In this document: positions 1-48,775 of the stretch, piece by piece | Numbering within the stretch: the first letter of the stretch is position 1 | Layout of the letters: each line of letters begins with the position of its first letter | Assembly: GCA_030065615.1 (NCBI GenBank) | Contig: JASJDR010000029.1 | Coordinates: 1 to 48,775 of the forward strand | From: Xenococcus sp. MO_188.B8 | Lineage (GTDB): Bacteria; Cyanobacteriota; Cyanobacteriia; Cyanobacteriales; Xenococcaceae | DNA length: 48,775 nt | Reading direction: 5' to 3' | Made by a program: the position numbers and the translations under genes | Notes under the pieces: model-generated | Seen by the model: the letters and a program-made list of their open reading frames with translations, nothing else | Databases searched by the model: none | Told to the model about the DNA's origin: nothing

Positions 1-1179
1 AAGTTGCAGTCCCCGACACTCGGCTTTCTGATTGGTGGTATGGTCGTTGCCGCCGTCAATAGCCGACTGCAAATTCCAGATGCGATCTATAAGTTCATCG
101 TCTTCATGCTGCTCATAAAAGTTGGTCTGAGCGGCGGCATTGCGATCCGCAATGCCAATCTGGCGGAGATGCTGTTGCCCGCAGTGTTCGCCATGGTAGT
201 GGGGATTCTTATCGTGTTCATCGGGCGCTACACGTTGGCCAAGCTGCCGAACGTCAAAACTGTTGATGCCATTGCGACCGCGGGCTTGTTCGGTGCCGTG
301 AGTGGCTCCACCCTCGCCGCCGCCCTAACTCTACTGGAAACGGAAGGCATCGAATACGAAGCCTGGGCCGCCGCACTCTATCCCTTCATGGACATCCCAG
401 CGCTCGTGACTGCGATCGTCTTGGCCAGCATTTATCTCAGCAAGCAGCGCGGTGCCGCCGACGAGCATCTTAGCAAGCAGGAGTATCTTAGCAAGCAACG
501 CGTTACTGCAGGCGCTTATCCCAGCAAGCAGCACGTTACTGCAGGCGCTTATCCCAGCAAGCAGGACATTACCGCAGGCGGGTATACTAGCAAGCAGGAC
601 ATTACTGCCGGCGAGTATCTCAGCGAGCAGGGCATTACGGCAAGCGGTTATCCAAAGCGTGATATCGCAGGCAAGCGAGTCAAGATATGGCCCATCGTGA
701 AGGAAAGCCTCCAGGGCTCTGCCCTATCAGCACTGCTGCTCGGCCTCGCTTTAGGCGTGCTAACCCGGCCGGAAAGTATCTATGAGAGCTTCTTCAATCC
801 ACTCTTCCGCGGCTTCCTTTCGATACTTATGCTGGTAATGGGTATGGAGGCCACGGCAAGGATCGGCGAGCTGCGCAAGGTAGGCCAGTGGTATGCTCTA
901 TATGCATTGGTTGCACCGCTGCTACATGGGTTAATAGCCTTCGGTTTCGGCATGATTGCACACGTCATCACGGGATTCAGCTTTGGCGGCGTCGTCATCC
1001 TAGCCGTCATCGCCGCCTCTAGTTCAGACATCTCAGGTCCACCTACTTTACGAGCCGGTATCCCGTCGGCCAATCCCTCCGCTTACATCGGCTCGTCCAC
1101 AGCCGTCGGTACGCCGGTTGCGCTTGCCTTAGGAATACCACTCTTCATCGGGCTCGCACAGGCGATGATGGGCAGCTGA
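1..1179 (+). CDS. sbtA: Sodium-dependent bicarbonate transporter SbtA (5' partial)
   Basis: Inner-membrane Na+/HCO3- symporter of the inducible cyanobacterial carbon-concentrating mechanism. The frame is open from base 1 and begins inside the conserved start of the first transmembrane half (LQSPTLGFLIGG), so about 15 N-terminal residues and the true start lie outside the window. Conserved SbtA segments are clear: YPFMDIPALVTAIV before the central loop, VKIWPI and LFRGFLSILMLVMGME after it, and SSSDISGPPTLRAGIPSAN near the end. Two five-helix halves flank a cytoplasmic loop that here is made of an 11-residue tandem repeat. sbtB follows after 142 bp in the usual sbtAB order. Codons are rich in gcc, ctg and cgc and the gene looks about 55% GC by eye, unlike the AT-rich rest of the window, which suggests transfer. 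Confidence 0.95.
   Translation, partial: KLQSPTLGFLIGGMVVAAVNSRLQIPDAIYKFIVFMLLIKVGLSGGIAIRNANLAEMLLPAVFAMVVGILIVFIGRYTLAKLPNVKTVDAIATAGLFGAVSGSTLAAALTLLETEGIEYEAWAAALYPFMDIPALVTAIVLASIYLSKQRGAADEHLSKQEYLSKQRVTAGAYPSKQHVTAGAYPSKQDITAGGYTSKQDITAGEYLSEQGITASGYPKRDIAGKRVKIWPIVKESLQGSALSALLLGLALGVLTRPESIYESFFNPLFRGFLSILMLVMGMEATARIGELRKVGQWYALYALVAPLLHGLIAFGFGMIAHVITGFSFGGVVILAVIAASSSDISGPPTLRAGIPSANPSAYIGSSTAVGTPVALALGIPLFIGLAQAMMGS
490..654 (+). repeat. 33-bp tandem repeat in the SbtA central loop
   Basis: Five in-frame units of 33 bp encode an 11-residue repeat of the form SKQ-x-(V/I)-TAG-x-Y-x, at residues 164-218 counted from base 1. Partial, more diverged SKQ units precede it from about base 433. 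The units lie between the two membrane halves of SbtA, in the cytoplasmic loop. Divergence between units is mostly at the fourth and ninth residues and in third codon positions, so the array is not a sequencing stutter. Confidence 0.9.
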
Positions 1180-1288
1180 TCCCAGACAGGGCGCAGTCTA
1201 CCGGTGCTTCCCTCACTCAGCAACTAACGCGGCGGCTAGATCAGCATGATAGCAAGCGGTGCTGCCATTTTCCTGAGTTTCTATATAG

Positions 1289-1636
<348 letters not shown>

Positions 1637-2242
1637 CTCAAAACCCAGTCGATCAAACCAAAAGGGGTAATATCGACCTTAAACTAAATATTGGTAAGGG
1701 CTTTAAGATTTGAAGAAAGAGAGTATAAATATTGCCGAAAAGATGCCCAATTCGGCAATGTTCAAAATTTAAATCTGTCAGAACTGAGTAGCCAAATTAG
1801 TTAAAGTTTTTTTAATAAATATTCTTATTAGTGTCTCAGTAGAGTATAATCCCCCCCCTCCTTGGAGCGTAAGTTTTAGAGCGGAGCGCAATTTTGATCG
1901 CTTTTAAGTCGAATATTCAAGGTAAAATCTAACTATTTCCAGCCTGCGCGATCCATAATTTGTATAGCTTTGGCATTATTAGTGCGATCACCTGCAGCTT
2001 GGTTTGAGCGAATAAGCATGTCAAAAAAAACTATCGATTAGAGGTAATAGCAAAACCCAACACCATCTCCTACGATCATGAATGTATGCGATCGCGCAGC
2101 GCCTGCTAGTCTTCGACGCACTTCGTGTACGCAGACCACGCAGTGCCTCGCTTTACGCGATCGCTGATAATGCTAATCTGATACTTAAGTTAATCCATTT
2201 TTACGCTTCCTCTCTACTTCTTCAATTGCTCGTATAAAGAAT
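1637..2242. other. Intergenic region with HIP1-bounded repeat and possible gene relic
   Basis: Composition drops to the AT-rich background directly after sbtB. A GC-rich block runs from 2088 to 2164 with a HIP1 octamer GCGATCGC at each end and near-repeats inside (GCAGCGCCTGC and GCAGTGCCTCGC), like small interspersed repeats of cyanobacteria. On the minus strand, 1933-2037 is open between two stops and reads NQAAGDRTNNAKAIQIMDRA near its end. It looks like a protein C-terminus but I cannot name the family. No complete gene was seen. Confidence 0.4.
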
Positions 2243-3664
2243 TTATTGGAAAAATTGTTGGAAATATTTACGAATCCACAAGATAGGATTATTTATCTCT
2301 TCTTTTTTGAGCAAGCCCATTTCTTCAAGCTGTTTTTGAGAGATTTCAATTCTATCTTGACGACTCGCTAATTCTTGGCTAATTTGTTCAACCAAAAAAG
2401 GGTATTCTTGAAGTAGATCATGGAAATTTTCTGAATTTATTAATAACAATCTTGTATTTTTAGTTGCTTTCATAGTTGTAGGATAGGGAATATTTAATAA
2501 TAGAGGTAATTCTCCAAAATATTCACCACTAGTAAATAAAAAGAAAGAACGTTCGGTTGTATTGGCTTGAAAAATCGCCTCGACTTCTCCCACCAAAATC
2601 AAGGCAAAAAAACCACCATATTCTCCTTGCCGAATTAATATTTCTCCTGCTTTTAAATAGCGTTGGTTACTAATTTTAATTAAATTAAGCAACTGTAAAT
2701 CATTGAAATTTTTAAATAGGCTAAATTCTAACAGCAATTCTCTTAACGATGAATTTAAAGATGGCTTGTTGTTTTTAGAAATAGAGGAAGATAATTCACT
2801 AGTTAGAGAAGGCTTATTACTTGAATCTGGATGATGTATCCAAATATCTCTTTGAGGAAAAGGAATAGTAATATTATTTTGTCGTAAATTATATTCGATT
2901 GTGTACAATAGAGAACTTTTAATAATTAAAGCCCGATCCATCCTATCTATCCAAGCCCATAAAACAAAATTCAGAGCATTATCACCAAACCCAGAAAAAA
3001 TAACCTGGGGAGCGGGAAGGTCTAATACTTCCTTTACCATCATTGCCGAATTTAAAAGTATATCAGTCACTACTAATAAATCGCTACCATAGGCAACTCC
3101 AACTTCTAAGTTGATCCGTCCCTGACAATTATCATAATTCCAGTTAACTACCACACTATTAGTTAATTCAGTATTAGGAATAATTAACTCTGAACCTTGT
3201 AAAGTTTGGATTACCGTTGAGCGAATCGAAATTTCCCTAATATAGCCTAATTGATCATGAAATTCGATGAGGTCTCCTGCTTTTAATTTTCTTTCTCCTA
3301 AGATAGTAAGACCACTAATAAGATTACGAGTTAAATCTTGAAAACCAAAACCAATACCAACTCCTAAACCACCAATAACAACAGCTAGAGAAGCTAAATT
3401 AATTCCCATTGTCTGAATAACAATGAAATAACCTAATGCTGCTAATGTAAAACTAATTAGAGTAGAAATAGCTTCTCGATTACTATCACTAATACCTAAA
3501 CTCAGTAAAATCCGATATTTTAGTAAGCGTTTTATAATTCTCGCTAGAATACTAACAAAAATTAACAACCCTAAAATTTTTAAAATCCAAAGCAACGAAA
3601 TACTTTGGCTACCTAAATAAAATAAAGGGGTTGTAAATATATTACCTAACCATCGAGTTATCAT
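2243..3664 (-). CDS. MscS-family mechanosensitive channel with C-terminal cNMP-binding-like domain
   Basis: Inner-membrane channel of the bacterial cyclic-nucleotide-gated MscS type, 473 residues. Transmembrane segments are visible near residues 21-43, 68-86 and 88-115; the last is the glycine-rich pore helix (GGLGVGIGFGFQDL) typical of MscS. The MscS beta domain follows (LKAGDLIEF, STVIQTLQGSELIIPN). After a Ser/Asn-rich linker near 285-310, a cNMP-binding fold occupies about 315-430, with GEILIRQGEYG and FGELPLLLNIPYPTTMKA. In that phosphate-binding cassette the usual Arg of the N-x-PR-x-AT pattern is missing (Tyr-Pro-Thr instead), so cAMP or cGMP binding is doubtful. The gene stands alone on the minus strand. 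The domain calls are firm; the ligand is unknown. Confidence 0.9.
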   Translation of the reverse strand: MITRWLGNIFTTPLFYLGSQSISLLWILKILGLLIFVSILARIIKRLLKYRILLSLGISDSNREAISTLISFTLAALGYFIVIQTMGINLASLAVVIGGLGVGIGFGFQDLTRNLISGLTILGERKLKAGDLIEFHDQLGYIREISIRSTVIQTLQGSELIIPNTELTNSVVVNWNYDNCQGRINLEVGVAYGSDLLVVTDILLNSAMMVKEVLDLPAPQVIFSGFGDNALNFVLWAWIDRMDRALIIKSSLLYTIEYNLRQNNITIPFPQRDIWIHHPDSSNKPSLTSELSSSISKNNKPSLNSSLRELLLEFSLFKNFNDLQLLNLIKISNQRYLKAGEILIRQGEYGGFFALILVGEVEAIFQANTTERSFFLFTSGEYFGELPLLLNIPYPTTMKATKNTRLLLINSENFHDLLQEYPFLVEQISQELASRQDRIEISQKQLEEMGLLKKEEINNPILWIRKYFQQFFQ

Positions 3665-4336
3665 AATTCGTTAGACAATTAAAGATAATTTTTCAGATAT
3701 TTGGTTGCACATGTCGTAGAATTACTTTTAAAAATATTGGATTAATAAATTTAATACAAATGAATTTTGGGCGTTGTTCAAAAAAAGTGAGATTTGGGGG
3801 CTATTATTCTCAGAGTTAAAGGGCGATCGCACTTTATAGAGCTTTTTTAGATATAATGACACCGTAACTATTGAATATGGGAAAACTACCTTATCAAATA
3901 ATTCTACAAAGAATTTTGCGATCGCAATTAGTCAGGCTTAATGTATTTGAAAGACAACACAGTATAAAGATTTCAATCGCCTAAAAGCAGGAAACTATAA
4001 GGCAGAATAAGATAATTTCTGAAAAATACAGTACCAGAATCATCCTTGGTAGGTTGCGGTTAGCACGACTCGTAATGCATTATTTCTTAGCATAATCCCT
4101 AAGATAAGTTAAAGATTTCCCATCCCAGATGGGGATCGAACTAGGATTGTCAGCAAAGATATGAATAATTACAATTAAGCCTTATCAACAATACATTCAC
4201 TAGCATTCAATCAATATCAAGATTTAGTTAAAGTGATATTAATGATTATTGCAACTCAATCTGTTTTTTAAAAGCAGGTATTGTCTGGTAAGGTGATTTT
4301 TACTTTTCGTAGTTTCCTCAACCTATAGGAGCATTC
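3665..4336. other. Intergenic region between the divergent MscS and pntA genes
   Basis: AT-rich, with HIP1 octamers near 3824 and 3919 and no open frame that resembles a protein. Both flanking genes read outward, so their promoters should lie here. The pntA start has an AGGAG Shine-Dalgarno at about 4327-4331. No RNA gene or terminator could be supported. Confidence 0.5.
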
Positions 4337-5923
4337 ATGACAGCAACCATTACAAAAGAGGCGCAAGCTAGTCAACAGCAGCATCCTCCAAATACAATTG
4401 GGATTCCCAAAGAAATATTCGAGAATGAATCTCGGGTGGCAGCGACTCCAGATACAGTTAAAAAGCTGCAAAAATTGGGATTTGATATCTTAATTCAATC
4501 TGGTGCTGGAGAATACGCTAATTTCTCCGATGAAGCTTATAAAAGCGTAGGATGCAAAATTATTCCTGATGCTCGGAGTTTGTGGGAACAAGCCAACATT
4601 ATCCTGAAAGTTCGGGCACCTCAAGGAGAGGAAGTCGAACAATTACCAGAAGGTAAGACTATTATTAGTTTTATTTGGCCCGCTCAAAATGAAGAATTAT
4701 TAAATAAATTAGCTGAGCGCAAAACAACAGTACTCGCGATGGATGCGATTCCGCGGATTAGTCGCGCCCAAAAGATGGATGCCCTCTCGTCGATGGCTAA
4801 TATTGCAGGATATCGCGCTGTCATCGAGGCTGCTAATAATTTTGGACGCTTCTTTACGGGGCAAATTACCGCAGCAGGAAAAGTACCTCCAGCAAAAGTA
4901 ATGGTCATCGGTGCTGGAGTTGCGGGCTTGGCTGCTATTGGTGCCGCCAGAAGCCTGGGTGCACTGGTGCGAGCTTTTGATACCCGTCCTGTGGTCAAAG
5001 AACAAGTAGAAAGTCTGGGAGCAGAATTCCTCGAATTAGAGTTTGAAGAAGATGGCACTGGTTCTGGTGGTTACGCCAAGGTAATGAGTAAAGAGTTTAT
5101 CGAGGCGGAAATGGCTTTGTTTAGGGAACAAGCTAAGGAAATCGATATTATTATCACCACCGCATTGATCCCTGGAAGACCTGCACCGAAGTTGATCTTG
5201 ACTGATATGGTCGAATCGATGAAAGAAGGTTCTGTCATTGTAGATTTAGCTGCAGAACAAGGAGGAAACTGCGAAGTTACTAAACCCAATGAAGTTTATC
5301 AATATAAGGGTGTAACTGTTATTGGTTTAACCGACTTGCCCTCTCGGATGGCTGCCCAATCTAGCCAGCTTTATGGAACAAATCTCTGGCATTTACTCAA
5401 AGATATGGGTGGTGCAGAAGATTACAAAATTGATTACGAAGATCAAGTAGTCAGAGGCGCTCTAATTGTACATGAAGGCAAGATAACCTGGCCACCTCCA
5501 AAAATCGAAAATCCCTCTCCAACCCCTCCACCCAAGAAAGCTGCGGCGACTGCTACTGTTGCGCAACAGCAGGAAGAAAAAAAATCTAGTGGTTTAATTT
5601 GGATTGCTTTAGCTACTCTGGCTTTAGTGGGAATTGGGGTCGGTGCGCCCGAATCTTTCCTCTCTCACTTCACCGTCTTTGTACTTGCTTGTTTCGTGGG
5701 TTGGCAAGTAATCTGGAACGTCACTCCAGCTTTGCATACTCCTCTGATGAGTGTCACTAATGCCATTAGTGGGATCATTATCCTCGGCGGTATGTTACAA
5801 ATTTCTGGCGAACTTACATCCCCTACAGTCATTTTAGGCGCGATCGCAATCCTGGTCGGAACTATCAATATTTCTGGGGGCTTCTTAGTAACTCAAAGAA
5901 TGCTCAAAATGTTCCAAAAATAG
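4337..5923 (+). CDS. pntA: NAD(P)+ transhydrogenase subunit alpha (PntA, fused form)
   Basis: Alpha subunit of the proton-translocating transhydrogenase, which couples NADH plus NADP+ exchange to the proton gradient. The first 390 or so residues are the soluble NAD(H)-binding domain [16 protein letters not shown] at the N-terminus, [20 protein letters not shown] as the Rossmann turn, and [13 protein letters not shown] Pro/Ala-rich linker near 395-420 leads into about four transmembrane helices (425-527) that belong to domain II. Some bacteria encode that part separately as a second alpha gene, whereas here it is fused, as in E. coli (510 residues). pntB follows 109 bp downstream on the same strand, so the two are probably cotranscribed. 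Confidence 0.96.
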
Positions 5924-5927
5924 TTAT

Positions 5928-6024
5928 TGGTCATTAGTCATCGGTCATTGGTTACTAGGAACAAAGGACGAAGGACAAAGAACGAAGAACGAAGAACGAA
6001 GGACAAACAACAAAGGACAAACAT
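5928..6024 (+). repeat. Short tandemly repeated heptanucleotides between pntA and pntB
   Basis: Degenerate 7-bp units fill the pntA-pntB gap: first TTGGTCA/TTAGTCA-type units, then GGACAAA/GAACGAA-type units repeated about ten times. This is the STRR type of cyanobacterial intergenic repeat. It separates two genes whose products form one enzyme, so its length could affect their expression ratio; that last point is inference. Confidence 0.8.
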
Positions 6025-6032
6025 AAGTAAGA

Positions 6033-7457
6033 ATGTCAAATAATCTCTTAACAGTAGCTTATATAGCTGCTAGTGCCTTGTTTATTCTCAGCCTGGGGGG
6101 CTTGTCTAACCAGGAATCTGCCCGTAGAGGTAATGTATTTGGGATTATCGGCATGGCGATCGCTTTAATTGCTACCGCCTTTAGTGCCCAGGTTACAGGA
6201 TATACTACTTTGGTCGGGGCGATCATTCCTGGAGCTATTATTGGTTCTATTCTGGCAGCACGAGTCGCTATGACTTCCATGCCCGAATTAGTGGCAATTC
6301 TCCATAGTTTTGTGGGTTTAGCTGCGGTTCTGGTTGGTTTTGCCAATTATTTACAGCCAGAATCTGGGTTAGTTGGTGCAGAAGCCACGATCCATGAATT
6401 AGAAATTTTCATCGGTGTGTTTATCGGTGCTGTGACTTTCACAGGCTCGATTATTGCGTTTGGTAAGTTAAGTGCCATCATTGGTAGCAAACCATTAATG
6501 TTACCAGCTCGTCATCTGCTTAATATTGCCATGTTAGTCGGCTCTATCTATCTAGGTTGGCAGTTTATGGGAACAGAGGATGGATTGCAACCCTTGCTGA
6601 TTATGACTGGGATTGCCTGTGTGTTAGGTATCCACTTAGTAATGGCGATCGGTGGTGCAGATATGCCTGTGGTAATATCTATGCTGAACAGCTATTCCGG
6701 TTGGGCTGCTGCGGCTGCTGGTTTTATGCTTTCCAATGACGTACTGATTATTACTGGGGCTTTAGTAGGAAGTAGTGGGGCAATTCTGAGCTATATCATG
6801 TGTGCGGCAATGAATCGTTCTTTTATCAGCGTAATCTTAGGTGGTTTTGGTGAAGGTAGTGGAAAAGCTGCTGCTAGTGGTGAGAAAAAATCCTACGGTG
6901 AAGCTACTACTACTAATGTAGAAGAAACCGTAGAACTGCTTAATGATGCCAAATCTGTGGTGATTGTACCTGGTTATGGGATGGCTGTTGCCCAAGCACA
7001 ACATATGGTTTCTGATGTAACTAAAATCTTGCGTAAGCGTGGTAAAGAAGTACGTTTTGGTATTCACCCTGTAGCGGGAAGAATGCCTGGACACATGAAT
7101 GTTTTGCTGGCAGAAGCTAATGTTCCCTACGACATTGTATTGGAAATGGATGAAATCAATGATGATCTTTCTGATACTGATGTGGTGTTGGTAGTGGGTG
7201 CTAATGATACTGTTAATCCTAGTGCCTTAGACGATCCTGATAGTCCGATTGCGGGTATGCCAGTAATGGAAGTCTGGAATGCCCAACATGTTGTGGTGAT
7301 GAAGCGTAGTCTTGGTATTGGTTATGCAGGGGTTGATAATCCTCTGTTCTATAACGATAATACTCAGATGTTATTGGGCGATGCGAAGACTAATGTTAGT
7401 GCGATTTTGAATGAGTTGTCGGCTAGCGAGAGTAAGAAAGAGTTGGTTGCTGCCTAG
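6033..7457 (+). CDS. pntB: NAD(P)+ transhydrogenase subunit beta (PntB)
   Basis: Beta subunit of the same membrane enzyme, 474 residues, close to the family norm. The N-terminal 270 residues are a run of hydrophobic helices (domain II, proton channel), with conserved polar residues such as the histidine in [10 protein letters not shown]. The C-terminal 180 residues are the soluble NADP(H)-binding domain [49 protein letters not shown] and [16 protein letters not shown]. Together with the upstream pntA a complete two-gene transhydrogenase is present. A hairpin followed by a T-tract lies just downstream. Confidence 0.97.
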
Positions 7458-7489
7458 TTTCTTAATTTATCAAATTAAATAATTTTGTA

Positions 7490-7518
7490 AGAGCGAGCTT
7501 TACTTCGCTCTCTTTTTA
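7490..7518 (+). terminator. Intrinsic terminator after pntB
   Basis: AGAGCGA (7490-7496) pairs with TCGCTCT (7505-7511) around an 8-nt loop and is followed by CTTTTTATT. Its position 30 bp after the pntB stop fits transcription termination of the pnt operon. Confidence 0.8.
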
Positions 7519-7608
7519 TTTAATGAGTTTAACTGTGATTAATTTATGATTTAGCGATCGCTATCTTTAAATCATACCTGAATTAAGCAACTCCTAGTGA
7601 TTTTTTAG

Positions 7609-8125
7609 TAAGCTTAAACGCATTTAAATGACATTAATAGCATTACCTTGATTTTTAAGTTTCCTACTCCAATTAATAATCAACTCTCCTTGATTTAAAA
7701 GTTTATTGACTACTTTTTCAAGTTCTTATTTTGTTTCAAATTCTCGATGAGCAATATATTCTTTTGCTGAATGCCATACTAATTCTATTAAATTTTCTAT
7801 ATACTTATCCGTGGCTTTTTTATAGTTACCCTTTTTTCTTCCATCCTCTAAACTTTCTAAATTTGCTGGCTCTACAAGAACGCATCAATAAGCTACTCTT
7901 GTTTGGGAACATCCTATGATTTCTGCTATTTCTTTGGATGTTTTTCCCTCATCTAGAAGTAAAAATATCCATATTCTTTCTCTTATTTGATAATTTTCTT
8001 CTATTTTTAAGGCTTCTTGTAAGTTTTTCTTTTCTGATAATGACAGACAGTTTTTAGCTGGCATTTCTCGTTTTTATCTGAATTTGCTATTTTTATCTTA
8101 TGTCCCCTAGGTGCGTTTAAGCTTA
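7609..8125 (-). mobile_element. IS630-family remnant with intact terminal inverted repeats
   Basis: Perfect 14-bp inverted repeats TAAGCTTAAACGCA (7609-7622) and TGCGTTTAAGCTTA (8112-8125) bound a 517-bp segment. The outermost TA at each side fits the TA target duplication of IS630/Tc1-mariner elements. A full IS630 is about 1.1 kb, so roughly half is missing. The minus-strand reading frame inside joins transposase N-terminal and C-terminal ends without the DDE core. Because both ends are intact, it could move only if supplied with transposase in trans. Confidence 0.8.
7624..8064 (-). pseudogene. Internally deleted IS630 transposase with two in-frame stops
   Basis: Starting at the ATG at 8064 the frame reads MPAKNCLSLSEKKNLQEAL, then IWIFLLLDEGKTSKEIAEII and GCSQTRVAY, the helix-turn-helix N-terminus of cyanobacterial IS630 transposases. 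An in-frame TGA follows. After EPANLESLEDGRKKGNYKKA the frame reaches LIELVWHSAKEYIAHREF, which looks like the extreme C-terminus of the same family, then a second stop (TAA) and a final LNQGELIINWSRKLKN segment. The central DDE catalytic domain is absent, so no active enzyme is possible even with readthrough. Family placement rests on remembered sequence patterns. Confidence 0.75.
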
Positions 8126-8177
8126 ATAAAAGAAAAATTTTAAAATTATTATCTTGTAATTAGGAGTTAATTATCAA

Positions 8178-8588
8178 ATGAAATATATCCCTTTGGCAGC
8201 CCGTATCTGTCTTTGCTCAATTTTTCTTAAAGCAGGAATTGACAAGATTTTTGGTTTTGCTGCTACTGCCGAAATGATGGCAGATCGAGGCTTACCTATT
8301 GCCAATATTTTATTGATTTTTACGATCGCTTTTCAATTACTGGGCGGACTTTCTTTACTGTTTGGGTACAAAGTTAAAATTGGCTCGATACTGTTAATAC
8401 TATTTTTAATTCCTGCAACTTTAGTATTTCACAATCCGCTTGTCGATCCTAATCAAATAAATAATTTTCTCAAAAATATTGGTCTAATTGGTGGCCTATT
8501 AATGGTTATTTATGCTGGTGCTGGTGCATTAAGTATCGATAACTCTACCGAAAAAGAGCAACGCCGACAAGAAATAACAAATAACTAA
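8178..8588 (+). CDS. DoxX family membrane protein
   Basis: A 136-residue protein with about four transmembrane helices (near 5-22, 43-63, 68-85 and 97-118) and the DoxX pattern: an N-terminal RICLCSIFLKAGIDKIFGF helix containing the G-x-x-K motif, followed by LPIANILLIFTIAFQLLGGL. DoxX proteins are small membrane proteins linked to redox and sulfur metabolism in some bacteria; no reaction can be assigned here. An AGGAG Shine-Dalgarno lies 13 bp before the ATG. The gene sits alone between the IS630 remnant and a decayed hpt, and its polar tail (EKEQRRQEITNN) runs into an AT-rich repeat-like sequence. Confidence 0.85.
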   Translation: MKYIPLAARICLCSIFLKAGIDKIFGFAATAEMMADRGLPIANILLIFTIAFQLLGGLSLLFGYKVKIGSILLILFLIPATLVFHNPLVDPNQINNFLKNIGLIGGLLMVIYAGAGALSIDNSTEKEQRRQEITNN

Positions 8589-8753
8589 TAACTAATCTTA
8601 AAGCAAGTTATTGCTGAATTTGAGTCAGTCTCAGCAGATGAAAACAGGTCGTAATCATTCTGAGAGTAGACGAATCAATACTATGCTTTTTAGTAATAAC
8701 GGGCTTTAGGATTTTATAAAGAAGAGCGTAAAATCTGTAACTAAGATAAATAA

Positions 8754-9114
8754 TCACTCGTTCTGAAGCTGTGCAAAATTTTCATTCCAGAATCGTAATG
8801 CGGTATCTGTTGTGATACCAGTGTCAACAAGATCTTCGACTAAAATAATATCTTTTACTGCGATCGTTTTTTCTGGTAAACCTGTTGTTATTTTAGCTTC
8901 ACCAGAACTGACCATTGACGAGCCATAACTAGACAAGCGAAGAAATTCGATATTGGCTCGGGATTTTAATCTCTCTAACTAAATCGGCAAGGAAAATAAA
9001 AGAGCCTTTCAGTATACCCACTAATACTAATGAGTGACCTTGATAATCTCGTTCTATTGCAACTGCCAATCGTCTGACGATTCTGACAATCTCTGCTTGA
9101 GATATGAGATAAAC
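8754..9114 (-). pseudogene. Decayed hypoxanthine phosphoribosyltransferase (hpt)
   Basis: Read from 9114 downward, the minus strand gives LISQAEIVRIVRRLAVAIER, then LVLVGILKGSFIFLADLVRE and IKIPS. It then shifts by one frame to NIEFLRLSSYGSSMVSSGEA and DIILVEDLVDTGITTDTAL, the PRPP-binding motif of HPRT. The shift falls near 8950. No start codon precedes the first segment (an in-frame TGA is at 9115-9117), and the protein ends shortly after the PRPP loop at an unrelated NENFAQLQNE tail, losing the last third of the usual 175 or so residues. The purine-salvage gene is therefore dead here, unless another copy exists elsewhere. Confidence 0.85.
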
Positions 9115-9154
9115 TCAGTAAATTCAAATTTTTAAGTGATTTGTATAATCACTT

Positions 9155-10252
9155 TTAATCTAATGATACATTAAAGTTTTTTATTTCAACGCTTCCGCAC
9201 CAATTACCTTGGGTTTCAATATTGCTTCTAAAAGTTTTAACATAATCGTTAGGTAATCCATGTGCACGCCACTTGTCGAGAATAGGCTTGACGCTGATAG
9301 AACCAGAAGAACGATACTCTTGACGGACGGCCCAAAATTGTTGCCAATTTTTGTGTGTTTTAAAATAATGCTTGTATAAACTACCATTATGAAATGTTTG
9401 TCCTAAATAGCTGCCAAGCCTTGTAAGACGCTCGTGAAACTCTTCAGGAGTGTCACTTGAATGCTCAACAACATAATTTTCATACCATCCTGAAACAAAA
9501 TTTGCGCATTCACTGCTGTACAGGCAAGGTCGTGTTGGAATTTTAGAGCCAGTCCACCATCGGCCGCCTGTTCCTTCAAGATTGACATTTATGGTTGCTG
9601 AATGCGTAGTATTGGGAGCAAGGTCATCGACACGCAGGCCAATTTTTTTGACAATTGCTGTATCAAAGCCGCCATTCGTTATCTGCATCTGAGTTGTTAA
9701 AATACCGTCGCCACTGAATTGACGACAAAAATTCCCTTCAAAGGTGTCCGATGTCCAAGCATGTGATTCCATCTTTAATGGTCCAGAACCAAAGGAAATT
9801 ATTCCTGCCGGGTCTGTCAATTGGCAGCTTTTCAGTGGATGAGCCTCTGACTCCTTTATCAATGTTGCCCAGTCAAATGAACATGGCTTCTCCGACTCAG
9901 TTAGGGTAGGCTCGCTAGTATCAACCTGCGACAACATCAGCTTATCTATTTGCAGATTTTTCTCTTGTCTTCCGATTTCTATGGTAGAAACTTTACCATT
10001 TGCACAGACGTTAACGGCGCCAAGCTTGATAGACTGAAACGGACTATTGGGAATGATATGAACGTCTTTTTTAAAGGTACCGTAAACACCGAATTTAGCT
10101 GGATTCGTGGCTTTATTTGTCGCAAGAACCATTGCCGAAACTTCATCTTTAATATATTGTATCGGTTTCAGAAATTGATGAATATCACCAGTTTGAGCCC
10201 AGGTACTCATCGGCAATAACATGGATATTGATAATAACAGTCCTGCTCTCAT
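9155..10252 (-). CDS. Secreted cysteine-containing protein of unknown function
   Basis: I do not recognise this 365-residue protein. It starts with a clear signal peptide (MRAGLLLSISMLLPMSTWAQ, cleavage likely after Ala-Gln), so it should be exported. The mature part has seven or eight cysteines in short motifs (VCANGK, PCSFDW, SCQLTD, FCRQFS, PCLYSSEC, NWCGS), which suggests disulfide bonds, and a Trp/Tyr-rich C-terminal half (GGRWWTG, FVSGWYENY, HKNWQQFWAVRQEY). The ATG follows directly on the stop of a truncated sulfotransferase, with GAAGAG as a possible Shine-Dalgarno. Composition looks less AT-rich than its neighbours. Flanking genes on both sides are broken, so it may lie on transferred DNA. 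Function cannot be inferred. Confidence 0.7.
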   Translation of the reverse strand: MRAGLLLSISMLLPMSTWAQTGDIHQFLKPIQYIKDEVSAMVLATNKATNPAKFGVYGTFKKDVHIIPNSPFQSIKLGAVNVCANGKVSTIEIGRQEKNLQIDKLMLSQVDTSEPTLTESEKPCSFDWATLIKESEAHPLKSCQLTDPAGIISFGSGPLKMESHAWTSDTFEGNFCRQFSGDGILTTQMQITNGGFDTAIVKKIGLRVDDLAPNTTHSATINVNLEGTGGRWWTGSKIPTRPCLYSSECANFVSGWYENYVVEHSSDTPEEFHERLTRLGSYLGQTFHNGSLYKHYFKTHKNWQQFWAVRQEYRSSGSISVKPILDKWRAHGLPNDYVKTFRSNIETQGNWCGSVEIKNFNVSLD

Positions 10253-10531
10253 TTACTTCTCTTCATAATTGTAAATATTTGCTCCTTCTGCTGGCCTGAT
10301 AAAAGAATTTCGTCTAGAAATAATGTTTTGTTTTGCCATATTGCCAACAAATGGTAAATCAAGCATTCTATGCATAAAAGGCAGTTGATTAATACTTACA
10401 AATCTATTACTAAAGTTTGAAAACCAGCAAACTTCAGGATGTAATGAAAGAAAATTATAAAAAACTGTGGTTCCCGAGCGACCTGAACCTAATATAACAA
10501 TTGGTTTGAAAATTGTTTTGTTATTGATCAT
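10253..10531 (-). pseudogene. Truncated sulfotransferase (N-terminal 92 residues)
   Basis: The fragment carries the PAPS 5'-phosphosulfate-binding loop VILGSGRSGTTVFYNFLSLH of the sulfotransferase family and continues to SFIRPAEGANIYNY. It stops there, whereas intact family members run to about 270-330 residues and include the 3'-phosphate-binding RxxxD/S segment, absent here. The stop TAA abuts the ATG of the secreted protein gene. No remainder of the coding sequence is found downstream, so a deletion or insertion replaced it. It is the last polysaccharide-type gene of the minus-strand cluster. Confidence 0.8.
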
Positions 10532-10656
10532 GTCTGTTTTAACTTTAAATTAATATAAGCTCATGTAAGGATGGCCAGCCATCTCTAGCATTAGGACAAA
10601 AAATCGGTAAACTAGATTATGATTTGAAAAAACTTTCAAAAATAATTTTTTTTAAA

Positions 10657-11763
10657 CTATTTTATATCTTTTACAACGTCTTTATAAATAGACATTAATG
10701 TCAAGCAATATTTTTGAATATCAAGTGAAGCAACACGTTCTCTTGCCTTAGCACCTAGAGAATTCCTCATATCTTCATCCTTAATTAAAGTCTGCATTGC
10801 AGAAGATAACTCTTGGATGTTTCCTGGATCGATCAATAATCCTTCAGTTCCATGAGATATTAATTCTGGTATACCGCCTACTGGTGTTGTAACAACTGGT
10901 AAGCCAAAACTCATGGCTTCAAGAACTGCCATGGGAAGTCCCTCATTATAAGATGGCAATACAAAAACATCAGATTTGGCTAAAAGAGCATCTCGTTCTT
11001 CCGAGTTTACCCAGTCATGAACAACGATTCTATTTGTTAAATCTAAGTCTTTAATTAAAGCGTGTGCATTTTCAAGATCTCCATCTCCTGCAATAGTAAG
11101 ACTTGCACGACTTCTCTGTTGAGAAGAAATAAGAGAAAAAGCTTTAATTAATTCAAAAGTTCCTTTGCGTTTGCCGATACGTCCTAAAAATAAAAAATTT
11201 ATAGTATTCGAGTCTTCAGTATTGGGATTGTGGTTTTGTGAATCTTTAGTTTGTAATGGAAATTTAACTGGATTTGGTAACACAATAGTCTTATCTTCTT
11301 CTAAACCTAAATTGGTAGTATAAAACTTTTTCCAGCTTTCTGAAAGAGCAATAAAATGACTACAGTGGCAAAATAGATAACTAACATTTCGCTGAATCAA
11401 TAACGGTAGATTGCCATAAAAAATCTCAAAACCAGCTCCATGAGCATGCAAAACAATAGGTATACGGAAAAAAAATGAAATAACAATGAGAATTGTTGTC
11501 CGAAAAGTACTGCCCCGTGAACAAAAATGAATATGAATAAGGTCAACTTCTTTTGTGAATAATGTCCGACTAAAATTAACTATTGCTTTTAAAAATACTA
11601 GGCTCTTTTTAACCATAGAACCATTTTCAATAGTAGCAATATGCTTTAAGTGGAATTCAGGAATGCCCTGCTCTAATATCAGCTTTTCAACAGATGCTAT
11701 TCCACCCATACAATTTAATCCAGCACCTAACATAACAACTTGCAAGGGTTTATTTTTGTTCAT
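10657..11763 (-). CDS. Glycosyltransferase family 4 protein
   Basis: GT-B fold retaining glycosyltransferase of 368 residues, likely cytoplasmic, adding a sugar to a lipid-linked repeat unit. The N-terminal domain has VVMLGAGLNCMGGIASVEKL and VLHAHGAGFEIFYG. The C-terminal nucleotide-sugar domain has NFLFLGRIGKRKGTFELIKA and the signature EGLPMAVLEAMSFGLPVVTT with its two spaced glutamates. Donor and acceptor sugars cannot be read from sequence. It lies downstream of a sulfotransferase and GT2 on the same strand, with a 199-bp gap upstream that may hold its own promoter. Confidence 0.92.
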   Translation of the reverse strand: MNKNKPLQVVMLGAGLNCMGGIASVEKLILEQGIPEFHLKHIATIENGSMVKKSLVFLKAIVNFSRTLFTKEVDLIHIHFCSRGSTFRTTILIVISFFFRIPIVLHAHGAGFEIFYGNLPLLIQRNVSYLFCHCSHFIALSESWKKFYTTNLGLEEDKTIVLPNPVKFPLQTKDSQNHNPNTEDSNTINFLFLGRIGKRKGTFELIKAFSLISSQQRSRASLTIAGDGDLENAHALIKDLDLTNRIVVHDWVNSEERDALLAKSDVFVLPSYNEGLPMAVLEAMSFGLPVVTTPVGGIPELISHGTEGLLIDPGNIQELSSAMQTLIKDEDMRNSLGAKARERVASLDIQKYCLTLMSIYKDVVKDIK

Positions 11764-11962
11764 GCGATTTAATTTTAATTTAACTTATTAAAAATTGAGA
11801 GCCTATTCGTAAACTCACTGTAATCATTCCTTAAAGGATAAGGCTTACAACAAAGTTAGGACTTTTAAGCTATTTGATAACCAAAAGATAATGATAGTAA
11901 AACTTTCAGGATTCTTAAGATTTACTTTAAGAATCAGTTCTGAATTCAAGATTGAATTTTTA

Positions 11963-12973
11963 TTACTTAAGTTGTATTACTCGATATTTATGAATCCTGT
12001 AGGTTCTGATTAATCCTGGAATAAAACCTTCATCCTTAATATGAAAATTAGCTGAAGCGCAAGCATCATAAAACAATAGTATTTTCTCCATGAGTGGATT
12101 AAGGGGTTTAAATTTTTTAGCAAATTTCAAATCATAACCAAGAGAACTAGCCACAGGATAGACTATTTCTTCTATGCGCTTAATCGTATGTATATTTAGT
12201 ACTTTTAAATACTTATACTTATTTGTTTTGACTATTTCAACTTGTCCCTTAGTATCTCCGAGATTCTCAGTAGGTCTGTCTAAATAAAGCATTTTAGTAT
12301 TAAATTCGCAACCTAAGAAATCACAAATATTTGATAATACTTGTTCTGGTTCTTCAACTAGGTTTTCGTAGAACACTTCAAGATAGTCATCGGCAAAATC
12401 ACGGCTAGCTATTCGAGCATTTTCTATTTCATATCGCCAACTATTTGCTGAGCGAAAAATATTTTTACCCCAAGCTTTTTTGGCAGAGATACAATAATCT
12501 CCAGGGTGTCTAATAATGTGAATAAATTTTGCTTGAGGATATAGTGCCTTTAAAAATCTTAACCGTGACAAATATTGTGGAGTTTTATCTCCCCAGATCA
12601 CATCCTTATTTTTTTCTTGAGGAATATAAAACCTAAATATAACCTCAAAAATCTCACTCCATGATCTACGATCTACTATATTTTTATCTAGATATGCTTT
12701 ACTTACAGTAAATCCCATAGACTGCATATTGCTAAAAAAAGTAGTCTTAGTTAAAGCATCATAAAAGTTTTGGAATTCGTTATCATCTTCAAATTTAGGT
12801 GGGTTTCCAAATTGGTTAATCAAGTAAGGAATGCAATATGATTCTATGGTAGGTATACTGATTCTAGGATGTTGATTTAAAAGGTCTCGTATAAGTTTTG
12901 TCCCACTTCTATGCATGCCTACAATAAATAGGGGACCTAAAAATTTATTCTGATTGTCCATTTCTTGTGTCAA
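11963..12973 (-). CDS. Sulfotransferase, complete
   Basis: PAPS-dependent sulfotransferase (Sulfotransfer_3 type), 336 residues, expected to sulfate a saccharide in the cytoplasm. The 5'-phosphosulfate loop is FIVGMHRSGTKLIRDLLNQH near residues 17-36. The 3'-phosphate-binding segment is IHIIRHPGDYCISAKKAWG near 150, with the conserved Arg and a following Ser. WGDKTPQYL between them is also typical of the family. It lies 34 bp downstream of the GT2 gene in the polysaccharide cluster, so the acceptor is most likely the exopolysaccharide repeat unit. That is inference from context. Confidence 0.9.
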   Translation of the reverse strand: MTQEMDNQNKFLGPLFIVGMHRSGTKLIRDLLNQHPRISIPTIESYCIPYLINQFGNPPKFEDDNEFQNFYDALTKTTFFSNMQSMGFTVSKAYLDKNIVDRRSWSEIFEVIFRFYIPQEKNKDVIWGDKTPQYLSRLRFLKALYPQAKFIHIIRHPGDYCISAKKAWGKNIFRSANSWRYEIENARIASRDFADDYLEVFYENLVEEPEQVLSNICDFLGCEFNTKMLYLDRPTENLGDTKGQVEIVKTNKYKYLKVLNIHTIKRIEEIVYPVASSLGYDLKFAKKFKPLNPLMEKILLFYDACASANFHIKDEGFIPGLIRTYRIHKYRVIQLK

Positions 12974-13007
12974 TAATTTTAATCCAAAATGTTGTATTAA
13001 ATCTTTT

Positions 13008-13958
13008 TTAAACAGTGTTACTAGCTTTTCTCGTCATTAAATAGCGTAGTTGTCGACGTAATTCTAGAGGGATGAACCATACCAAAATAAATGAGAGACA
13101 ATCTTTGAATCTGGGTTTGCCATTATTGACAGCTTCAAATAAGAGTGGGAAAAAAGCTTGCCACTCTCTATTCATTGAAGCCTGACGATTTGCCACACGT
13201 AATAAAAAACCAGAATAAGCTTTAGGTGTTACTAAATCTTTAACCGATCTAATCCAATCTCTAGAAAACTTCCAATTTTTAATACTACTAATAGCTTCAC
13301 GATCATCATCGTAAAATCTTATTGCAAGTACTTCTGGAATAACTTCAATTTTTACCCCATTAAAATTACTAGCTCTAATCAACCAGTCCCAATCGACATG
13401 TTTACGCAATTTTTTGGTAAAAGGAACTTTCTTTAATAAGTCTTTAGTTGTAAAAAAAGTAGATGTTTGGATTGACTCTGCTCTTTCAACTAAAGATTTA
13501 CGCACGAACAAAAACTCACTAATATCTTCTTCTGGCTCGGGTAATCTTTTTGGAAGAATGAAATCTTCTTTTGGAGTTTTTTCTATAAACCGACTAGCAA
13601 TGACTGGGAACAAAGATGAAGATTTTTCTGCTGCTGCTAATTGGCACTCTAGCTTATTAGGAAGCCATTCATCATCATCATCGAGAAAAGCAATCCATTT
13701 ACCTTGTGCATCATCAACTCCAGCATTTCTAGAGTCTGCGCAGCCAACATTTATTGGCAATGGTTTAATTCTTAACCTTGGATCGTTAATTTTTTTGAGT
13801 TCTGTAACTGTTTCCTCATCTGGACCATCGACAACAACAATCACTTCAATCGATTTAAGGGTTTGCTTTAAAGCACTATGAACTGCCCTAGTAACAATAG
13901 TGGCCCGATTGAGAGATGGAATAACTACACTTACTGTAATTAGGTTATTTTGATTCAT
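13008..13958 (-). CDS. Glycosyltransferase family 2 protein
   Basis: GT-A fold inverting glycosyltransferase, 316 residues. The N-terminus has VSVVIPSLNRATIVTRAVHS, then VIVVVDGPDEETV and NVGCADSRNAGVDDAQGKWI, ending in the metal-binding FLDDDDEWLPNK. No transmembrane helix is evident, so it should act on the cytoplasmic face on lipid-linked acceptors. It sits between capA (57 bp upstream) and the sulfotransferase (34 bp downstream), consistent with one operon. Confidence 0.93.
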   Translation of the reverse strand: MNQNNLITVSVVIPSLNRATIVTRAVHSALKQTLKSIEVIVVVDGPDEETVTELKKINDPRLRIKPLPINVGCADSRNAGVDDAQGKWIAFLDDDDEWLPNKLECQLAAAEKSSSLFPVIASRFIEKTPKEDFILPKRLPEPEEDISEFLFVRKSLVERAESIQTSTFFTTKDLLKKVPFTKKLRKHVDWDWLIRASNFNGVKIEVIPEVLAIRFYDDDREAISSIKNWKFSRDWIRSVKDLVTPKAYSGFLLRVANRQASMNREWQAFFPLLFEAVNNGKPRFKDCLSFILVWFIPLELRRQLRYLMTRKASNTV

Positions 13959-14015
13959 GAAGGTTAATTAGGAATTGTTAATTGAAAATTTTACAAAATT
14001 TAAACAAGAGAAATA

Positions 14016-15089
14016 CTATTTGGCACTTAGTCGTTCATTAATTAGCTTTATAAAGCTACGAAAATAGAATGATAAAGGATAGGCTCTTTCACTAGGGATA
14101 AATATTTTTTTCAAAGTTTTTATTGGTCTAAAGTGTTTTTTCCGAGTAAGCAAGATAAGTGCAGTTTGAGAATCGGATTCATAAGTATTAAGTTCCTCAA
14201 CTAAAAGTGATGTAACTTTTTTGAACAATTGAGGTTCTTTGTCAGGCTCGATTGGTTCGGGTCGAAATTCGTTATTGATATAAATTGGCTGAATAGTTAC
14301 ATTTTTCACAGCATTTTTAACAAAAGTAATATTTAACATCATAGTTAATTGGGTATCAGGATTAGGGGGATCATTGATTGTATGATCAAACAAAAAATTA
14401 CCTAAACTATATGCAATAACTCCCCCATGATAAAGCTCTACTGGCTGCAAAACATGAGGTCCACTCCCAATTATTAGATTAGCTCCAAAGTCAATCATTT
14501 GATGAGCAAATTCCACTTGATGTTTTTGTGGTAATTTTCTGTTATATCTTCCCCAGTGAATATTAACGATAATAATTTTATTTTCATCTTTAGCCTTCTG
14601 GATATCTGCTAAAACACGATTTTTCTCGGCTCCATTAGTACCTCCTTGATTTTTTTTTGATCTTCCATAATAGGAAAGAAAGGTAACATTATCATATCCT
14701 GATATTTTACCTGGTTGTTTTTTTGTTTTTTTATCAATGCCTGCCCCTGCATAATTAATACTTCTATTTTCCAATTCAATAATAGTATCTTGCAAACCAG
14801 AGATCCCAAAATCCATCATATGATTATTAGCAAGGGAAACAGCATTAAATCCTGCATCTGTTAAAACATCTAAGGTATTAGGTCTGGCAATCACTGATTC
14901 TTGATTTACATTTGATACTCCGGTATTAGAAATTGGACATTCTAAATTACCAATAACAATATCACTAATATTTAAATGAGGTTCAACCGATTTTAAAAGA
15001 TACTCATGTCCTTTTCTCTTAACTAGGCTCTCAATTCCACAAGCTAAAAGTATATCTCCGACAGCAGTAATTTTTATTGTTTCTTTCAT
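14016..15089 (-). CDS. CapA family protein (metallophosphatase fold)
   Basis: CapA/PgsA-like protein with a metallophosphatase fold, found in poly-gamma-glutamate and exopolysaccharide loci. Motifs in order: ITAVGDILLACG, IVIGNLECPIS, SLANNHMMDFG, VNIHWGRYN, GSGPHVLQPVELY and YSLGNFLFD, which carry the metal-ligand residues. The frame could open at a TTG at 15122, but the ATG at 15089 (MKETIKITAVGD) is chosen because the conserved domain begins six residues later. No signal peptide or membrane anchor is seen, unlike the membrane-anchored PgsA. Its role in polysaccharide clusters is not settled. Confidence 0.88.
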   Translation of the reverse strand: MKETIKITAVGDILLACGIESLVKRKGHEYLLKSVEPHLNISDIVIGNLECPISNTGVSNVNQESVIARPNTLDVLTDAGFNAVSLANNHMMDFGISGLQDTIIELENRSINYAGAGIDKKTKKQPGKISGYDNVTFLSYYGRSKKNQGGTNGAEKNRVLADIQKAKDENKIIIVNIHWGRYNRKLPQKHQVEFAHQMIDFGANLIIGSGPHVLQPVELYHGGVIAYSLGNFLFDHTINDPPNPDTQLTMMLNITFVKNAVKNVTIQPIYINNEFRPEPIEPDKEPQLFKKVTSLLVEELNTYESDSQTALILLTRKKHFRPIKTLKKIFIPSERAYPLSFYFRSFIKLINERLSAK

Positions 15090-15151
15090 GATAAATTTTA
15101 ATATTTGATTTTTGTTATTCAACTATTATCTATTTGATTTTTAGGTTTAAG

Positions 15152-16375
15152 TTACAATTTTTTAATAGATCGAGAAATTGGAGTATGCTGATACATTATT
15201 TTTCGATGAGTTGATATAGCTATAGCAATATTGAAAGCCCAATACACAGACCAAGGACTTGTATTAGATTCGGTAATACTAACTAGAAACAATAACGTCA
15301 AATACCATAATGGCCACAAGGCGAAAGCAGATTTAGTAGAGCGGATACAAGCTAAAGAACGGAAAAAGATTGTTAAAAAAACTAATGTAGCAATTACGAA
15401 ACCGATCAACCCAAATGCAAGCAATATTTCAAGGAAACCATTATGACTATTGGGTGCTGCCCAATCTGAATCTATTAGTAACAAAAGTTTATCCGATTCC
15501 CCAGATATTCCTGACCAAAACGAATCGTAACCATAACCCAACCAGGGGCGATCCATAAAACTTGATATAGATCCTTCCCAAAGCGGGAGACGACCTGTTA
15601 AAGTAGCGTCTTTACCCAAGGCTTCAAGAAAGAAGCCTAGATTAGGAACTAATAATATTAACGAACAGCCAACGGCTATAATGAAGATACTAAAAAAAAT
15701 TACTATCCAGTTGTAGGACCAGCGGAAGGTTCTGTATAAGGGGTAAAGTGCCAGTAAAGTAAGCACAGCCACCAGGGCAGTTTTAGATTGAGAAAGGATA
15801 ATTAGTCCGAAGGAAGCAGCACAACCTGACCAGAAAAGCCATCGATATTTAGATGAGTCTATTGCTGACAAAAAGAACACCATCGTACCTATGACCATCA
15901 TACGACCAAGCTGGTTTTTATGTGCAAAAGCACCTCGCCAAGCTCCGTCAAGAGTTCCTCCCCACATTATTCCTTGTTGTGGTAAGACTAATCCGAAAAA
16001 GTAGCTCAAAAGTATAGAGATAGCAAATGTCCAAGTTAATATTCTAAGTTGATCTCTTGGGTTATAGCGTACTGCAAGAGACAAGCCAATTATAAAGGTA
16101 CCCATAAGTTTAAGAGTTGAATATAAGGACGTGCCATAGTCTACCGACCAAGAAATGGAAATAATAATTAGTCCAATGTATAACCAGAAAAATTTTTCTT
16201 GGACTAATGTCCAAATTGTCTTTTTCCAATAAATGAACAAAAACCAAAGCGAAGTAGGATAAGCAATAACTGCTAAGATTTTTATAAATACATAGCCTCC
16301 AGTCAGCATTAAAATGCTCAATACCATAGAGCCTTGATCTATAAATTGGATAATTTTTGCTGTTGTAATTTTCAA
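15152..16375 (-). CDS. O-antigen ligase/Wzy-type polymerase
   Basis: Integral membrane protein of 407 residues with about ten to twelve hydrophobic helices and the Wzy_C/O-antigen-ligase pattern. The large periplasmic loop has GRLPLWEGSISSFMDRPWLG, YGYDSFW, and then SHNGFLEILLAFGLIG with the conserved His. In a Wzx/Wzy pathway it polymerises repeat units on the periplasmic side. Its start overlaps the end of the flippase gene by 4 bp (ATGA type), implying translational coupling. Ligase and polymerase cannot be told apart from sequence; polymerase is preferred from context. Confidence 0.88.
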   Translation of the reverse strand: MKITTAKIIQFIDQGSMVLSILMLTGGYVFIKILAVIAYPTSLWFLFIYWKKTIWTLVQEKFFWLYIGLIIISISWSVDYGTSLYSTLKLMGTFIIGLSLAVRYNPRDQLRILTWTFAISILLSYFFGLVLPQQGIMWGGTLDGAWRGAFAHKNQLGRMMVIGTMVFFLSAIDSSKYRWLFWSGCAASFGLIILSQSKTALVAVLTLLALYPLYRTFRWSYNWIVIFFSIFIIAVGCSLILLVPNLGFFLEALGKDATLTGRLPLWEGSISSFMDRPWLGYGYDSFWSGISGESDKLLLLIDSDWAAPNSHNGFLEILLAFGLIGFVIATLVFLTIFFRSLACIRSTKSAFALWPLWYLTLLFLVSITESNTSPWSVYWAFNIAIAISTHRKIMYQHTPISRSIKKL

Positions 16376-17664
16376 ACTTCACCTCCCCTACCCTGATGCC
16401 AGTAATACCAAGCGACGATACCCCAGCATCCCATTCCTAATAAACTTTCGGAGGCTAGAGTAGACCAGGCTGCACCTTTCCAAGAATATAAAGGGATTAA
16501 CCACAAATTAATCATAAAGTTAAAAAAAGCAGTACTTACTTGCATGGCAGAACGGAAACCTTGGAGATCTGCACCTGTCAGGGTATTTCCTGCGAACATA
16601 TTTAAACTTTTAAGTAATGGCAATAAAGCAAGCCAACGTAAGACTTCTATGGCACTAGCATATTCTTCTCCTAATATGTATGGAACTATAGATGCAAAGA
16701 GCAAAATTGCGACTCCAATAGCCAAACCATAAACCATTGCTAAAGGGAGAAGCTTTTTTACAAAACTAACACTAGTACGGATACCTTTAGCTCCCTGCTT
16801 AAAAAAAATCGGATAGCTAGAAAATAGCAAAGAAGAAAGAGGAATAAAGGCCACACTTATCAAACGGTAAGCAGCAGCATAAACACCGGTTGCTTCTAGT
16901 GTAGAAAGCCTTGCAAGCATTGTTTTGTCAATGTGACCATATATATTTCTAGAAGAGTTACTAACTGAAAAGTAAAAGCCTTGAACTAGCTCTGATTTCA
17001 AGAGTTCTATATCTAATCTAGGTGGACCTAAATGATACTGCACAAGAATAAAAGCAATAACAGTAGCAAAAATTTTGCTGATCATATATAGACATGCCCA
17101 AGTGATTATTCCCTGTTGAGGAAAGAAAGATACTAGACATAAGGCTGCCATTAACTTTGTTATGCATGTTAAAACCTGCAATTGAGCTACTACATTTAAC
17201 TTATTAATAGCTTGAAAAACTTGAATTGCTGTGTTTAAAATAATAGCAAATATTAAGTCGGATATAATAGCAAAGAGAATAACTAAAAAGGGAATATTTG
17301 AATTTAAGAATGCAGGAAAAGTCAAAAGTATGAAAGTATTTAAAACCAAAGCAGAAACAAGAATAATAAAGAGAGCATTCCCCCAGTAAACTGCAAATGA
17401 ACTAAGATTTCTACTAACTTTTTTAAGTAAAATAAAGCCACTTCCCAATCCCACGAAAGGAGCAAAAATTTGATTTAATGCGATTACACTTACAAAAGCT
17501 CCGTATTGTTTTATCCCCAAAGCACGGGTAATAATTACGAAGCAAGCAGCCTGAATAAAGATATTAATACTCTGAGCTAGAAAAACCCAAAGTGTATTGG
17601 CAGCGAGAGAGTTTTTTCTCAGACGGCTGATACGCAATTTGATATTATTATAATTTATCATCAA
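16372..17664 (-). CDS. Wzx-type polysaccharide flippase
   Basis: MATE/PST-superfamily flippase of 430 residues with about 12 to 14 transmembrane helices, expected to move undecaprenyl-linked repeat units across the inner membrane. The N-terminus (LAANTLWVFLAQSINIFIQA, then ALGIKQYGAFVSVIALNQI) and the middle (RNIYGHIDKTMLARL, ATGVYAAAYRLISVAF) carry the usual Wzx patterns. A cytoplasmic basic N-terminal segment (RISRLRKN) precedes the first helix. It is coupled to the downstream Wzy-like gene by a 4-bp overlap and separated from the upstream tyrosine-kinase gene by 430 bp. Confidence 0.9.
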   Translation of the reverse strand: MMINYNNIKLRISRLRKNSLAANTLWVFLAQSINIFIQAACFVIITRALGIKQYGAFVSVIALNQIFAPFVGLGSGFILLKKVSRNLSSFAVYWGNALFIILVSALVLNTFILLTFPAFLNSNIPFLVILFAIISDLIFAIILNTAIQVFQAINKLNVVAQLQVLTCITKLMAALCLVSFFPQQGIITWACLYMISKIFATVIAFILVQYHLGPPRLDIELLKSELVQGFYFSVSNSSRNIYGHIDKTMLARLSTLEATGVYAAAYRLISVAFIPLSSLLFSSYPIFFKQGAKGIRTSVSFVKKLLPLAMVYGLAIGVAILLFASIVPYILGEEYASAIEVLRWLALLPLLKSLNMFAGNTLTGADLQGFRSAMQVSTAFFNFMINLWLIPLYSWKGAAWSTLASESLLGMGCWGIVAWYYWHQGRGGEV

Positions 17665-17798
17665 TATAGTTATAAAATTATCTTCTTATAAAAAGCGGAA
17701 GTCAAAAGCCCTAAAGGATAACGCTCCGCATATCAAAAGTATTTATTATCAGGCTTTTGAACTGTTGTAAATAGTGAGCTTATATACGTATACGTCCG

Positions 17799-17899
17799 CT
17801 AGTGGTGCTTGGTAAGTCTTGCTAAAACTTAGAAGTATCCGAATTTTGATTGATCAAGATTTTATAAATGATGGGCTTGTTTAAGCCCATGTTTACTTG
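17799..17899 (+). repeat. Dispersed 101-bp repeat, copy A
   Basis: The block begins CTAGTGGTGCTTGG and contains TTAGAAGT, AATTTTGATTGATCAAG and TATAAATG in fixed order. A second block of the same length at 39462-39562 has the same order of words (CTAGTGGAGCTGGG, TTAGAAGT, AATTTTGATTTATCAAG, CATAAATG). By eye about 70% of positions agree with a few small gaps. Each copy ends in a short hairpin. Both lie in non-coding DNA, and the shared words correspond to no protein I recognise. Confidence 0.65.
17871..17890. terminator. Hairpin, possible terminator of the tyrosine-kinase gene
   Basis: ATGGGCTT pairs perfectly with AAGCCCAT across a GTTT loop. It lies between the wzc-like and wzx genes on the minus strand. 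No T-tract follows in either direction, so termination is uncertain; it may instead be part of the dispersed repeat that it overlaps. Confidence 0.4.
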
Positions 17900-18094
17900 T
17901 TTGAAATTTATACCTCATTTGCTTAGAATCTATAATTAAATGACACTCTCTTGTAAGTTTGGTAGAGCCTTTTATATACTGTGAACGGATGATATTTAGA
18001 CTTTTTAAAAAGTAGCAAAAGCATTATCTAGTTTGAATCTCAACCTTTTATTAAAAGTTCAGTTTTAACTAACCAGATTGCAGTATCTTTATTG

Positions 18095-20368
18095 TTACTG
18101 TTCTACTGCATTAACAACCATACCAATAACATTTTGTTCAGTCATTTCCAATAAATTTTGACACTCGTTAGCTTTAGGATTATCCAATACTCCCAACCTT
18201 GCTACTAAAAGAATTCCATCAGCTATTTTGCCAAGATTTAAAGTCTCTAAGTGGTCTATTACAGGGGGAGAATCTATTAAAATTAGATCGTAGTCTTGAG
18301 ATAAATCTTTAATTAATGATTCCATTTTTTGAGAATTGATAATATCTAAAGGATCATCGGTTTTTTTGCCAGATAAAAGTAAATCTAAATTATCAGCAAC
18401 ACGATGACGTAATAGATCCAGCATTTTTCCATCACTTATGATATCTGTTAAGCCTTCATCATGAGTAATTTGCCAAATTTTTTGTTGTGAAGGGTGATGT
18501 AGATTAGCATCAATTACGAGAACTTTCTGCCCTAATTTAGCTAGAGTTCGTGCAAAATTTGCCGTCACTTCAGACTTTCCCTCTTGAGCAGTGGAACTAG
18601 AGATTACAATGGTTTTAGCTGATCTCTTATCACTAATAATTTTAAACCTAGCTTGCAACATAGAAAATGATTTGCTGCTCAACAAAGGGTCAATTATATT
18701 TGGTGAACTCTTTACTATTGTTCCTTCTTCTAAGGAAACAATGGGGGCTGGCTGATTGTTGAGGGGAAAAGTTTGGCAATCATCAAAATTATTAAATAAA
18801 GAGCTAACTCTAGTAAGATCGTTAATAGTGATACTGTTATGAGCTCTAGTAAATTGTTCCATCAATTTTTTTAATGGAGACAAATGACTTATTTTATCAA
18901 AATTAGGAATGGTTCCTAAAATTGGATAATTGAATATTTGCTGAAGTTTTCCAAGATTTTTAACGGACTTATCAGTTATTTCTAAACTAGTCATGGTAAC
19001 GATACTCATGATAGTACCCATCGCAATTCCCAGAGCCATGATAATAATCAACTGACTGTTATCAGAGACAATTTGAGCAGATTCGATAATTCGAGCATTG
19101 TTAAAATTTTGTTGCTCAGCCAATGTAATATTTTCTCGACTTTTTAAAAGATGTCTATAATTAGATTGAGCAGCTTCTAGCTGTAGTTTTAAATCATTGT
19201 ATTCATTCTCTATTTCTGGGATTCTATTAAGTTCTTGCTGATCTCCGTGCTGAATACTCTGCAAATGAGCTATTTTTTTTTCTAATCCTGATATTGTTTG
19301 CTCTAAGCTGGATAAATTACTAATTAATTCCTCCTTGATAGTAGATCTAATACTATTATGCAAATCAGCAATTGTAATTTGCTTACTTGCAGAGCTGGGA
19401 ACTTTTTTAATTTGATTTTCCAGAAAATTCTCTACCGATTCAACTTGCTCGTAAAGACTAATCATATTTGGATTTTCTGCCTGAAAAATGTCCTGTCTTT
19501 GAAGGATTTTATTTTGTAACTCAGATAAATTCTCTAATGCTTCTGGAACATTAGGAGATTGAATAATATTCTGTAATGCGATCGCCTGTTGCGGATTTAG
19601 CCCCAGTTGATTCTGTATCTTTTCTGATTTACTGCGGGCTTCTTGAAGTTGAACTTGAATATTATTAATTTGATTTTCAAGGTTATTATTATTTTTTATT
19701 GTACTTATTGATTCTTCCTCAAAAGAAATTATTTGATATTTTTCTTTGAATTCTTGCAAAGCTTTTTCTCTTTGTGCTACTCTCCTTCTTGCTTTTGGTA
19801 ATTGTTCGTCAACTATTTGCTGAGCCACTATAACAGGTTTACGACTATTTAAAAGATTGCTTGAAAGATAGGTCTTCATTAATTGATTAACGATATTTCT
19901 TGCTTCTTGCTCATTATCACTGATATAAGAAACTTCCAAAACATCTGTTCCGATAACTGGTTCAATATTAAGTTGGCCCACCAATTCTTGGGCAGAAATA
20001 AATGAGCTAATTAAGTCCAATTTTTTAAGATCATCTATTGTTTCTTCTGCAATAGGGATAGATTGAAGCACTTCAATTTCGGTATTGATAGGATTGGCAT
20101 CACGCTCTAAAGCAGCCAAGCTGTTAATATCTTCTCCTATCCCTGTGAGGGCAGAAGTTTGATCTATTTTGAAGAGTAATTTACCTGTAGCTATATATTT
20201 AGGTTTTTGCTGACTTGCAAAAATAGCTGATAAAAAAAAGCTTGCAAGCAAAATAAAAAATCCTACTTTCCAGCGCCTCCTGAAAGCGTACCAAAGATTG
20301 TACAAATCAATCTCAATCTCTGTAGCTGCGGCACTTAAATTCTGATTCATCATCTGAAACTCCTGCAT
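18095..20368 (-). CDS. Wzc-like chain-length regulator with BY-kinase domain
   Basis: Inner-membrane polysaccharide co-polymerase fused to a bacterial tyrosine kinase, 757 residues. A Wzz domain starts near residue 15 with a first membrane helix at about 34-52. A long coiled coil (180-420) fills the periplasmic part, and a second helix sits near 430-455. The kinase domain follows: Walker A SSSTAQEGKSEVTANFA near 585, Walker A' VLVIDANLHHPS, and Walker B YDLILIDSPPV. The C-terminus is VVNAVEQ, with none of the tyrosine cluster that Wzc autophosphorylates. M1 is used here, but M6 or M7 (MMNQNLS) is equally possible. It is the first gene of the minus-strand cluster. Confidence 0.93.
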   Translation of the reverse strand: MQEFQMMNQNLSAAATEIEIDLYNLWYAFRRRWKVGFFILLASFFLSAIFASQQKPKYIATGKLLFKIDQTSALTGIGEDINSLAALERDANPINTEIEVLQSIPIAEETIDDLKKLDLISSFISAQELVGQLNIEPVIGTDVLEVSYISDNEQEARNIVNQLMKTYLSSNLLNSRKPVIVAQQIVDEQLPKARRRVAQREKALQEFKEKYQIISFEEESISTIKNNNNLENQINNIQVQLQEARSKSEKIQNQLGLNPQQAIALQNIIQSPNVPEALENLSELQNKILQRQDIFQAENPNMISLYEQVESVENFLENQIKKVPSSASKQITIADLHNSIRSTIKEELISNLSSLEQTISGLEKKIAHLQSIQHGDQQELNRIPEIENEYNDLKLQLEAAQSNYRHLLKSRENITLAEQQNFNNARIIESAQIVSDNSQLIIIMALGIAMGTIMSIVTMTSLEITDKSVKNLGKLQQIFNYPILGTIPNFDKISHLSPLKKLMEQFTRAHNSITINDLTRVSSLFNNFDDCQTFPLNNQPAPIVSLEEGTIVKSSPNIIDPLLSSKSFSMLQARFKIISDKRSAKTIVISSSTAQEGKSEVTANFARTLAKLGQKVLVIDANLHHPSQQKIWQITHDEGLTDIISDGKMLDLLRHRVADNLDLLLSGKKTDDPLDIINSQKMESLIKDLSQDYDLILIDSPPVIDHLETLNLGKIADGILLVARLGVLDNPKANECQNLLEMTEQNVIGMVVNAVEQ

Positions 20369-20604
20369 AACTAATGTTCGTGGGATAACAAAAATTGTAG
20401 TTCTCTTAGAGAAACAAGCATAAATCTATTAGTTTTATTTAGGCTGGCAAGCTTGGATAAATTTAAAAAATGGCATAAATGGTAGTTCTACTACTGTTGT
20501 CTTTCTGGAAATATTATTTTTTTAATAAGTCTCAAGAGTCATTTAGATATGCGCTTCCTATGATTTTGCCAAAGCCGACCAAAGTAGTTATTGGCTTTTT
20601 GAGA

Positions 20605-20840
20605 TTAAAAGCTAAATAGCCAATCTAGGCGAGAGGATTTATAAGGGTGAATTTGGAGTGCCATTCCTTCATCGCCATCTCCATATCCAGGTAAAAGACC
20701 TCCTATGTCAATTAGGTGAGGAATAACTTCTAGCATTCTTCGCAGTAAATCTTTGTTATTGGAGATCGACTCCTTAGCAATACTTCAGTTAGGGACATTG
20801 CTTTTAAGCGCATAAAATACCATTTAAGATTTTTAGCCAT
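20605..20840 (-). pseudogene. Relic of a heparinase II/III-like polysaccharide lyase
   Basis: From the ATG at 20840 the frame reads KNLKWYFMRLKAMSLTEVLL, the typical N-terminal segment of heparinase II/III-family proteins in polysaccharide clusters. After a stop and frame change it continues MLEVIPHLIDIGGLLPGYGD and GDEGMALQIHPY, which resembles the catalytic-domain region of the same family. Everything between and after is deleted, leaving 236 bp of a gene that is normally about 1.9 kb. It sits directly upstream of the tyrosine-kinase gene and is probably a lost member of this locus. Confidence 0.65.
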
Positions 20841-21248
20841 AATTCACACATAAAGTCTTAATTTATCTTTATTTTCTGCAAAAAACTTTCTATTCGTTAG
20901 ATGAATAAACAAATGTATTAAACAATAATTATGAGTATGTAGTAGTAAATGTATTAAATGGGAAAGTAATAAATGTCCGAAATATATAAGACAATTTCCT
21001 GTAATAATCTACTACACAATATAAGGCTCAATACCGTACTTCCAGCAATTGCATACATAATTTAATTCAAAGAAAAAAATACTTATAGCAATTACCTAAA
21101 GTATAAACACCTAATTTTTATCAAGTATTCTACATAAATGTATTTGTAAATTGCAATATTAGGATTAAAAACTTAAAAATCTTTTAATATTTGAAATTGT
21201 TTAATTTCATCCAAGAAAAATTCCTGAAAGCGATATTAAGAGTGTACG

Positions 21249-21262
21249 TAAGTATATACTTA
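21249..21262. promoter_or_regulatory. Palindrome TAAGTATATACTTA, candidate operator
   Basis: A perfect 14-bp palindrome that differs from the palindrome at 21668-21681 only at the two symmetric positions (A/T instead of C/G), giving the shared form TANGTATATACNTA. Both lie upstream of the priming sugar transferase. A dimeric regulator site is plausible, but no regulator gene is nearby. Confidence 0.4.
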
Positions 21263-21667
21263 GTTAATATTCCTTTAATGATTACATTCGTATTTAGTGT
21301 TTATTCTTCAAAACACTTCTATAATACAAGCTTTGCTTAACTTCTGTTATGTAAGGATTGCATGGATTTCGTCAATTTAAGTAAAGCCAGAGTATTAAGC
21401 ATACTACCAAAAAAATACTAAAATATTATGCAAATTTGATATGTAAAAAATTTTTATACAAATCATAAAAATCATACAAAATTATTATCAATAATATTCG
21501 ATAAAAACACTTATTTATTTAGTAATCAAGAAAATTCTTGCTGGACAATATAGATAAATATTGCTAAAGAATATAAAAAAGTCTATCAACTTGAAAATTT
21601 TATATTTACTTAATTTTAATTTTGATTGATTTTTTGTATTAATGATATTGTCGAAGTAAATCTAGAT

Positions 21668-21681
21668 TACGTATATACGTA
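21668..21681. promoter_or_regulatory. Palindrome TACGTATATACGTA, candidate operator
   Basis: A perfect 14-bp palindrome about 235 bp upstream of the priming sugar transferase and of the same form as the one at 21249. A shorter related palindrome, ACGTATACGT, lies at 17786-17795 upstream of the flippase gene. Confidence 0.4.
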
Positions 21682-21878
21682 CGTAAATAAAAACTGAATT
21701 AAATCTAATCTTTAAACATTCTAATTCTAGATTTTATAGCAATTTTGATATTCTTTTTCATGAGATTCTAGAATACTGATAGCGATTTTTTTTGACTAAG
21801 CTAAACGTTTTTTCAGATTCTTTAAAAGGGAATTCTGAATAAAAGCATATTAGAAGTGCTTAGTTATGTAGGTGTGAA

Positions 21879-21911
21879 AGAGGAGTGAATCTAACGATAG
21901 AGGAGTGAATC
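21879..21911 (+). promoter_or_regulatory. Duplicated ribosome-binding segment before the priming transferase
   Basis: The 13-mer AGAGGAGTGAATC occurs at 21879-21891 and again at 21899-21911, offset by 20 bp. The second copy places AGGAG about 10 bp before the ATG at 21916 and decides that start. The first copy is followed by no start codon at a useful distance. Confidence 0.7.
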
Positions 21912-21915
21912 AAAA

Positions 21916-22569
21916 ATGGTAACAAAAAGCCAAAAGATTTCTTATATTTTTCGTAAGACAAGGGGATTGGACTATTTCTCAAAACGTATATCTGACTATA
22001 TAGTTGCAGGGTTGCTTTTGAGTATTTTGTGGCCTATATTTATCTCAGTAGCATTCGCAATAAAGTTGGACTCTCCAGGTAATGTTTTTTTTAGACAAAC
22101 ACGTATTGGGTTGAATGGTAAGCATTTCAAGATCTGGAAATTCCGCACTATGGTACAAAATAGTGAGCATTTACAAAAGGATCTAGAGGCTCACAACGAA
22201 ATCAAAGGAGGAATAATTTTCAAAATAAAAAATGATCCTCGGATGACAAGAATTGGTAAGTTTCTGAGACGTTTTAGCCTCGATGAAATCCCGCAATTAT
22301 TTAATGTTCTCCTTGGGGATATGAGCATAATAGGTCCTCGACCATTGCCATTGAGAGATATTGAAAAAATGGATTCTGCTTTACAAATCCGCCATAAAGT
22401 ACTTCCAGGAATTACTGGTCTGGCTCAGGTAAATGGACGTTCTCAATGTAGCTCGGAAGAATTTTTCTACTGGGATAAGCTATATATCCAAAGATGGTCT
22501 CTTTGGTTGGACTTGAAAATTATGCTTAAGACTATACCAGTAGTAATTGCCAAAAAAGGAGCTTGTTAG
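21916..22569 (+). CDS. Bacterial sugar transferase (polyprenyl glycosylphosphotransferase)
   Basis: Priming enzyme that transfers a sugar-1-phosphate to undecaprenyl phosphate, starting lipid-linked repeat-unit synthesis. At 217 residues it has the short form: one N-terminal membrane segment (near 28-50) and the catalytic domain, without the extra helices of WbaP. Motifs: GNVFFRQTRIGLNGKHFKIW, KFRTM, LRRFSLDEIPQLFNVL, GDMSIIGPRPLP and PGITGLAQVNGRS. The end is basic and short (IAKKGAC). It opens the plus-strand half of the polysaccharide locus; a 180-bp gap separates it from the next glycosyltransferase. Confidence 0.93.
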   Translation: MVTKSQKISYIFRKTRGLDYFSKRISDYIVAGLLLSILWPIFISVAFAIKLDSPGNVFFRQTRIGLNGKHFKIWKFRTMVQNSEHLQKDLEAHNEIKGGIIFKIKNDPRMTRIGKFLRRFSLDEIPQLFNVLLGDMSIIGPRPLPLRDIEKMDSALQIRHKVLPGITGLAQVNGRSQCSSEEFFYWDKLYIQRWSLWLDLKIMLKTIPVVIAKKGAC

Positions 22570-22749
22570 AAATCAATCTTTAATAGCAACTGTAGTGGTG
22601 TGCAATCTGGTTCAGTGGAGATCCCCAGAAACTTTACCAATAAATCTATACAGATGCTTATAGTGCAACTATCGTAGTACAACTATCAAGTAATAGATTA
22701 ACCAAATTTTTGGGACTCAAACCAAATCAGAATTTAGGAGTAAAAAATT

Positions 22750-23985
22750 ATGCTCAAACCGACAAGGGTCCTCATTATAGTTGAGAATCTTCCTTCGCCT
22801 TTTGATCGTCGTGTCTGGATGGAAGCAACGACTCTAACAAAGGAAGGATTTGAAGTTTCAATTATCTGTCCTCAGGGTAAAGGCTATGAGAAAAGGTATG
22901 AAGTGATCGATAGTATTCATATATATCGTCACCCGATGCCACCAGAAATTAGTTCAGTAGTGGGCTATCTAACGGAGTATGCAGCAGCAGTATTTTGGGA
23001 GTTTTATTTAGCTCATCGCGTATGGTGGGAACGAGGCTTTGATATTATCCATATTTGCAATCCTCCTGATTTACTATTCCTAACAGCAGGATGGTTCAAA
23101 CTGATTAAGGGTGCCAAGGTAATCTTCGATCACCATGACATTAATCCAGAAATGTATGAAGCCAAGTATGGACGCAGAGATATTTTTTATTACGGACTAC
23201 GTTTAGTAGAACGTTTAACTTTTGCTTTAGCTGATACAGTTATTGCGACCAATGAGTCTTATCGTGAGATAGCACTAACTCGTGGTCGCAAAAAGCCAGA
23301 AGATGTTTTTGTAGTTCGCAGTGGTCCAGATTTATCTCGATTCCAACCAGTACCAGTTAACGAAGCCTACAAGCGCAATAAGGAATACCTAGTAGGTTAT
23401 GTAGGTGTTATGGGAGAGCCAGAGGGTATAGACTATCTCCTCGAATCAATACGCCATATTGTTTATGACCAAAATCGCCAGGACATTCACTTTATGTTGA
23501 TCGGTAGTGGTCCAATGTTCACACAACTGCAAAATCTAGCAGTTCAGCTAGGTATTGAGGAGTTTGTCGAATTTACAGGGCGAGTTTCTGATGAAGAACT
23601 ATTAGCACGACTTTCAAGTTGTGACATCTGTGTCAATCCTGACAAGAAAATGCCCTATAACGATAAATCCACTATGAACAAGATTATGGAATATATGGCT
23701 ATAGGCAAACCTATTGTCCAATTCGATCTTATGGAAGGAAGACGTTCGGCAGGAGAAGCATCTGTCTATGCTAAGGGCAATGATGCTATTGATTTTGCTG
23801 ACAAAATTCTTGAGCTATTAGCCGACCCTGAACAGAGGGAACAGATGGGAGCGATTGGTTTGCGTCGCATGGAAGAGAAACTTGAGTGGCGTTATCAAAT
23901 TCCTACTCTTTTACAGGCTTATGGGGTGAAAAACTGGTCGAAAATAATTACCGAAAAGACGAGTACTCAATTAAATGTCTTCTAA
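22750..23985 (+). CDS. Glycosyltransferase family 4 protein
   Basis: GT-B glycosyltransferase of 411 residues. The N-terminal domain begins VLIIVENLPSPFDRRVWMEA and includes DIIHICNPPDLLFL and KVIFDHHDINPEMY, patterns of GT4 enzymes near Wzx/Wzy loci. The C-terminal domain has LVGYVGVMGEPEGIDYLLES and DICVNPDKKMPYNDKSTMNK, followed by IMEYMAIGKPIVQFD in the usual E-x7-E region. No membrane helix is apparent. It lies 44 bp upstream of the dehydrogenase gene and probably shares its transcript. An AGGAG-like sequence precedes the ATG. Confidence 0.92.
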   Translation: MLKPTRVLIIVENLPSPFDRRVWMEATTLTKEGFEVSIICPQGKGYEKRYEVIDSIHIYRHPMPPEISSVVGYLTEYAAAVFWEFYLAHRVWWERGFDIIHICNPPDLLFLTAGWFKLIKGAKVIFDHHDINPEMYEAKYGRRDIFYYGLRLVERLTFALADTVIATNESYREIALTRGRKKPEDVFVVRSGPDLSRFQPVPVNEAYKRNKEYLVGYVGVMGEPEGIDYLLESIRHIVYDQNRQDIHFMLIGSGPMFTQLQNLAVQLGIEEFVEFTGRVSDEELLARLSSCDICVNPDKKMPYNDKSTMNKIMEYMAIGKPIVQFDLMEGRRSAGEASVYAKGNDAIDFADKILELLADPEQREQMGAIGLRRMEEKLEWRYQIPTLLQAYGVKNWSKIITEKTSTQLNVF

Positions 23986-24029
23986 ATATCTTCCGTTAAA
24001 ACTTTTTTAGTTTATAAGAATAATAAGCA

Positions 24030-25331
24030 ATGAAAATAAGTATTTTTGGAATGGGTTATGTTGGTGTAGTAACAGCAGCTTGCTTGGCAAGAGATGGTCA
24101 TCAAGTTGTTGGAGTGGACATCAGTCCAGATAAGGTTGCTTTAATTAATCGAGGTGAATCGCCAATTATAGAACCAGGTTTAGGCGATTTGTTAAAGGAA
24201 GCTGTTCAATCTGGTAATATTCGAGCAACAGTGGATGCCGAAACTGCAGTAGTAACAACGGAAATCTCCTTAATTAGTGTCGGGACTCCACCTATAGCAC
24301 AGGGAGAGCCAGATCTAAGTTATGTAATAGATGTTTGTAAAGACATCGCATTATCCGTCAAACAAAAGGGTACATCTCACGTAGTTATGTTACGTAGCAC
24401 TGTCCCTCCAGGTACTCTTGAATATTGCCAAAATCTGATGGAACAAGTTGCAGGAAAAGATTTAATTAGTACTGCTTTTAATCCAGAATTTTTAAGGGAA
24501 AGTTCGGCAATTAAAGACCATGACTGTCCTCCATATACCATCATTGGTACTGAATCTTCTGTAGCAGAACAAGCTGTGCGCCAGCTATATGACAAGGTAA
24601 AAGCACCAGTTCTTGTCGTGAAACCAAAAGTAGCAGAAATGGTTAAATATGTTGCTAATACCTGGCATGCCACTAAAGTAAGTTTTGCCAACGAAATAGG
24701 CAGGATTTCTAAGGCTTTTGGTGTTGATGGAAGAGAAGTAATGAATGTGATTGTGCAAGACGAAAAACTAAACATCTCACCTGTCTATATGCGTCCTGGT
24801 TTTGCTTATGGAGGCTCTTGTTTACCCAAGGATCTAGGTTCTCTACTTTATTATGCTCGCCGCAATAATGTTTTTGCCCCACTGCTTAATGCAGTTCCAG
24901 TCACTAATGATCTACAAATCAATCTTGCCGTAGAACAAATTTTAAGTTCTCAAGTTAAAAATATTGCGATTTTCGGTTTAGCATTTAAGTCGAATACTGA
25001 TGATTTAAGAGAAAGTCCTGCAGTATCACTGGTTAAAAGATTACTAGGTGAAGGTTTTCAAGTAAAAATTTATGACCCAGCAGTTTACAAATCTCATTTG
25101 ATGGGTACTAACTTGAATTATATTCAGCAGAACATACCTCATTTTCAAAACTTGTTGGTAGCTACTCCTAAAGAAGCTTTAGAAGGGGTTGATTTAGCTG
25201 TTACTACTCACAATACATCGGAAATTCGTCAAGCAATTGAGCAAGCTTCTCACAAAATCAAAATTCTTGATTTAGTTGGTGTTTTCATTGAAAAACCAAA
25301 GCATCGGGAGTATGAAAGCTTAGCCTGGTAA
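24030..25331 (+). CDS. UDP-glucose/GDP-mannose 6-dehydrogenase family enzyme
   Basis: NAD-dependent sugar-nucleotide dehydrogenase that oxidises the C6 alcohol to a carboxylate, supplying an activated uronic acid. Features: N-terminal Rossmann motif IFGMGYVGVVTAACLA (residues 5-20), STVPPGTLEY, EFLRESSAIKD, and the catalytic-cysteine motif FAYGGSCLPKDLG with Cys264. The C-terminal domain has FKSNTDDLRESPAVSLVKRL. The central stretch (VSFANEIGRISK, GVDGREVMNVIVQDEKLNIS) resembles AlgD, so GDP-mannose is a good candidate substrate; UDP-glucose or UDP-HexNAc is not excluded. Acidic sugars agree with an anionic exopolysaccharide. Confidence 0.93.
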   Translation: MKISIFGMGYVGVVTAACLARDGHQVVGVDISPDKVALINRGESPIIEPGLGDLLKEAVQSGNIRATVDAETAVVTTEISLISVGTPPIAQGEPDLSYVIDVCKDIALSVKQKGTSHVVMLRSTVPPGTLEYCQNLMEQVAGKDLISTAFNPEFLRESSAIKDHDCPPYTIIGTESSVAEQAVRQLYDKVKAPVLVVKPKVAEMVKYVANTWHATKVSFANEIGRISKAFGVDGREVMNVIVQDEKLNISPVYMRPGFAYGGSCLPKDLGSLLYYARRNNVFAPLLNAVPVTNDLQINLAVEQILSSQVKNIAIFGLAFKSNTDDLRESPAVSLVKRLLGEGFQVKIYDPAVYKSHLMGTNLNYIQQNIPHFQNLLVATPKEALEGVDLAVTTHNTSEIRQAIEQASHKIKILDLVGVFIEKPKHREYESLAW

Positions 25332-25466
25332 CATCATGCAGATGCTTAAATTTAAGTATCAAACAATATCCGGCTCTACCGAACTTACAATGGAGAATAT
25401 CGCTATGATGTAGATCTACAAACGGCTTGAGCAAGAACTATACATAACCAAACTAATAAAAACTCA

Positions 25467-25487
25467 AAGCTTTGCTGTGCAAAGCTT
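25467..25487 (+). terminator. Hairpin downstream of the dehydrogenase
   Basis: AAGCTTTGC pairs perfectly with GCAAAGCTT around a TGT loop, about 135 bp after the dehydrogenase stop and before the next cassette. No T-tract follows, so it may stop or pause transcription only weakly. It suggests the following cassette is a separate unit. Confidence 0.5.
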
Positions 25488-25619
25488 CCAAGCCCTAGTT
25501 TCTATCAGTTTAACATCGCAGGTTCGTAGAGCCCAATATCCTAATTGTTTAATAATCATACGAACTGCTGGAACTAGAAGAAAATTTTAAAAATGTTCAT
25601 TTATTGAGGTTTTTAGCTT

Positions 25620-27029
25620 ATGACATTATTTTTAAATCTTAAAGGTTACGCCCAAAAAATTTTACGTCGAGGGTCTTTGTTTTATAACATACTTCAAGAA
25701 CTAAAAAATAATGAACAACTTTCGTATGAACAACTAATTAATTACCAAAACCAAAAATTACGCTTGACAGTAAAAAAAGCATATCAAACTGTTCCCTATT
25801 ATAGACAATTATTCGATGAATTAAAATTAACCCCAGAAGCCATTAAAACAATCGATGATCTGCAATTACTACCTATTATGAGTAAATCAGATATTCGAGG
25901 TAAAGAGAAGCAGTTTGTCTCAAATGCTGTTCCCTGGAAATACAAAACAACTACCAGTGGGACAACAGGTACACCCGTTAATTTATTTCGGGATTACTAT
26001 AACATCAACTTTGAACATGCTACTTTTTGGCGACGAAGATCCTGGGGAAAATGTTCATTGGATGATCCAATGGTTATTCTCAAGGGAGATATCATAATTC
26101 CTGCTAATGCTACAAAACCTCCATTTTGGAAGTACGTTTCTTCTGATAATATGTTACTGATGTCTTCTTATCATTTATCAGATCGATTTATTCCTTACTA
26201 TTTAGATAAGCTTCGTAATTTCAATTCATCTATTATTGAAGGCTTTCCCTCTAATATATATAGATTGGCACGCTATATGCAGCTTCATCAAGAATTGCCA
26301 CTTAATTTTAAGGCAGTATTTACTTCGTCTGAAACATTACTACCTCATCAGTGTCAAGTTATTGAAGAATATTTGGGGCAAATTTTTGATTATTACGGTC
26401 AATCAGAACGTGTTGCTCATTTTTCTCATTGTGAACATGGGAATAACCATTATGTAATGGACTATAGTATAGTCGAGTTTTTACCTACAAAATCTAGCGG
26501 CTTGTATAAAATAGTGGGAACGACTCTGCATAATGCAGCAATGCCTTTAATCAGATATGATACCAAAGATTTTGTTCGAATTAGTCATCGCTCTTGTCCT
26601 TGCGGGCGTGCTTTTCCTGTGGTTGATCTTATTGAAGGTCGCCAAGAAGACTATATAGCTACTCCCTGCGGGAAATTCGTCGGAGGAATCGGGATAGTTT
26701 TTACGAATGTACCTAATCTTATAGAAGGTCAAATCATACAAGAAGAAATAGATTCCCTGCGTGTTCTCATTGTCACGACAGAAAATTTCACTGATGATGA
26801 TCGGAATGTTTTGTTGAAGAATATACGGGAGCGGTTGGGAGCCAATATGGAGATTATTATTCAAAAAACGGCAGCTATTCCCCGTACCAAAAGAGGAAAA
26901 TTTAAGTTGACTTTATCTAAACTAAATTCTAAGTACGGAGCACAACGTGAACTTTATTCAGAATTAAGTATTCAAGAGAATAATAATCACTATGGAAACT
27001 CAACAGCTCAATTTACTGGTTCCAGATGA
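25620..27029 (+). CDS. PaaK/CapK-like adenylate-forming enzyme
   Basis: Member of the phenylacetate-CoA ligase/CapK branch of ANL enzymes, 469 residues, expected to activate a carboxylic acid as its acyl-adenylate. Motifs: TTTSGTTGTPVN (110-121), the phosphate loop; DYYGQSER (257-264), the A5 motif; RYDTKDF (312-318), the A7 motif; EGRQEDYI (339-346), the A8 motif; and PRTKRGKF (421-428), holding the C-terminal lysine region. His/Cys pairs (FSHCEHG near 268-274 and HRSCPCGR near 323-330) match the zinc-binding ligands of this family. No carrier-protein or thioesterase gene is seen nearby. The next gene starts 38 bp inside its 3' end, showing tight coupling. The substrate is unknown. Confidence 0.87.
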   Translation: MTLFLNLKGYAQKILRRGSLFYNILQELKNNEQLSYEQLINYQNQKLRLTVKKAYQTVPYYRQLFDELKLTPEAIKTIDDLQLLPIMSKSDIRGKEKQFVSNAVPWKYKTTTSGTTGTPVNLFRDYYNINFEHATFWRRRSWGKCSLDDPMVILKGDIIIPANATKPPFWKYVSSDNMLLMSSYHLSDRFIPYYLDKLRNFNSSIIEGFPSNIYRLARYMQLHQELPLNFKAVFTSSETLLPHQCQVIEEYLGQIFDYYGQSERVAHFSHCEHGNNHYVMDYSIVEFLPTKSSGLYKIVGTTLHNAAMPLIRYDTKDFVRISHRSCPCGRAFPVVDLIEGRQEDYIATPCGKFVGGIGIVFTNVPNLIEGQIIQEEIDSLRVLIVTTENFTDDDRNVLLKNIRERLGANMEIIIQKTAAIPRTKRGKFKLTLSKLNSKYGAQRELYSELSIQENNNHYGNSTAQFTGSR

Positions 27030-27459
27030 ATTGCCTACCCACAATGAACTCAGTGAAGCTAATAAAGAAAAAGTATTTCTCTCATTAAATCTTGCCTTAG
27101 AGTCATTAGATTCGGATTGTCAAGAGCAAGCTATTGCGCAAGTTAATCAGGCATTAATGATTTTAGGAACAGCTGATACATTGCCTAACGACATTCCTAT
27201 TGAAGGTACTAGAAAACGCAGAGAAGCTTTGGATTATGATAACTACTTCAACGTTAATCATGTTAAATCACAAGAGCCTGAAATATTTCTAGTCAGCAGT
27301 ATTTTAATTGCTTACCAACGCTTTCTTTTACTAGGTCATAATTGCAATAAATTTGATTCTCATAATATCGAAATTCAGCGACAAGGATTTAGAACCTATT
27401 GTAAACTCTTATCTAGAGTTTTTAATCTATCTTTAAATGAGAAGCATGAACAAAATTAA
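26992..27459 (+). CDS. Unknown 155-residue protein of the PaaK cassette
   Basis: I do not recognise it. The N-terminal 70 residues are acidic and helical (NKEKVFLSLNLALESLDSDC, then EQAIAQVNQALMIL). A short charged stretch (EGTRKRREALDYDNYFNV) leads to a helical C-terminal half (EIFLVSSILIAYQRFLLLGH). No signal peptide or metal motif stands out, although His, Asp and Glu residues are frequent. It starts 38 bp inside the adenylate-forming gene and overlaps the next gene by 23 bp at its end, so the three reading frames are physically interlocked. It probably acts with them. Confidence 0.75.
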   Translation: METQQLNLLVPDELPTHNELSEANKEKVFLSLNLALESLDSDCQEQAIAQVNQALMILGTADTLPNDIPIEGTRKRREALDYDNYFNVNHVKSQEPEIFLVSSILIAYQRFLLLGHNCNKFDSHNIEIQRQGFRTYCKLLSRVFNLSLNEKHEQN

Positions 27460-27979
27460 TCCTCAAATAATTTGGAAAGGTTTTCATTGGTCCTTTTTTA
27501 TTAATGTTCAAGGTCTGATTATTTCTATGTTGCGCTTTGAACAATCAATGGCAAGAGAAGATATTGAGCTAGCGAGAATTGAATTAAAAACGGCAGCTAA
27601 TTTGCTGTTAGCTTCAGCAGCATCAATGGAACTTGCAGGAGACTTTAGCCGGGAAGAATATGAAGATTATATTCGTCCAACAATGATGGTTCCTCAGGTG
27701 CAGTCTGATGATTTCAGTGGTTTAATGTTTTGGGATCATTCTTATCTCATGATGATCTGGAAAAAGATTCAACCTAAGTTCAAAAATATGCCTCTGGCTT
27801 TACAAGCTGAACAAGATGAATTTATTGATGCATATATGGTTCTGTCTAAATCTCATAAAAAAGTTTGTAGTAAATTTGGAGGAAATGAAATTGGTAGTTT
27901 ACGGTCTAGTAATACGACAGCCATTCAAACTCTAGAAAAATTCGAAAAACACCGCAAAAAATTAATAGCTAATTGTTAA
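27437..27979 (+). CDS. Unknown all-helical 180-residue protein of the PaaK cassette
   Basis: I do not recognise it. The sequence reads as an all-alpha soluble protein rich in Met, Trp, Glu and His: NPQIIWKGFHWSFFINVQGL, ARIELKTAANLLLASAASME, MFWDHSYLMMIWKKIQPKF, and a C-terminal basic helix (TLEKFEKHRKKLIAN). Scattered acidic and His residues (FSREEYEDYIRPTM, FWDHSYL) would allow a metal site, but no known motif is seen. The start at 27437 overlaps the previous gene; the ATG at 27446 is an alternative and has GAGAAG just upstream. Pairing with the 155-residue protein suggests a two-component complex. Confidence 0.75.
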   Translation: MRSMNKINPQIIWKGFHWSFFINVQGLIISMLRFEQSMAREDIELARIELKTAANLLLASAASMELAGDFSREEYEDYIRPTMMVPQVQSDDFSGLMFWDHSYLMMIWKKIQPKFKNMPLALQAEQDEFIDAYMVLSKSHKKVCSKFGGNEIGSLRSSNTTAIQTLEKFEKHRKKLIANC

Positions 27980-28082
27980 AATTTTTTGAATTAATTTTTT
28001 GATTTATAAAAGAGATTACCTTATATCCTCTTGAATTAATTGTTAAATCTTAACTAATTAGGAAATATTTACGGTTGGATCT

Positions 28083-28748
28083 ATGCAAAGAATTATTGAG
28101 CCAGAATTAATGATTGAAGAAGAACAAAGCCATGCTTATGCTCAAGCTGATTTTGTAGAACCCAATATCCATTTTGTTAATCTCTTTAAAGAGACTTTTG
28201 GTGAGATTTCCAACGGAAATATTCTTGATATAGGTTGTGGCAATGCAGACATCACGTTGCGTTTTGCCAAAGCTTATCCTGATTGTTTTATTGATGGGAT
28301 TGATGGTTCAGAATCAATGCTAAGTTATGCACGTAAAACTCTACTTGAAGCTTCACTAGAATTACAAAAAAGAGTTAGATTAATACAAGGGATTGTTCCT
28401 GATGTTAAGTTACCTCAAGCACATTATGATGTTATTATTAGCAATAGTGTATTGCATCATATTCATAATCCATATGTTTTGTGGCAATTTATTAAAACTT
28501 ATGGAGTTGATGGCACAAAAATTTTTATTGGGGATTTATTTCGTCCTTCAAGTCCAGAAAAGGCTATGGAGATAGTTGAATTATATGCTAAAGATGAACC
28601 CGAGATCCTGAAACGTGATTTTTACAATTCTCTGTTAGCTGCATTTGAAATAACTGAAATTAGAGAACAATTAAAAATAGCTAATATCGATATTTTGTCA
28701 GTTGAACAAATTAGCGATCGCCATGTTCTAATTTCGGGATTTTTGTAA
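28083..28748 (+). CDS. Class I SAM-dependent methyltransferase
   Basis: Rossmann-fold methyltransferase, 221 residues. Motif I is NILDIGCGNADITLRFAKAY near 48-67, then the acidic loop IDGIDGSESMLSYARK, the motif LIQGIVPDVKLPQAHYDVII, and SNSVLHHIHNPYVLWQF. It starts 103 bp after the helical unknown gene and is probably in the same unit. As the last gene it could O-, N- or C-methylate the product of the adenylate-forming step; the target is unknown. Its last residues (SDRHVLISGFL) cover a HIP1 site. Confidence 0.88.
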   Translation: MQRIIEPELMIEEEQSHAYAQADFVEPNIHFVNLFKETFGEISNGNILDIGCGNADITLRFAKAYPDCFIDGIDGSESMLSYARKTLLEASLELQKRVRLIQGIVPDVKLPQAHYDVIISNSVLHHIHNPYVLWQFIKTYGVDGTKIFIGDLFRPSSPEKAMEIVELYAKDEPEILKRDFYNSLLAAFEITEIREQLKIANIDILSVEQISDRHVLISGFL

Positions 28749-28784
28749 AAGAGCATTGCTTAAGGTAAATCTTGTAAGGTTTTT

Positions 28785-29053
28785 CAGGGCGACGAAACAC
28801 CTTTGATGCTAAACTACCGGGTACATGCAGGTCAAATGGAAACGAGTTCCTGGTATTTAGATCCTTTAGAAGGTTCCCGATTTGTGGGAGAAGCTGGGCA
28901 CTTTTTAGATGTTTTTTCGTTTATCACGCGATCGCGTCCAGTATCAGTAGTTGCCAGATCTTTGCGCCCTCAGCACATTACTCAGGGCAACAGATGCCAA
29001 TTTACATAGATAACTTGCTGGACAATACCTTGGCGACACTAGAGGCTGTTTAA
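28785..29053 (+). pseudogene. Relic of a Gfo/Idh-type oxidoreductase
   Basis: The frame GDETPLMLNYRVHAGQMETS, followed by SSWYLDPLEGSRFVGEAGHF, matches the C-terminal (Gfo/Idh/MocA) part of the bi-domain oxidoreductases found in exopolysaccharide clusters. It breaks after RSLRPQHI. In another frame QQMPIYIDNLLDNTLATLEA runs to a stop at 29053 and looks like the protein's extreme C-terminus. Both the upstream two thirds and a middle part are missing. It lies 36 bp after the methyltransferase stop. Confidence 0.7.
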
Positions 29054-29057
29054 GTTA

Positions 29058-30575
29058 CTAGTTATTAAAATATTGTATAATAGCGTCTGTTAATCCTTCT
29101 AAGGTATAAATTTCGGCTTCAATATCGATTCTTCCTAGAAATTCATAACAGGTTTTCGAAGTTTGAGGGCCAATTGATGCGATCGCATAATCCTTTAGAA
29201 TATCATTAACATTGGTATTGCCTGCTAATTGTTGTTCTAAAAGTTGAGAGAAATTACGCACAGTCTTAGAGCTGGCAAAAGTTATTACATCTATTTGCTT
29301 ATGTTGCAAAGCATTCCAGACGTTAGTATCGATTGTTGCCGGACATTGGGACTCATAAGCCGCTACTTCCACAACTGATGCACCTTTGGCTGTTAATTCT
29401 TGAACTAAAACGGCTCTGCCTCCTGTTTCTACCCGAGGAAAGAGGATTTTTTTTCCTGGTAAAGTTTCGGGGAAAGTTGCGACTAAAGAGTCGGCGACAA
29501 AGTTCGGGGGAATAAAATCTGGTTGAATATGATGTTTTTCTAGAGTGGCAGCGGTTTTTTTTCCTACCACCGCGATTTTAACCCCAGCTAGAGCCCGAAC
29601 ATCCTTTAATCTTGACCAAAAATATTTAACACCGTTAGCAGAAGTTAAGATTAACCAATCAAAACTTTGCAGATCGCTAATTGCATTATCCAACTCATGC
29701 CAACTAGAAGGAGGTGTAATCACTAAAGCGGGCATTTCTCTGACTGTTGCCCCCTGACTTTCCAAAAGAGTTGTAAATTTACTCGACTGTTCTGCGGCGC
29801 GAGTGACTAAGATAGTCTTGTTAGCTAATGGCAGATGGTTTGGGGTTACAGATACTTGGTTAATGCGATCACTTAATGTCACAATTTTACCTATTATAAT
29901 GACTGCTGGAGATAGGGTAAGACCCTCAGTTTTCTTTACTATATCGGTTAAGGTACCCCAAAAAATTTCTTGTTTTATTTGAGAACAGTTACGAATTATG
30001 GCTATAGGTTCTGCTGCGTCTCTTCCCTGAGCAATTAGTTGGGTAATGATCGCTGGTAAAGAACGAGTACCCATGAGAATGACTAAAGTATCTATCTTGG
30101 CTAAAGCTTGCCAATTTAGCAGTTCTATTTGATGACCACTACAAACAGCAAAACAGCTGCTCAAATCGCGATCAGTTAAAGGGATTCCTGCGAGTAAAGG
30201 GGCAGCCAAAGCAGAGGAAATACCAGGAATTAATTCAAAATTACAGTTGGCTTGGGTTAAAGCCACCATTTCAGCTCTAGAACGGCCAAAAACCAAAGGG
30301 TCACCACTTTTTAGCCTTACAACTTCTTTGCCTTGACAACAATAAGCCACTAATAGTTGGTTGATTTTATCTTGAGGCGTACTAACTTTTCCCCCGCGCT
30401 TCCCTACATTAAGTTTCAGGCAGTCGTCAGGTACTAAATCTAGTAATTGCAAATCGACTAAGGCATCATAAATTAAGACTTCAGCACGGGATAATAATTC
30501 TTGCGCTCTTAGGGTAAGATAAGCTTTATCGCCCACCCCCGCACCCACTAGATATACTTTACCTTTGTTGTGCAT
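29058..30575 (-). CDS. cobA-hemD: Uroporphyrinogen-III C-methyltransferase fused to uroporphyrinogen-III synthase
   Basis: Bifunctional tetrapyrrole enzyme of 505 residues. The N-terminal 245 form the SAM-dependent methylase that makes precorrin-2 (toward siroheme and cobalamin): VYLVGAGVGDKAYLTLRAQE, VVRLKSGDPLVFGRSRAEM, LIPGISSALAAPLLAGIPLT and LVILMGTRSL. From about 255 the HemD domain closes hydroxymethylbilane to uroporphyrinogen III: TILVTRAAEQSSKFTTLLES, WLILTSANGVKYFWSRL and ITFASSKTVRNFSQLL. The open frame extends to 30674, but the ATG at 30575 is chosen because the methylase motif begins six residues later and the upstream part overlaps an IS end. The fusion order CobA-HemD is known in several bacteria. 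Confidence 0.93.
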   Translation of the reverse strand: MHNKGKVYLVGAGVGDKAYLTLRAQELLSRAEVLIYDALVDLQLLDLVPDDCLKLNVGKRGGKVSTPQDKINQLLVAYCCQGKEVVRLKSGDPLVFGRSRAEMVALTQANCNFELIPGISSALAAPLLAGIPLTDRDLSSCFAVCSGHQIELLNWQALAKIDTLVILMGTRSLPAIITQLIAQGRDAAEPIAIIRNCSQIKQEIFWGTLTDIVKKTEGLTLSPAVIIIGKIVTLSDRINQVSVTPNHLPLANKTILVTRAAEQSSKFTTLLESQGATVREMPALVITPPSSWHELDNAISDLQSFDWLILTSANGVKYFWSRLKDVRALAGVKIAVVGKKTAATLEKHHIQPDFIPPNFVADSLVATFPETLPGKKILFPRVETGGRAVLVQELTAKGASVVEVAAYESQCPATIDTNVWNALQHKQIDVITFASSKTVRNFSQLLEQQLAGNTNVNDILKDYAIASIGPQTSKTCYEFLGRIDIEAEIYTLEGLTDAIIQYFNN

Positions 30576-30738
30576 TTTGTTTTGATCATATTTTTCACCA
30601 AGAATGCGTGTTTGAAAGCCTCGGTACTTGAGGACGAGGAGGAAAAACACGCCAACAAAATAAACCCAGAACACTTAGCTGGGTAAACGCGAAGCGTCTT
30701 CCTAATAGTATAATCATGCTTGTGAGTTTTGATTGTGT

Positions 30739-32001
30739 ATGGAACAAGTTCTAACGCTAGTTGTCAAGCTTCAAGTTGACATCAATCAGCAGCAATTGTT
30801 GAATGATACAGTTACAGCTTTTGCCTCTGCTTGTAATTGGATTAATCAAAATGTTAATCCTAATTTGACCAACAGAAACTCGATTCAAGCTGTCTGCTAT
30901 AAAGATGTGAAAGCTCAGTTTGGATTAACAGCTAATCATGTGGTTAGAGCTTGTGCCAGAATTGGGGCTAATCGTTTAACGGCAAGGCAAAAAGCGGTGC
31001 GACCCCGCGTCGGCGACAGACGCAAACGCCAGTTCCTTCAAGTCGGGGAACCTGCCCAACGGACTGGCTTGGGAACGCGCACCAAGACAGGGAAAAGGGT
31101 TAAGTATATTAAGCCTACTAGTTTCGATTGCGACGCGAGAACTTTTCGCTTTATTGAAGAAACATGGGCTGTTAGCATTAGTACTATTGGGAAAAGGCTA
31201 ACTTTGCCAATTAATGCCAGTAACTATCATCGAGGTCAACTCAAGGGACAAAAACCAACATCGGCTCAAGTATGTTTACATCGTGATGGGAATTGGTATG
31301 TTCATATTCAGCTAAAATCTGAAGCACCAAAGACCAAGAAGACTAATAATGTTATCGGGGTTGATTTTGGCAGACGGGATATAGCTGTAACTAGTACAGG
31401 AAAGTCATGGTCGGGAAAGGAGATTCAAGAAACTAGAGACAAATATAGTCGTGTAAGAGCCTCTCTCCAAAAGAAAGCGTCTCAAGGCACAAGAGCTACT
31501 AGACGGAGAGCTAGACAGATTTTGAAACGGTTATCGGGACGAGAGAGAAGGTATCAAGCATGGCTCAACCACAATATATCTAAAGTAATCATAGCCGAAG
31601 CCAAAGAAACCCAATCCTTTGTCAGTATTGAAGACTTAGCGGGCATTAGGGAAAGAACGAATCAAAAACCAAGAAACAAGACGGAAAGAAGACGTTCTAA
31701 CTCTTGGGCTTTCTACCAATTAAGAACATTCCTTGAGTACAAACGTCTTAAAGAAGGGGTTGAACTTCTAGCTATTAATCCAGCCTATACTTCTCAGACG
31801 TGCCATTGCTCTCTGCACATAGGTTTAAGAAGCAACAAGTCTTTTAAATGCAGTAATCAGACTTGTCGCTGGACTGGTGATGCCGACGAAAATGGTTCCA
31901 AAATGATTGCTTTAGTCGGCTTGAGTGTAAACCAGGCTGGAGGTTCTCAGTTCTTGACTTGCTCGATAACTGAAGGGCTACTAAAAGCCTCATGCCTTTA
32001 G
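30739..32001 (+). CDS. tnpB: RNA-guided nuclease TnpB
   Basis: RuvC-like, RNA-guided DNA endonuclease of IS200/IS605-group elements, 420 residues from the ATG at 30739. A TTG two codons earlier is possible but less likely. RuvC-I is NVIGVDFGRRDIAVTS with Asp209. RuvC-II is SFVSIEDLAGIRE with Glu298. RuvC-III is GDADENGSKMIALVG near 380-394, so all three acidic positions are kept. The zinc knuckle is atypical: Cys355 and Cys357 as CxC, with a Ser where the usual second Cys lies, then Cys371 and Cys376. Residues about 86-117 look like an insertion coded by a repeat (separate entry). The helical arginine-rich middle (RATRRRARQILKRLSGRERR) is normal for the family. Confidence 0.9.
   Translation: MEQVLTLVVKLQVDINQQQLLNDTVTAFASACNWINQNVNPNLTNRNSIQAVCYKDVKAQFGLTANHVVRACARIGANRLTARQKAVRPRVGDRRKRQFLQVGEPAQRTGLGTRTKTGKRVKYIKPTSFDCDARTFRFIEETWAVSISTIGKRLTLPINASNYHRGQLKGQKPTSAQVCLHRDGNWYVHIQLKSEAPKTKKTNNVIGVDFGRRDIAVTSTGKSWSGKEIQETRDKYSRVRASLQKKASQGTRATRRRARQILKRLSGRERRYQAWLNHNISKVIIAEAKETQSFVSIEDLAGIRERTNQKPRNKTERRRSNSWAFYQLRTFLEYKRLKEGVELLAINPAYTSQTCHCSLHIGLRSNKSFKCSNQTCRWTGDADENGSKMIALVGLSVNQAGGSQFLTCSITEGLLKASCL
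30994..31090 (+). repeat. GC-rich repeat embedded in frame in tnpB
   Basis: A block that begins GCGGTGCGACCCCG and ends GGGAACGCGCACCAAGA is much more GC-rich than the surrounding tnpB and adds about 32 residues between the N-terminal domain and KYIKPTS. The same two end sequences frame a shorter block in the second tnpB (48587-48638). Inside is a stretch that can fold on itself. The frame is kept, so it resembles coding palindromic elements. Confidence 0.7.
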
Positions 32002-32015
32002 GCTGAGGTAGTTTA

Positions 32016-32476
32016 CAGATAGCAATTCTGGCGTGAAATTATTTTTTTAACAGTACAATCGTCAGAATATAGTAAAAACCTTAAATTATCTGTCCATATT
32101 TCTTAATGTGATTTACAAGGGAACAGTAAAGAGTCGAAATTTGACAAAATTAAATTAATGGCAAGGAAAAAGAGGTTAAAGCACATCTAGTGTTAAACCT
32201 ATAGTTTTTTTATTTAACCAGTTTTAAGTCTTGAAAACTCAATACTAAGCCTGGTTTAAATCCTCCACTTTAACAAGCGTGGAAATAGGTATAGTGGGGT
32301 TTAGTTTCCCAGCATACTCAACTCTCGCGGTGTTGGTTTCCCCCCATTCGAGGGCAAGCAACGAAGAGCGAATGTGCTAAGAAGCTAATCGCGAAGCGAT
32401 TAAAAAAAATCTCTATCATCTAACCCAATTATTTCATATTTAATTAAGTCTAGTTACTTAAGAGTAGGTACAGTTA
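32016..32476. other. Intergenic region between tnpB element and MotA/TolQ-like gene
   Basis: About 460 bp with no plausible gene. It holds a hairpin TCCAC/GTGGA near 32265-32285, a C-run near 32339, and a perfect hairpin TAATCGC-GAA-GCGATTA at 32386-32402 followed by an A-tract. The promoter of the next gene should lie here; the sequence before its ATG (AGAGTAGG) is a weak Shine-Dalgarno. Confidence 0.5.
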
Positions 32477-33571
32477 ATGCAACAAATATTTAATATCCTC
32501 AGAATCTTGCCAGGTTATTTGGTATTTTTGGCAATATTTTTAGTAATTATTCCCACCATCATATCGATCGTATCGCGATTTTCTCTTCACAAATATCTAT
32601 CAAACACAGCTACCAGTCTCAAAAGATTACTTGATGAAACAGGAATAGACAAAAAACCAACTATTCTTCATCAAATAGAAAAGCGCTTAGAACTTTCACG
32701 CAATCAGAATGAATCGATTAACACAACTGCAATTATTGATGGTAGCTATAGTCAGGAGAAATGTCGTATTTTAGGCATAAGTTTTAATTGTGAAGCAGTA
32801 GATTATTTAACTCGATTATTACCTAATTTACTTTTGTCTTTTGGCTTATTAGGAACATTTTTAGGTATTACGATCAATCTGGCAAATTTAAGTCAAACTA
32901 TTACTCAAGTTGACATTACAGATATTACCAGCTTAATTGAAGAATTAGACAAACCATTACAAGGAATGGGAATTGCTTTTGTTAGTAGTTTAATCGCGAT
33001 CGCCTGTAGTGCCTTACTAACAGTAATGAATTTGATTTGGAATACTAATTTAGCTAAATCCACCCTACTGAGTTTTGTTGAAGACTATCTAGACAATATG
33101 TATTTACCTCAAAGACAACAAATTACTCCGATAGAAATTGCCCTGGATCGCTTTAGTAATGATTTTAGTTATATGCTAGATAACTTGAGTAGTACTATCG
33201 AAAATTCAATTACTAATGCCTTTAGCAAGATAGAAGATACTGCTCAGACTTTTGAATCTGCTGCTAATACTTTAGAAGAAAGTCGCTTTCCTGAAAAATT
33301 ATCCTCAGCAACTACAGATCTTGCGATCGCACAAAATCAATTTTCTCAGTCTTCTTTGGTGTTACAACGTTCTACTCAATCTTTTGAACATAGTTTGGAC
33401 GGTATTCAAAAAATGATGAAAAAATTATCAAATATGGGTAAAAACATTGAAAATATTAACCAGAAATACGATTATTTAATTGAATTAAATAAAAACAAAA
33501 ATGAGCTCAATAAATCAAGATTGCAACAATTACCTAATGATGATACCAATTCAACAATTACTCAAGAATAA
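32477..33571 (+). CDS. MotA/TolQ/ExbB-like proton-channel protein (ZorA-like layout)
   Basis: Membrane protein of 364 residues. A first helix lies near 9-32. The conserved channel pair follows: SFGLLGTFLGITINLANLSQ (about 118-138) and GMGIAFVSSLIAIACSALL (about 163-182), the Gly-rich patterns of the MotA/TolQ/ExbB superfamily. The C-terminal 150 residues are a predicted cytoplasmic coiled coil (NSITNAFSKIEDTAQTFESA and following). This arrangement, channel helices then a long helical tail, is that of ZorA in Zorya defence systems, although ZorA tails are usually longer. No MotB-like partner is adjacent; one is 5 kb downstream at 38577. A terminator-like hairpin follows the stop. Function is open. 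Confidence 0.8.
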   Translation: MQQIFNILRILPGYLVFLAIFLVIIPTIISIVSRFSLHKYLSNTATSLKRLLDETGIDKKPTILHQIEKRLELSRNQNESINTTAIIDGSYSQEKCRILGISFNCEAVDYLTRLLPNLLLSFGLLGTFLGITINLANLSQTITQVDITDITSLIEELDKPLQGMGIAFVSSLIAIACSALLTVMNLIWNTNLAKSTLLSFVEDYLDNMYLPQRQQITPIEIALDRFSNDFSYMLDNLSSTIENSITNAFSKIEDTAQTFESAANTLEESRFPEKLSSATTDLAIAQNQFSQSSLVLQRSTQSFEHSLDGIQKMMKKLSNMGKNIENINQKYDYLIELNKNKNELNKSRLQQLPNDDTNSTITQE

Positions 33572-33578
33572 ATAAAAA

Positions 33579-33606
33579 AAAGAGTTTTTTATTTTAAAAA
33601 ACTCTT
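33579..33606 (+). terminator. A/T hairpin directly after the MotA/TolQ-like gene
   Basis: AAGAGTTTTTT (33579-33589) pairs with AAAAAACTCTT (33596-33606) over a six-base loop, starting 7 bp after the stop codon. No long T-tract follows, and the right arm touches the left end of the candidate MITE, so it may belong partly to that element. Confidence 0.5.
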
Positions 33607-33795
33607 GGCTCTCCTAGACTAGCTATAATAATTTATTAGCTAATAATGCCTCAATCCCTTTAAATTCAAGTAATGTAACAAAACAAAAATTGATTTTTAT
33701 TAAAATTGCATTTTTATAATCTTGTAAGCCTTGCAAAGCAAGGCTTTTATGGATTTATTTATATTATTTTGTCATAACCACTCTAGGAGAGCCAA
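33605..33795. mobile_element. Candidate MITE with 14-bp inverted ends
   Basis: TTGGCTCTCCTAGA at 33605-33618 is repeated inverted at 33782-33795 (TCTAGGAGAGCCAA), bounding 191 bp of AT-rich DNA with no reading frame. Similarity continues weakly beyond both ends. Inside, a perfect hairpin AAGCCTTGC-AAA-GCAAGGCTT (33726-33746) is followed by TTTTAT and could terminate transcription. Small size, inverted ends and no gene fit a MITE. No flanking duplication is obvious. Confidence 0.55.
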
Positions 33796-33823
33796 ACTCT
33801 TTAACAATAATTTATTTAGAATA

Positions 33824-34682
33824 TTAAGAGGAAGCATTAAGCAAAAAGCTTAGTATGCTGGGAAATATTGTATTGAATGGAATATAAGCTAATAAACTCG
33901 TCATATATAAATTATTGTTGTCTATATAGCAAAAGGTTTGTGGCTGTCGCGGAACGATGGAAGCAATAACTTTTGTTTTGGAAGTAGTTGTAGATTGAGG
34001 AGTAAATTGCGAAGAATTATTTTGAGCAATTTCAATTAGTTTTTTATCGACTTGCCCTTGAATTTGGCCAAGCTCTTGAGTGTAAATCTTGGATATTTCT
34101 TGTTGTTTATTATGTAATTTTTGAACATTGGAGAAAATTTTGTTTTGGTTTGCTTTTTGAGCTTGAAGATCGTGTTGATGACTTTTAAGTTTTTTATTGT
34201 GATTATTTTAGCTGCCGTTCTGTATTGCCTATTTTAAAAGATAATTGATTCTGTTTTTGAATAAATTGCTGATGTTCAGAACTTATAGCCTGAAGATTTT
34301 GCTGTTGTTGTCGAATGTTATTATTAGCATCTTCAAAGTGAGTTTCTAAATTAACAATTTGAGAAGTATGGACTTTAAGTTGTTGTTGGATCTGACTATG
34401 CTGATTATGGATGTCTTCTTGCAATTGATTAAATTTTTCATTAATATATTCTTGGTTTTTAATTGAGATAGAATTAGGGTTGTCTAGCTTTTCTGATTGT
34501 TTTTTGTCTTTATTGGTCAATACAATAGCCATGCTAGTAAAACTTCCTATTCCTGTAGATGCTATGATTTTATTGTTAGCAATAATACCAGATATAGATA
34601 TAAATGTTAAATTTCCTAGCGAAACTCCGTCTAGTTCGAAACATTTTCGATTCTGTCTAAGCGATCGCTTTTTGTGATTCAC
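33824..34682 (-). pseudogene. Frameshifted membrane-anchored coiled-coil protein, perhaps with NYN start
   Basis: The ATG at 34682 opens 159 residues: a basic start, a hydrophobic stretch (LTFISISGIIANNKIIAS), then a Gln-rich coiled coil (HNQHSQIQQQLKVHTSQIVN). It hits a stop at 34203, but one frame over the same coiled coil goes on (LQAQKANQNKIFSNVQKLHN, then KQQEISKIYTQELGQIQGQV) to SIVPRQPQTFCYIDNNNLYM and a stop at 33824. The hydrophobic segment, coiled coil and YIDNNNLY motif recall cyanobacterial proteins that end in a NYN ribonuclease domain; that domain would begin here but is lost. The continuing coiled-coil register across the break makes a single frameshift likely. The family guess is weak. 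Confidence 0.65.
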
Positions 34683-34760
34683 TCTTGTTATATTCTGTGC
34701 CGTTTTCCAGAATTATTATGCTTTTATATTAAGCTTCAATCCTTTGGCCTTCTGCCTCCT

Positions 34761-35585
34761 TCAAATTTGATCGCTAATCTCTACTGGGATATTCAATTGT
34801 TGAGAATGAACCAGGGGAACATAACCTAGCCATTGTCGAGATAATTGGGCAAAATCTTTTGGTGAGCCACTAACATAGAAACGAGTTGCTAAAGCTGGTC
34901 GATTACTTTTGATTCCCATTAACTCAAGTTCTTTTTTAGCTGCGATGACGATATGTTCTGCTGGGTCAATAATTTTGACATAAGAAGGCACAATTAAACG
35001 GAAGATATGCTCCAGATGTCGATAATGGGTACAACCATAAATTAAAGTATCAATTTTCTGCTCCAGGAGAGGTTGCAAATATTCCTGAGCAATTTGCTTG
35101 GTGTAAGCAGAATGTAGTTGATTTTGCTCAATTAACATGACAAACTCAGGACAGCCGATTTGCCATACTCGGGTAGCAGGATCGACTTCTTGCACTGCTT
35201 GACGATAGGCATTACTCGCAGCAGTAGCCGGGGTAGCAATCACCCCAATTCTTTGACCGACTCGCACCGCAGCCCTTGCCCCTGGCAAGATTAGACCTAG
35301 GATAGGAATATCATATTCTTTCTGTAAGCTTTCTAATGCTATGGCAGAACTAGTATTACAAGCCATGATAATCATTTTGACATCTTGGGTTAACATCCAA
35401 TCGATGATTTCACGAACAAACTGTAAGATTTCTGCTTGAGATCTTGTTCCGTAGGGCAACCTAGCTGTATCACCAAAGTAGAGGATGGATTCTTGAGGAA
35501 GTCGGTGATACATTTGCTTTAAAACTGTAAGTCCCCCAACCCCGCTGTCAAACAAACCAATTCTTCGATTTCTGCTTTCTACCAT
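34761..35585 (-). CDS. murI: Glutamate racemase
   Basis: Makes D-glutamate for peptidoglycan; 274 residues, normal length. Catalytic cysteines lie in MIIMACNTSSA (Cys76) and LIYGCTHYRHLE (Cys185), with the N-terminal IGLFDSGVGGLTVLKQM and GDTARLPYGTRS loops intact. It begins 54 bp downstream of the amidase gene on the same strand, so two cell-wall enzymes, one building a precursor and one cleaving peptidoglycan, are probably cotranscribed. Confidence 0.97.
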   Translation of the reverse strand: MVESRNRRIGLFDSGVGGLTVLKQMYHRLPQESILYFGDTARLPYGTRSQAEILQFVREIIDWMLTQDVKMIIMACNTSSAIALESLQKEYDIPILGLILPGARAAVRVGQRIGVIATPATAASNAYRQAVQEVDPATRVWQIGCPEFVMLIEQNQLHSAYTKQIAQEYLQPLLEQKIDTLIYGCTHYRHLEHIFRLIVPSYVKIIDPAEHIVIAAKKELELMGIKSNRPALATRFYVSGSPKDFAQLSRQWLGYVPLVHSQQLNIPVEISDQI

Positions 35586-35639
35586 TGATGATATTTAATA
35601 ATGTTCTAAAAGGTTATTTAAAAATAATAGTATATATAC

Positions 35640-37514
35640 TTAGATTTTGTTTTCTCTAATGTACTGTAAAATCCCTCTTGCGATCGCTTTTGCCATTTGT
35701 TGCCGATGATTAGATTTTTTTAAACGGGCAGAATCTTCGGCACCTGTTAAAAAACCGACTTCTACTAGGGTTGCTGGCATTTTAGAATGTCTGAGAACAT
35801 AAAATCTGGCACGTCGCACATTGCGATTTCTGATATTGACGCTATTGAGGATATTCCAGTGTATAGTTTCGGCTAGACGACGACCATTCTGATAATAGTA
35901 AGTTTCGAGACCATTAACATCGGGGCGAGAAAGATTAATCGCATTGGCATGAATACTGACAAATAAGTCTGCATTAATCTTATTGGCAAAATCAGTTCTG
36001 CCCTTTAAGCTAACGAAATAGTCACGATCTCTGGTTATTCTGACTTCAATACCCTGTTTTTTCAATTCTGCTGCCACATCGAGGGCAATGGGCAAGATCA
36101 CATTTTTTTCTTGCACCCCGCCAATGCCGATGGTGCCAGGATCTTGTCCTCCATGGCCAGGATCGATTACTACCAATGGTCGAGAGTTACGAGAAGGGGT
36201 CAAGGGTTGTTGTGCCAGACGATCTCTGGCCCGATCAACTACTGTCTGGGTGGGGACATTAATGGGTAAAGCTATCAGACTGCTCGATTGTTGAACCGCA
36301 TTTCCCAAGCGTGCTCCCAATTTGGTGGTAACCACAAAAATTACATCAGACCCTTCTTGTCGGACTCTTAATTGGGTAATGGGACTACCTGCTTTTAATT
36401 GCGGATTGGGAAAAGGCTCGATTAATTGAGCGTTAGGAACTGTAATCTCATAGATACCGTTGCGGAGGAATTTAGTTTGAGTTGTAATATTGCGATCGCT
36501 ACGAATAATTAAGCGACTATTATCATGGGCTACTGCGATCGCGGTTACGGTAGAAGAGTTTTTTCGGTTATTGGGATTAGTCGGCTTATTTCTAACGATG
36601 GGTTCTGTGTCGTTGGCAACGGGAAGATCTCCCCTGGGAACTAGGATCAATCCTCCAATACGGCTGAAGGTAGCTAACCAATTAGGACTATTAGGTGCCA
36701 ATTGCAGAGTAATCTGCGCTGAAGAGGAGGATGTTTGGGCAAAATTGATTTCTTTAACCCCATATTGGTTCGGGGTGATTGCTCGATCAGCTAAGTCTTG
36801 GGGTAAGGTGACATCTTCTAAATCAAAAGTAATCGTATCGCCATCACGTCTCGATCTTACTCGATTACGGCGATCGCCGTCTATGCTTACGAAGAAACCG
36901 TTACGGGTTATTTTAAAGTAGGAGGAACTAGTAGTAACTTGATTATTATCCCTACTATTATCCCGGGAATGATTGGGACTATTATTAAGCTGAGGATTCG
37001 GGGTGACTGAACGAGGGTTGTTCGGAGGATCAATTGGTCTGACAAGGCGATTACTCTCAACAGGACGGTCATCATCATTAATCTTGGCAGAGGGAATTGA
37101 GCGCGTAGCTGTCCTCGTAGCAGGAGCAATTCTGGGATTTGGGAGGTCGATTGTCCATCTTTTGTCAGCATCACTTTCTAGCTTGACTTGATCGATATTA
37201 ATCGTATAGCCAGGAGCAAACTCCACTACCAAACTCACCCGATCTTCAGCGGACTGCCCAACACGGAAACCTCTAATCGCCCCCAGATATTTTTCTTTCA
37301 CCGTAGTACGATCTAAAGTCGTTCCGGGAAGTTCGATTACTAAACGAGTAGGATTATCGACTAACTTAACTTGGGGTTCTACGCCTTCATCGGTAGTAAA
37401 TGCGAGACGATTGTTCTGAGACTGAAAGTCCCAAGATACTAATTTTCCTGCATTTGCTGGCAACCCAAACAGCAAAGCCCCCAAAATACCTGATAACAAC
37501 CAGTGTAACTTCAC
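35640..37514 (-). CDS. amiC: N-acetylmuramoyl-L-alanine amidase, AmiC type
   Basis: Exported peptidoglycan amidase of 624 residues. A signal peptide (LHWLLSGILGALLFGLPANA) is followed by two AMIN-type beta-rich regions (about 25-125 and 190-300 or later), which bind cell-wall or envelope components. A Pro/Asn/Ser-rich linker lies between them. The C-terminal Amidase_3 domain (about 445-624) keeps its zinc ligands: VVIDPGHGGQDPGTIG, GGVQEKNVILPIALDV, LFVSIHANAIN, and the catalytic glutamate in TLVEVGFLTG. Cyanobacterial AmiC acts in cell separation and, in filamentous forms, in septal nanopore drilling. murI follows in the same direction. Confidence 0.94.
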   Translation of the reverse strand: MKLHWLLSGILGALLFGLPANAGKLVSWDFQSQNNRLAFTTDEGVEPQVKLVDNPTRLVIELPGTTLDRTTVKEKYLGAIRGFRVGQSAEDRVSLVVEFAPGYTINIDQVKLESDADKRWTIDLPNPRIAPATRTATRSIPSAKINDDDRPVESNRLVRPIDPPNNPRSVTPNPQLNNSPNHSRDNSRDNNQVTTSSSYFKITRNGFFVSIDGDRRNRVRSRRDGDTITFDLEDVTLPQDLADRAITPNQYGVKEINFAQTSSSSAQITLQLAPNSPNWLATFSRIGGLILVPRGDLPVANDTEPIVRNKPTNPNNRKNSSTVTAIAVAHDNSRLIIRSDRNITTQTKFLRNGIYEITVPNAQLIEPFPNPQLKAGSPITQLRVRQEGSDVIFVVTTKLGARLGNAVQQSSSLIALPINVPTQTVVDRARDRLAQQPLTPSRNSRPLVVIDPGHGGQDPGTIGIGGVQEKNVILPIALDVAAELKKQGIEVRITRDRDYFVSLKGRTDFANKINADLFVSIHANAINLSRPDVNGLETYYYQNGRRLAETIHWNILNSVNIRNRNVRRARFYVLRHSKMPATLVEVGFLTGAEDSARLKKSNHRQQMAKAIARGILQYIRENKI

Positions 37515-37702
37515 AGTAAGTTATTTCCTCCCAGAAATTAAGCTAATGACCCCTAGTTATTTTTACTTTTAACTGTGATCGAGTTCTATCATATACGCTT
37601 CATCTATTAATCGACAGGGACGAAAGATAAAGTATTTCGGTTTCTTATTTTAAAATATTAGTTTTGTCCAGATTGTTAAAGTACGGGGACAGTTAACAGC
37701 TA

Positions 37703-38242
37703 TCAACTATTTTGTAGTTTCTGTATGTGATTGAATAACTTCCAGTAATATTCTTTTGATAACCCACAATTTACTGCTCCCCGTAATACAACCTGAGCAT
37801 ACCATTCATTAGGCGCTATTTCTTGTTCTAGCTTATTAACTACAACATAGGTACGAACTTGATGATAATGCTTATTATCACTTTTAACTTTGATTAATTC
37901 CCTTTTATAACCGTTTTGAGGTACTTCTTCTCTTTGATCCAGGCGATCGCTTAACCTCCAAGGTAAATGATATAATACTCCCTCGACATAGTTTTTTGGA
38001 TCGGGAATAATGTCTAAAACTCCACAATTGCGTAGTCTTGATTTACGATAAAATCCTAAGCGATAACCTTCTAAAATCGCTTTCCCTACCACATAATCTT
38101 TGGTCTCTTCCAGAAGCGATCTTTTTAGGTCTACAGGACACATACAAGAGCCATAGGCAAAATAGTAAAAACTAGCTGTTGCTTGGTCAGTTACAGAGAT
38201 ATTTTTTACGGGAATAAGAGATTTTTTTTGCCAATCACCCAT
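37703..38242 (-). CDS. Gamma-glutamylcyclotransferase family protein
   Basis: A 179-residue protein with the GGCT/AIG2 fold: substrate loop FYYFAYGSCMCPVDLKRSL, then VLDIIPDPKNYVEGVLYHL and the catalytic-acid region RLDQREEVPQNGYKRE, where one Glu of REE is the likely general acid. The enzyme family converts gamma-glutamyl compounds to 5-oxoproline. The N-terminal 24 residues before FYYFAYG are extra and may be non-conserved. It is divergent in orientation from the OmpA/MotB-like gene. The exact substrate is unknown. Confidence 0.87.
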   Translation of the reverse strand: MGDWQKKSLIPVKNISVTDQATASFYYFAYGSCMCPVDLKRSLLEETKDYVVGKAILEGYRLGFYRKSRLRNCGVLDIIPDPKNYVEGVLYHLPWRLSDRLDQREEVPQNGYKRELIKVKSDNKHYHQVRTYVVVNKLEQEIAPNEWYAQVVLRGAVNCGLSKEYYWKLFNHIQKLQNS

Positions 38243-38576
38243 GATTTACTTAAAAATATGTATAAATTAGTCAAAATAAGTTAACAAAGCTTATTCGTTA
38301 GATACACAAATTATAAAAATAAAGTCTGTTGAGATGTAAGTATTTGCAATTTTACTTAATAAATAATAAGTAATTAGTCTAGATTTGATGAACTTTTTGT
38401 TTGTCTTTTTGTAACTATTTAATTATGTTAACCTATTTACACTAAAATGTTGATGAAGTCAGAGAAGTTGCGGGAACTTCTATGCCGCAAAGCTCTATTC
38501 GCTCTTTTGCATTTAATTTAACCTTTTCCTCGTCACTGTAACCACAATACTTTAGCAAATCAAGAACTACTATTTT
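38243..38576. other. Divergent intergenic region before the MotB-like gene
   Basis: AT-rich, 334 bp, no gene. A hairpin AGAAGTT-GCGGG-AACTTCT lies at 38463-38481, about 95 bp upstream of the ATG at 38577, in what would be the 5' leader of the MotB-like gene. Promoters for both flanking genes should be here. Confidence 0.5.
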
Positions 38577-39443
38577 ATGGTTAAAAGTCGTTTTCTCGTT
38601 CAAGAAGCTAATAATAAGAATTTAAATATTTGGCCATCTTTTACAGATTTAATGGCTAATGCATTTATGATTATTAGTTTGTTTTTATTACTTGCTTTGT
38701 TCAAGTCATTATTCCTCAAATATACTGCGGAAGAAACTGAAATTAATTTAGATGCTAGTAAACAACAAGTTAGGATTTTGAAACGTCAAGTAGCAGCTCT
38801 AGAAAATGAACTAAGTAACAGAAATACTGTTATCAGTAATAGAAATAATACAATTGATAGATTGAGCAAAACTTCTTCCAATCTTCAAGCTTTATTACAA
38901 AGTAGTAATGAGAGAATAGAGATTGTCACAGCAGAAAATCAACGTTTGAAATCTGCTCCCCCAGTAGTATTGATCCAGGATTCAGGAGAATATCAATTTG
39001 CTTCAGGAAGTGCTAGTTTACCTGAAGAATTGCAAAGCTACATTACCACAGATTTAGTGAATCTTATTGAACAAATTAGCCAACAAAATAATCTCTATGT
39101 CGTAGAAATTATTGGTCATACTGACGGACAAGTCAACTTTAATAGTTTCAGTAATTTAGATCAACAATTAGAAGCGGTTGCTCAAGGAAAAAAATCAATT
39201 AATAGTTTGACTCCAGGTTCTAATGCAGATTTAGGATTAATGCGATCTTTAGAGGTAGTAAAAAAACTTCAAGAGGTACAAAAACAAGGGCGGTTACCAG
39301 GAGTTGAATTTAGGGCTTATTCAGCTGCTCAATTACAACTTCCTTCGGGAGAATTTGCTTCAGAAAATCGTCAACCAAATGCGAGAAGACGCAGAATTGA
39401 AATTCGTTTTTCTCCTTTAGGGAAAGCGGAAACAATTAGATAG
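38577..39443 (+). CDS. MotB/OmpA-like protein (ZorB-like layout)
   Basis: A 288-residue protein with a short basic N-terminus, one transmembrane helix near 22-47 that contains the motif WPSFTDLMANAFMIISLFLL with the Asp expected for proton transfer, a coiled coil (about 55-125), and a C-terminal OmpA-type peptidoglycan-binding domain (about 135-285: FASGSASLPEELQ, VEIIGHTDGQ, LGLMRSLEVVKKLQ, NARRRRIEIRF). This is the layout of MotB and of ZorB. A MotA/ZorA-like protein is encoded 5 kb upstream on the same strand, and the two could form a stator. No other Zorya genes are present between or after them. Confidence 0.85.
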   Translation: MVKSRFLVQEANNKNLNIWPSFTDLMANAFMIISLFLLLALFKSLFLKYTAEETEINLDASKQQVRILKRQVAALENELSNRNTVISNRNNTIDRLSKTSSNLQALLQSSNERIEIVTAENQRLKSAPPVVLIQDSGEYQFASGSASLPEELQSYITTDLVNLIEQISQQNNLYVVEIIGHTDGQVNFNSFSNLDQQLEAVAQGKKSINSLTPGSNADLGLMRSLEVVKKLQEVQKQGRLPGVEFRAYSAAQLQLPSGEFASENRQPNARRRRIEIRFSPLGKAETIR

Positions 39444-39461
39444 CTGGGCAAAATCAATTAC

Positions 39462-39562
39462 CTAGTGGAGCTGGGCTTAAGTCTAACCACCATTAGAAGT
39501 CCGTCAATTTTGATTTATCAAGCTTCATAAATGGTAGATGTATTTACGCCAACGTCTACTAG
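39462..39562 (+). repeat. Dispersed 101-bp repeat, copy B
   Basis: Second copy of the block at 17799-17899, starting CTAGTGGAGCTGGG and ending in a hairpin GTAGATGT/ACGTCTAC with one G-T pair (39534-39541, 39552-39559). It follows the MotB-like gene by 19 bp. Confidence 0.65.
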
Positions 39563-39640
39563 CTCCTTAGAAAAAGAGATTGATTAGTAATTGTCTTGAT
39601 AGTAGTTTTCACATGAAGGGACGTTCTATATAATGCCCCT

Positions 39641-39680
39641 TCATAACTTATTACTTATTACTTATTATTTATTACTTAAT
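39641..39680 (+). repeat. Heptanucleotide repeat array
   Basis: About five tandem units of TTATTAC or close variants, just past the 3' end of the PfkB kinase gene, which lies on the other strand. It is the same STRR class as the array between pntA and pntB but with a different unit. Confidence 0.7.
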
Positions 39681-39684
39681 TAGG

Positions 39685-40695
39685 CTAGGCTGCTAGATTA
39701 TTTAGTTTTAACTCATCTAGAAGAGCACGAGCTGACTCAGTTTTTAACCGTGCGCCTAAACTAGTGACTAGTTTTGCTGAGGCGAGAGAACCCAAGCGTC
39801 CTGCTTCAGCAAAGGTCATCCCATTAGTAATTCCATAGAGAACACCTCCGGCAAACATATCTCCCGCACCAACGGTATCAATTGCTTTGACAGGAAAAGG
39901 ATCGATATCAATCAAGTCTTGACCGTCGAAAATAATTGAACCTCTAGGCCCCAAGGTAATAGCAAATCCCTTCGTTAAGGTTTTGAGATGTTCAATAGCT
40001 ACTTGAAGATCTTCAGTCTCAGCCAGCTCTAAGGCTTCACTTTCATTCGCAAAGATAAAATCAAGACCTGAGCCAATAATCTCTAGCAAACCTTCTCTGA
40101 AAAATTTCACCATATTGAGATCGGCAAGACTAAATGCAACTTTTCTGCCTGCTGCTTGAGCGATGTCTCGGGCTTTAATTGCTGCTTGCTTACTTTTTTC
40201 TCCCGTTACGAGATAACCTTCGATGTAGGTATATTTGGCATTACCAATGGCTTCTGGGACTAGTTCTTTTTCCGAAAAAGCACCAGAAATTCCCAAAAAA
40301 GTATTCATAGTGCGATCAGCGTCAGGAGTCACAAATACTAGACATTTCCCAGAGACCCCAATTTCCGGCTCATGATGTTCTAGATTAGTGGCAACCCCAC
40401 AACGGAGTAAATCTTCAGCATAAAATTTTCCTGGTTCATCATTAGCAACTTTACAGGAGTAGAATGAACTACCACCGAATTGAGAGATCGCGATCAAGGT
40501 ATTAGCGGCGGAACCTCCACAGGAACGTTTTTGAGAGTAAGCTCCTAAATGACTAACAATTTTGTCTTGACTCGCTTCATCTAGCAAAGTCATCACACCT
40601 TTATCAATTCCTAACTCTTGGAGAACTTCGGTTGATAATTCAAATTCAATATCTAGAAGAGCATTACCAAGACCGTATACGTCATATTGTGTCAT
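39685..40695 (-). CDS. PfkB family carbohydrate/nucleoside kinase
   Basis: Ribokinase-fold kinase of 336 residues, resembling adenosine kinase and related PfkB members of cyanobacteria. The N-terminus has YDVYGLGNALLDIEFELS, followed by the substrate-site GGSAANTLIAISQFGG. The C-terminal signature DTVGAGDMFAGGVLYGITNG carries the anion hole and catalytic Asp. The substrate cannot be fixed from sequence; adenosine or a sugar is likely. It is followed closely upstream (24 bp) by the DUF4388 gene on the same strand, suggesting cotranscription. Confidence 0.9.
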   Translation of the reverse strand: MTQYDVYGLGNALLDIEFELSTEVLQELGIDKGVMTLLDEASQDKIVSHLGAYSQKRSCGGSAANTLIAISQFGGSSFYSCKVANDEPGKFYAEDLLRCGVATNLEHHEPEIGVSGKCLVFVTPDADRTMNTFLGISGAFSEKELVPEAIGNAKYTYIEGYLVTGEKSKQAAIKARDIAQAAGRKVAFSLADLNMVKFFREGLLEIIGSGLDFIFANESEALELAETEDLQVAIEHLKTLTKGFAITLGPRGSIIFDGQDLIDIDPFPVKAIDTVGAGDMFAGGVLYGITNGMTFAEAGRLGSLASAKLVTSLGARLKTESARALLDELKLNNLAA

Positions 40696-40719
40696 ATTAG
40701 CTAATTATTTTAGGTAAAT

Positions 40720-41622
40720 TTAGTTAGAAGATTTTTTGCGGAAAAAACCTAGTAAATTATACATCAATGATTCTTTACCTTGGGATGGTAGTTGCGGTTC
40801 TGATTCTTTGTTTTGATCGGGGACTAAGCTGTGATTTTTATCAGTAATGAATTTGATTTTACTGTTTTTTGGAGTATAGCTGGTGAGAAAAATTTCGTCT
40901 ACTAGTCCTACTACAATTAGACAAAAAGCAGTAAACTGAATTGTGCTCAGGGGTTGTTCTGTGAGAACGGCCATTTTTTTGAGAGAAGTTACACCATCTG
41001 AGAGTTCCCATATCTGCTGTTCTAAAGGCATTAGTTTCAAATGAGGTCGTGCTAAGAGTCGTTTTAAACCAAAACTAGCTTCTGGTAGTTGATCGGCAAA
41101 AACATCTCGATTGTTAATTAATCTCAAAGCATAAATACTAACTTGAGTTGGTTTCATGCGATGACCTGTCATTTCTAACCAGGGAATTTCTAGCAAGCGA
41201 TCGCTTAATTCAGAGATTTCATCAAAGCGAAATGAGCCAGCGTTTAATTGAAAAAGTTCATAAACCTGATGTAATTTGATTTGGAAAATTAAATTTAATT
41301 GCTCTCTTGATAACAATTTATTTTTGTGGAGATAAATCCCCAAAGGCATTTCAGTCGGACATAGAGTCCTTAATTTGTTGGTTAGGAGGGAAGTAAGCCA
41401 ACCTCGGTTTTCGATAAAATTTATTAAACCTCTAACATTTATGCAATCGCTAATGGCTACGAGATAACCATCTTGAAACCAAATATAGTAGACAGGACTT
41501 AAATGAATTTGCTTCAAAGTTAAAGAGCCTTGGACGATTAGACGACCAGATTTTTTCTCTTGTTCGATGACTCGGAACAATTCTGGAAGAGAAAATGATT
41601 TTAGAGAGCTACAGATACTCAT
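40720..41622 (-). CDS. DUF4388 domain protein
   Basis: A 300-residue protein whose first 155 residues form a DUF4388 (PatA N-terminal-like) domain: LKSFSLPELFRVIEQEKKSG, RLIVQGSLTL, YYIWFQDGYLVAI and QLNAGSFRFDE. This domain is common in cyanobacterial and myxobacterial signalling and motility proteins. The second part (about 195-265, LEQQIWELSDGVTSLKKMAV) resembles the winged-helix-like repeat that often follows. The tail is polar and low-complexity. No receiver domain is attached, unlike PatA. It is upstream of the PfkB kinase gene in the same direction. Confidence 0.8.
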   Translation of the reverse strand: MSICSSLKSFSLPELFRVIEQEKKSGRLIVQGSLTLKQIHLSPVYYIWFQDGYLVAISDCINVRGLINFIENRGWLTSLLTNKLRTLCPTEMPLGIYLHKNKLLSREQLNLIFQIKLHQVYELFQLNAGSFRFDEISELSDRLLEIPWLEMTGHRMKPTQVSIYALRLINNRDVFADQLPEASFGLKRLLARPHLKLMPLEQQIWELSDGVTSLKKMAVLTEQPLSTIQFTAFCLIVVGLVDEIFLTSYTPKNSKIKFITDKNHSLVPDQNKESEPQLPSQGKESLMYNLLGFFRKKSSN

Positions 41623-41672
41623 AAGCTATTTCGCATTTAAGATCTATACTAGTGGATCTAATTTTGTCTGAT

Positions 41673-42168
41673 TTAACTCTTTGTAAATTTTAAAGCTTCT
41701 GCATAAACGGCAATTAGTCTTCTTGAGCAAAAATTGGTTCCATTTCTTCTTCGGTACTAACAAATAAAGATTTTAATCCCACATTGCCTCTGCAGCTGGA
41801 TTAACTAAAGATTTACTAGCTGCTCTTTCTATCTTGTTATCTAATGCTGCTTGTTTACAAGTTAGAGATTTAGTATTGGGCATTTCTAAAAAAGAAGTCA
41901 CTCCTCCTCTAGCACAAGCTAAACTAGCAGTAGATAAATCCTCTTTATGTTCTAATCCTGGTTCACGGAAATGAACTTGTGGATCTATTACGACCGGCAA
42001 CAATGTTAAACAAGTTGCGTCAATAACTCTATCTGTTTCATTGGGCACGATTGAGGAAGCAACTTCTTTGATTTGACCGTTAATCCGGACATATCCTTCA
42101 AGAAAAGCTCTATCTGGTAGCAGAATTTGAGCCTGCTTGACTAATAATGTAGTACTATTTGAGGACAT
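41673..42168 (-). pseudogene. Decayed dihydroorotase (pyrC)
   Basis: The frame from the ATG at 42168 reads the N-terminal 105 residues of a cyanobacterial dihydroorotase: IDPQVHFREPGLEHKEDL and ARGGVTSFLEMPNT. It continues into AASKSLVN and then breaks. Pieces of the middle appear in other frames: GIKIF, then VSTEEEMEPIFAQE and RLIAVYAEA. The rest of the roughly 440-residue enzyme is missing. At least two internal deletions and two frame changes are needed. The ATG is only 6 bp from the divergent lepB ATG, so the shared promoter region of an intact neighbour survives. De novo pyrimidine synthesis would require another pyrC. Confidence 0.85.
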
Positions 42169-42174
42169 TTGCTT

Positions 42175-42801
42175 ATGACAGAACAAGAAAAACAAGTAGT
42201 GATACAGAAATCCCCAGAGCAACAAGAAGAAAATGTAGTTGTCGAAATTGTTAAAACTCTGGTTACTGCTGCAATTTTAGCGTTTGGCATCCGCACTTTC
42301 GTAGCAGAAGCCAGATATATTCCATCAGAATCGATGCAGCCTACGTTAGAAATTAATGATCGCTTAATTATTGAAAAGATTAGCTATCGTTTTCGGACTC
42401 CCCAAAGAGGTGATGTGGTAGTTTTTCGCCCCACAGAAGAACTCAAAAAGCAAGGTTATAGAGAAGCTTTTATTAAAAGAGTGATTGGCTTACCTGGTGA
42501 CACCGTCGAAGTGAAAAATGACAAGGTATTTGTCAATAATCAAGAATTACCGGAAAAATATATTTACGTACCAGGAGATTCATCAGGATACATACCTCGT
42601 CCCTCAAGACCCTATGGACCAACAAAAGTTCCTGAGGATCAATACTTAGTTTTAGGAGATAATCGGAATAATAGTTTAGATTCTCGTTCGTGGGGCTTTG
42701 TTCCTCGAGAAAATTTAATTGGTAGAGCAACAGTTCGTTTTTGGCCTCTGAAACGTCTTGGTCCTCTAGATGAGAAACCTATTTATCCTAATGATAATTG
42801 A
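42175..42801 (+). CDS. lepB: Signal peptidase I
   Basis: Membrane serine protease that removes signal peptides; 208 residues from the ATG at 42175 (the open frame extends two codons upstream to a TTG). One N-terminal transmembrane helix lies near 22-42. The catalytic Ser53 is in IPSESMQPTLE and Lys101 in FIKRVIGLPGDTVEV. The boxes RGDVVVFRP and YLVLGDNRNNSLDSRSWG are intact. It is divergent from the decayed pyrC and is followed by a strong hairpin. Confidence 0.96.
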   Translation: MTEQEKQVVIQKSPEQQEENVVVEIVKTLVTAAILAFGIRTFVAEARYIPSESMQPTLEINDRLIIEKISYRFRTPQRGDVVVFRPTEELKKQGYREAFIKRVIGLPGDTVEVKNDKVFVNNQELPEKYIYVPGDSSGYIPRPSRPYGPTKVPEDQYLVLGDNRNNSLDSRSWGFVPRENLIGRATVRFWPLKRLGPLDEKPIYPNDN

Positions 42802-42836
42802 TAGTTAATAATTAATCTTAAAATATAACATAAAGA

Positions 42837-42874
42837 ATTTTAGGGATTGAGGTTCCCCTCCTACTCCCTAAAAT
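42837..42874 (+). terminator. Hairpin after lepB
   Basis: ATTTTAGGGA (42837-42846) pairs perfectly with TCCCTAAAAT (42865-42874) across an 18-nt loop, 35 bp after the lepB stop. The A/T ends of the stem give a short T-like run; termination is likely. Confidence 0.65.
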
Positions 42875-42969
42875 AAACAGTTCTAATTAAAGTTAAACCT
42901 ATCGCTATAGTTCAGAGGGACGCATGAGTTTGATAATTAAAGTTAATTTCTCCCCTCCCGGCACTGCTA

Positions 42970-43013
42970 GATGATTGCTCGATGATTGCTCGATGATTGC
43001 TCGATGATTGCTC
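42970..43013 (+). repeat. Four perfect 11-bp tandem repeats
   Basis: GATGATTGCTC occurs four times head to tail without a mismatch, between lepB and the next gene. Perfect identity implies recent expansion. It is not a CRISPR array, as no spacers lie between units. Confidence 0.95.
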
Positions 43014-43059
43014 GCCAAAATCACCGGGGTCGTACCGCAACTTTTGATCTCTAGTTATT

Positions 43060-43449
43060 TTAAGCTAAAGTTTCAGGACAATATCCTAACCCTTTAGTAA
43101 ACTGTTGACGAAAAGCTTCTATTTCTTTAGTATCAGGTATGCCATGGGAAACAATAGCAACTTGATAGCGACGCATCACTTCTACTGTGGATTGTCCTGT
43201 CTCTAAACTCCAAAACACCATTTGCAAACGCATTTCCGGTTCATAGCGAATCCCTAACTCATCCATAAAAGCCTGAAAATCATCACGATGCCGATTACTT
43301 AGAGGTTGCGGGTAGCGGATTTTAACAATCCAACCATCTATCTGATGGATTACTGTAATAGAAGCAGACTTGGCATGTTCCATTGTGCGAAGATACTCAA
43401 TTGTCCTTAGACTCAGGCTAGCGTTAGCAAGAAAATAAAGAAAATCCAT
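43060..43449 (-). CDS. Conserved-looking protein of unknown function
   Basis: I cannot assign this 129-residue protein. The start at 43449 (MDFLYF) is preferred because CAGAGGAATTT gives a good Shine-Dalgarno; the ATG at 43383 (MEHAKSASITV) lacks one but removes an unusual N-terminus. The body has HQIDGWIVKIRYPQPLSNRH, GIRYEPEMRLQMVFWSLETG and a C-terminal GLGYCPETLA. It reads as a small, soluble alpha/beta protein with balanced charge and no signal peptide. It lies alone between lepB and queA on the opposite strand. Confidence 0.65.
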   Translation of the reverse strand: MDFLYFLANASLSLRTIEYLRTMEHAKSASITVIHQIDGWIVKIRYPQPLSNRHRDDFQAFMDELGIRYEPEMRLQMVFWSLETGQSTVEVMRRYQVAIVSHGIPDTKEIEAFRQQFTKGLGYCPETLA

Positions 43450-43599
43450 AAATTCCTCTGTATTACAGCTTTATATCCCTAGTGTCGCAAGTAAGGGCTG
43501 AGTTACGCTAGGGGAAAAGCACCCGATTTTTCAAATTTTCTATAGGGGATATTACCCAAGTTTTGAAACTTAAGAAAGTTTTAATTGTTTGAACTACTT

Positions 43600-44706
43600 A
43601 TGAGTGAAGATTTATTATTGTCGAGCTATAGCTATAACTTGCCGACCGAGCTGATTGCCCAGACTCCTGTAGTACCTAGAGATAGTTCTCGTCTTTTGGT
43701 TGTAGCTTCACAGAAAACTCATAATCACAGTATTTTTGGTAATTTACCTGATTGGCTATTACCTGGAGATTTATTAGTCTTAAATGATACCCGAGTAATT
43801 CCAGCTCGTCTTTTTGGCACCAAGTCTACTGGCGCAGCTGTTGAGGTTTTACTGTTAGAAGAAACAGAAACCAATTGTTGGTTAGCTTTGGTGAAACCAG
43901 GGAAAAGATTTAAACTTGGCACAAAAATTTTATTCACTCCTAACCAAATTCAAGTTAATCGCAATAGTAAGTTCCCACAATTTTCGGCAACAGTGATTGC
44001 TAAAGATGAAGCAACGGGAGGACGTATCTTACGTTTTGATTGCGATTCTTCGGCGTCTTTTTGGCAATTGTTAGCCGATTTTGGAGAGATCCCCCTACCA
44101 CCTTACATTACTTCCCGTGAGTCCCAACCGACGCAATATCAAACTGTTTTTGCTCAAAAAGAGGGAGCTGTCGCTGCACCTACGGCTGGCTTACATTTTA
44201 CGAATGAGTTATTTGATAAATTAAAATCTCGGGGTATTGACAAAACCTATATTACTCTTCATGTGGGGGTAGGGACTTTTCGCCCTGTAGAAGTTGAAAA
44301 GATTAACGAACATCACATGCATCAGGAGTGGATTGAGGTTAGTGAAGAAACTGTCACTAAAATCAAGGATACTAAAGCTAGGGGCAGCAGAGTGATTGCG
44401 GTGGGAACAACTGCCGTTAGAGCTTTAGAAGGTGCAGCGAAATCCTCTCGGGTTAGTGAAGGTCATGAGTTGCAGGCTTTTCAGGGAAAAACTGATATCT
44501 TTATTTATCCAGGATATAATTGGCAAGTAGTTGATGGTTTAATTACCAATCTTCATTTACCTGGTTCTAGCTTATTAATGCTGGTTAGTGCTTTGACTGG
44601 TAGGGAACGTTTATTAAGTTTATATCAAGATGCGATCGCAAATCGTTATCGTTTCTACTCTTTCGGTGATGCAATGCTAATCTTACCAGAAGCAGTAAAT
44701 ATTTAA
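43600..44706 (+). CDS. queA: tRNA preQ1(34) S-adenosylmethionine ribosyltransferase-isomerase
   Basis: Penultimate step of queuosine tRNA modification: transfers the ribosyl part of SAM to preQ1 at position 34. The 368 residues begin at the ATG at 43600 (MSEDLLLSSYSYNLPTEL); the open frame extends five codons upstream without a better start. Family motifs: LIAQTPVVPRDSSRLLV, GDLLVLNDTRVIPARLFG, YQTVFAQKEGAVAAPTAGLH, LHVGVGTFRPVEVE and HMHQEWIEVSEET, with NLHLPGSSLLMLVSAL near the end. It stands alone. Confidence 0.96.
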   Translation: MSEDLLLSSYSYNLPTELIAQTPVVPRDSSRLLVVASQKTHNHSIFGNLPDWLLPGDLLVLNDTRVIPARLFGTKSTGAAVEVLLLEETETNCWLALVKPGKRFKLGTKILFTPNQIQVNRNSKFPQFSATVIAKDEATGGRILRFDCDSSASFWQLLADFGEIPLPPYITSRESQPTQYQTVFAQKEGAVAAPTAGLHFTNELFDKLKSRGIDKTYITLHVGVGTFRPVEVEKINEHHMHQEWIEVSEETVTKIKDTKARGSRVIAVGTTAVRALEGAAKSSRVSEGHELQAFQGKTDIFIYPGYNWQVVDGLITNLHLPGSSLLMLVSALTGRERLLSLYQDAIANRYRFYSFGDAMLILPEAVNI

Positions 44707-45400
44707 CATTTAGCATTTGGCATTTAACATTGATTATTTATCAGTAGCCAGTAACTAAACACAGTCCCTCAAAAAAACAAAAGACTATGAATAAACTCCA
44801 TAGACATCAAGCTCTAAGATATTGAATTTTACTTTTAGAGGGGCAGTTTCATTGGCTAATAATTGACATACAAAAGCTAACTAAACTACATTTACTGGCT
44901 GCCCCTCTCGCTTGTTTGCCTGAATTACCAACGAGGTATTCTGAACTAAAACTTGGTAATGTTTTGACAGAGTAAATAATAAAAAAAGATAAGTAGAAAT
45001 GAATAATTATCCCTGATAAATCTCACCTAAAGCAAATCGAACTTTTTTACCACCTCTGGCTAAGATGTAGTTGATACGCCATTGCTAGCGTTGCAATTCT
45101 ACCTAATAGTTACTCTTTGCTGGAAGATATCGGGCGGATTGGATACAGGAGACACAGAACCCAATCTCCTATTTGGAAGAAGCTTGTTTTTTACTGCCTC
45201 TTTTTGTGTCTGTAAATAAACTAACATCAAATTCTTCGTGAAAGCAACCACTTGTTACTCATGTTTACATTTATTAACAGGTAGATATATTTCTGTTAGA
45301 GAACTACAAGAAAGACCTTTTCTGGGTTAAGAATTTCCAAAATAATATAATGATCTATGATTTGACATAACCTATCTCTACCAGTAGCTTTATAACCTTT
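44707..45400. other. Intergenic region between queA and polA
   Basis: About 690 bp, no convincing gene. It starts with degenerate CATTTAGCATTTGGCATTT-type repeats. GAGGGGCAG (44838-44846) is inverted at 44899-44907 (CTGCCCCTC), 52 bp apart. A minus-strand stretch near 45000-45090 reads INYILARGGKKVRFALGEIY before a stop and may be a gene scrap I cannot name. polA has no strong Shine-Dalgarno; its promoter should lie in the last 100 bp. Confidence 0.45.
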
Positions 45401-48340
45401 ATGGCTCAATCTGCGGCAACCAATCAAGCTCTTGAAAACTCTATTGAACCAGTTTTTCTCCTAGTAGATGGTCATTCCTTGGCGTTTCGTTCTTATTATG
45501 CTTTTGCCCATTCTCGCCAAGGTCCCCTGCGGAGTTCGACAGGTATTCCTACTAGTATTTGTTTTGGGTTTTTAAATTCTTTACTACAAGTTATCGAATT
45601 ACAACAGCCTCAATATATCGCGATCGCATTTGATTTGGCAGCGCCGACTTTTCGCCAAGAAGCTGATAGTAACTATAAGGCAAATCGCAAAGAAACTCCT
45701 GACGATTTTATTCCTGACATGGCTAATTTACAACAGTTACTGGCTGCTTTAAATGTTAAGATTGCGACAAAAGCTGGCTATGAAGCTGATGATGTTTTAG
45801 GGACTTTAGCTCAGAAAGCAGCCCAGGAAGGATATCAAGTTAAAATCATTAGTGGCGATCGCGATTTGTTTCAATTAGTAGATGATGAGCGCAAAATTGA
45901 AATTTTATATCTCGATCCCAAAGCTTTTAAAAGTGCCAAGAAAAATTATACGGAATTTGATCGAGCTGCAGTAATTGCCAAGCTGAAAGTAGCTCCCGAA
46001 CAGGTTGTAGACTATAAGGCTTTATGTGGCGATCCATCTGATAATATTCCTGGTGTCAAAGGAGTTGGCGAAAAAACAGCGGTTAAGTTAATAGAAGAAT
46101 ATCAAAGTTTAGATGTTATCTATGAAAATTTAGAGAATATTAAAGGTGCAGTTAAAAAGAAATTAGAAACGGACAAAGATAATGCTTTTCATTCGCGCTA
46201 TTTGGCTAAAATTGTGGTCGATGTTCCTCTAGAAATTAATCTCGAAGATTGTCAATTTAAGAATTTTAATCCTCAAGCAGCACTGCCACTGTTGAAACAG
46301 TTAGAATTAAGAAAACTTAGCGATCGCTTAAAAGAATTTACCCAAGAAAAACAGCAGTCGTTAGAGGTTGAACTAGAACAATTAACATCACAGGATAATG
46401 GTCAGTTATCTTTATTCTCGACTGAAACTGCCACTAAAATTGAAGATAAGTCTGAAACTATTCCCCAAAATCAAATTACAAATACTATTCAACCTCTGAT
46501 TATTGATACCGAAAAAAAATTAGATAAACTATTGTCAATCTTAAGAGAAAAAACTAATATCGATAATCCCGTTGCTTGGGATACAGAAACCACATCTTTA
46601 GAACCGCATCATGGAGAATTAGTCGGTATTGGTTGTTGTTGGGGAGAGCAAAAAACAGATATTGCCTATATTCCTTTAGGTCATAAAAAGGGCACTCAAT
46701 TAGATAGACAAAAAACTCTAACTGCTTTAAAATCTATTCTAGAAAGCGATCGCTATCCTAAAGTATTTCAAAATAGTAAATTTGACCGTTTGGTGTTTCA
46801 TTATCAGGGAATTCAGCTAGCAGGAGTAGTTCTCGATACTATGCTGGCTAGCTATCTGCTTAATCCCGAAACAACTCATAATCTTACCGATTTATCCGAA
46901 CGTTACAATATTGACATTACGGCTAAAAGTTATAAAGATTTAGCCATACCTAAAGGAGAAACTATTGCCAATCTCGATATTAAGCTTACAGCAGAATATT
47001 GTGGTATCGATGCCTATACAACCTATTGTTTAGCTGACAAAATCAAAGAAGATTTAAATCAATTTCCTAAGTTGCAAAAACTGCTGGTAGAGGTTGAACA
47101 ACCCTTAGAGAAAATTTTAGCAGAGATGGAAATCACAGGAATCTCTTTAGATGTCCAATATTTACAAAAATTTTCTCAGCAACTAGATACCGATTTACAA
47201 AATATCGAACAACAAGTATACCAAGATGCGGGCGAAGAATTTAATCTTAGTTCTCCGAAGCAACTTAGTGTAATTCTCTTTGAAAAACTCAATCTCAATC
47301 GCAAAAAATCTCGTAAAACCAAGACTGGTTATTCCACAAACCAGGCTGTCTTAGAAAAGCTTAAAGGAGATCACCCAATAATTGAGCGTATTCTAGAGTA
47401 TCGAACTTTAGCAAAACTGAAATCTACCTATGTTGATGCAATTCCTAACTTAGTTCGAAAAGATACTCAAAGGGTTCATACTAACTTCAATCAAGCAGTC
47501 ACTGCAACAGGAAGACTTTCTTCTTCTAATCCTAATTTACAAAATATTCCGATTCGTACTGAGTTTTCGCGCCAAATTCGTAAAGCATTTCTTCCGAAAA
47601 AAGATTGGTTATTACTGGCCGCAGACTATTCACAAATTGAGTTAAGAATTTTAGCTCACTTAAGTCAAGAACCAGTGTTAGTAGATGCCTATCGTAATAG
47701 TCGAGATGTCCATAGTGTTACTGCTCAACTTTTATTTGAAAAAGAGCAGATAACTTCTGAGGAAAGACGTTTAGGTAAGATTATTAATTTTGGAGTTATC
47801 TATGGAATGGGGGCGCAAAGATTTTCTCGTGAATCTGGTTTTAAGAAGGAGATCGGCAAAGAATTTATTGATAAATACCATCAACGTTATAGCAAAGTTT
47901 TTGATTATTTAGAATCTGTCAAAAAACAAGCGATAAGTCAAGGTTTTGTCACTACTATCTTAGGGAGAAGACGTTATTTCAATTTTATCAGTGATAGTTT
48001 AAAGCAATTAAGAGGAGAACCAATTACTGATATTGATTTAGACGAAATTAATTATAGTTATCAAGATGCTCAATTATTAAGGGCAGCTGCCAATTCAACT
48101 ATTCAAGGTTCTAGTGCCGATATCATTAAAATTGCCATGGTAAAAATTCATCAGATATTGCAGGATTATCAAGCAAAATTATTATTACAAGTTCACGATG
48201 AATTAGTATTTGAAGTTCCTCAAAATGAATTGTCTGAATTACAAGCAAAAATCAAATATACTATGGAGCAAGCTGTTAGTTTGAGTATTCCTTTAGTAGT
48301 GGAAGTTAACCAAGGAACTAATTGGATGGAAGCCAAATAA
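45401..48340 (+). CDS. polA: DNA polymerase I
   Basis: Repair and Okazaki-fragment polymerase, 979 residues. The N-terminal 5' nuclease (about 15-300) has LVDGHSLAFRSYYAF, AGYEADDVLGTLAQ, SGDRDLFQLVDD and GDPSDNIPGVKGVGEKTA. The 3'-5' exonuclease domain (about 375-580) keeps the exo I motif AWDTETTSLEPHHGEL and exo II FQNSKFDRLVFH, so proofreading looks intact. The polymerase domain has motif A LLAADYSQIELRILAHLS, motif B RRLGKIINFGVIYGMG, and motif C LLLQVHDELVFEV. A 100-residue Gln/Thr-rich linker separates nuclease and exonuclease. An IS end begins about 5 bp after the stop. Confidence 0.97.
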   Translation: MAQSAATNQALENSIEPVFLLVDGHSLAFRSYYAFAHSRQGPLRSSTGIPTSICFGFLNSLLQVIELQQPQYIAIAFDLAAPTFRQEADSNYKANRKETPDDFIPDMANLQQLLAALNVKIATKAGYEADDVLGTLAQKAAQEGYQVKIISGDRDLFQLVDDERKIEILYLDPKAFKSAKKNYTEFDRAAVIAKLKVAPEQVVDYKALCGDPSDNIPGVKGVGEKTAVKLIEEYQSLDVIYENLENIKGAVKKKLETDKDNAFHSRYLAKIVVDVPLEINLEDCQFKNFNPQAALPLLKQLELRKLSDRLKEFTQEKQQSLEVELEQLTSQDNGQLSLFSTETATKIEDKSETIPQNQITNTIQPLIIDTEKKLDKLLSILREKTNIDNPVAWDTETTSLEPHHGELVGIGCCWGEQKTDIAYIPLGHKKGTQLDRQKTLTALKSILESDRYPKVFQNSKFDRLVFHYQGIQLAGVVLDTMLASYLLNPETTHNLTDLSERYNIDITAKSYKDLAIPKGETIANLDIKLTAEYCGIDAYTTYCLADKIKEDLNQFPKLQKLLVEVEQPLEKILAEMEITGISLDVQYLQKFSQQLDTDLQNIEQQVYQDAGEEFNLSSPKQLSVILFEKLNLNRKKSRKTKTGYSTNQAVLEKLKGDHPIIERILEYRTLAKLKSTYVDAIPNLVRKDTQRVHTNFNQAVTATGRLSSSNPNLQNIPIRTEFSRQIRKAFLPKKDWLLLAADYSQIELRILAHLSQEPVLVDAYRNSRDVHSVTAQLLFEKEQITSEERRLGKIINFGVIYGMGAQRFSRESGFKKEIGKEFIDKYHQRYSKVFDYLESVKKQAISQGFVTTILGRRRYFNFISDSLKQLRGEPITDIDLDEINYSYQDAQLLRAAANSTIQGSSADIIKIAMVKIHQILQDYQAKLLLQVHDELVFEVPQNELSELQAKIKYTMEQAVSLSIPLVVEVNQGTNWMEAK

Positions 48341-48465
48341 ATGATTGACATACTCCCGCCGCTAAAGCGGGGGATTCTAACATCTCACGATGGTAGTTTT
48401 CTGTTTCTTCCCCCACCAACTGGGTGAGCGAAATTTACTGTGGTAAATAGAGAGATAGGGAAGTA

Positions 48466-48640
48466 GGGAACGCGCACCAAGATAGGAAGGTAGGGAGATA
48501 ATTAGTCCCCAAGTCTCCAAGTCCCCAAGTCCCCAAGTCCCCACGCATTTTTTCGCTCACCTCCACCAACTAGAGCATTGTGACCAATCTCTTGGTGCGC
48601 GTTCCCTAGGTCGGGAAACCCGACCGGGGTCGCACCGCTA
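48466..48640. repeat. Copies of the tnpB-embedded GC-rich repeat ends
   Basis: On the minus strand AGCGGTGCGACCCCG (48624-48638) and GGGAACGCGCACCAAGA (48590-48606) bracket a short block with a self-complementary core (GTCGGG/CCCGAC, 48610-48626). A third, plus-strand copy of GGGAACGCGCACCAAGA is at 48466-48482. The same end words frame the insertion in the first tnpB at 30994-31090. Confidence 0.7.
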
Positions 48641-48775
48641 CTCCCTGTCGCTCTGAGTCCACAGACATTTTCTACTACCGTCTGCCCGACGGCGGTTATT
48701 CCTCGGTTTCTGACTTCTTGGGCTGCTGCCACATCTCTCGTAGTGGTATATCCGCACTCAGAGCAATGGTGAACT
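48502..48775 (-). CDS. tnpB: TnpB, C-terminal part (partial at window end)
   Basis: The minus-strand frame from the window edge reads HCSECGYTTTRDVAAAQEVR then NRGITAVG, the second half of the zinc knuckle and RuvC-III of TnpB (Asp in RDVAAA). It is a different TnpB subgroup from the one at 30739 (DADENGS there). After VVENVCG the frame passes through the GC-rich repeat (TGSSGATPVGFPDLGNAHQE) and then through a short tandem repeat that gives GLGDLGTW and a stop at 48502. The natural C-terminus may have been extended by these repeats. The start and most of the gene lie outside the window. Confidence 0.8.
   Translation of the reverse strand, partial: VHHCSECGYTTTRDVAAAQEVRNRGITAVGQTVVENVCGLRATGSSGATPVGFPDLGNAHQEIGHNALVGGGERKNAWGLGDLGTWRLGD

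Follow-up and report, generated by a model that had tools for sequence, protein, structure and literature searches.

The closest described relatives of the enzyme considered here are heme proteins built of one chain or two. TyrH (LmbB2/Orf13) and the heme-dependent aromatic oxygenases TDO, IDO, PrnB and MarE are single chains, as are RenD (renieramycin) and SfmD (saframycin), the latter named as a 3-methyltyrosine enzyme. We take H274 and H313 to be the heme ligands of SfmD and C317 to be its thioether cysteine. Use of H2O2, or of O2 plus a reductant, is reported for SfmD and TyrH. The two-protein form is represented by FbnL and FbnM, which PMC12971057 describes as a heme peroxidase that gives L-DOPA for Dmaq siderophores, and as a pair that serves as a marker for these siderophores. 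Here we analyze a pair of this kind that lies beside a methyltransferase (MT) gene in the window (the whole 48,775-nucleotide stretch of DNA analyzed, from Xenococcus sp. MO_188.B8).

Results

Table 1. Features of the locus, with positions in the window.
Feature	Position	Strand	Description
Gene 1	25620..27029	+	469 aa; PaaK-like (ANL superfamily) ligase, probably belonging to the adjoining polysaccharide locus
Gene 2	26992..27459	+	155 aa; FbnL-type N-terminal half of a putative SfmD-like heme tyrosine hydroxylase
Gene 3	27446..27979	+	FbnM-type C-terminal, putative heme-binding half; 180-aa ORF from 27437, start at 27446 likelier
Gene 4	28083..28748	+	221 aa; class I SAM-dependent methyltransferase
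Oxidoreductase remnant	28776..28973	+	Corresponds to residues 563-628 of a 755-aa bi-domain oxidoreductase relative, 76% identity

The arrangement reported in the initial annotation, with overlaps of 38 bp between genes 1 and 2 and 23 bp between genes 2 and 3 and a gap of 103 bp before gene 4, is present on one strand as described (Table 1). The tail of gene 1 beyond position 26924, which contains the 38-bp overlap, has no counterpart in a 442-aa relative from another genome (G531), so this overlap is a junction and not an old interlock. In the two sequences most closely related to gene 3, MKK or MNK stands, as the start or internally, at the second methionine of the window ORF, which makes the downstream start the likelier one and reduces the second overlap to 14 bp. 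Pairwise dN/dS among the window and two Pleurocapsa loci (L097 and L035) was 0.28-0.34 for gene 2, 0.16-0.20 for gene 3 and 0.18-0.21 for gene 4, and gene 1 gave 0.20 against its G531 relative; these values indicate that the four ORFs are real genes under purifying selection rather than chance frames. A TnpB-like transposase relative, identified by eye, lies close to genes 2-4.

Pfam and NCBIfam gave no usefully scoring family for genes 2 and 3, which is why they seemed new at first, and the initial annotation had described the two middle proteins as matching nothing known. The profile searches it suggested overturn that description: both proteins fit a characterized family, the SfmD-like heme tyrosine oxygenases, an outcome that the annotation itself had named as counting against its proposal. 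The sequence of gene 3 alone matches residues 187-349 of SfmD (6vdp) at E = 8e-10, and its profile matches SfmD at E = 1.5e-29, followed by TyrH at a marginal E = 0.0018. In the numbering of the 180-aa ORF, H17, H101, H140 and C144 are invariant in 14 of 14 sequences, and H101, H140 and C144 align with SfmD residues 274, 313 and 317. Searched by sequence against solved structures, gene 2 alone gave nothing useful; in hhalign, its profile matches three fused relatives at their N-terminal end (98.7%, E = 3e-16) and, weakly, RenD/G172 (72%, E = 3e-5). In a single comparison, gene 2 also matched the partner encoded upstream in the pair of an A. vitis locus of siderophore type (31%, E = 3e-17).

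Structural models point the same way, with weak E-values for the fold matches (best 8e-3 and 0.04). The top Foldseek match of the gene 2 model is SfmD (prob 1.00, E = 0.041), and the model superposes on SfmD 18-168 over 142 residues (3.7 Å, Z 8.1), a score equaled or exceeded by 27 unrelated-looking helical rows. For the gene 3 model, Foldseek ranks MarE, TyrH, TDO and IDO first (prob 1.00, E = 8e-3), and superposition of the model on MarE gives Z 14.7 over 166 residues, where chance can give helical models 14. SfmD is absent among the best 50 matches listed for the gene 3 model and was found by the sequence profile. From sequence and models, gene 3 looks like the heme-binding C-terminal half of an SfmD-like enzyme and gene 2 like its N-terminal half. 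Of 79 loci with FbnL/FbnM-type sequences, 72 have two separate genes, 6 have a single long frame and one has a fragment, in a count that omits L053, L084 and L091 (on the same contigs as L021, L027 and L028) and in which the loci are not all independent. Given this retention of the two-gene form, we rejected a single gene split by a frameshift. We regard genes 2 and 3 as almost certainly a two-chain heme oxygenase, for which tyrosine is probably the substrate.

A contig scan with a single protein returned no loci, and a scan with an alignment returned 63, the repeats L053, L084 and L091 still among them. NRPS/PKS-type or Dmaq aminotransferase genes occurred in 57 of these 63 loci and a Dmaq-type aminotransferase or MT in 49, where context labels are the best matches to chosen reference proteins and ORFs under longer overlapping frames were missed (e.g., the L032 pair). 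In a tree of 74 rows, obtained from 79 by removing two fragments (L096 and L089) and near copies (L077-L079), the window groups with L035 and L097 (SH-aLRT 99) outside a 63-row clade with a support of 92, which lies below the 95 mark of this quick tree, built without bootstrap. L035 and L097 retain the order FbnL-FbnM-MT. Behind the MT of L097 begins a gene that by eye is KAS III-like and that had no match in a Pfam search. The L097 protein upstream of FbnL, considered as a candidate 'HDO-like' protein, belongs to no Pfam or NCBIfam family and is unrelated to the iron-containing redox enzyme of L153.

The placement of this clade bears on whether the genes are a degenerate, now functionless remnant of a Dmaq siderophore cluster. 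Dmaq-type clusters are the usual home of this enzyme type, and the broken oxidoreductase and the nearby transposase relative would suit decay; yet genes 2-4 are under purifying selection, the clade lies outside the Dmaq-type clade, and gene 4 encodes another MT than the Dmaq one, whose A. vitis form it matches over no more than 43 residues (E = 1e-5). We consider such a remnant quite improbable. Gene 4 was also compared with the RenB/RenC-type MTs, with no detectable relationship.

Gene 4 adjoins genes 2 and 3 in three genomes and shares a cluster with FbnLM in a fourth (G567), where its orthologue (58% identity) is the first gene of a different FbnLM cluster. Orthologues in G404 and G536 have no FbnLM within the flanks fetched. 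Of the 53 matching genomes, 47 carry members of a broad family of gene 4-like MTs at no more than 38% identity; a gene 4-like MT close to the L026 fused protein (E = 1e-22) was set aside as support, since such MTs are widespread. Gene 4 probably acts in the same pathway as genes 2 and 3.

That pathway may extend to another locus in this genome, on contig C154, which carries two class II aldolase genes, FbnL, FbnM and an amine oxidase gene; genes 2-4 might supply it with the MT that in G567 is located in-cluster. There a single strand reads MT, aldolase, aldolase, FbnL, FbnM, amine oxidase, P450 and an A-T-TE NRPS; C154 keeps the same order from aldolases to amine oxidase and lacks an adjacent MT. 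However, an amine oxidase search of 291 genomes named only the window's genome (G000), G404, G486, G552 and G567, so that G565 and G569, which belong to the 291-genome sample and keep FbnLM-MT, are not named. For the G567 P450, the window's genome offers no clear orthologue (best E = 2.4e-6), and its NRPS matches are unspecific (best 37% identity). A pathway shared with C154 is, in our judgment, a tentative and rather doubtful reading.

Gene 1 carries a TTSGTTGTP loop and an SCPCG motif, which we take to be the ANL loop and zinc-ligand cysteines of the PaaK/CapK branch. The placement in this branch made by the initial annotation agrees with these motifs and with matches to the PaaK-like ligases (4r1l; DVU_1553 family), namely to 4r1l_A (E = 4e-21) and to NCBIfam PaaK-like models; unlike the curated PaaK-like families, however, gene 1 falls under all cut-offs shown (e.g., 80.1 bits against a cut-off of 646.3 bits for TIGR02155, PaaK, phenylacetate-CoA ligase), so it is PaaK-like and not PaaK. 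Among 291 genomes its one close relative is the G531 protein, to which its homology stops at the position given above. In G531, a genome without an FbnM match, a bi-domain oxidoreductase gene directly follows the PaaK-like gene and polysaccharide-type genes lie beside it. Given this order and the oxidoreductase remnant behind gene 4 in the window, gene 1 is more likely a gene of the polysaccharide locus, and it probably takes no part in the pathway of genes 2-4.

The initial annotation had instead proposed all four genes as one candidate biosynthetic system. This proposal is partly supported: small-molecule chemistry is supported for genes 2-4, a putative two-chain heme tyrosine hydroxylase and an MT side by side, and the membership of gene 1 is weakly supported. 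The order of genes 2-4 is kept in L035 and L097; in L097 the PaaK gene before FbnL has decayed while genes 2-4 remained constrained, and none was seen in 514 bp upstream of L035. Nor was a PaaK-like match found in the genomes of L097 and L035 (both incomplete, 82 and 81%), and the ORFs retained for L018-L097 include no such gene. These observations, with the setting of the G531 relative, weigh against one pathway in which FbnLM would produce DOPA, gene 4 would methylate it and the PaaK-like ligase would activate DOPA, or an acid derived from it, to be transferred, for example onto the neighboring polysaccharide. The common strand, the overlaps and the open, constrained frame of gene 1 speak for it, as does the L097 remnant, which makes the neighborhood older than this genome: PaaK and genes 2-4 were already ancestral neighbors, leaving room for a functional link. 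We nevertheless judge a four-gene pathway unlikely.

Discussion

We consider it reasonably likely that genes 2-4 form a cassette, a two-chain FbnL/FbnM-type heme enzyme with an MT, that stands outside siderophore clusters, and that gene 1 is separate and belongs to the polysaccharide locus. The homology, the conserved ligand positions, the fit of the two chains one after the other on SfmD, the clade, the genomic contexts, the selective constraint and the oxidoreductase remnant are computational findings, whereas the reaction in this organism, the site of methylation, the product, the arrival of the cassette and the exclusion of gene 1 are inferences. The gene 3 chain would hold heme through two histidines, probably with a thioether cysteine, and the gene 2 chain would complete the fold, so that the two chains together would equal one SfmD. 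H2O2, or O2 plus a reductant, would drive the hydroxylation of L-tyrosine or a close derivative, most likely to a DOPA-type catechol. Gene 4 would then methylate this product or something derived from it, giving a methylated DOPA derivative. Genes 2-4 may represent the cassette of a lineage outside siderophore clusters that landed beside a polysaccharide locus, replacing most of an oxidoreductase gene.

A further possibility, which we rate as highly improbable, is that a siderophore-type tyrosine hydroxylase, an MT and a PaaK-like ligase were recruited to attach methylated catechols to exopolysaccharide without an NRPS; if true, bacteria would have a catechol-based 'glue' or a sheath that binds metals. 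On the cassette reading, what had been two unknown helical proteins become a testable enzyme. At least two further arrangements contain the FbnL/FbnM pair, namely FbnL-FbnM-MT and aldolases-FbnL-FbnM-amine oxidase, the latter pointing to a DOPA-derived product, and mining by FbnL/FbnM markers alone could predict siderophores wrongly.

Among known systems, the TyrH and heme-dependent aromatic oxygenase superfamily shares a common fold with the gene 3 model. SfmD and RenD resemble genes 2 and 3 over both halves, with the His/His/Cys positions kept, and differ in being single chains where the window enzyme is two ORFs; RenC and RenB, encoded behind RenD, show no detectable relationship to gene 4. 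The FbnL/FbnM pairs of fabrubactin (Dmaq) clusters in Agrobacterium and of anachelin-type clusters in cyanobacteria share with genes 2 and 3 the adjacent, same-strand genes for an N-terminal and a C-terminal half, and gene 3 is 44-47% identical to the copies in siderophore-type loci on Agrobacterium plasmids; our use of the FbnL/FbnM names follows this likeness and the description in PMC12971057. Unlike those clusters, the window shows no NRPS, thioester reductase, class III aminotransferase or MbtH among its ORFs (for NRPS/PKS, class III aminotransferase and MbtH, by eye among ORFs of at least 100 aa, where an MbtH would be shorter), and the genome's best aminotransferase match falls within a 2294-aa frame on another contig. 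The window pair also differs from theirs in having another MT and in belonging to a separate clade. The enzyme type is known; its setting is new.

The SfmD-like heme enzyme is encoded in two halves

The four ORFs described in the initial annotation are arranged as it claimed: the PaaK-like ligase gene (gene 1) overlaps gene 2 by 38 bp, gene 2 overlaps gene 3 by 23 bp, and a 103-bp gap precedes the methyltransferase gene (gene 4). They lie downstream of an exopolysaccharide-type locus, in a genome of 8.26 Mb and 354 contigs. An ORF resembling TnpB (IS605-type) by eye follows downstream.

Neither gene 2 nor gene 3 had a useful Pfam or NCBIfam match. Gene 3 matched one solved protein, the 3-methyl-ʟ-tyrosine peroxygenase SfmD (6vdp; E = 8e-10; residues 187–349 of 365), and a profile search returned SfmD at 1.5e-29, with TyrH second (0.0018). 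Counted on the alignment, H101, H140 and C144 of gene 3 align with H274, H313 and C317 of SfmD, which we take to be the heme-holding residues; these three positions and H17 were invariant in 14 of 14 relatives. Foldseek placed MarE, TyrH, TDO and IDO near the top for the gene 3 model (pLDDT 86; probability up to 1.00, best E 8e-3; Z 14.7 against MarE), and SfmD was absent among its best 50 structure matches.

Gene 2 is the missing half of this enzyme. Its profile aligned with the N-terminus of three single long cyanobacterial proteins (hhalign 98.7%, E 3e-16) and more weakly with the RenD/G172 pair, RenD being the SfmD-like single chain of renieramycin (72%, E 3e-5). Foldseek ranked SfmD first for the gene 2 model (pLDDT 80.9; probability 1.00, E 0.041), and superposition on SfmD 18–168 covered 142 residues at 3.7 Å with Z 8.1, a score above which 27 other helical-protein rows rank. 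Gene 2 (SfmD 18–168) and gene 3 (187–349) thus tile SfmD. Single long proteins exist in some cyanobacteria, with frames of 340–387 aa in 5 of 14 first-survey matches. Of 79 loci (82 minus 3 repeats), 72 had the halves split and 4 had them fused; the 3 lacking an N-half match comprised two single long frames (L030 and L034, the latter RenD) and one fragment. Fused single-chain proteins were seen in the cyanobacterial loci L026, L027, L028, L029 and L030; those of L028 and L029 lie near a gene resembling a PLP decarboxylase by eye, and that of L030 lies inside an NRPS cluster with RenB-like and RenC-like proteins.

A separate clade retains the FbnL-FbnM-methyltransferase order

Genes 2 and 3 are of the FbnL/FbnM type known from Dmaq siderophore clusters, an assignment made from locus likeness and description rather than from named FbnL/FbnM sequences. 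The nearest loci are titled Pleurocapsa. In a quick gene 3 tree of 74 relatives (five of the 79 omitted), the window grouped with the Pleurocapsa loci L097 and L035 at SH-aLRT 99. This group falls outside a clade of 63 rows that contains the Dmaq-type loci and whose own support, 92, is below the 95 mark. A second gene 3 copy in the window's genome, on contig C154, grouped with genome G567 (support 97). Both Pleurocapsa loci keep the FbnL-FbnM-methyltransferase order (gene 4 E-values 9.5e-119 in L097 and 2e-106 in L035), with DNA homology to the window, and genes 2, 3 and 4 are under purifying selection. Behind the methyltransferase of L097, a short open frame without a Pfam match resembles, by eye, the beginning of a KAS III gene.

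Coordinates of features in the window and compared loci
Feature	Location	Strand	Content
Exopolysaccharide-type locus	window 10657-25331		glycosyltransferases, sulfotransferase, PGA_cap, Wzy_C, Polysacc_synt, Wzz/AAA, sugar transferase, UDP-glucose dehydrogenase families
DNA homology to L097	window 26981-28748		78%
DNA homology to L035	window 26992-28750		74%
Oxidoreductase piece	window 28776-28973		directly behind gene 4; 66 residues, 76% identity to G531 bi-domain oxidoreductase
TnpB-like ORF	window 30733-32001
Short open frame	L097:3103-3315
G567 cluster	L138:1228-10246	same strand	methyltransferase, class II aldolase, class II aldolase, FbnL, FbnM, amine oxidase, P450, A-T-TE NRPS
C154 cluster (window's genome)	L018:7283-11699		aldolase, aldolase, FbnL, FbnM, amine oxidase; contig ends ~500 bp beyond

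Genes 2–4 occupy the place of most of an oxidoreductase

Among 291 genomes, a match to gene 1 at 1e-40 occurred in just one besides the window's own: G531, from the same family (60% identity). Its PaaK-like gene sits between a by-eye glycosyltransferase and a 755-aa bi-domain oxidoreductase, with heparinase-like and then UDP-glucose dehydrogenase-like proteins (by eye) further along; G531 had no FbnM match. Since homology of gene 1 to this ligase ends at 26924 and a piece of the same oxidoreductase lies directly behind gene 4, genes 2–4 occupy the place where most of the oxidoreductase would lie. Upstream of FbnL in L097, two collinear stretches resemble the PaaK DNA of the window, one with an in-frame stop, so the neighbourhood of PaaK and genes 2–4 predates the window's genome; in L097, genes 2–4 outlasted the ligase. 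No PaaK-like stretch was present in L035, whose sequence extends only 514 bp upstream, and a search of the two genomes that contain L097 and L035, both incomplete, gave no PaaK-like hit at 1e-3.

Two arrangements link the methyltransferase to FbnLM

Matches to gene 4 at 1e-25 occurred in 53 of 291 genomes, among which identity exceeded 38% in six only: G000 (the window's own), G569 and G565 (whose contigs, by length and ORFs, are those of L097 and L035), G567, G404 and G536. The G567 orthologue (58%) is the first gene of a cluster around FbnLM for which we know of no counterpart elsewhere. Together with the FbnL-FbnM-methyltransferase loci, this cluster links methyltransferase and FbnLM in two arrangements, but the methyltransferases of G404 and G536 had no FbnLM in the flanks fetched, which counts against the link. 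C154 resembles the middle part of a G567-type cluster; no methyltransferase, P450 or A-T-TE protein was recognised before its end ~500 bp past the amine oxidase. Amine oxidase matches at 1e-70 occurred in 5 of 291 genomes, and FbnLM adjoins the enzyme only in G000 and G567 among the stretches fetched.

Proposed chemistry and relation to siderophore clusters

We propose that the two-chain heme enzyme most likely hydroxylates tyrosine to DOPA using H2O2, a reaction transferred from the enzyme family, and that gene 4 would then most likely methylate DOPA or something made from it. In G567-type clusters, the amine oxidase could supply the H2O2.

A relative of gene 3 was present in 13 of the 386 genomes sampled across the phylum and in 39 of the 388 sampled from the order. 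No account of FbnLM outside siderophore clusters appeared in the searched part of the open-licence literature; cyanobacterial orthologues of LmbB2 are mentioned in general terms in PMC3851162. In six of 63 loci from a species-wide scan (L035, L036, L055, L084, L096 and L097), none of the genes was labelled as NRPS, PKS, thioester reductase, FAAL or class III aminotransferase. Two of these loci, L036 and L096, lie on short contigs, the L055 contig starts immediately ahead of the pair, and in L084 the halves are fused. The other 57 had such a gene, and a class III aminotransferase or Dmaq-type methyltransferase was present in 49 of the 63. Split pairs with NRPS/PKS genes also appeared beyond cyanobacteria and proteobacteria, in metagenome-assembled genomes assigned by title to Verrucomicrobiales, Pedosphaera and Planctomycetaceae (L061, L063, L069 and L076). 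Copies on Agrobacterium plasmids lie in siderophore-type loci ordered NRPS, methyltransferase, class III aminotransferase, MbtH, pair and PKS. The two loci that were read both contain a luciferase-like monooxygenase, and one of them also has a TonB receptor. In a single comparison, gene 2 matched the upstream gene of the siderophore-type pair of A. vitis (31% over 142, E 3e-17). A Gloeocapsa plasmid carries an NRPS, a thioester reductase protein, a methyltransferase, an aminotransferase, MbtH and the pair, in that order.
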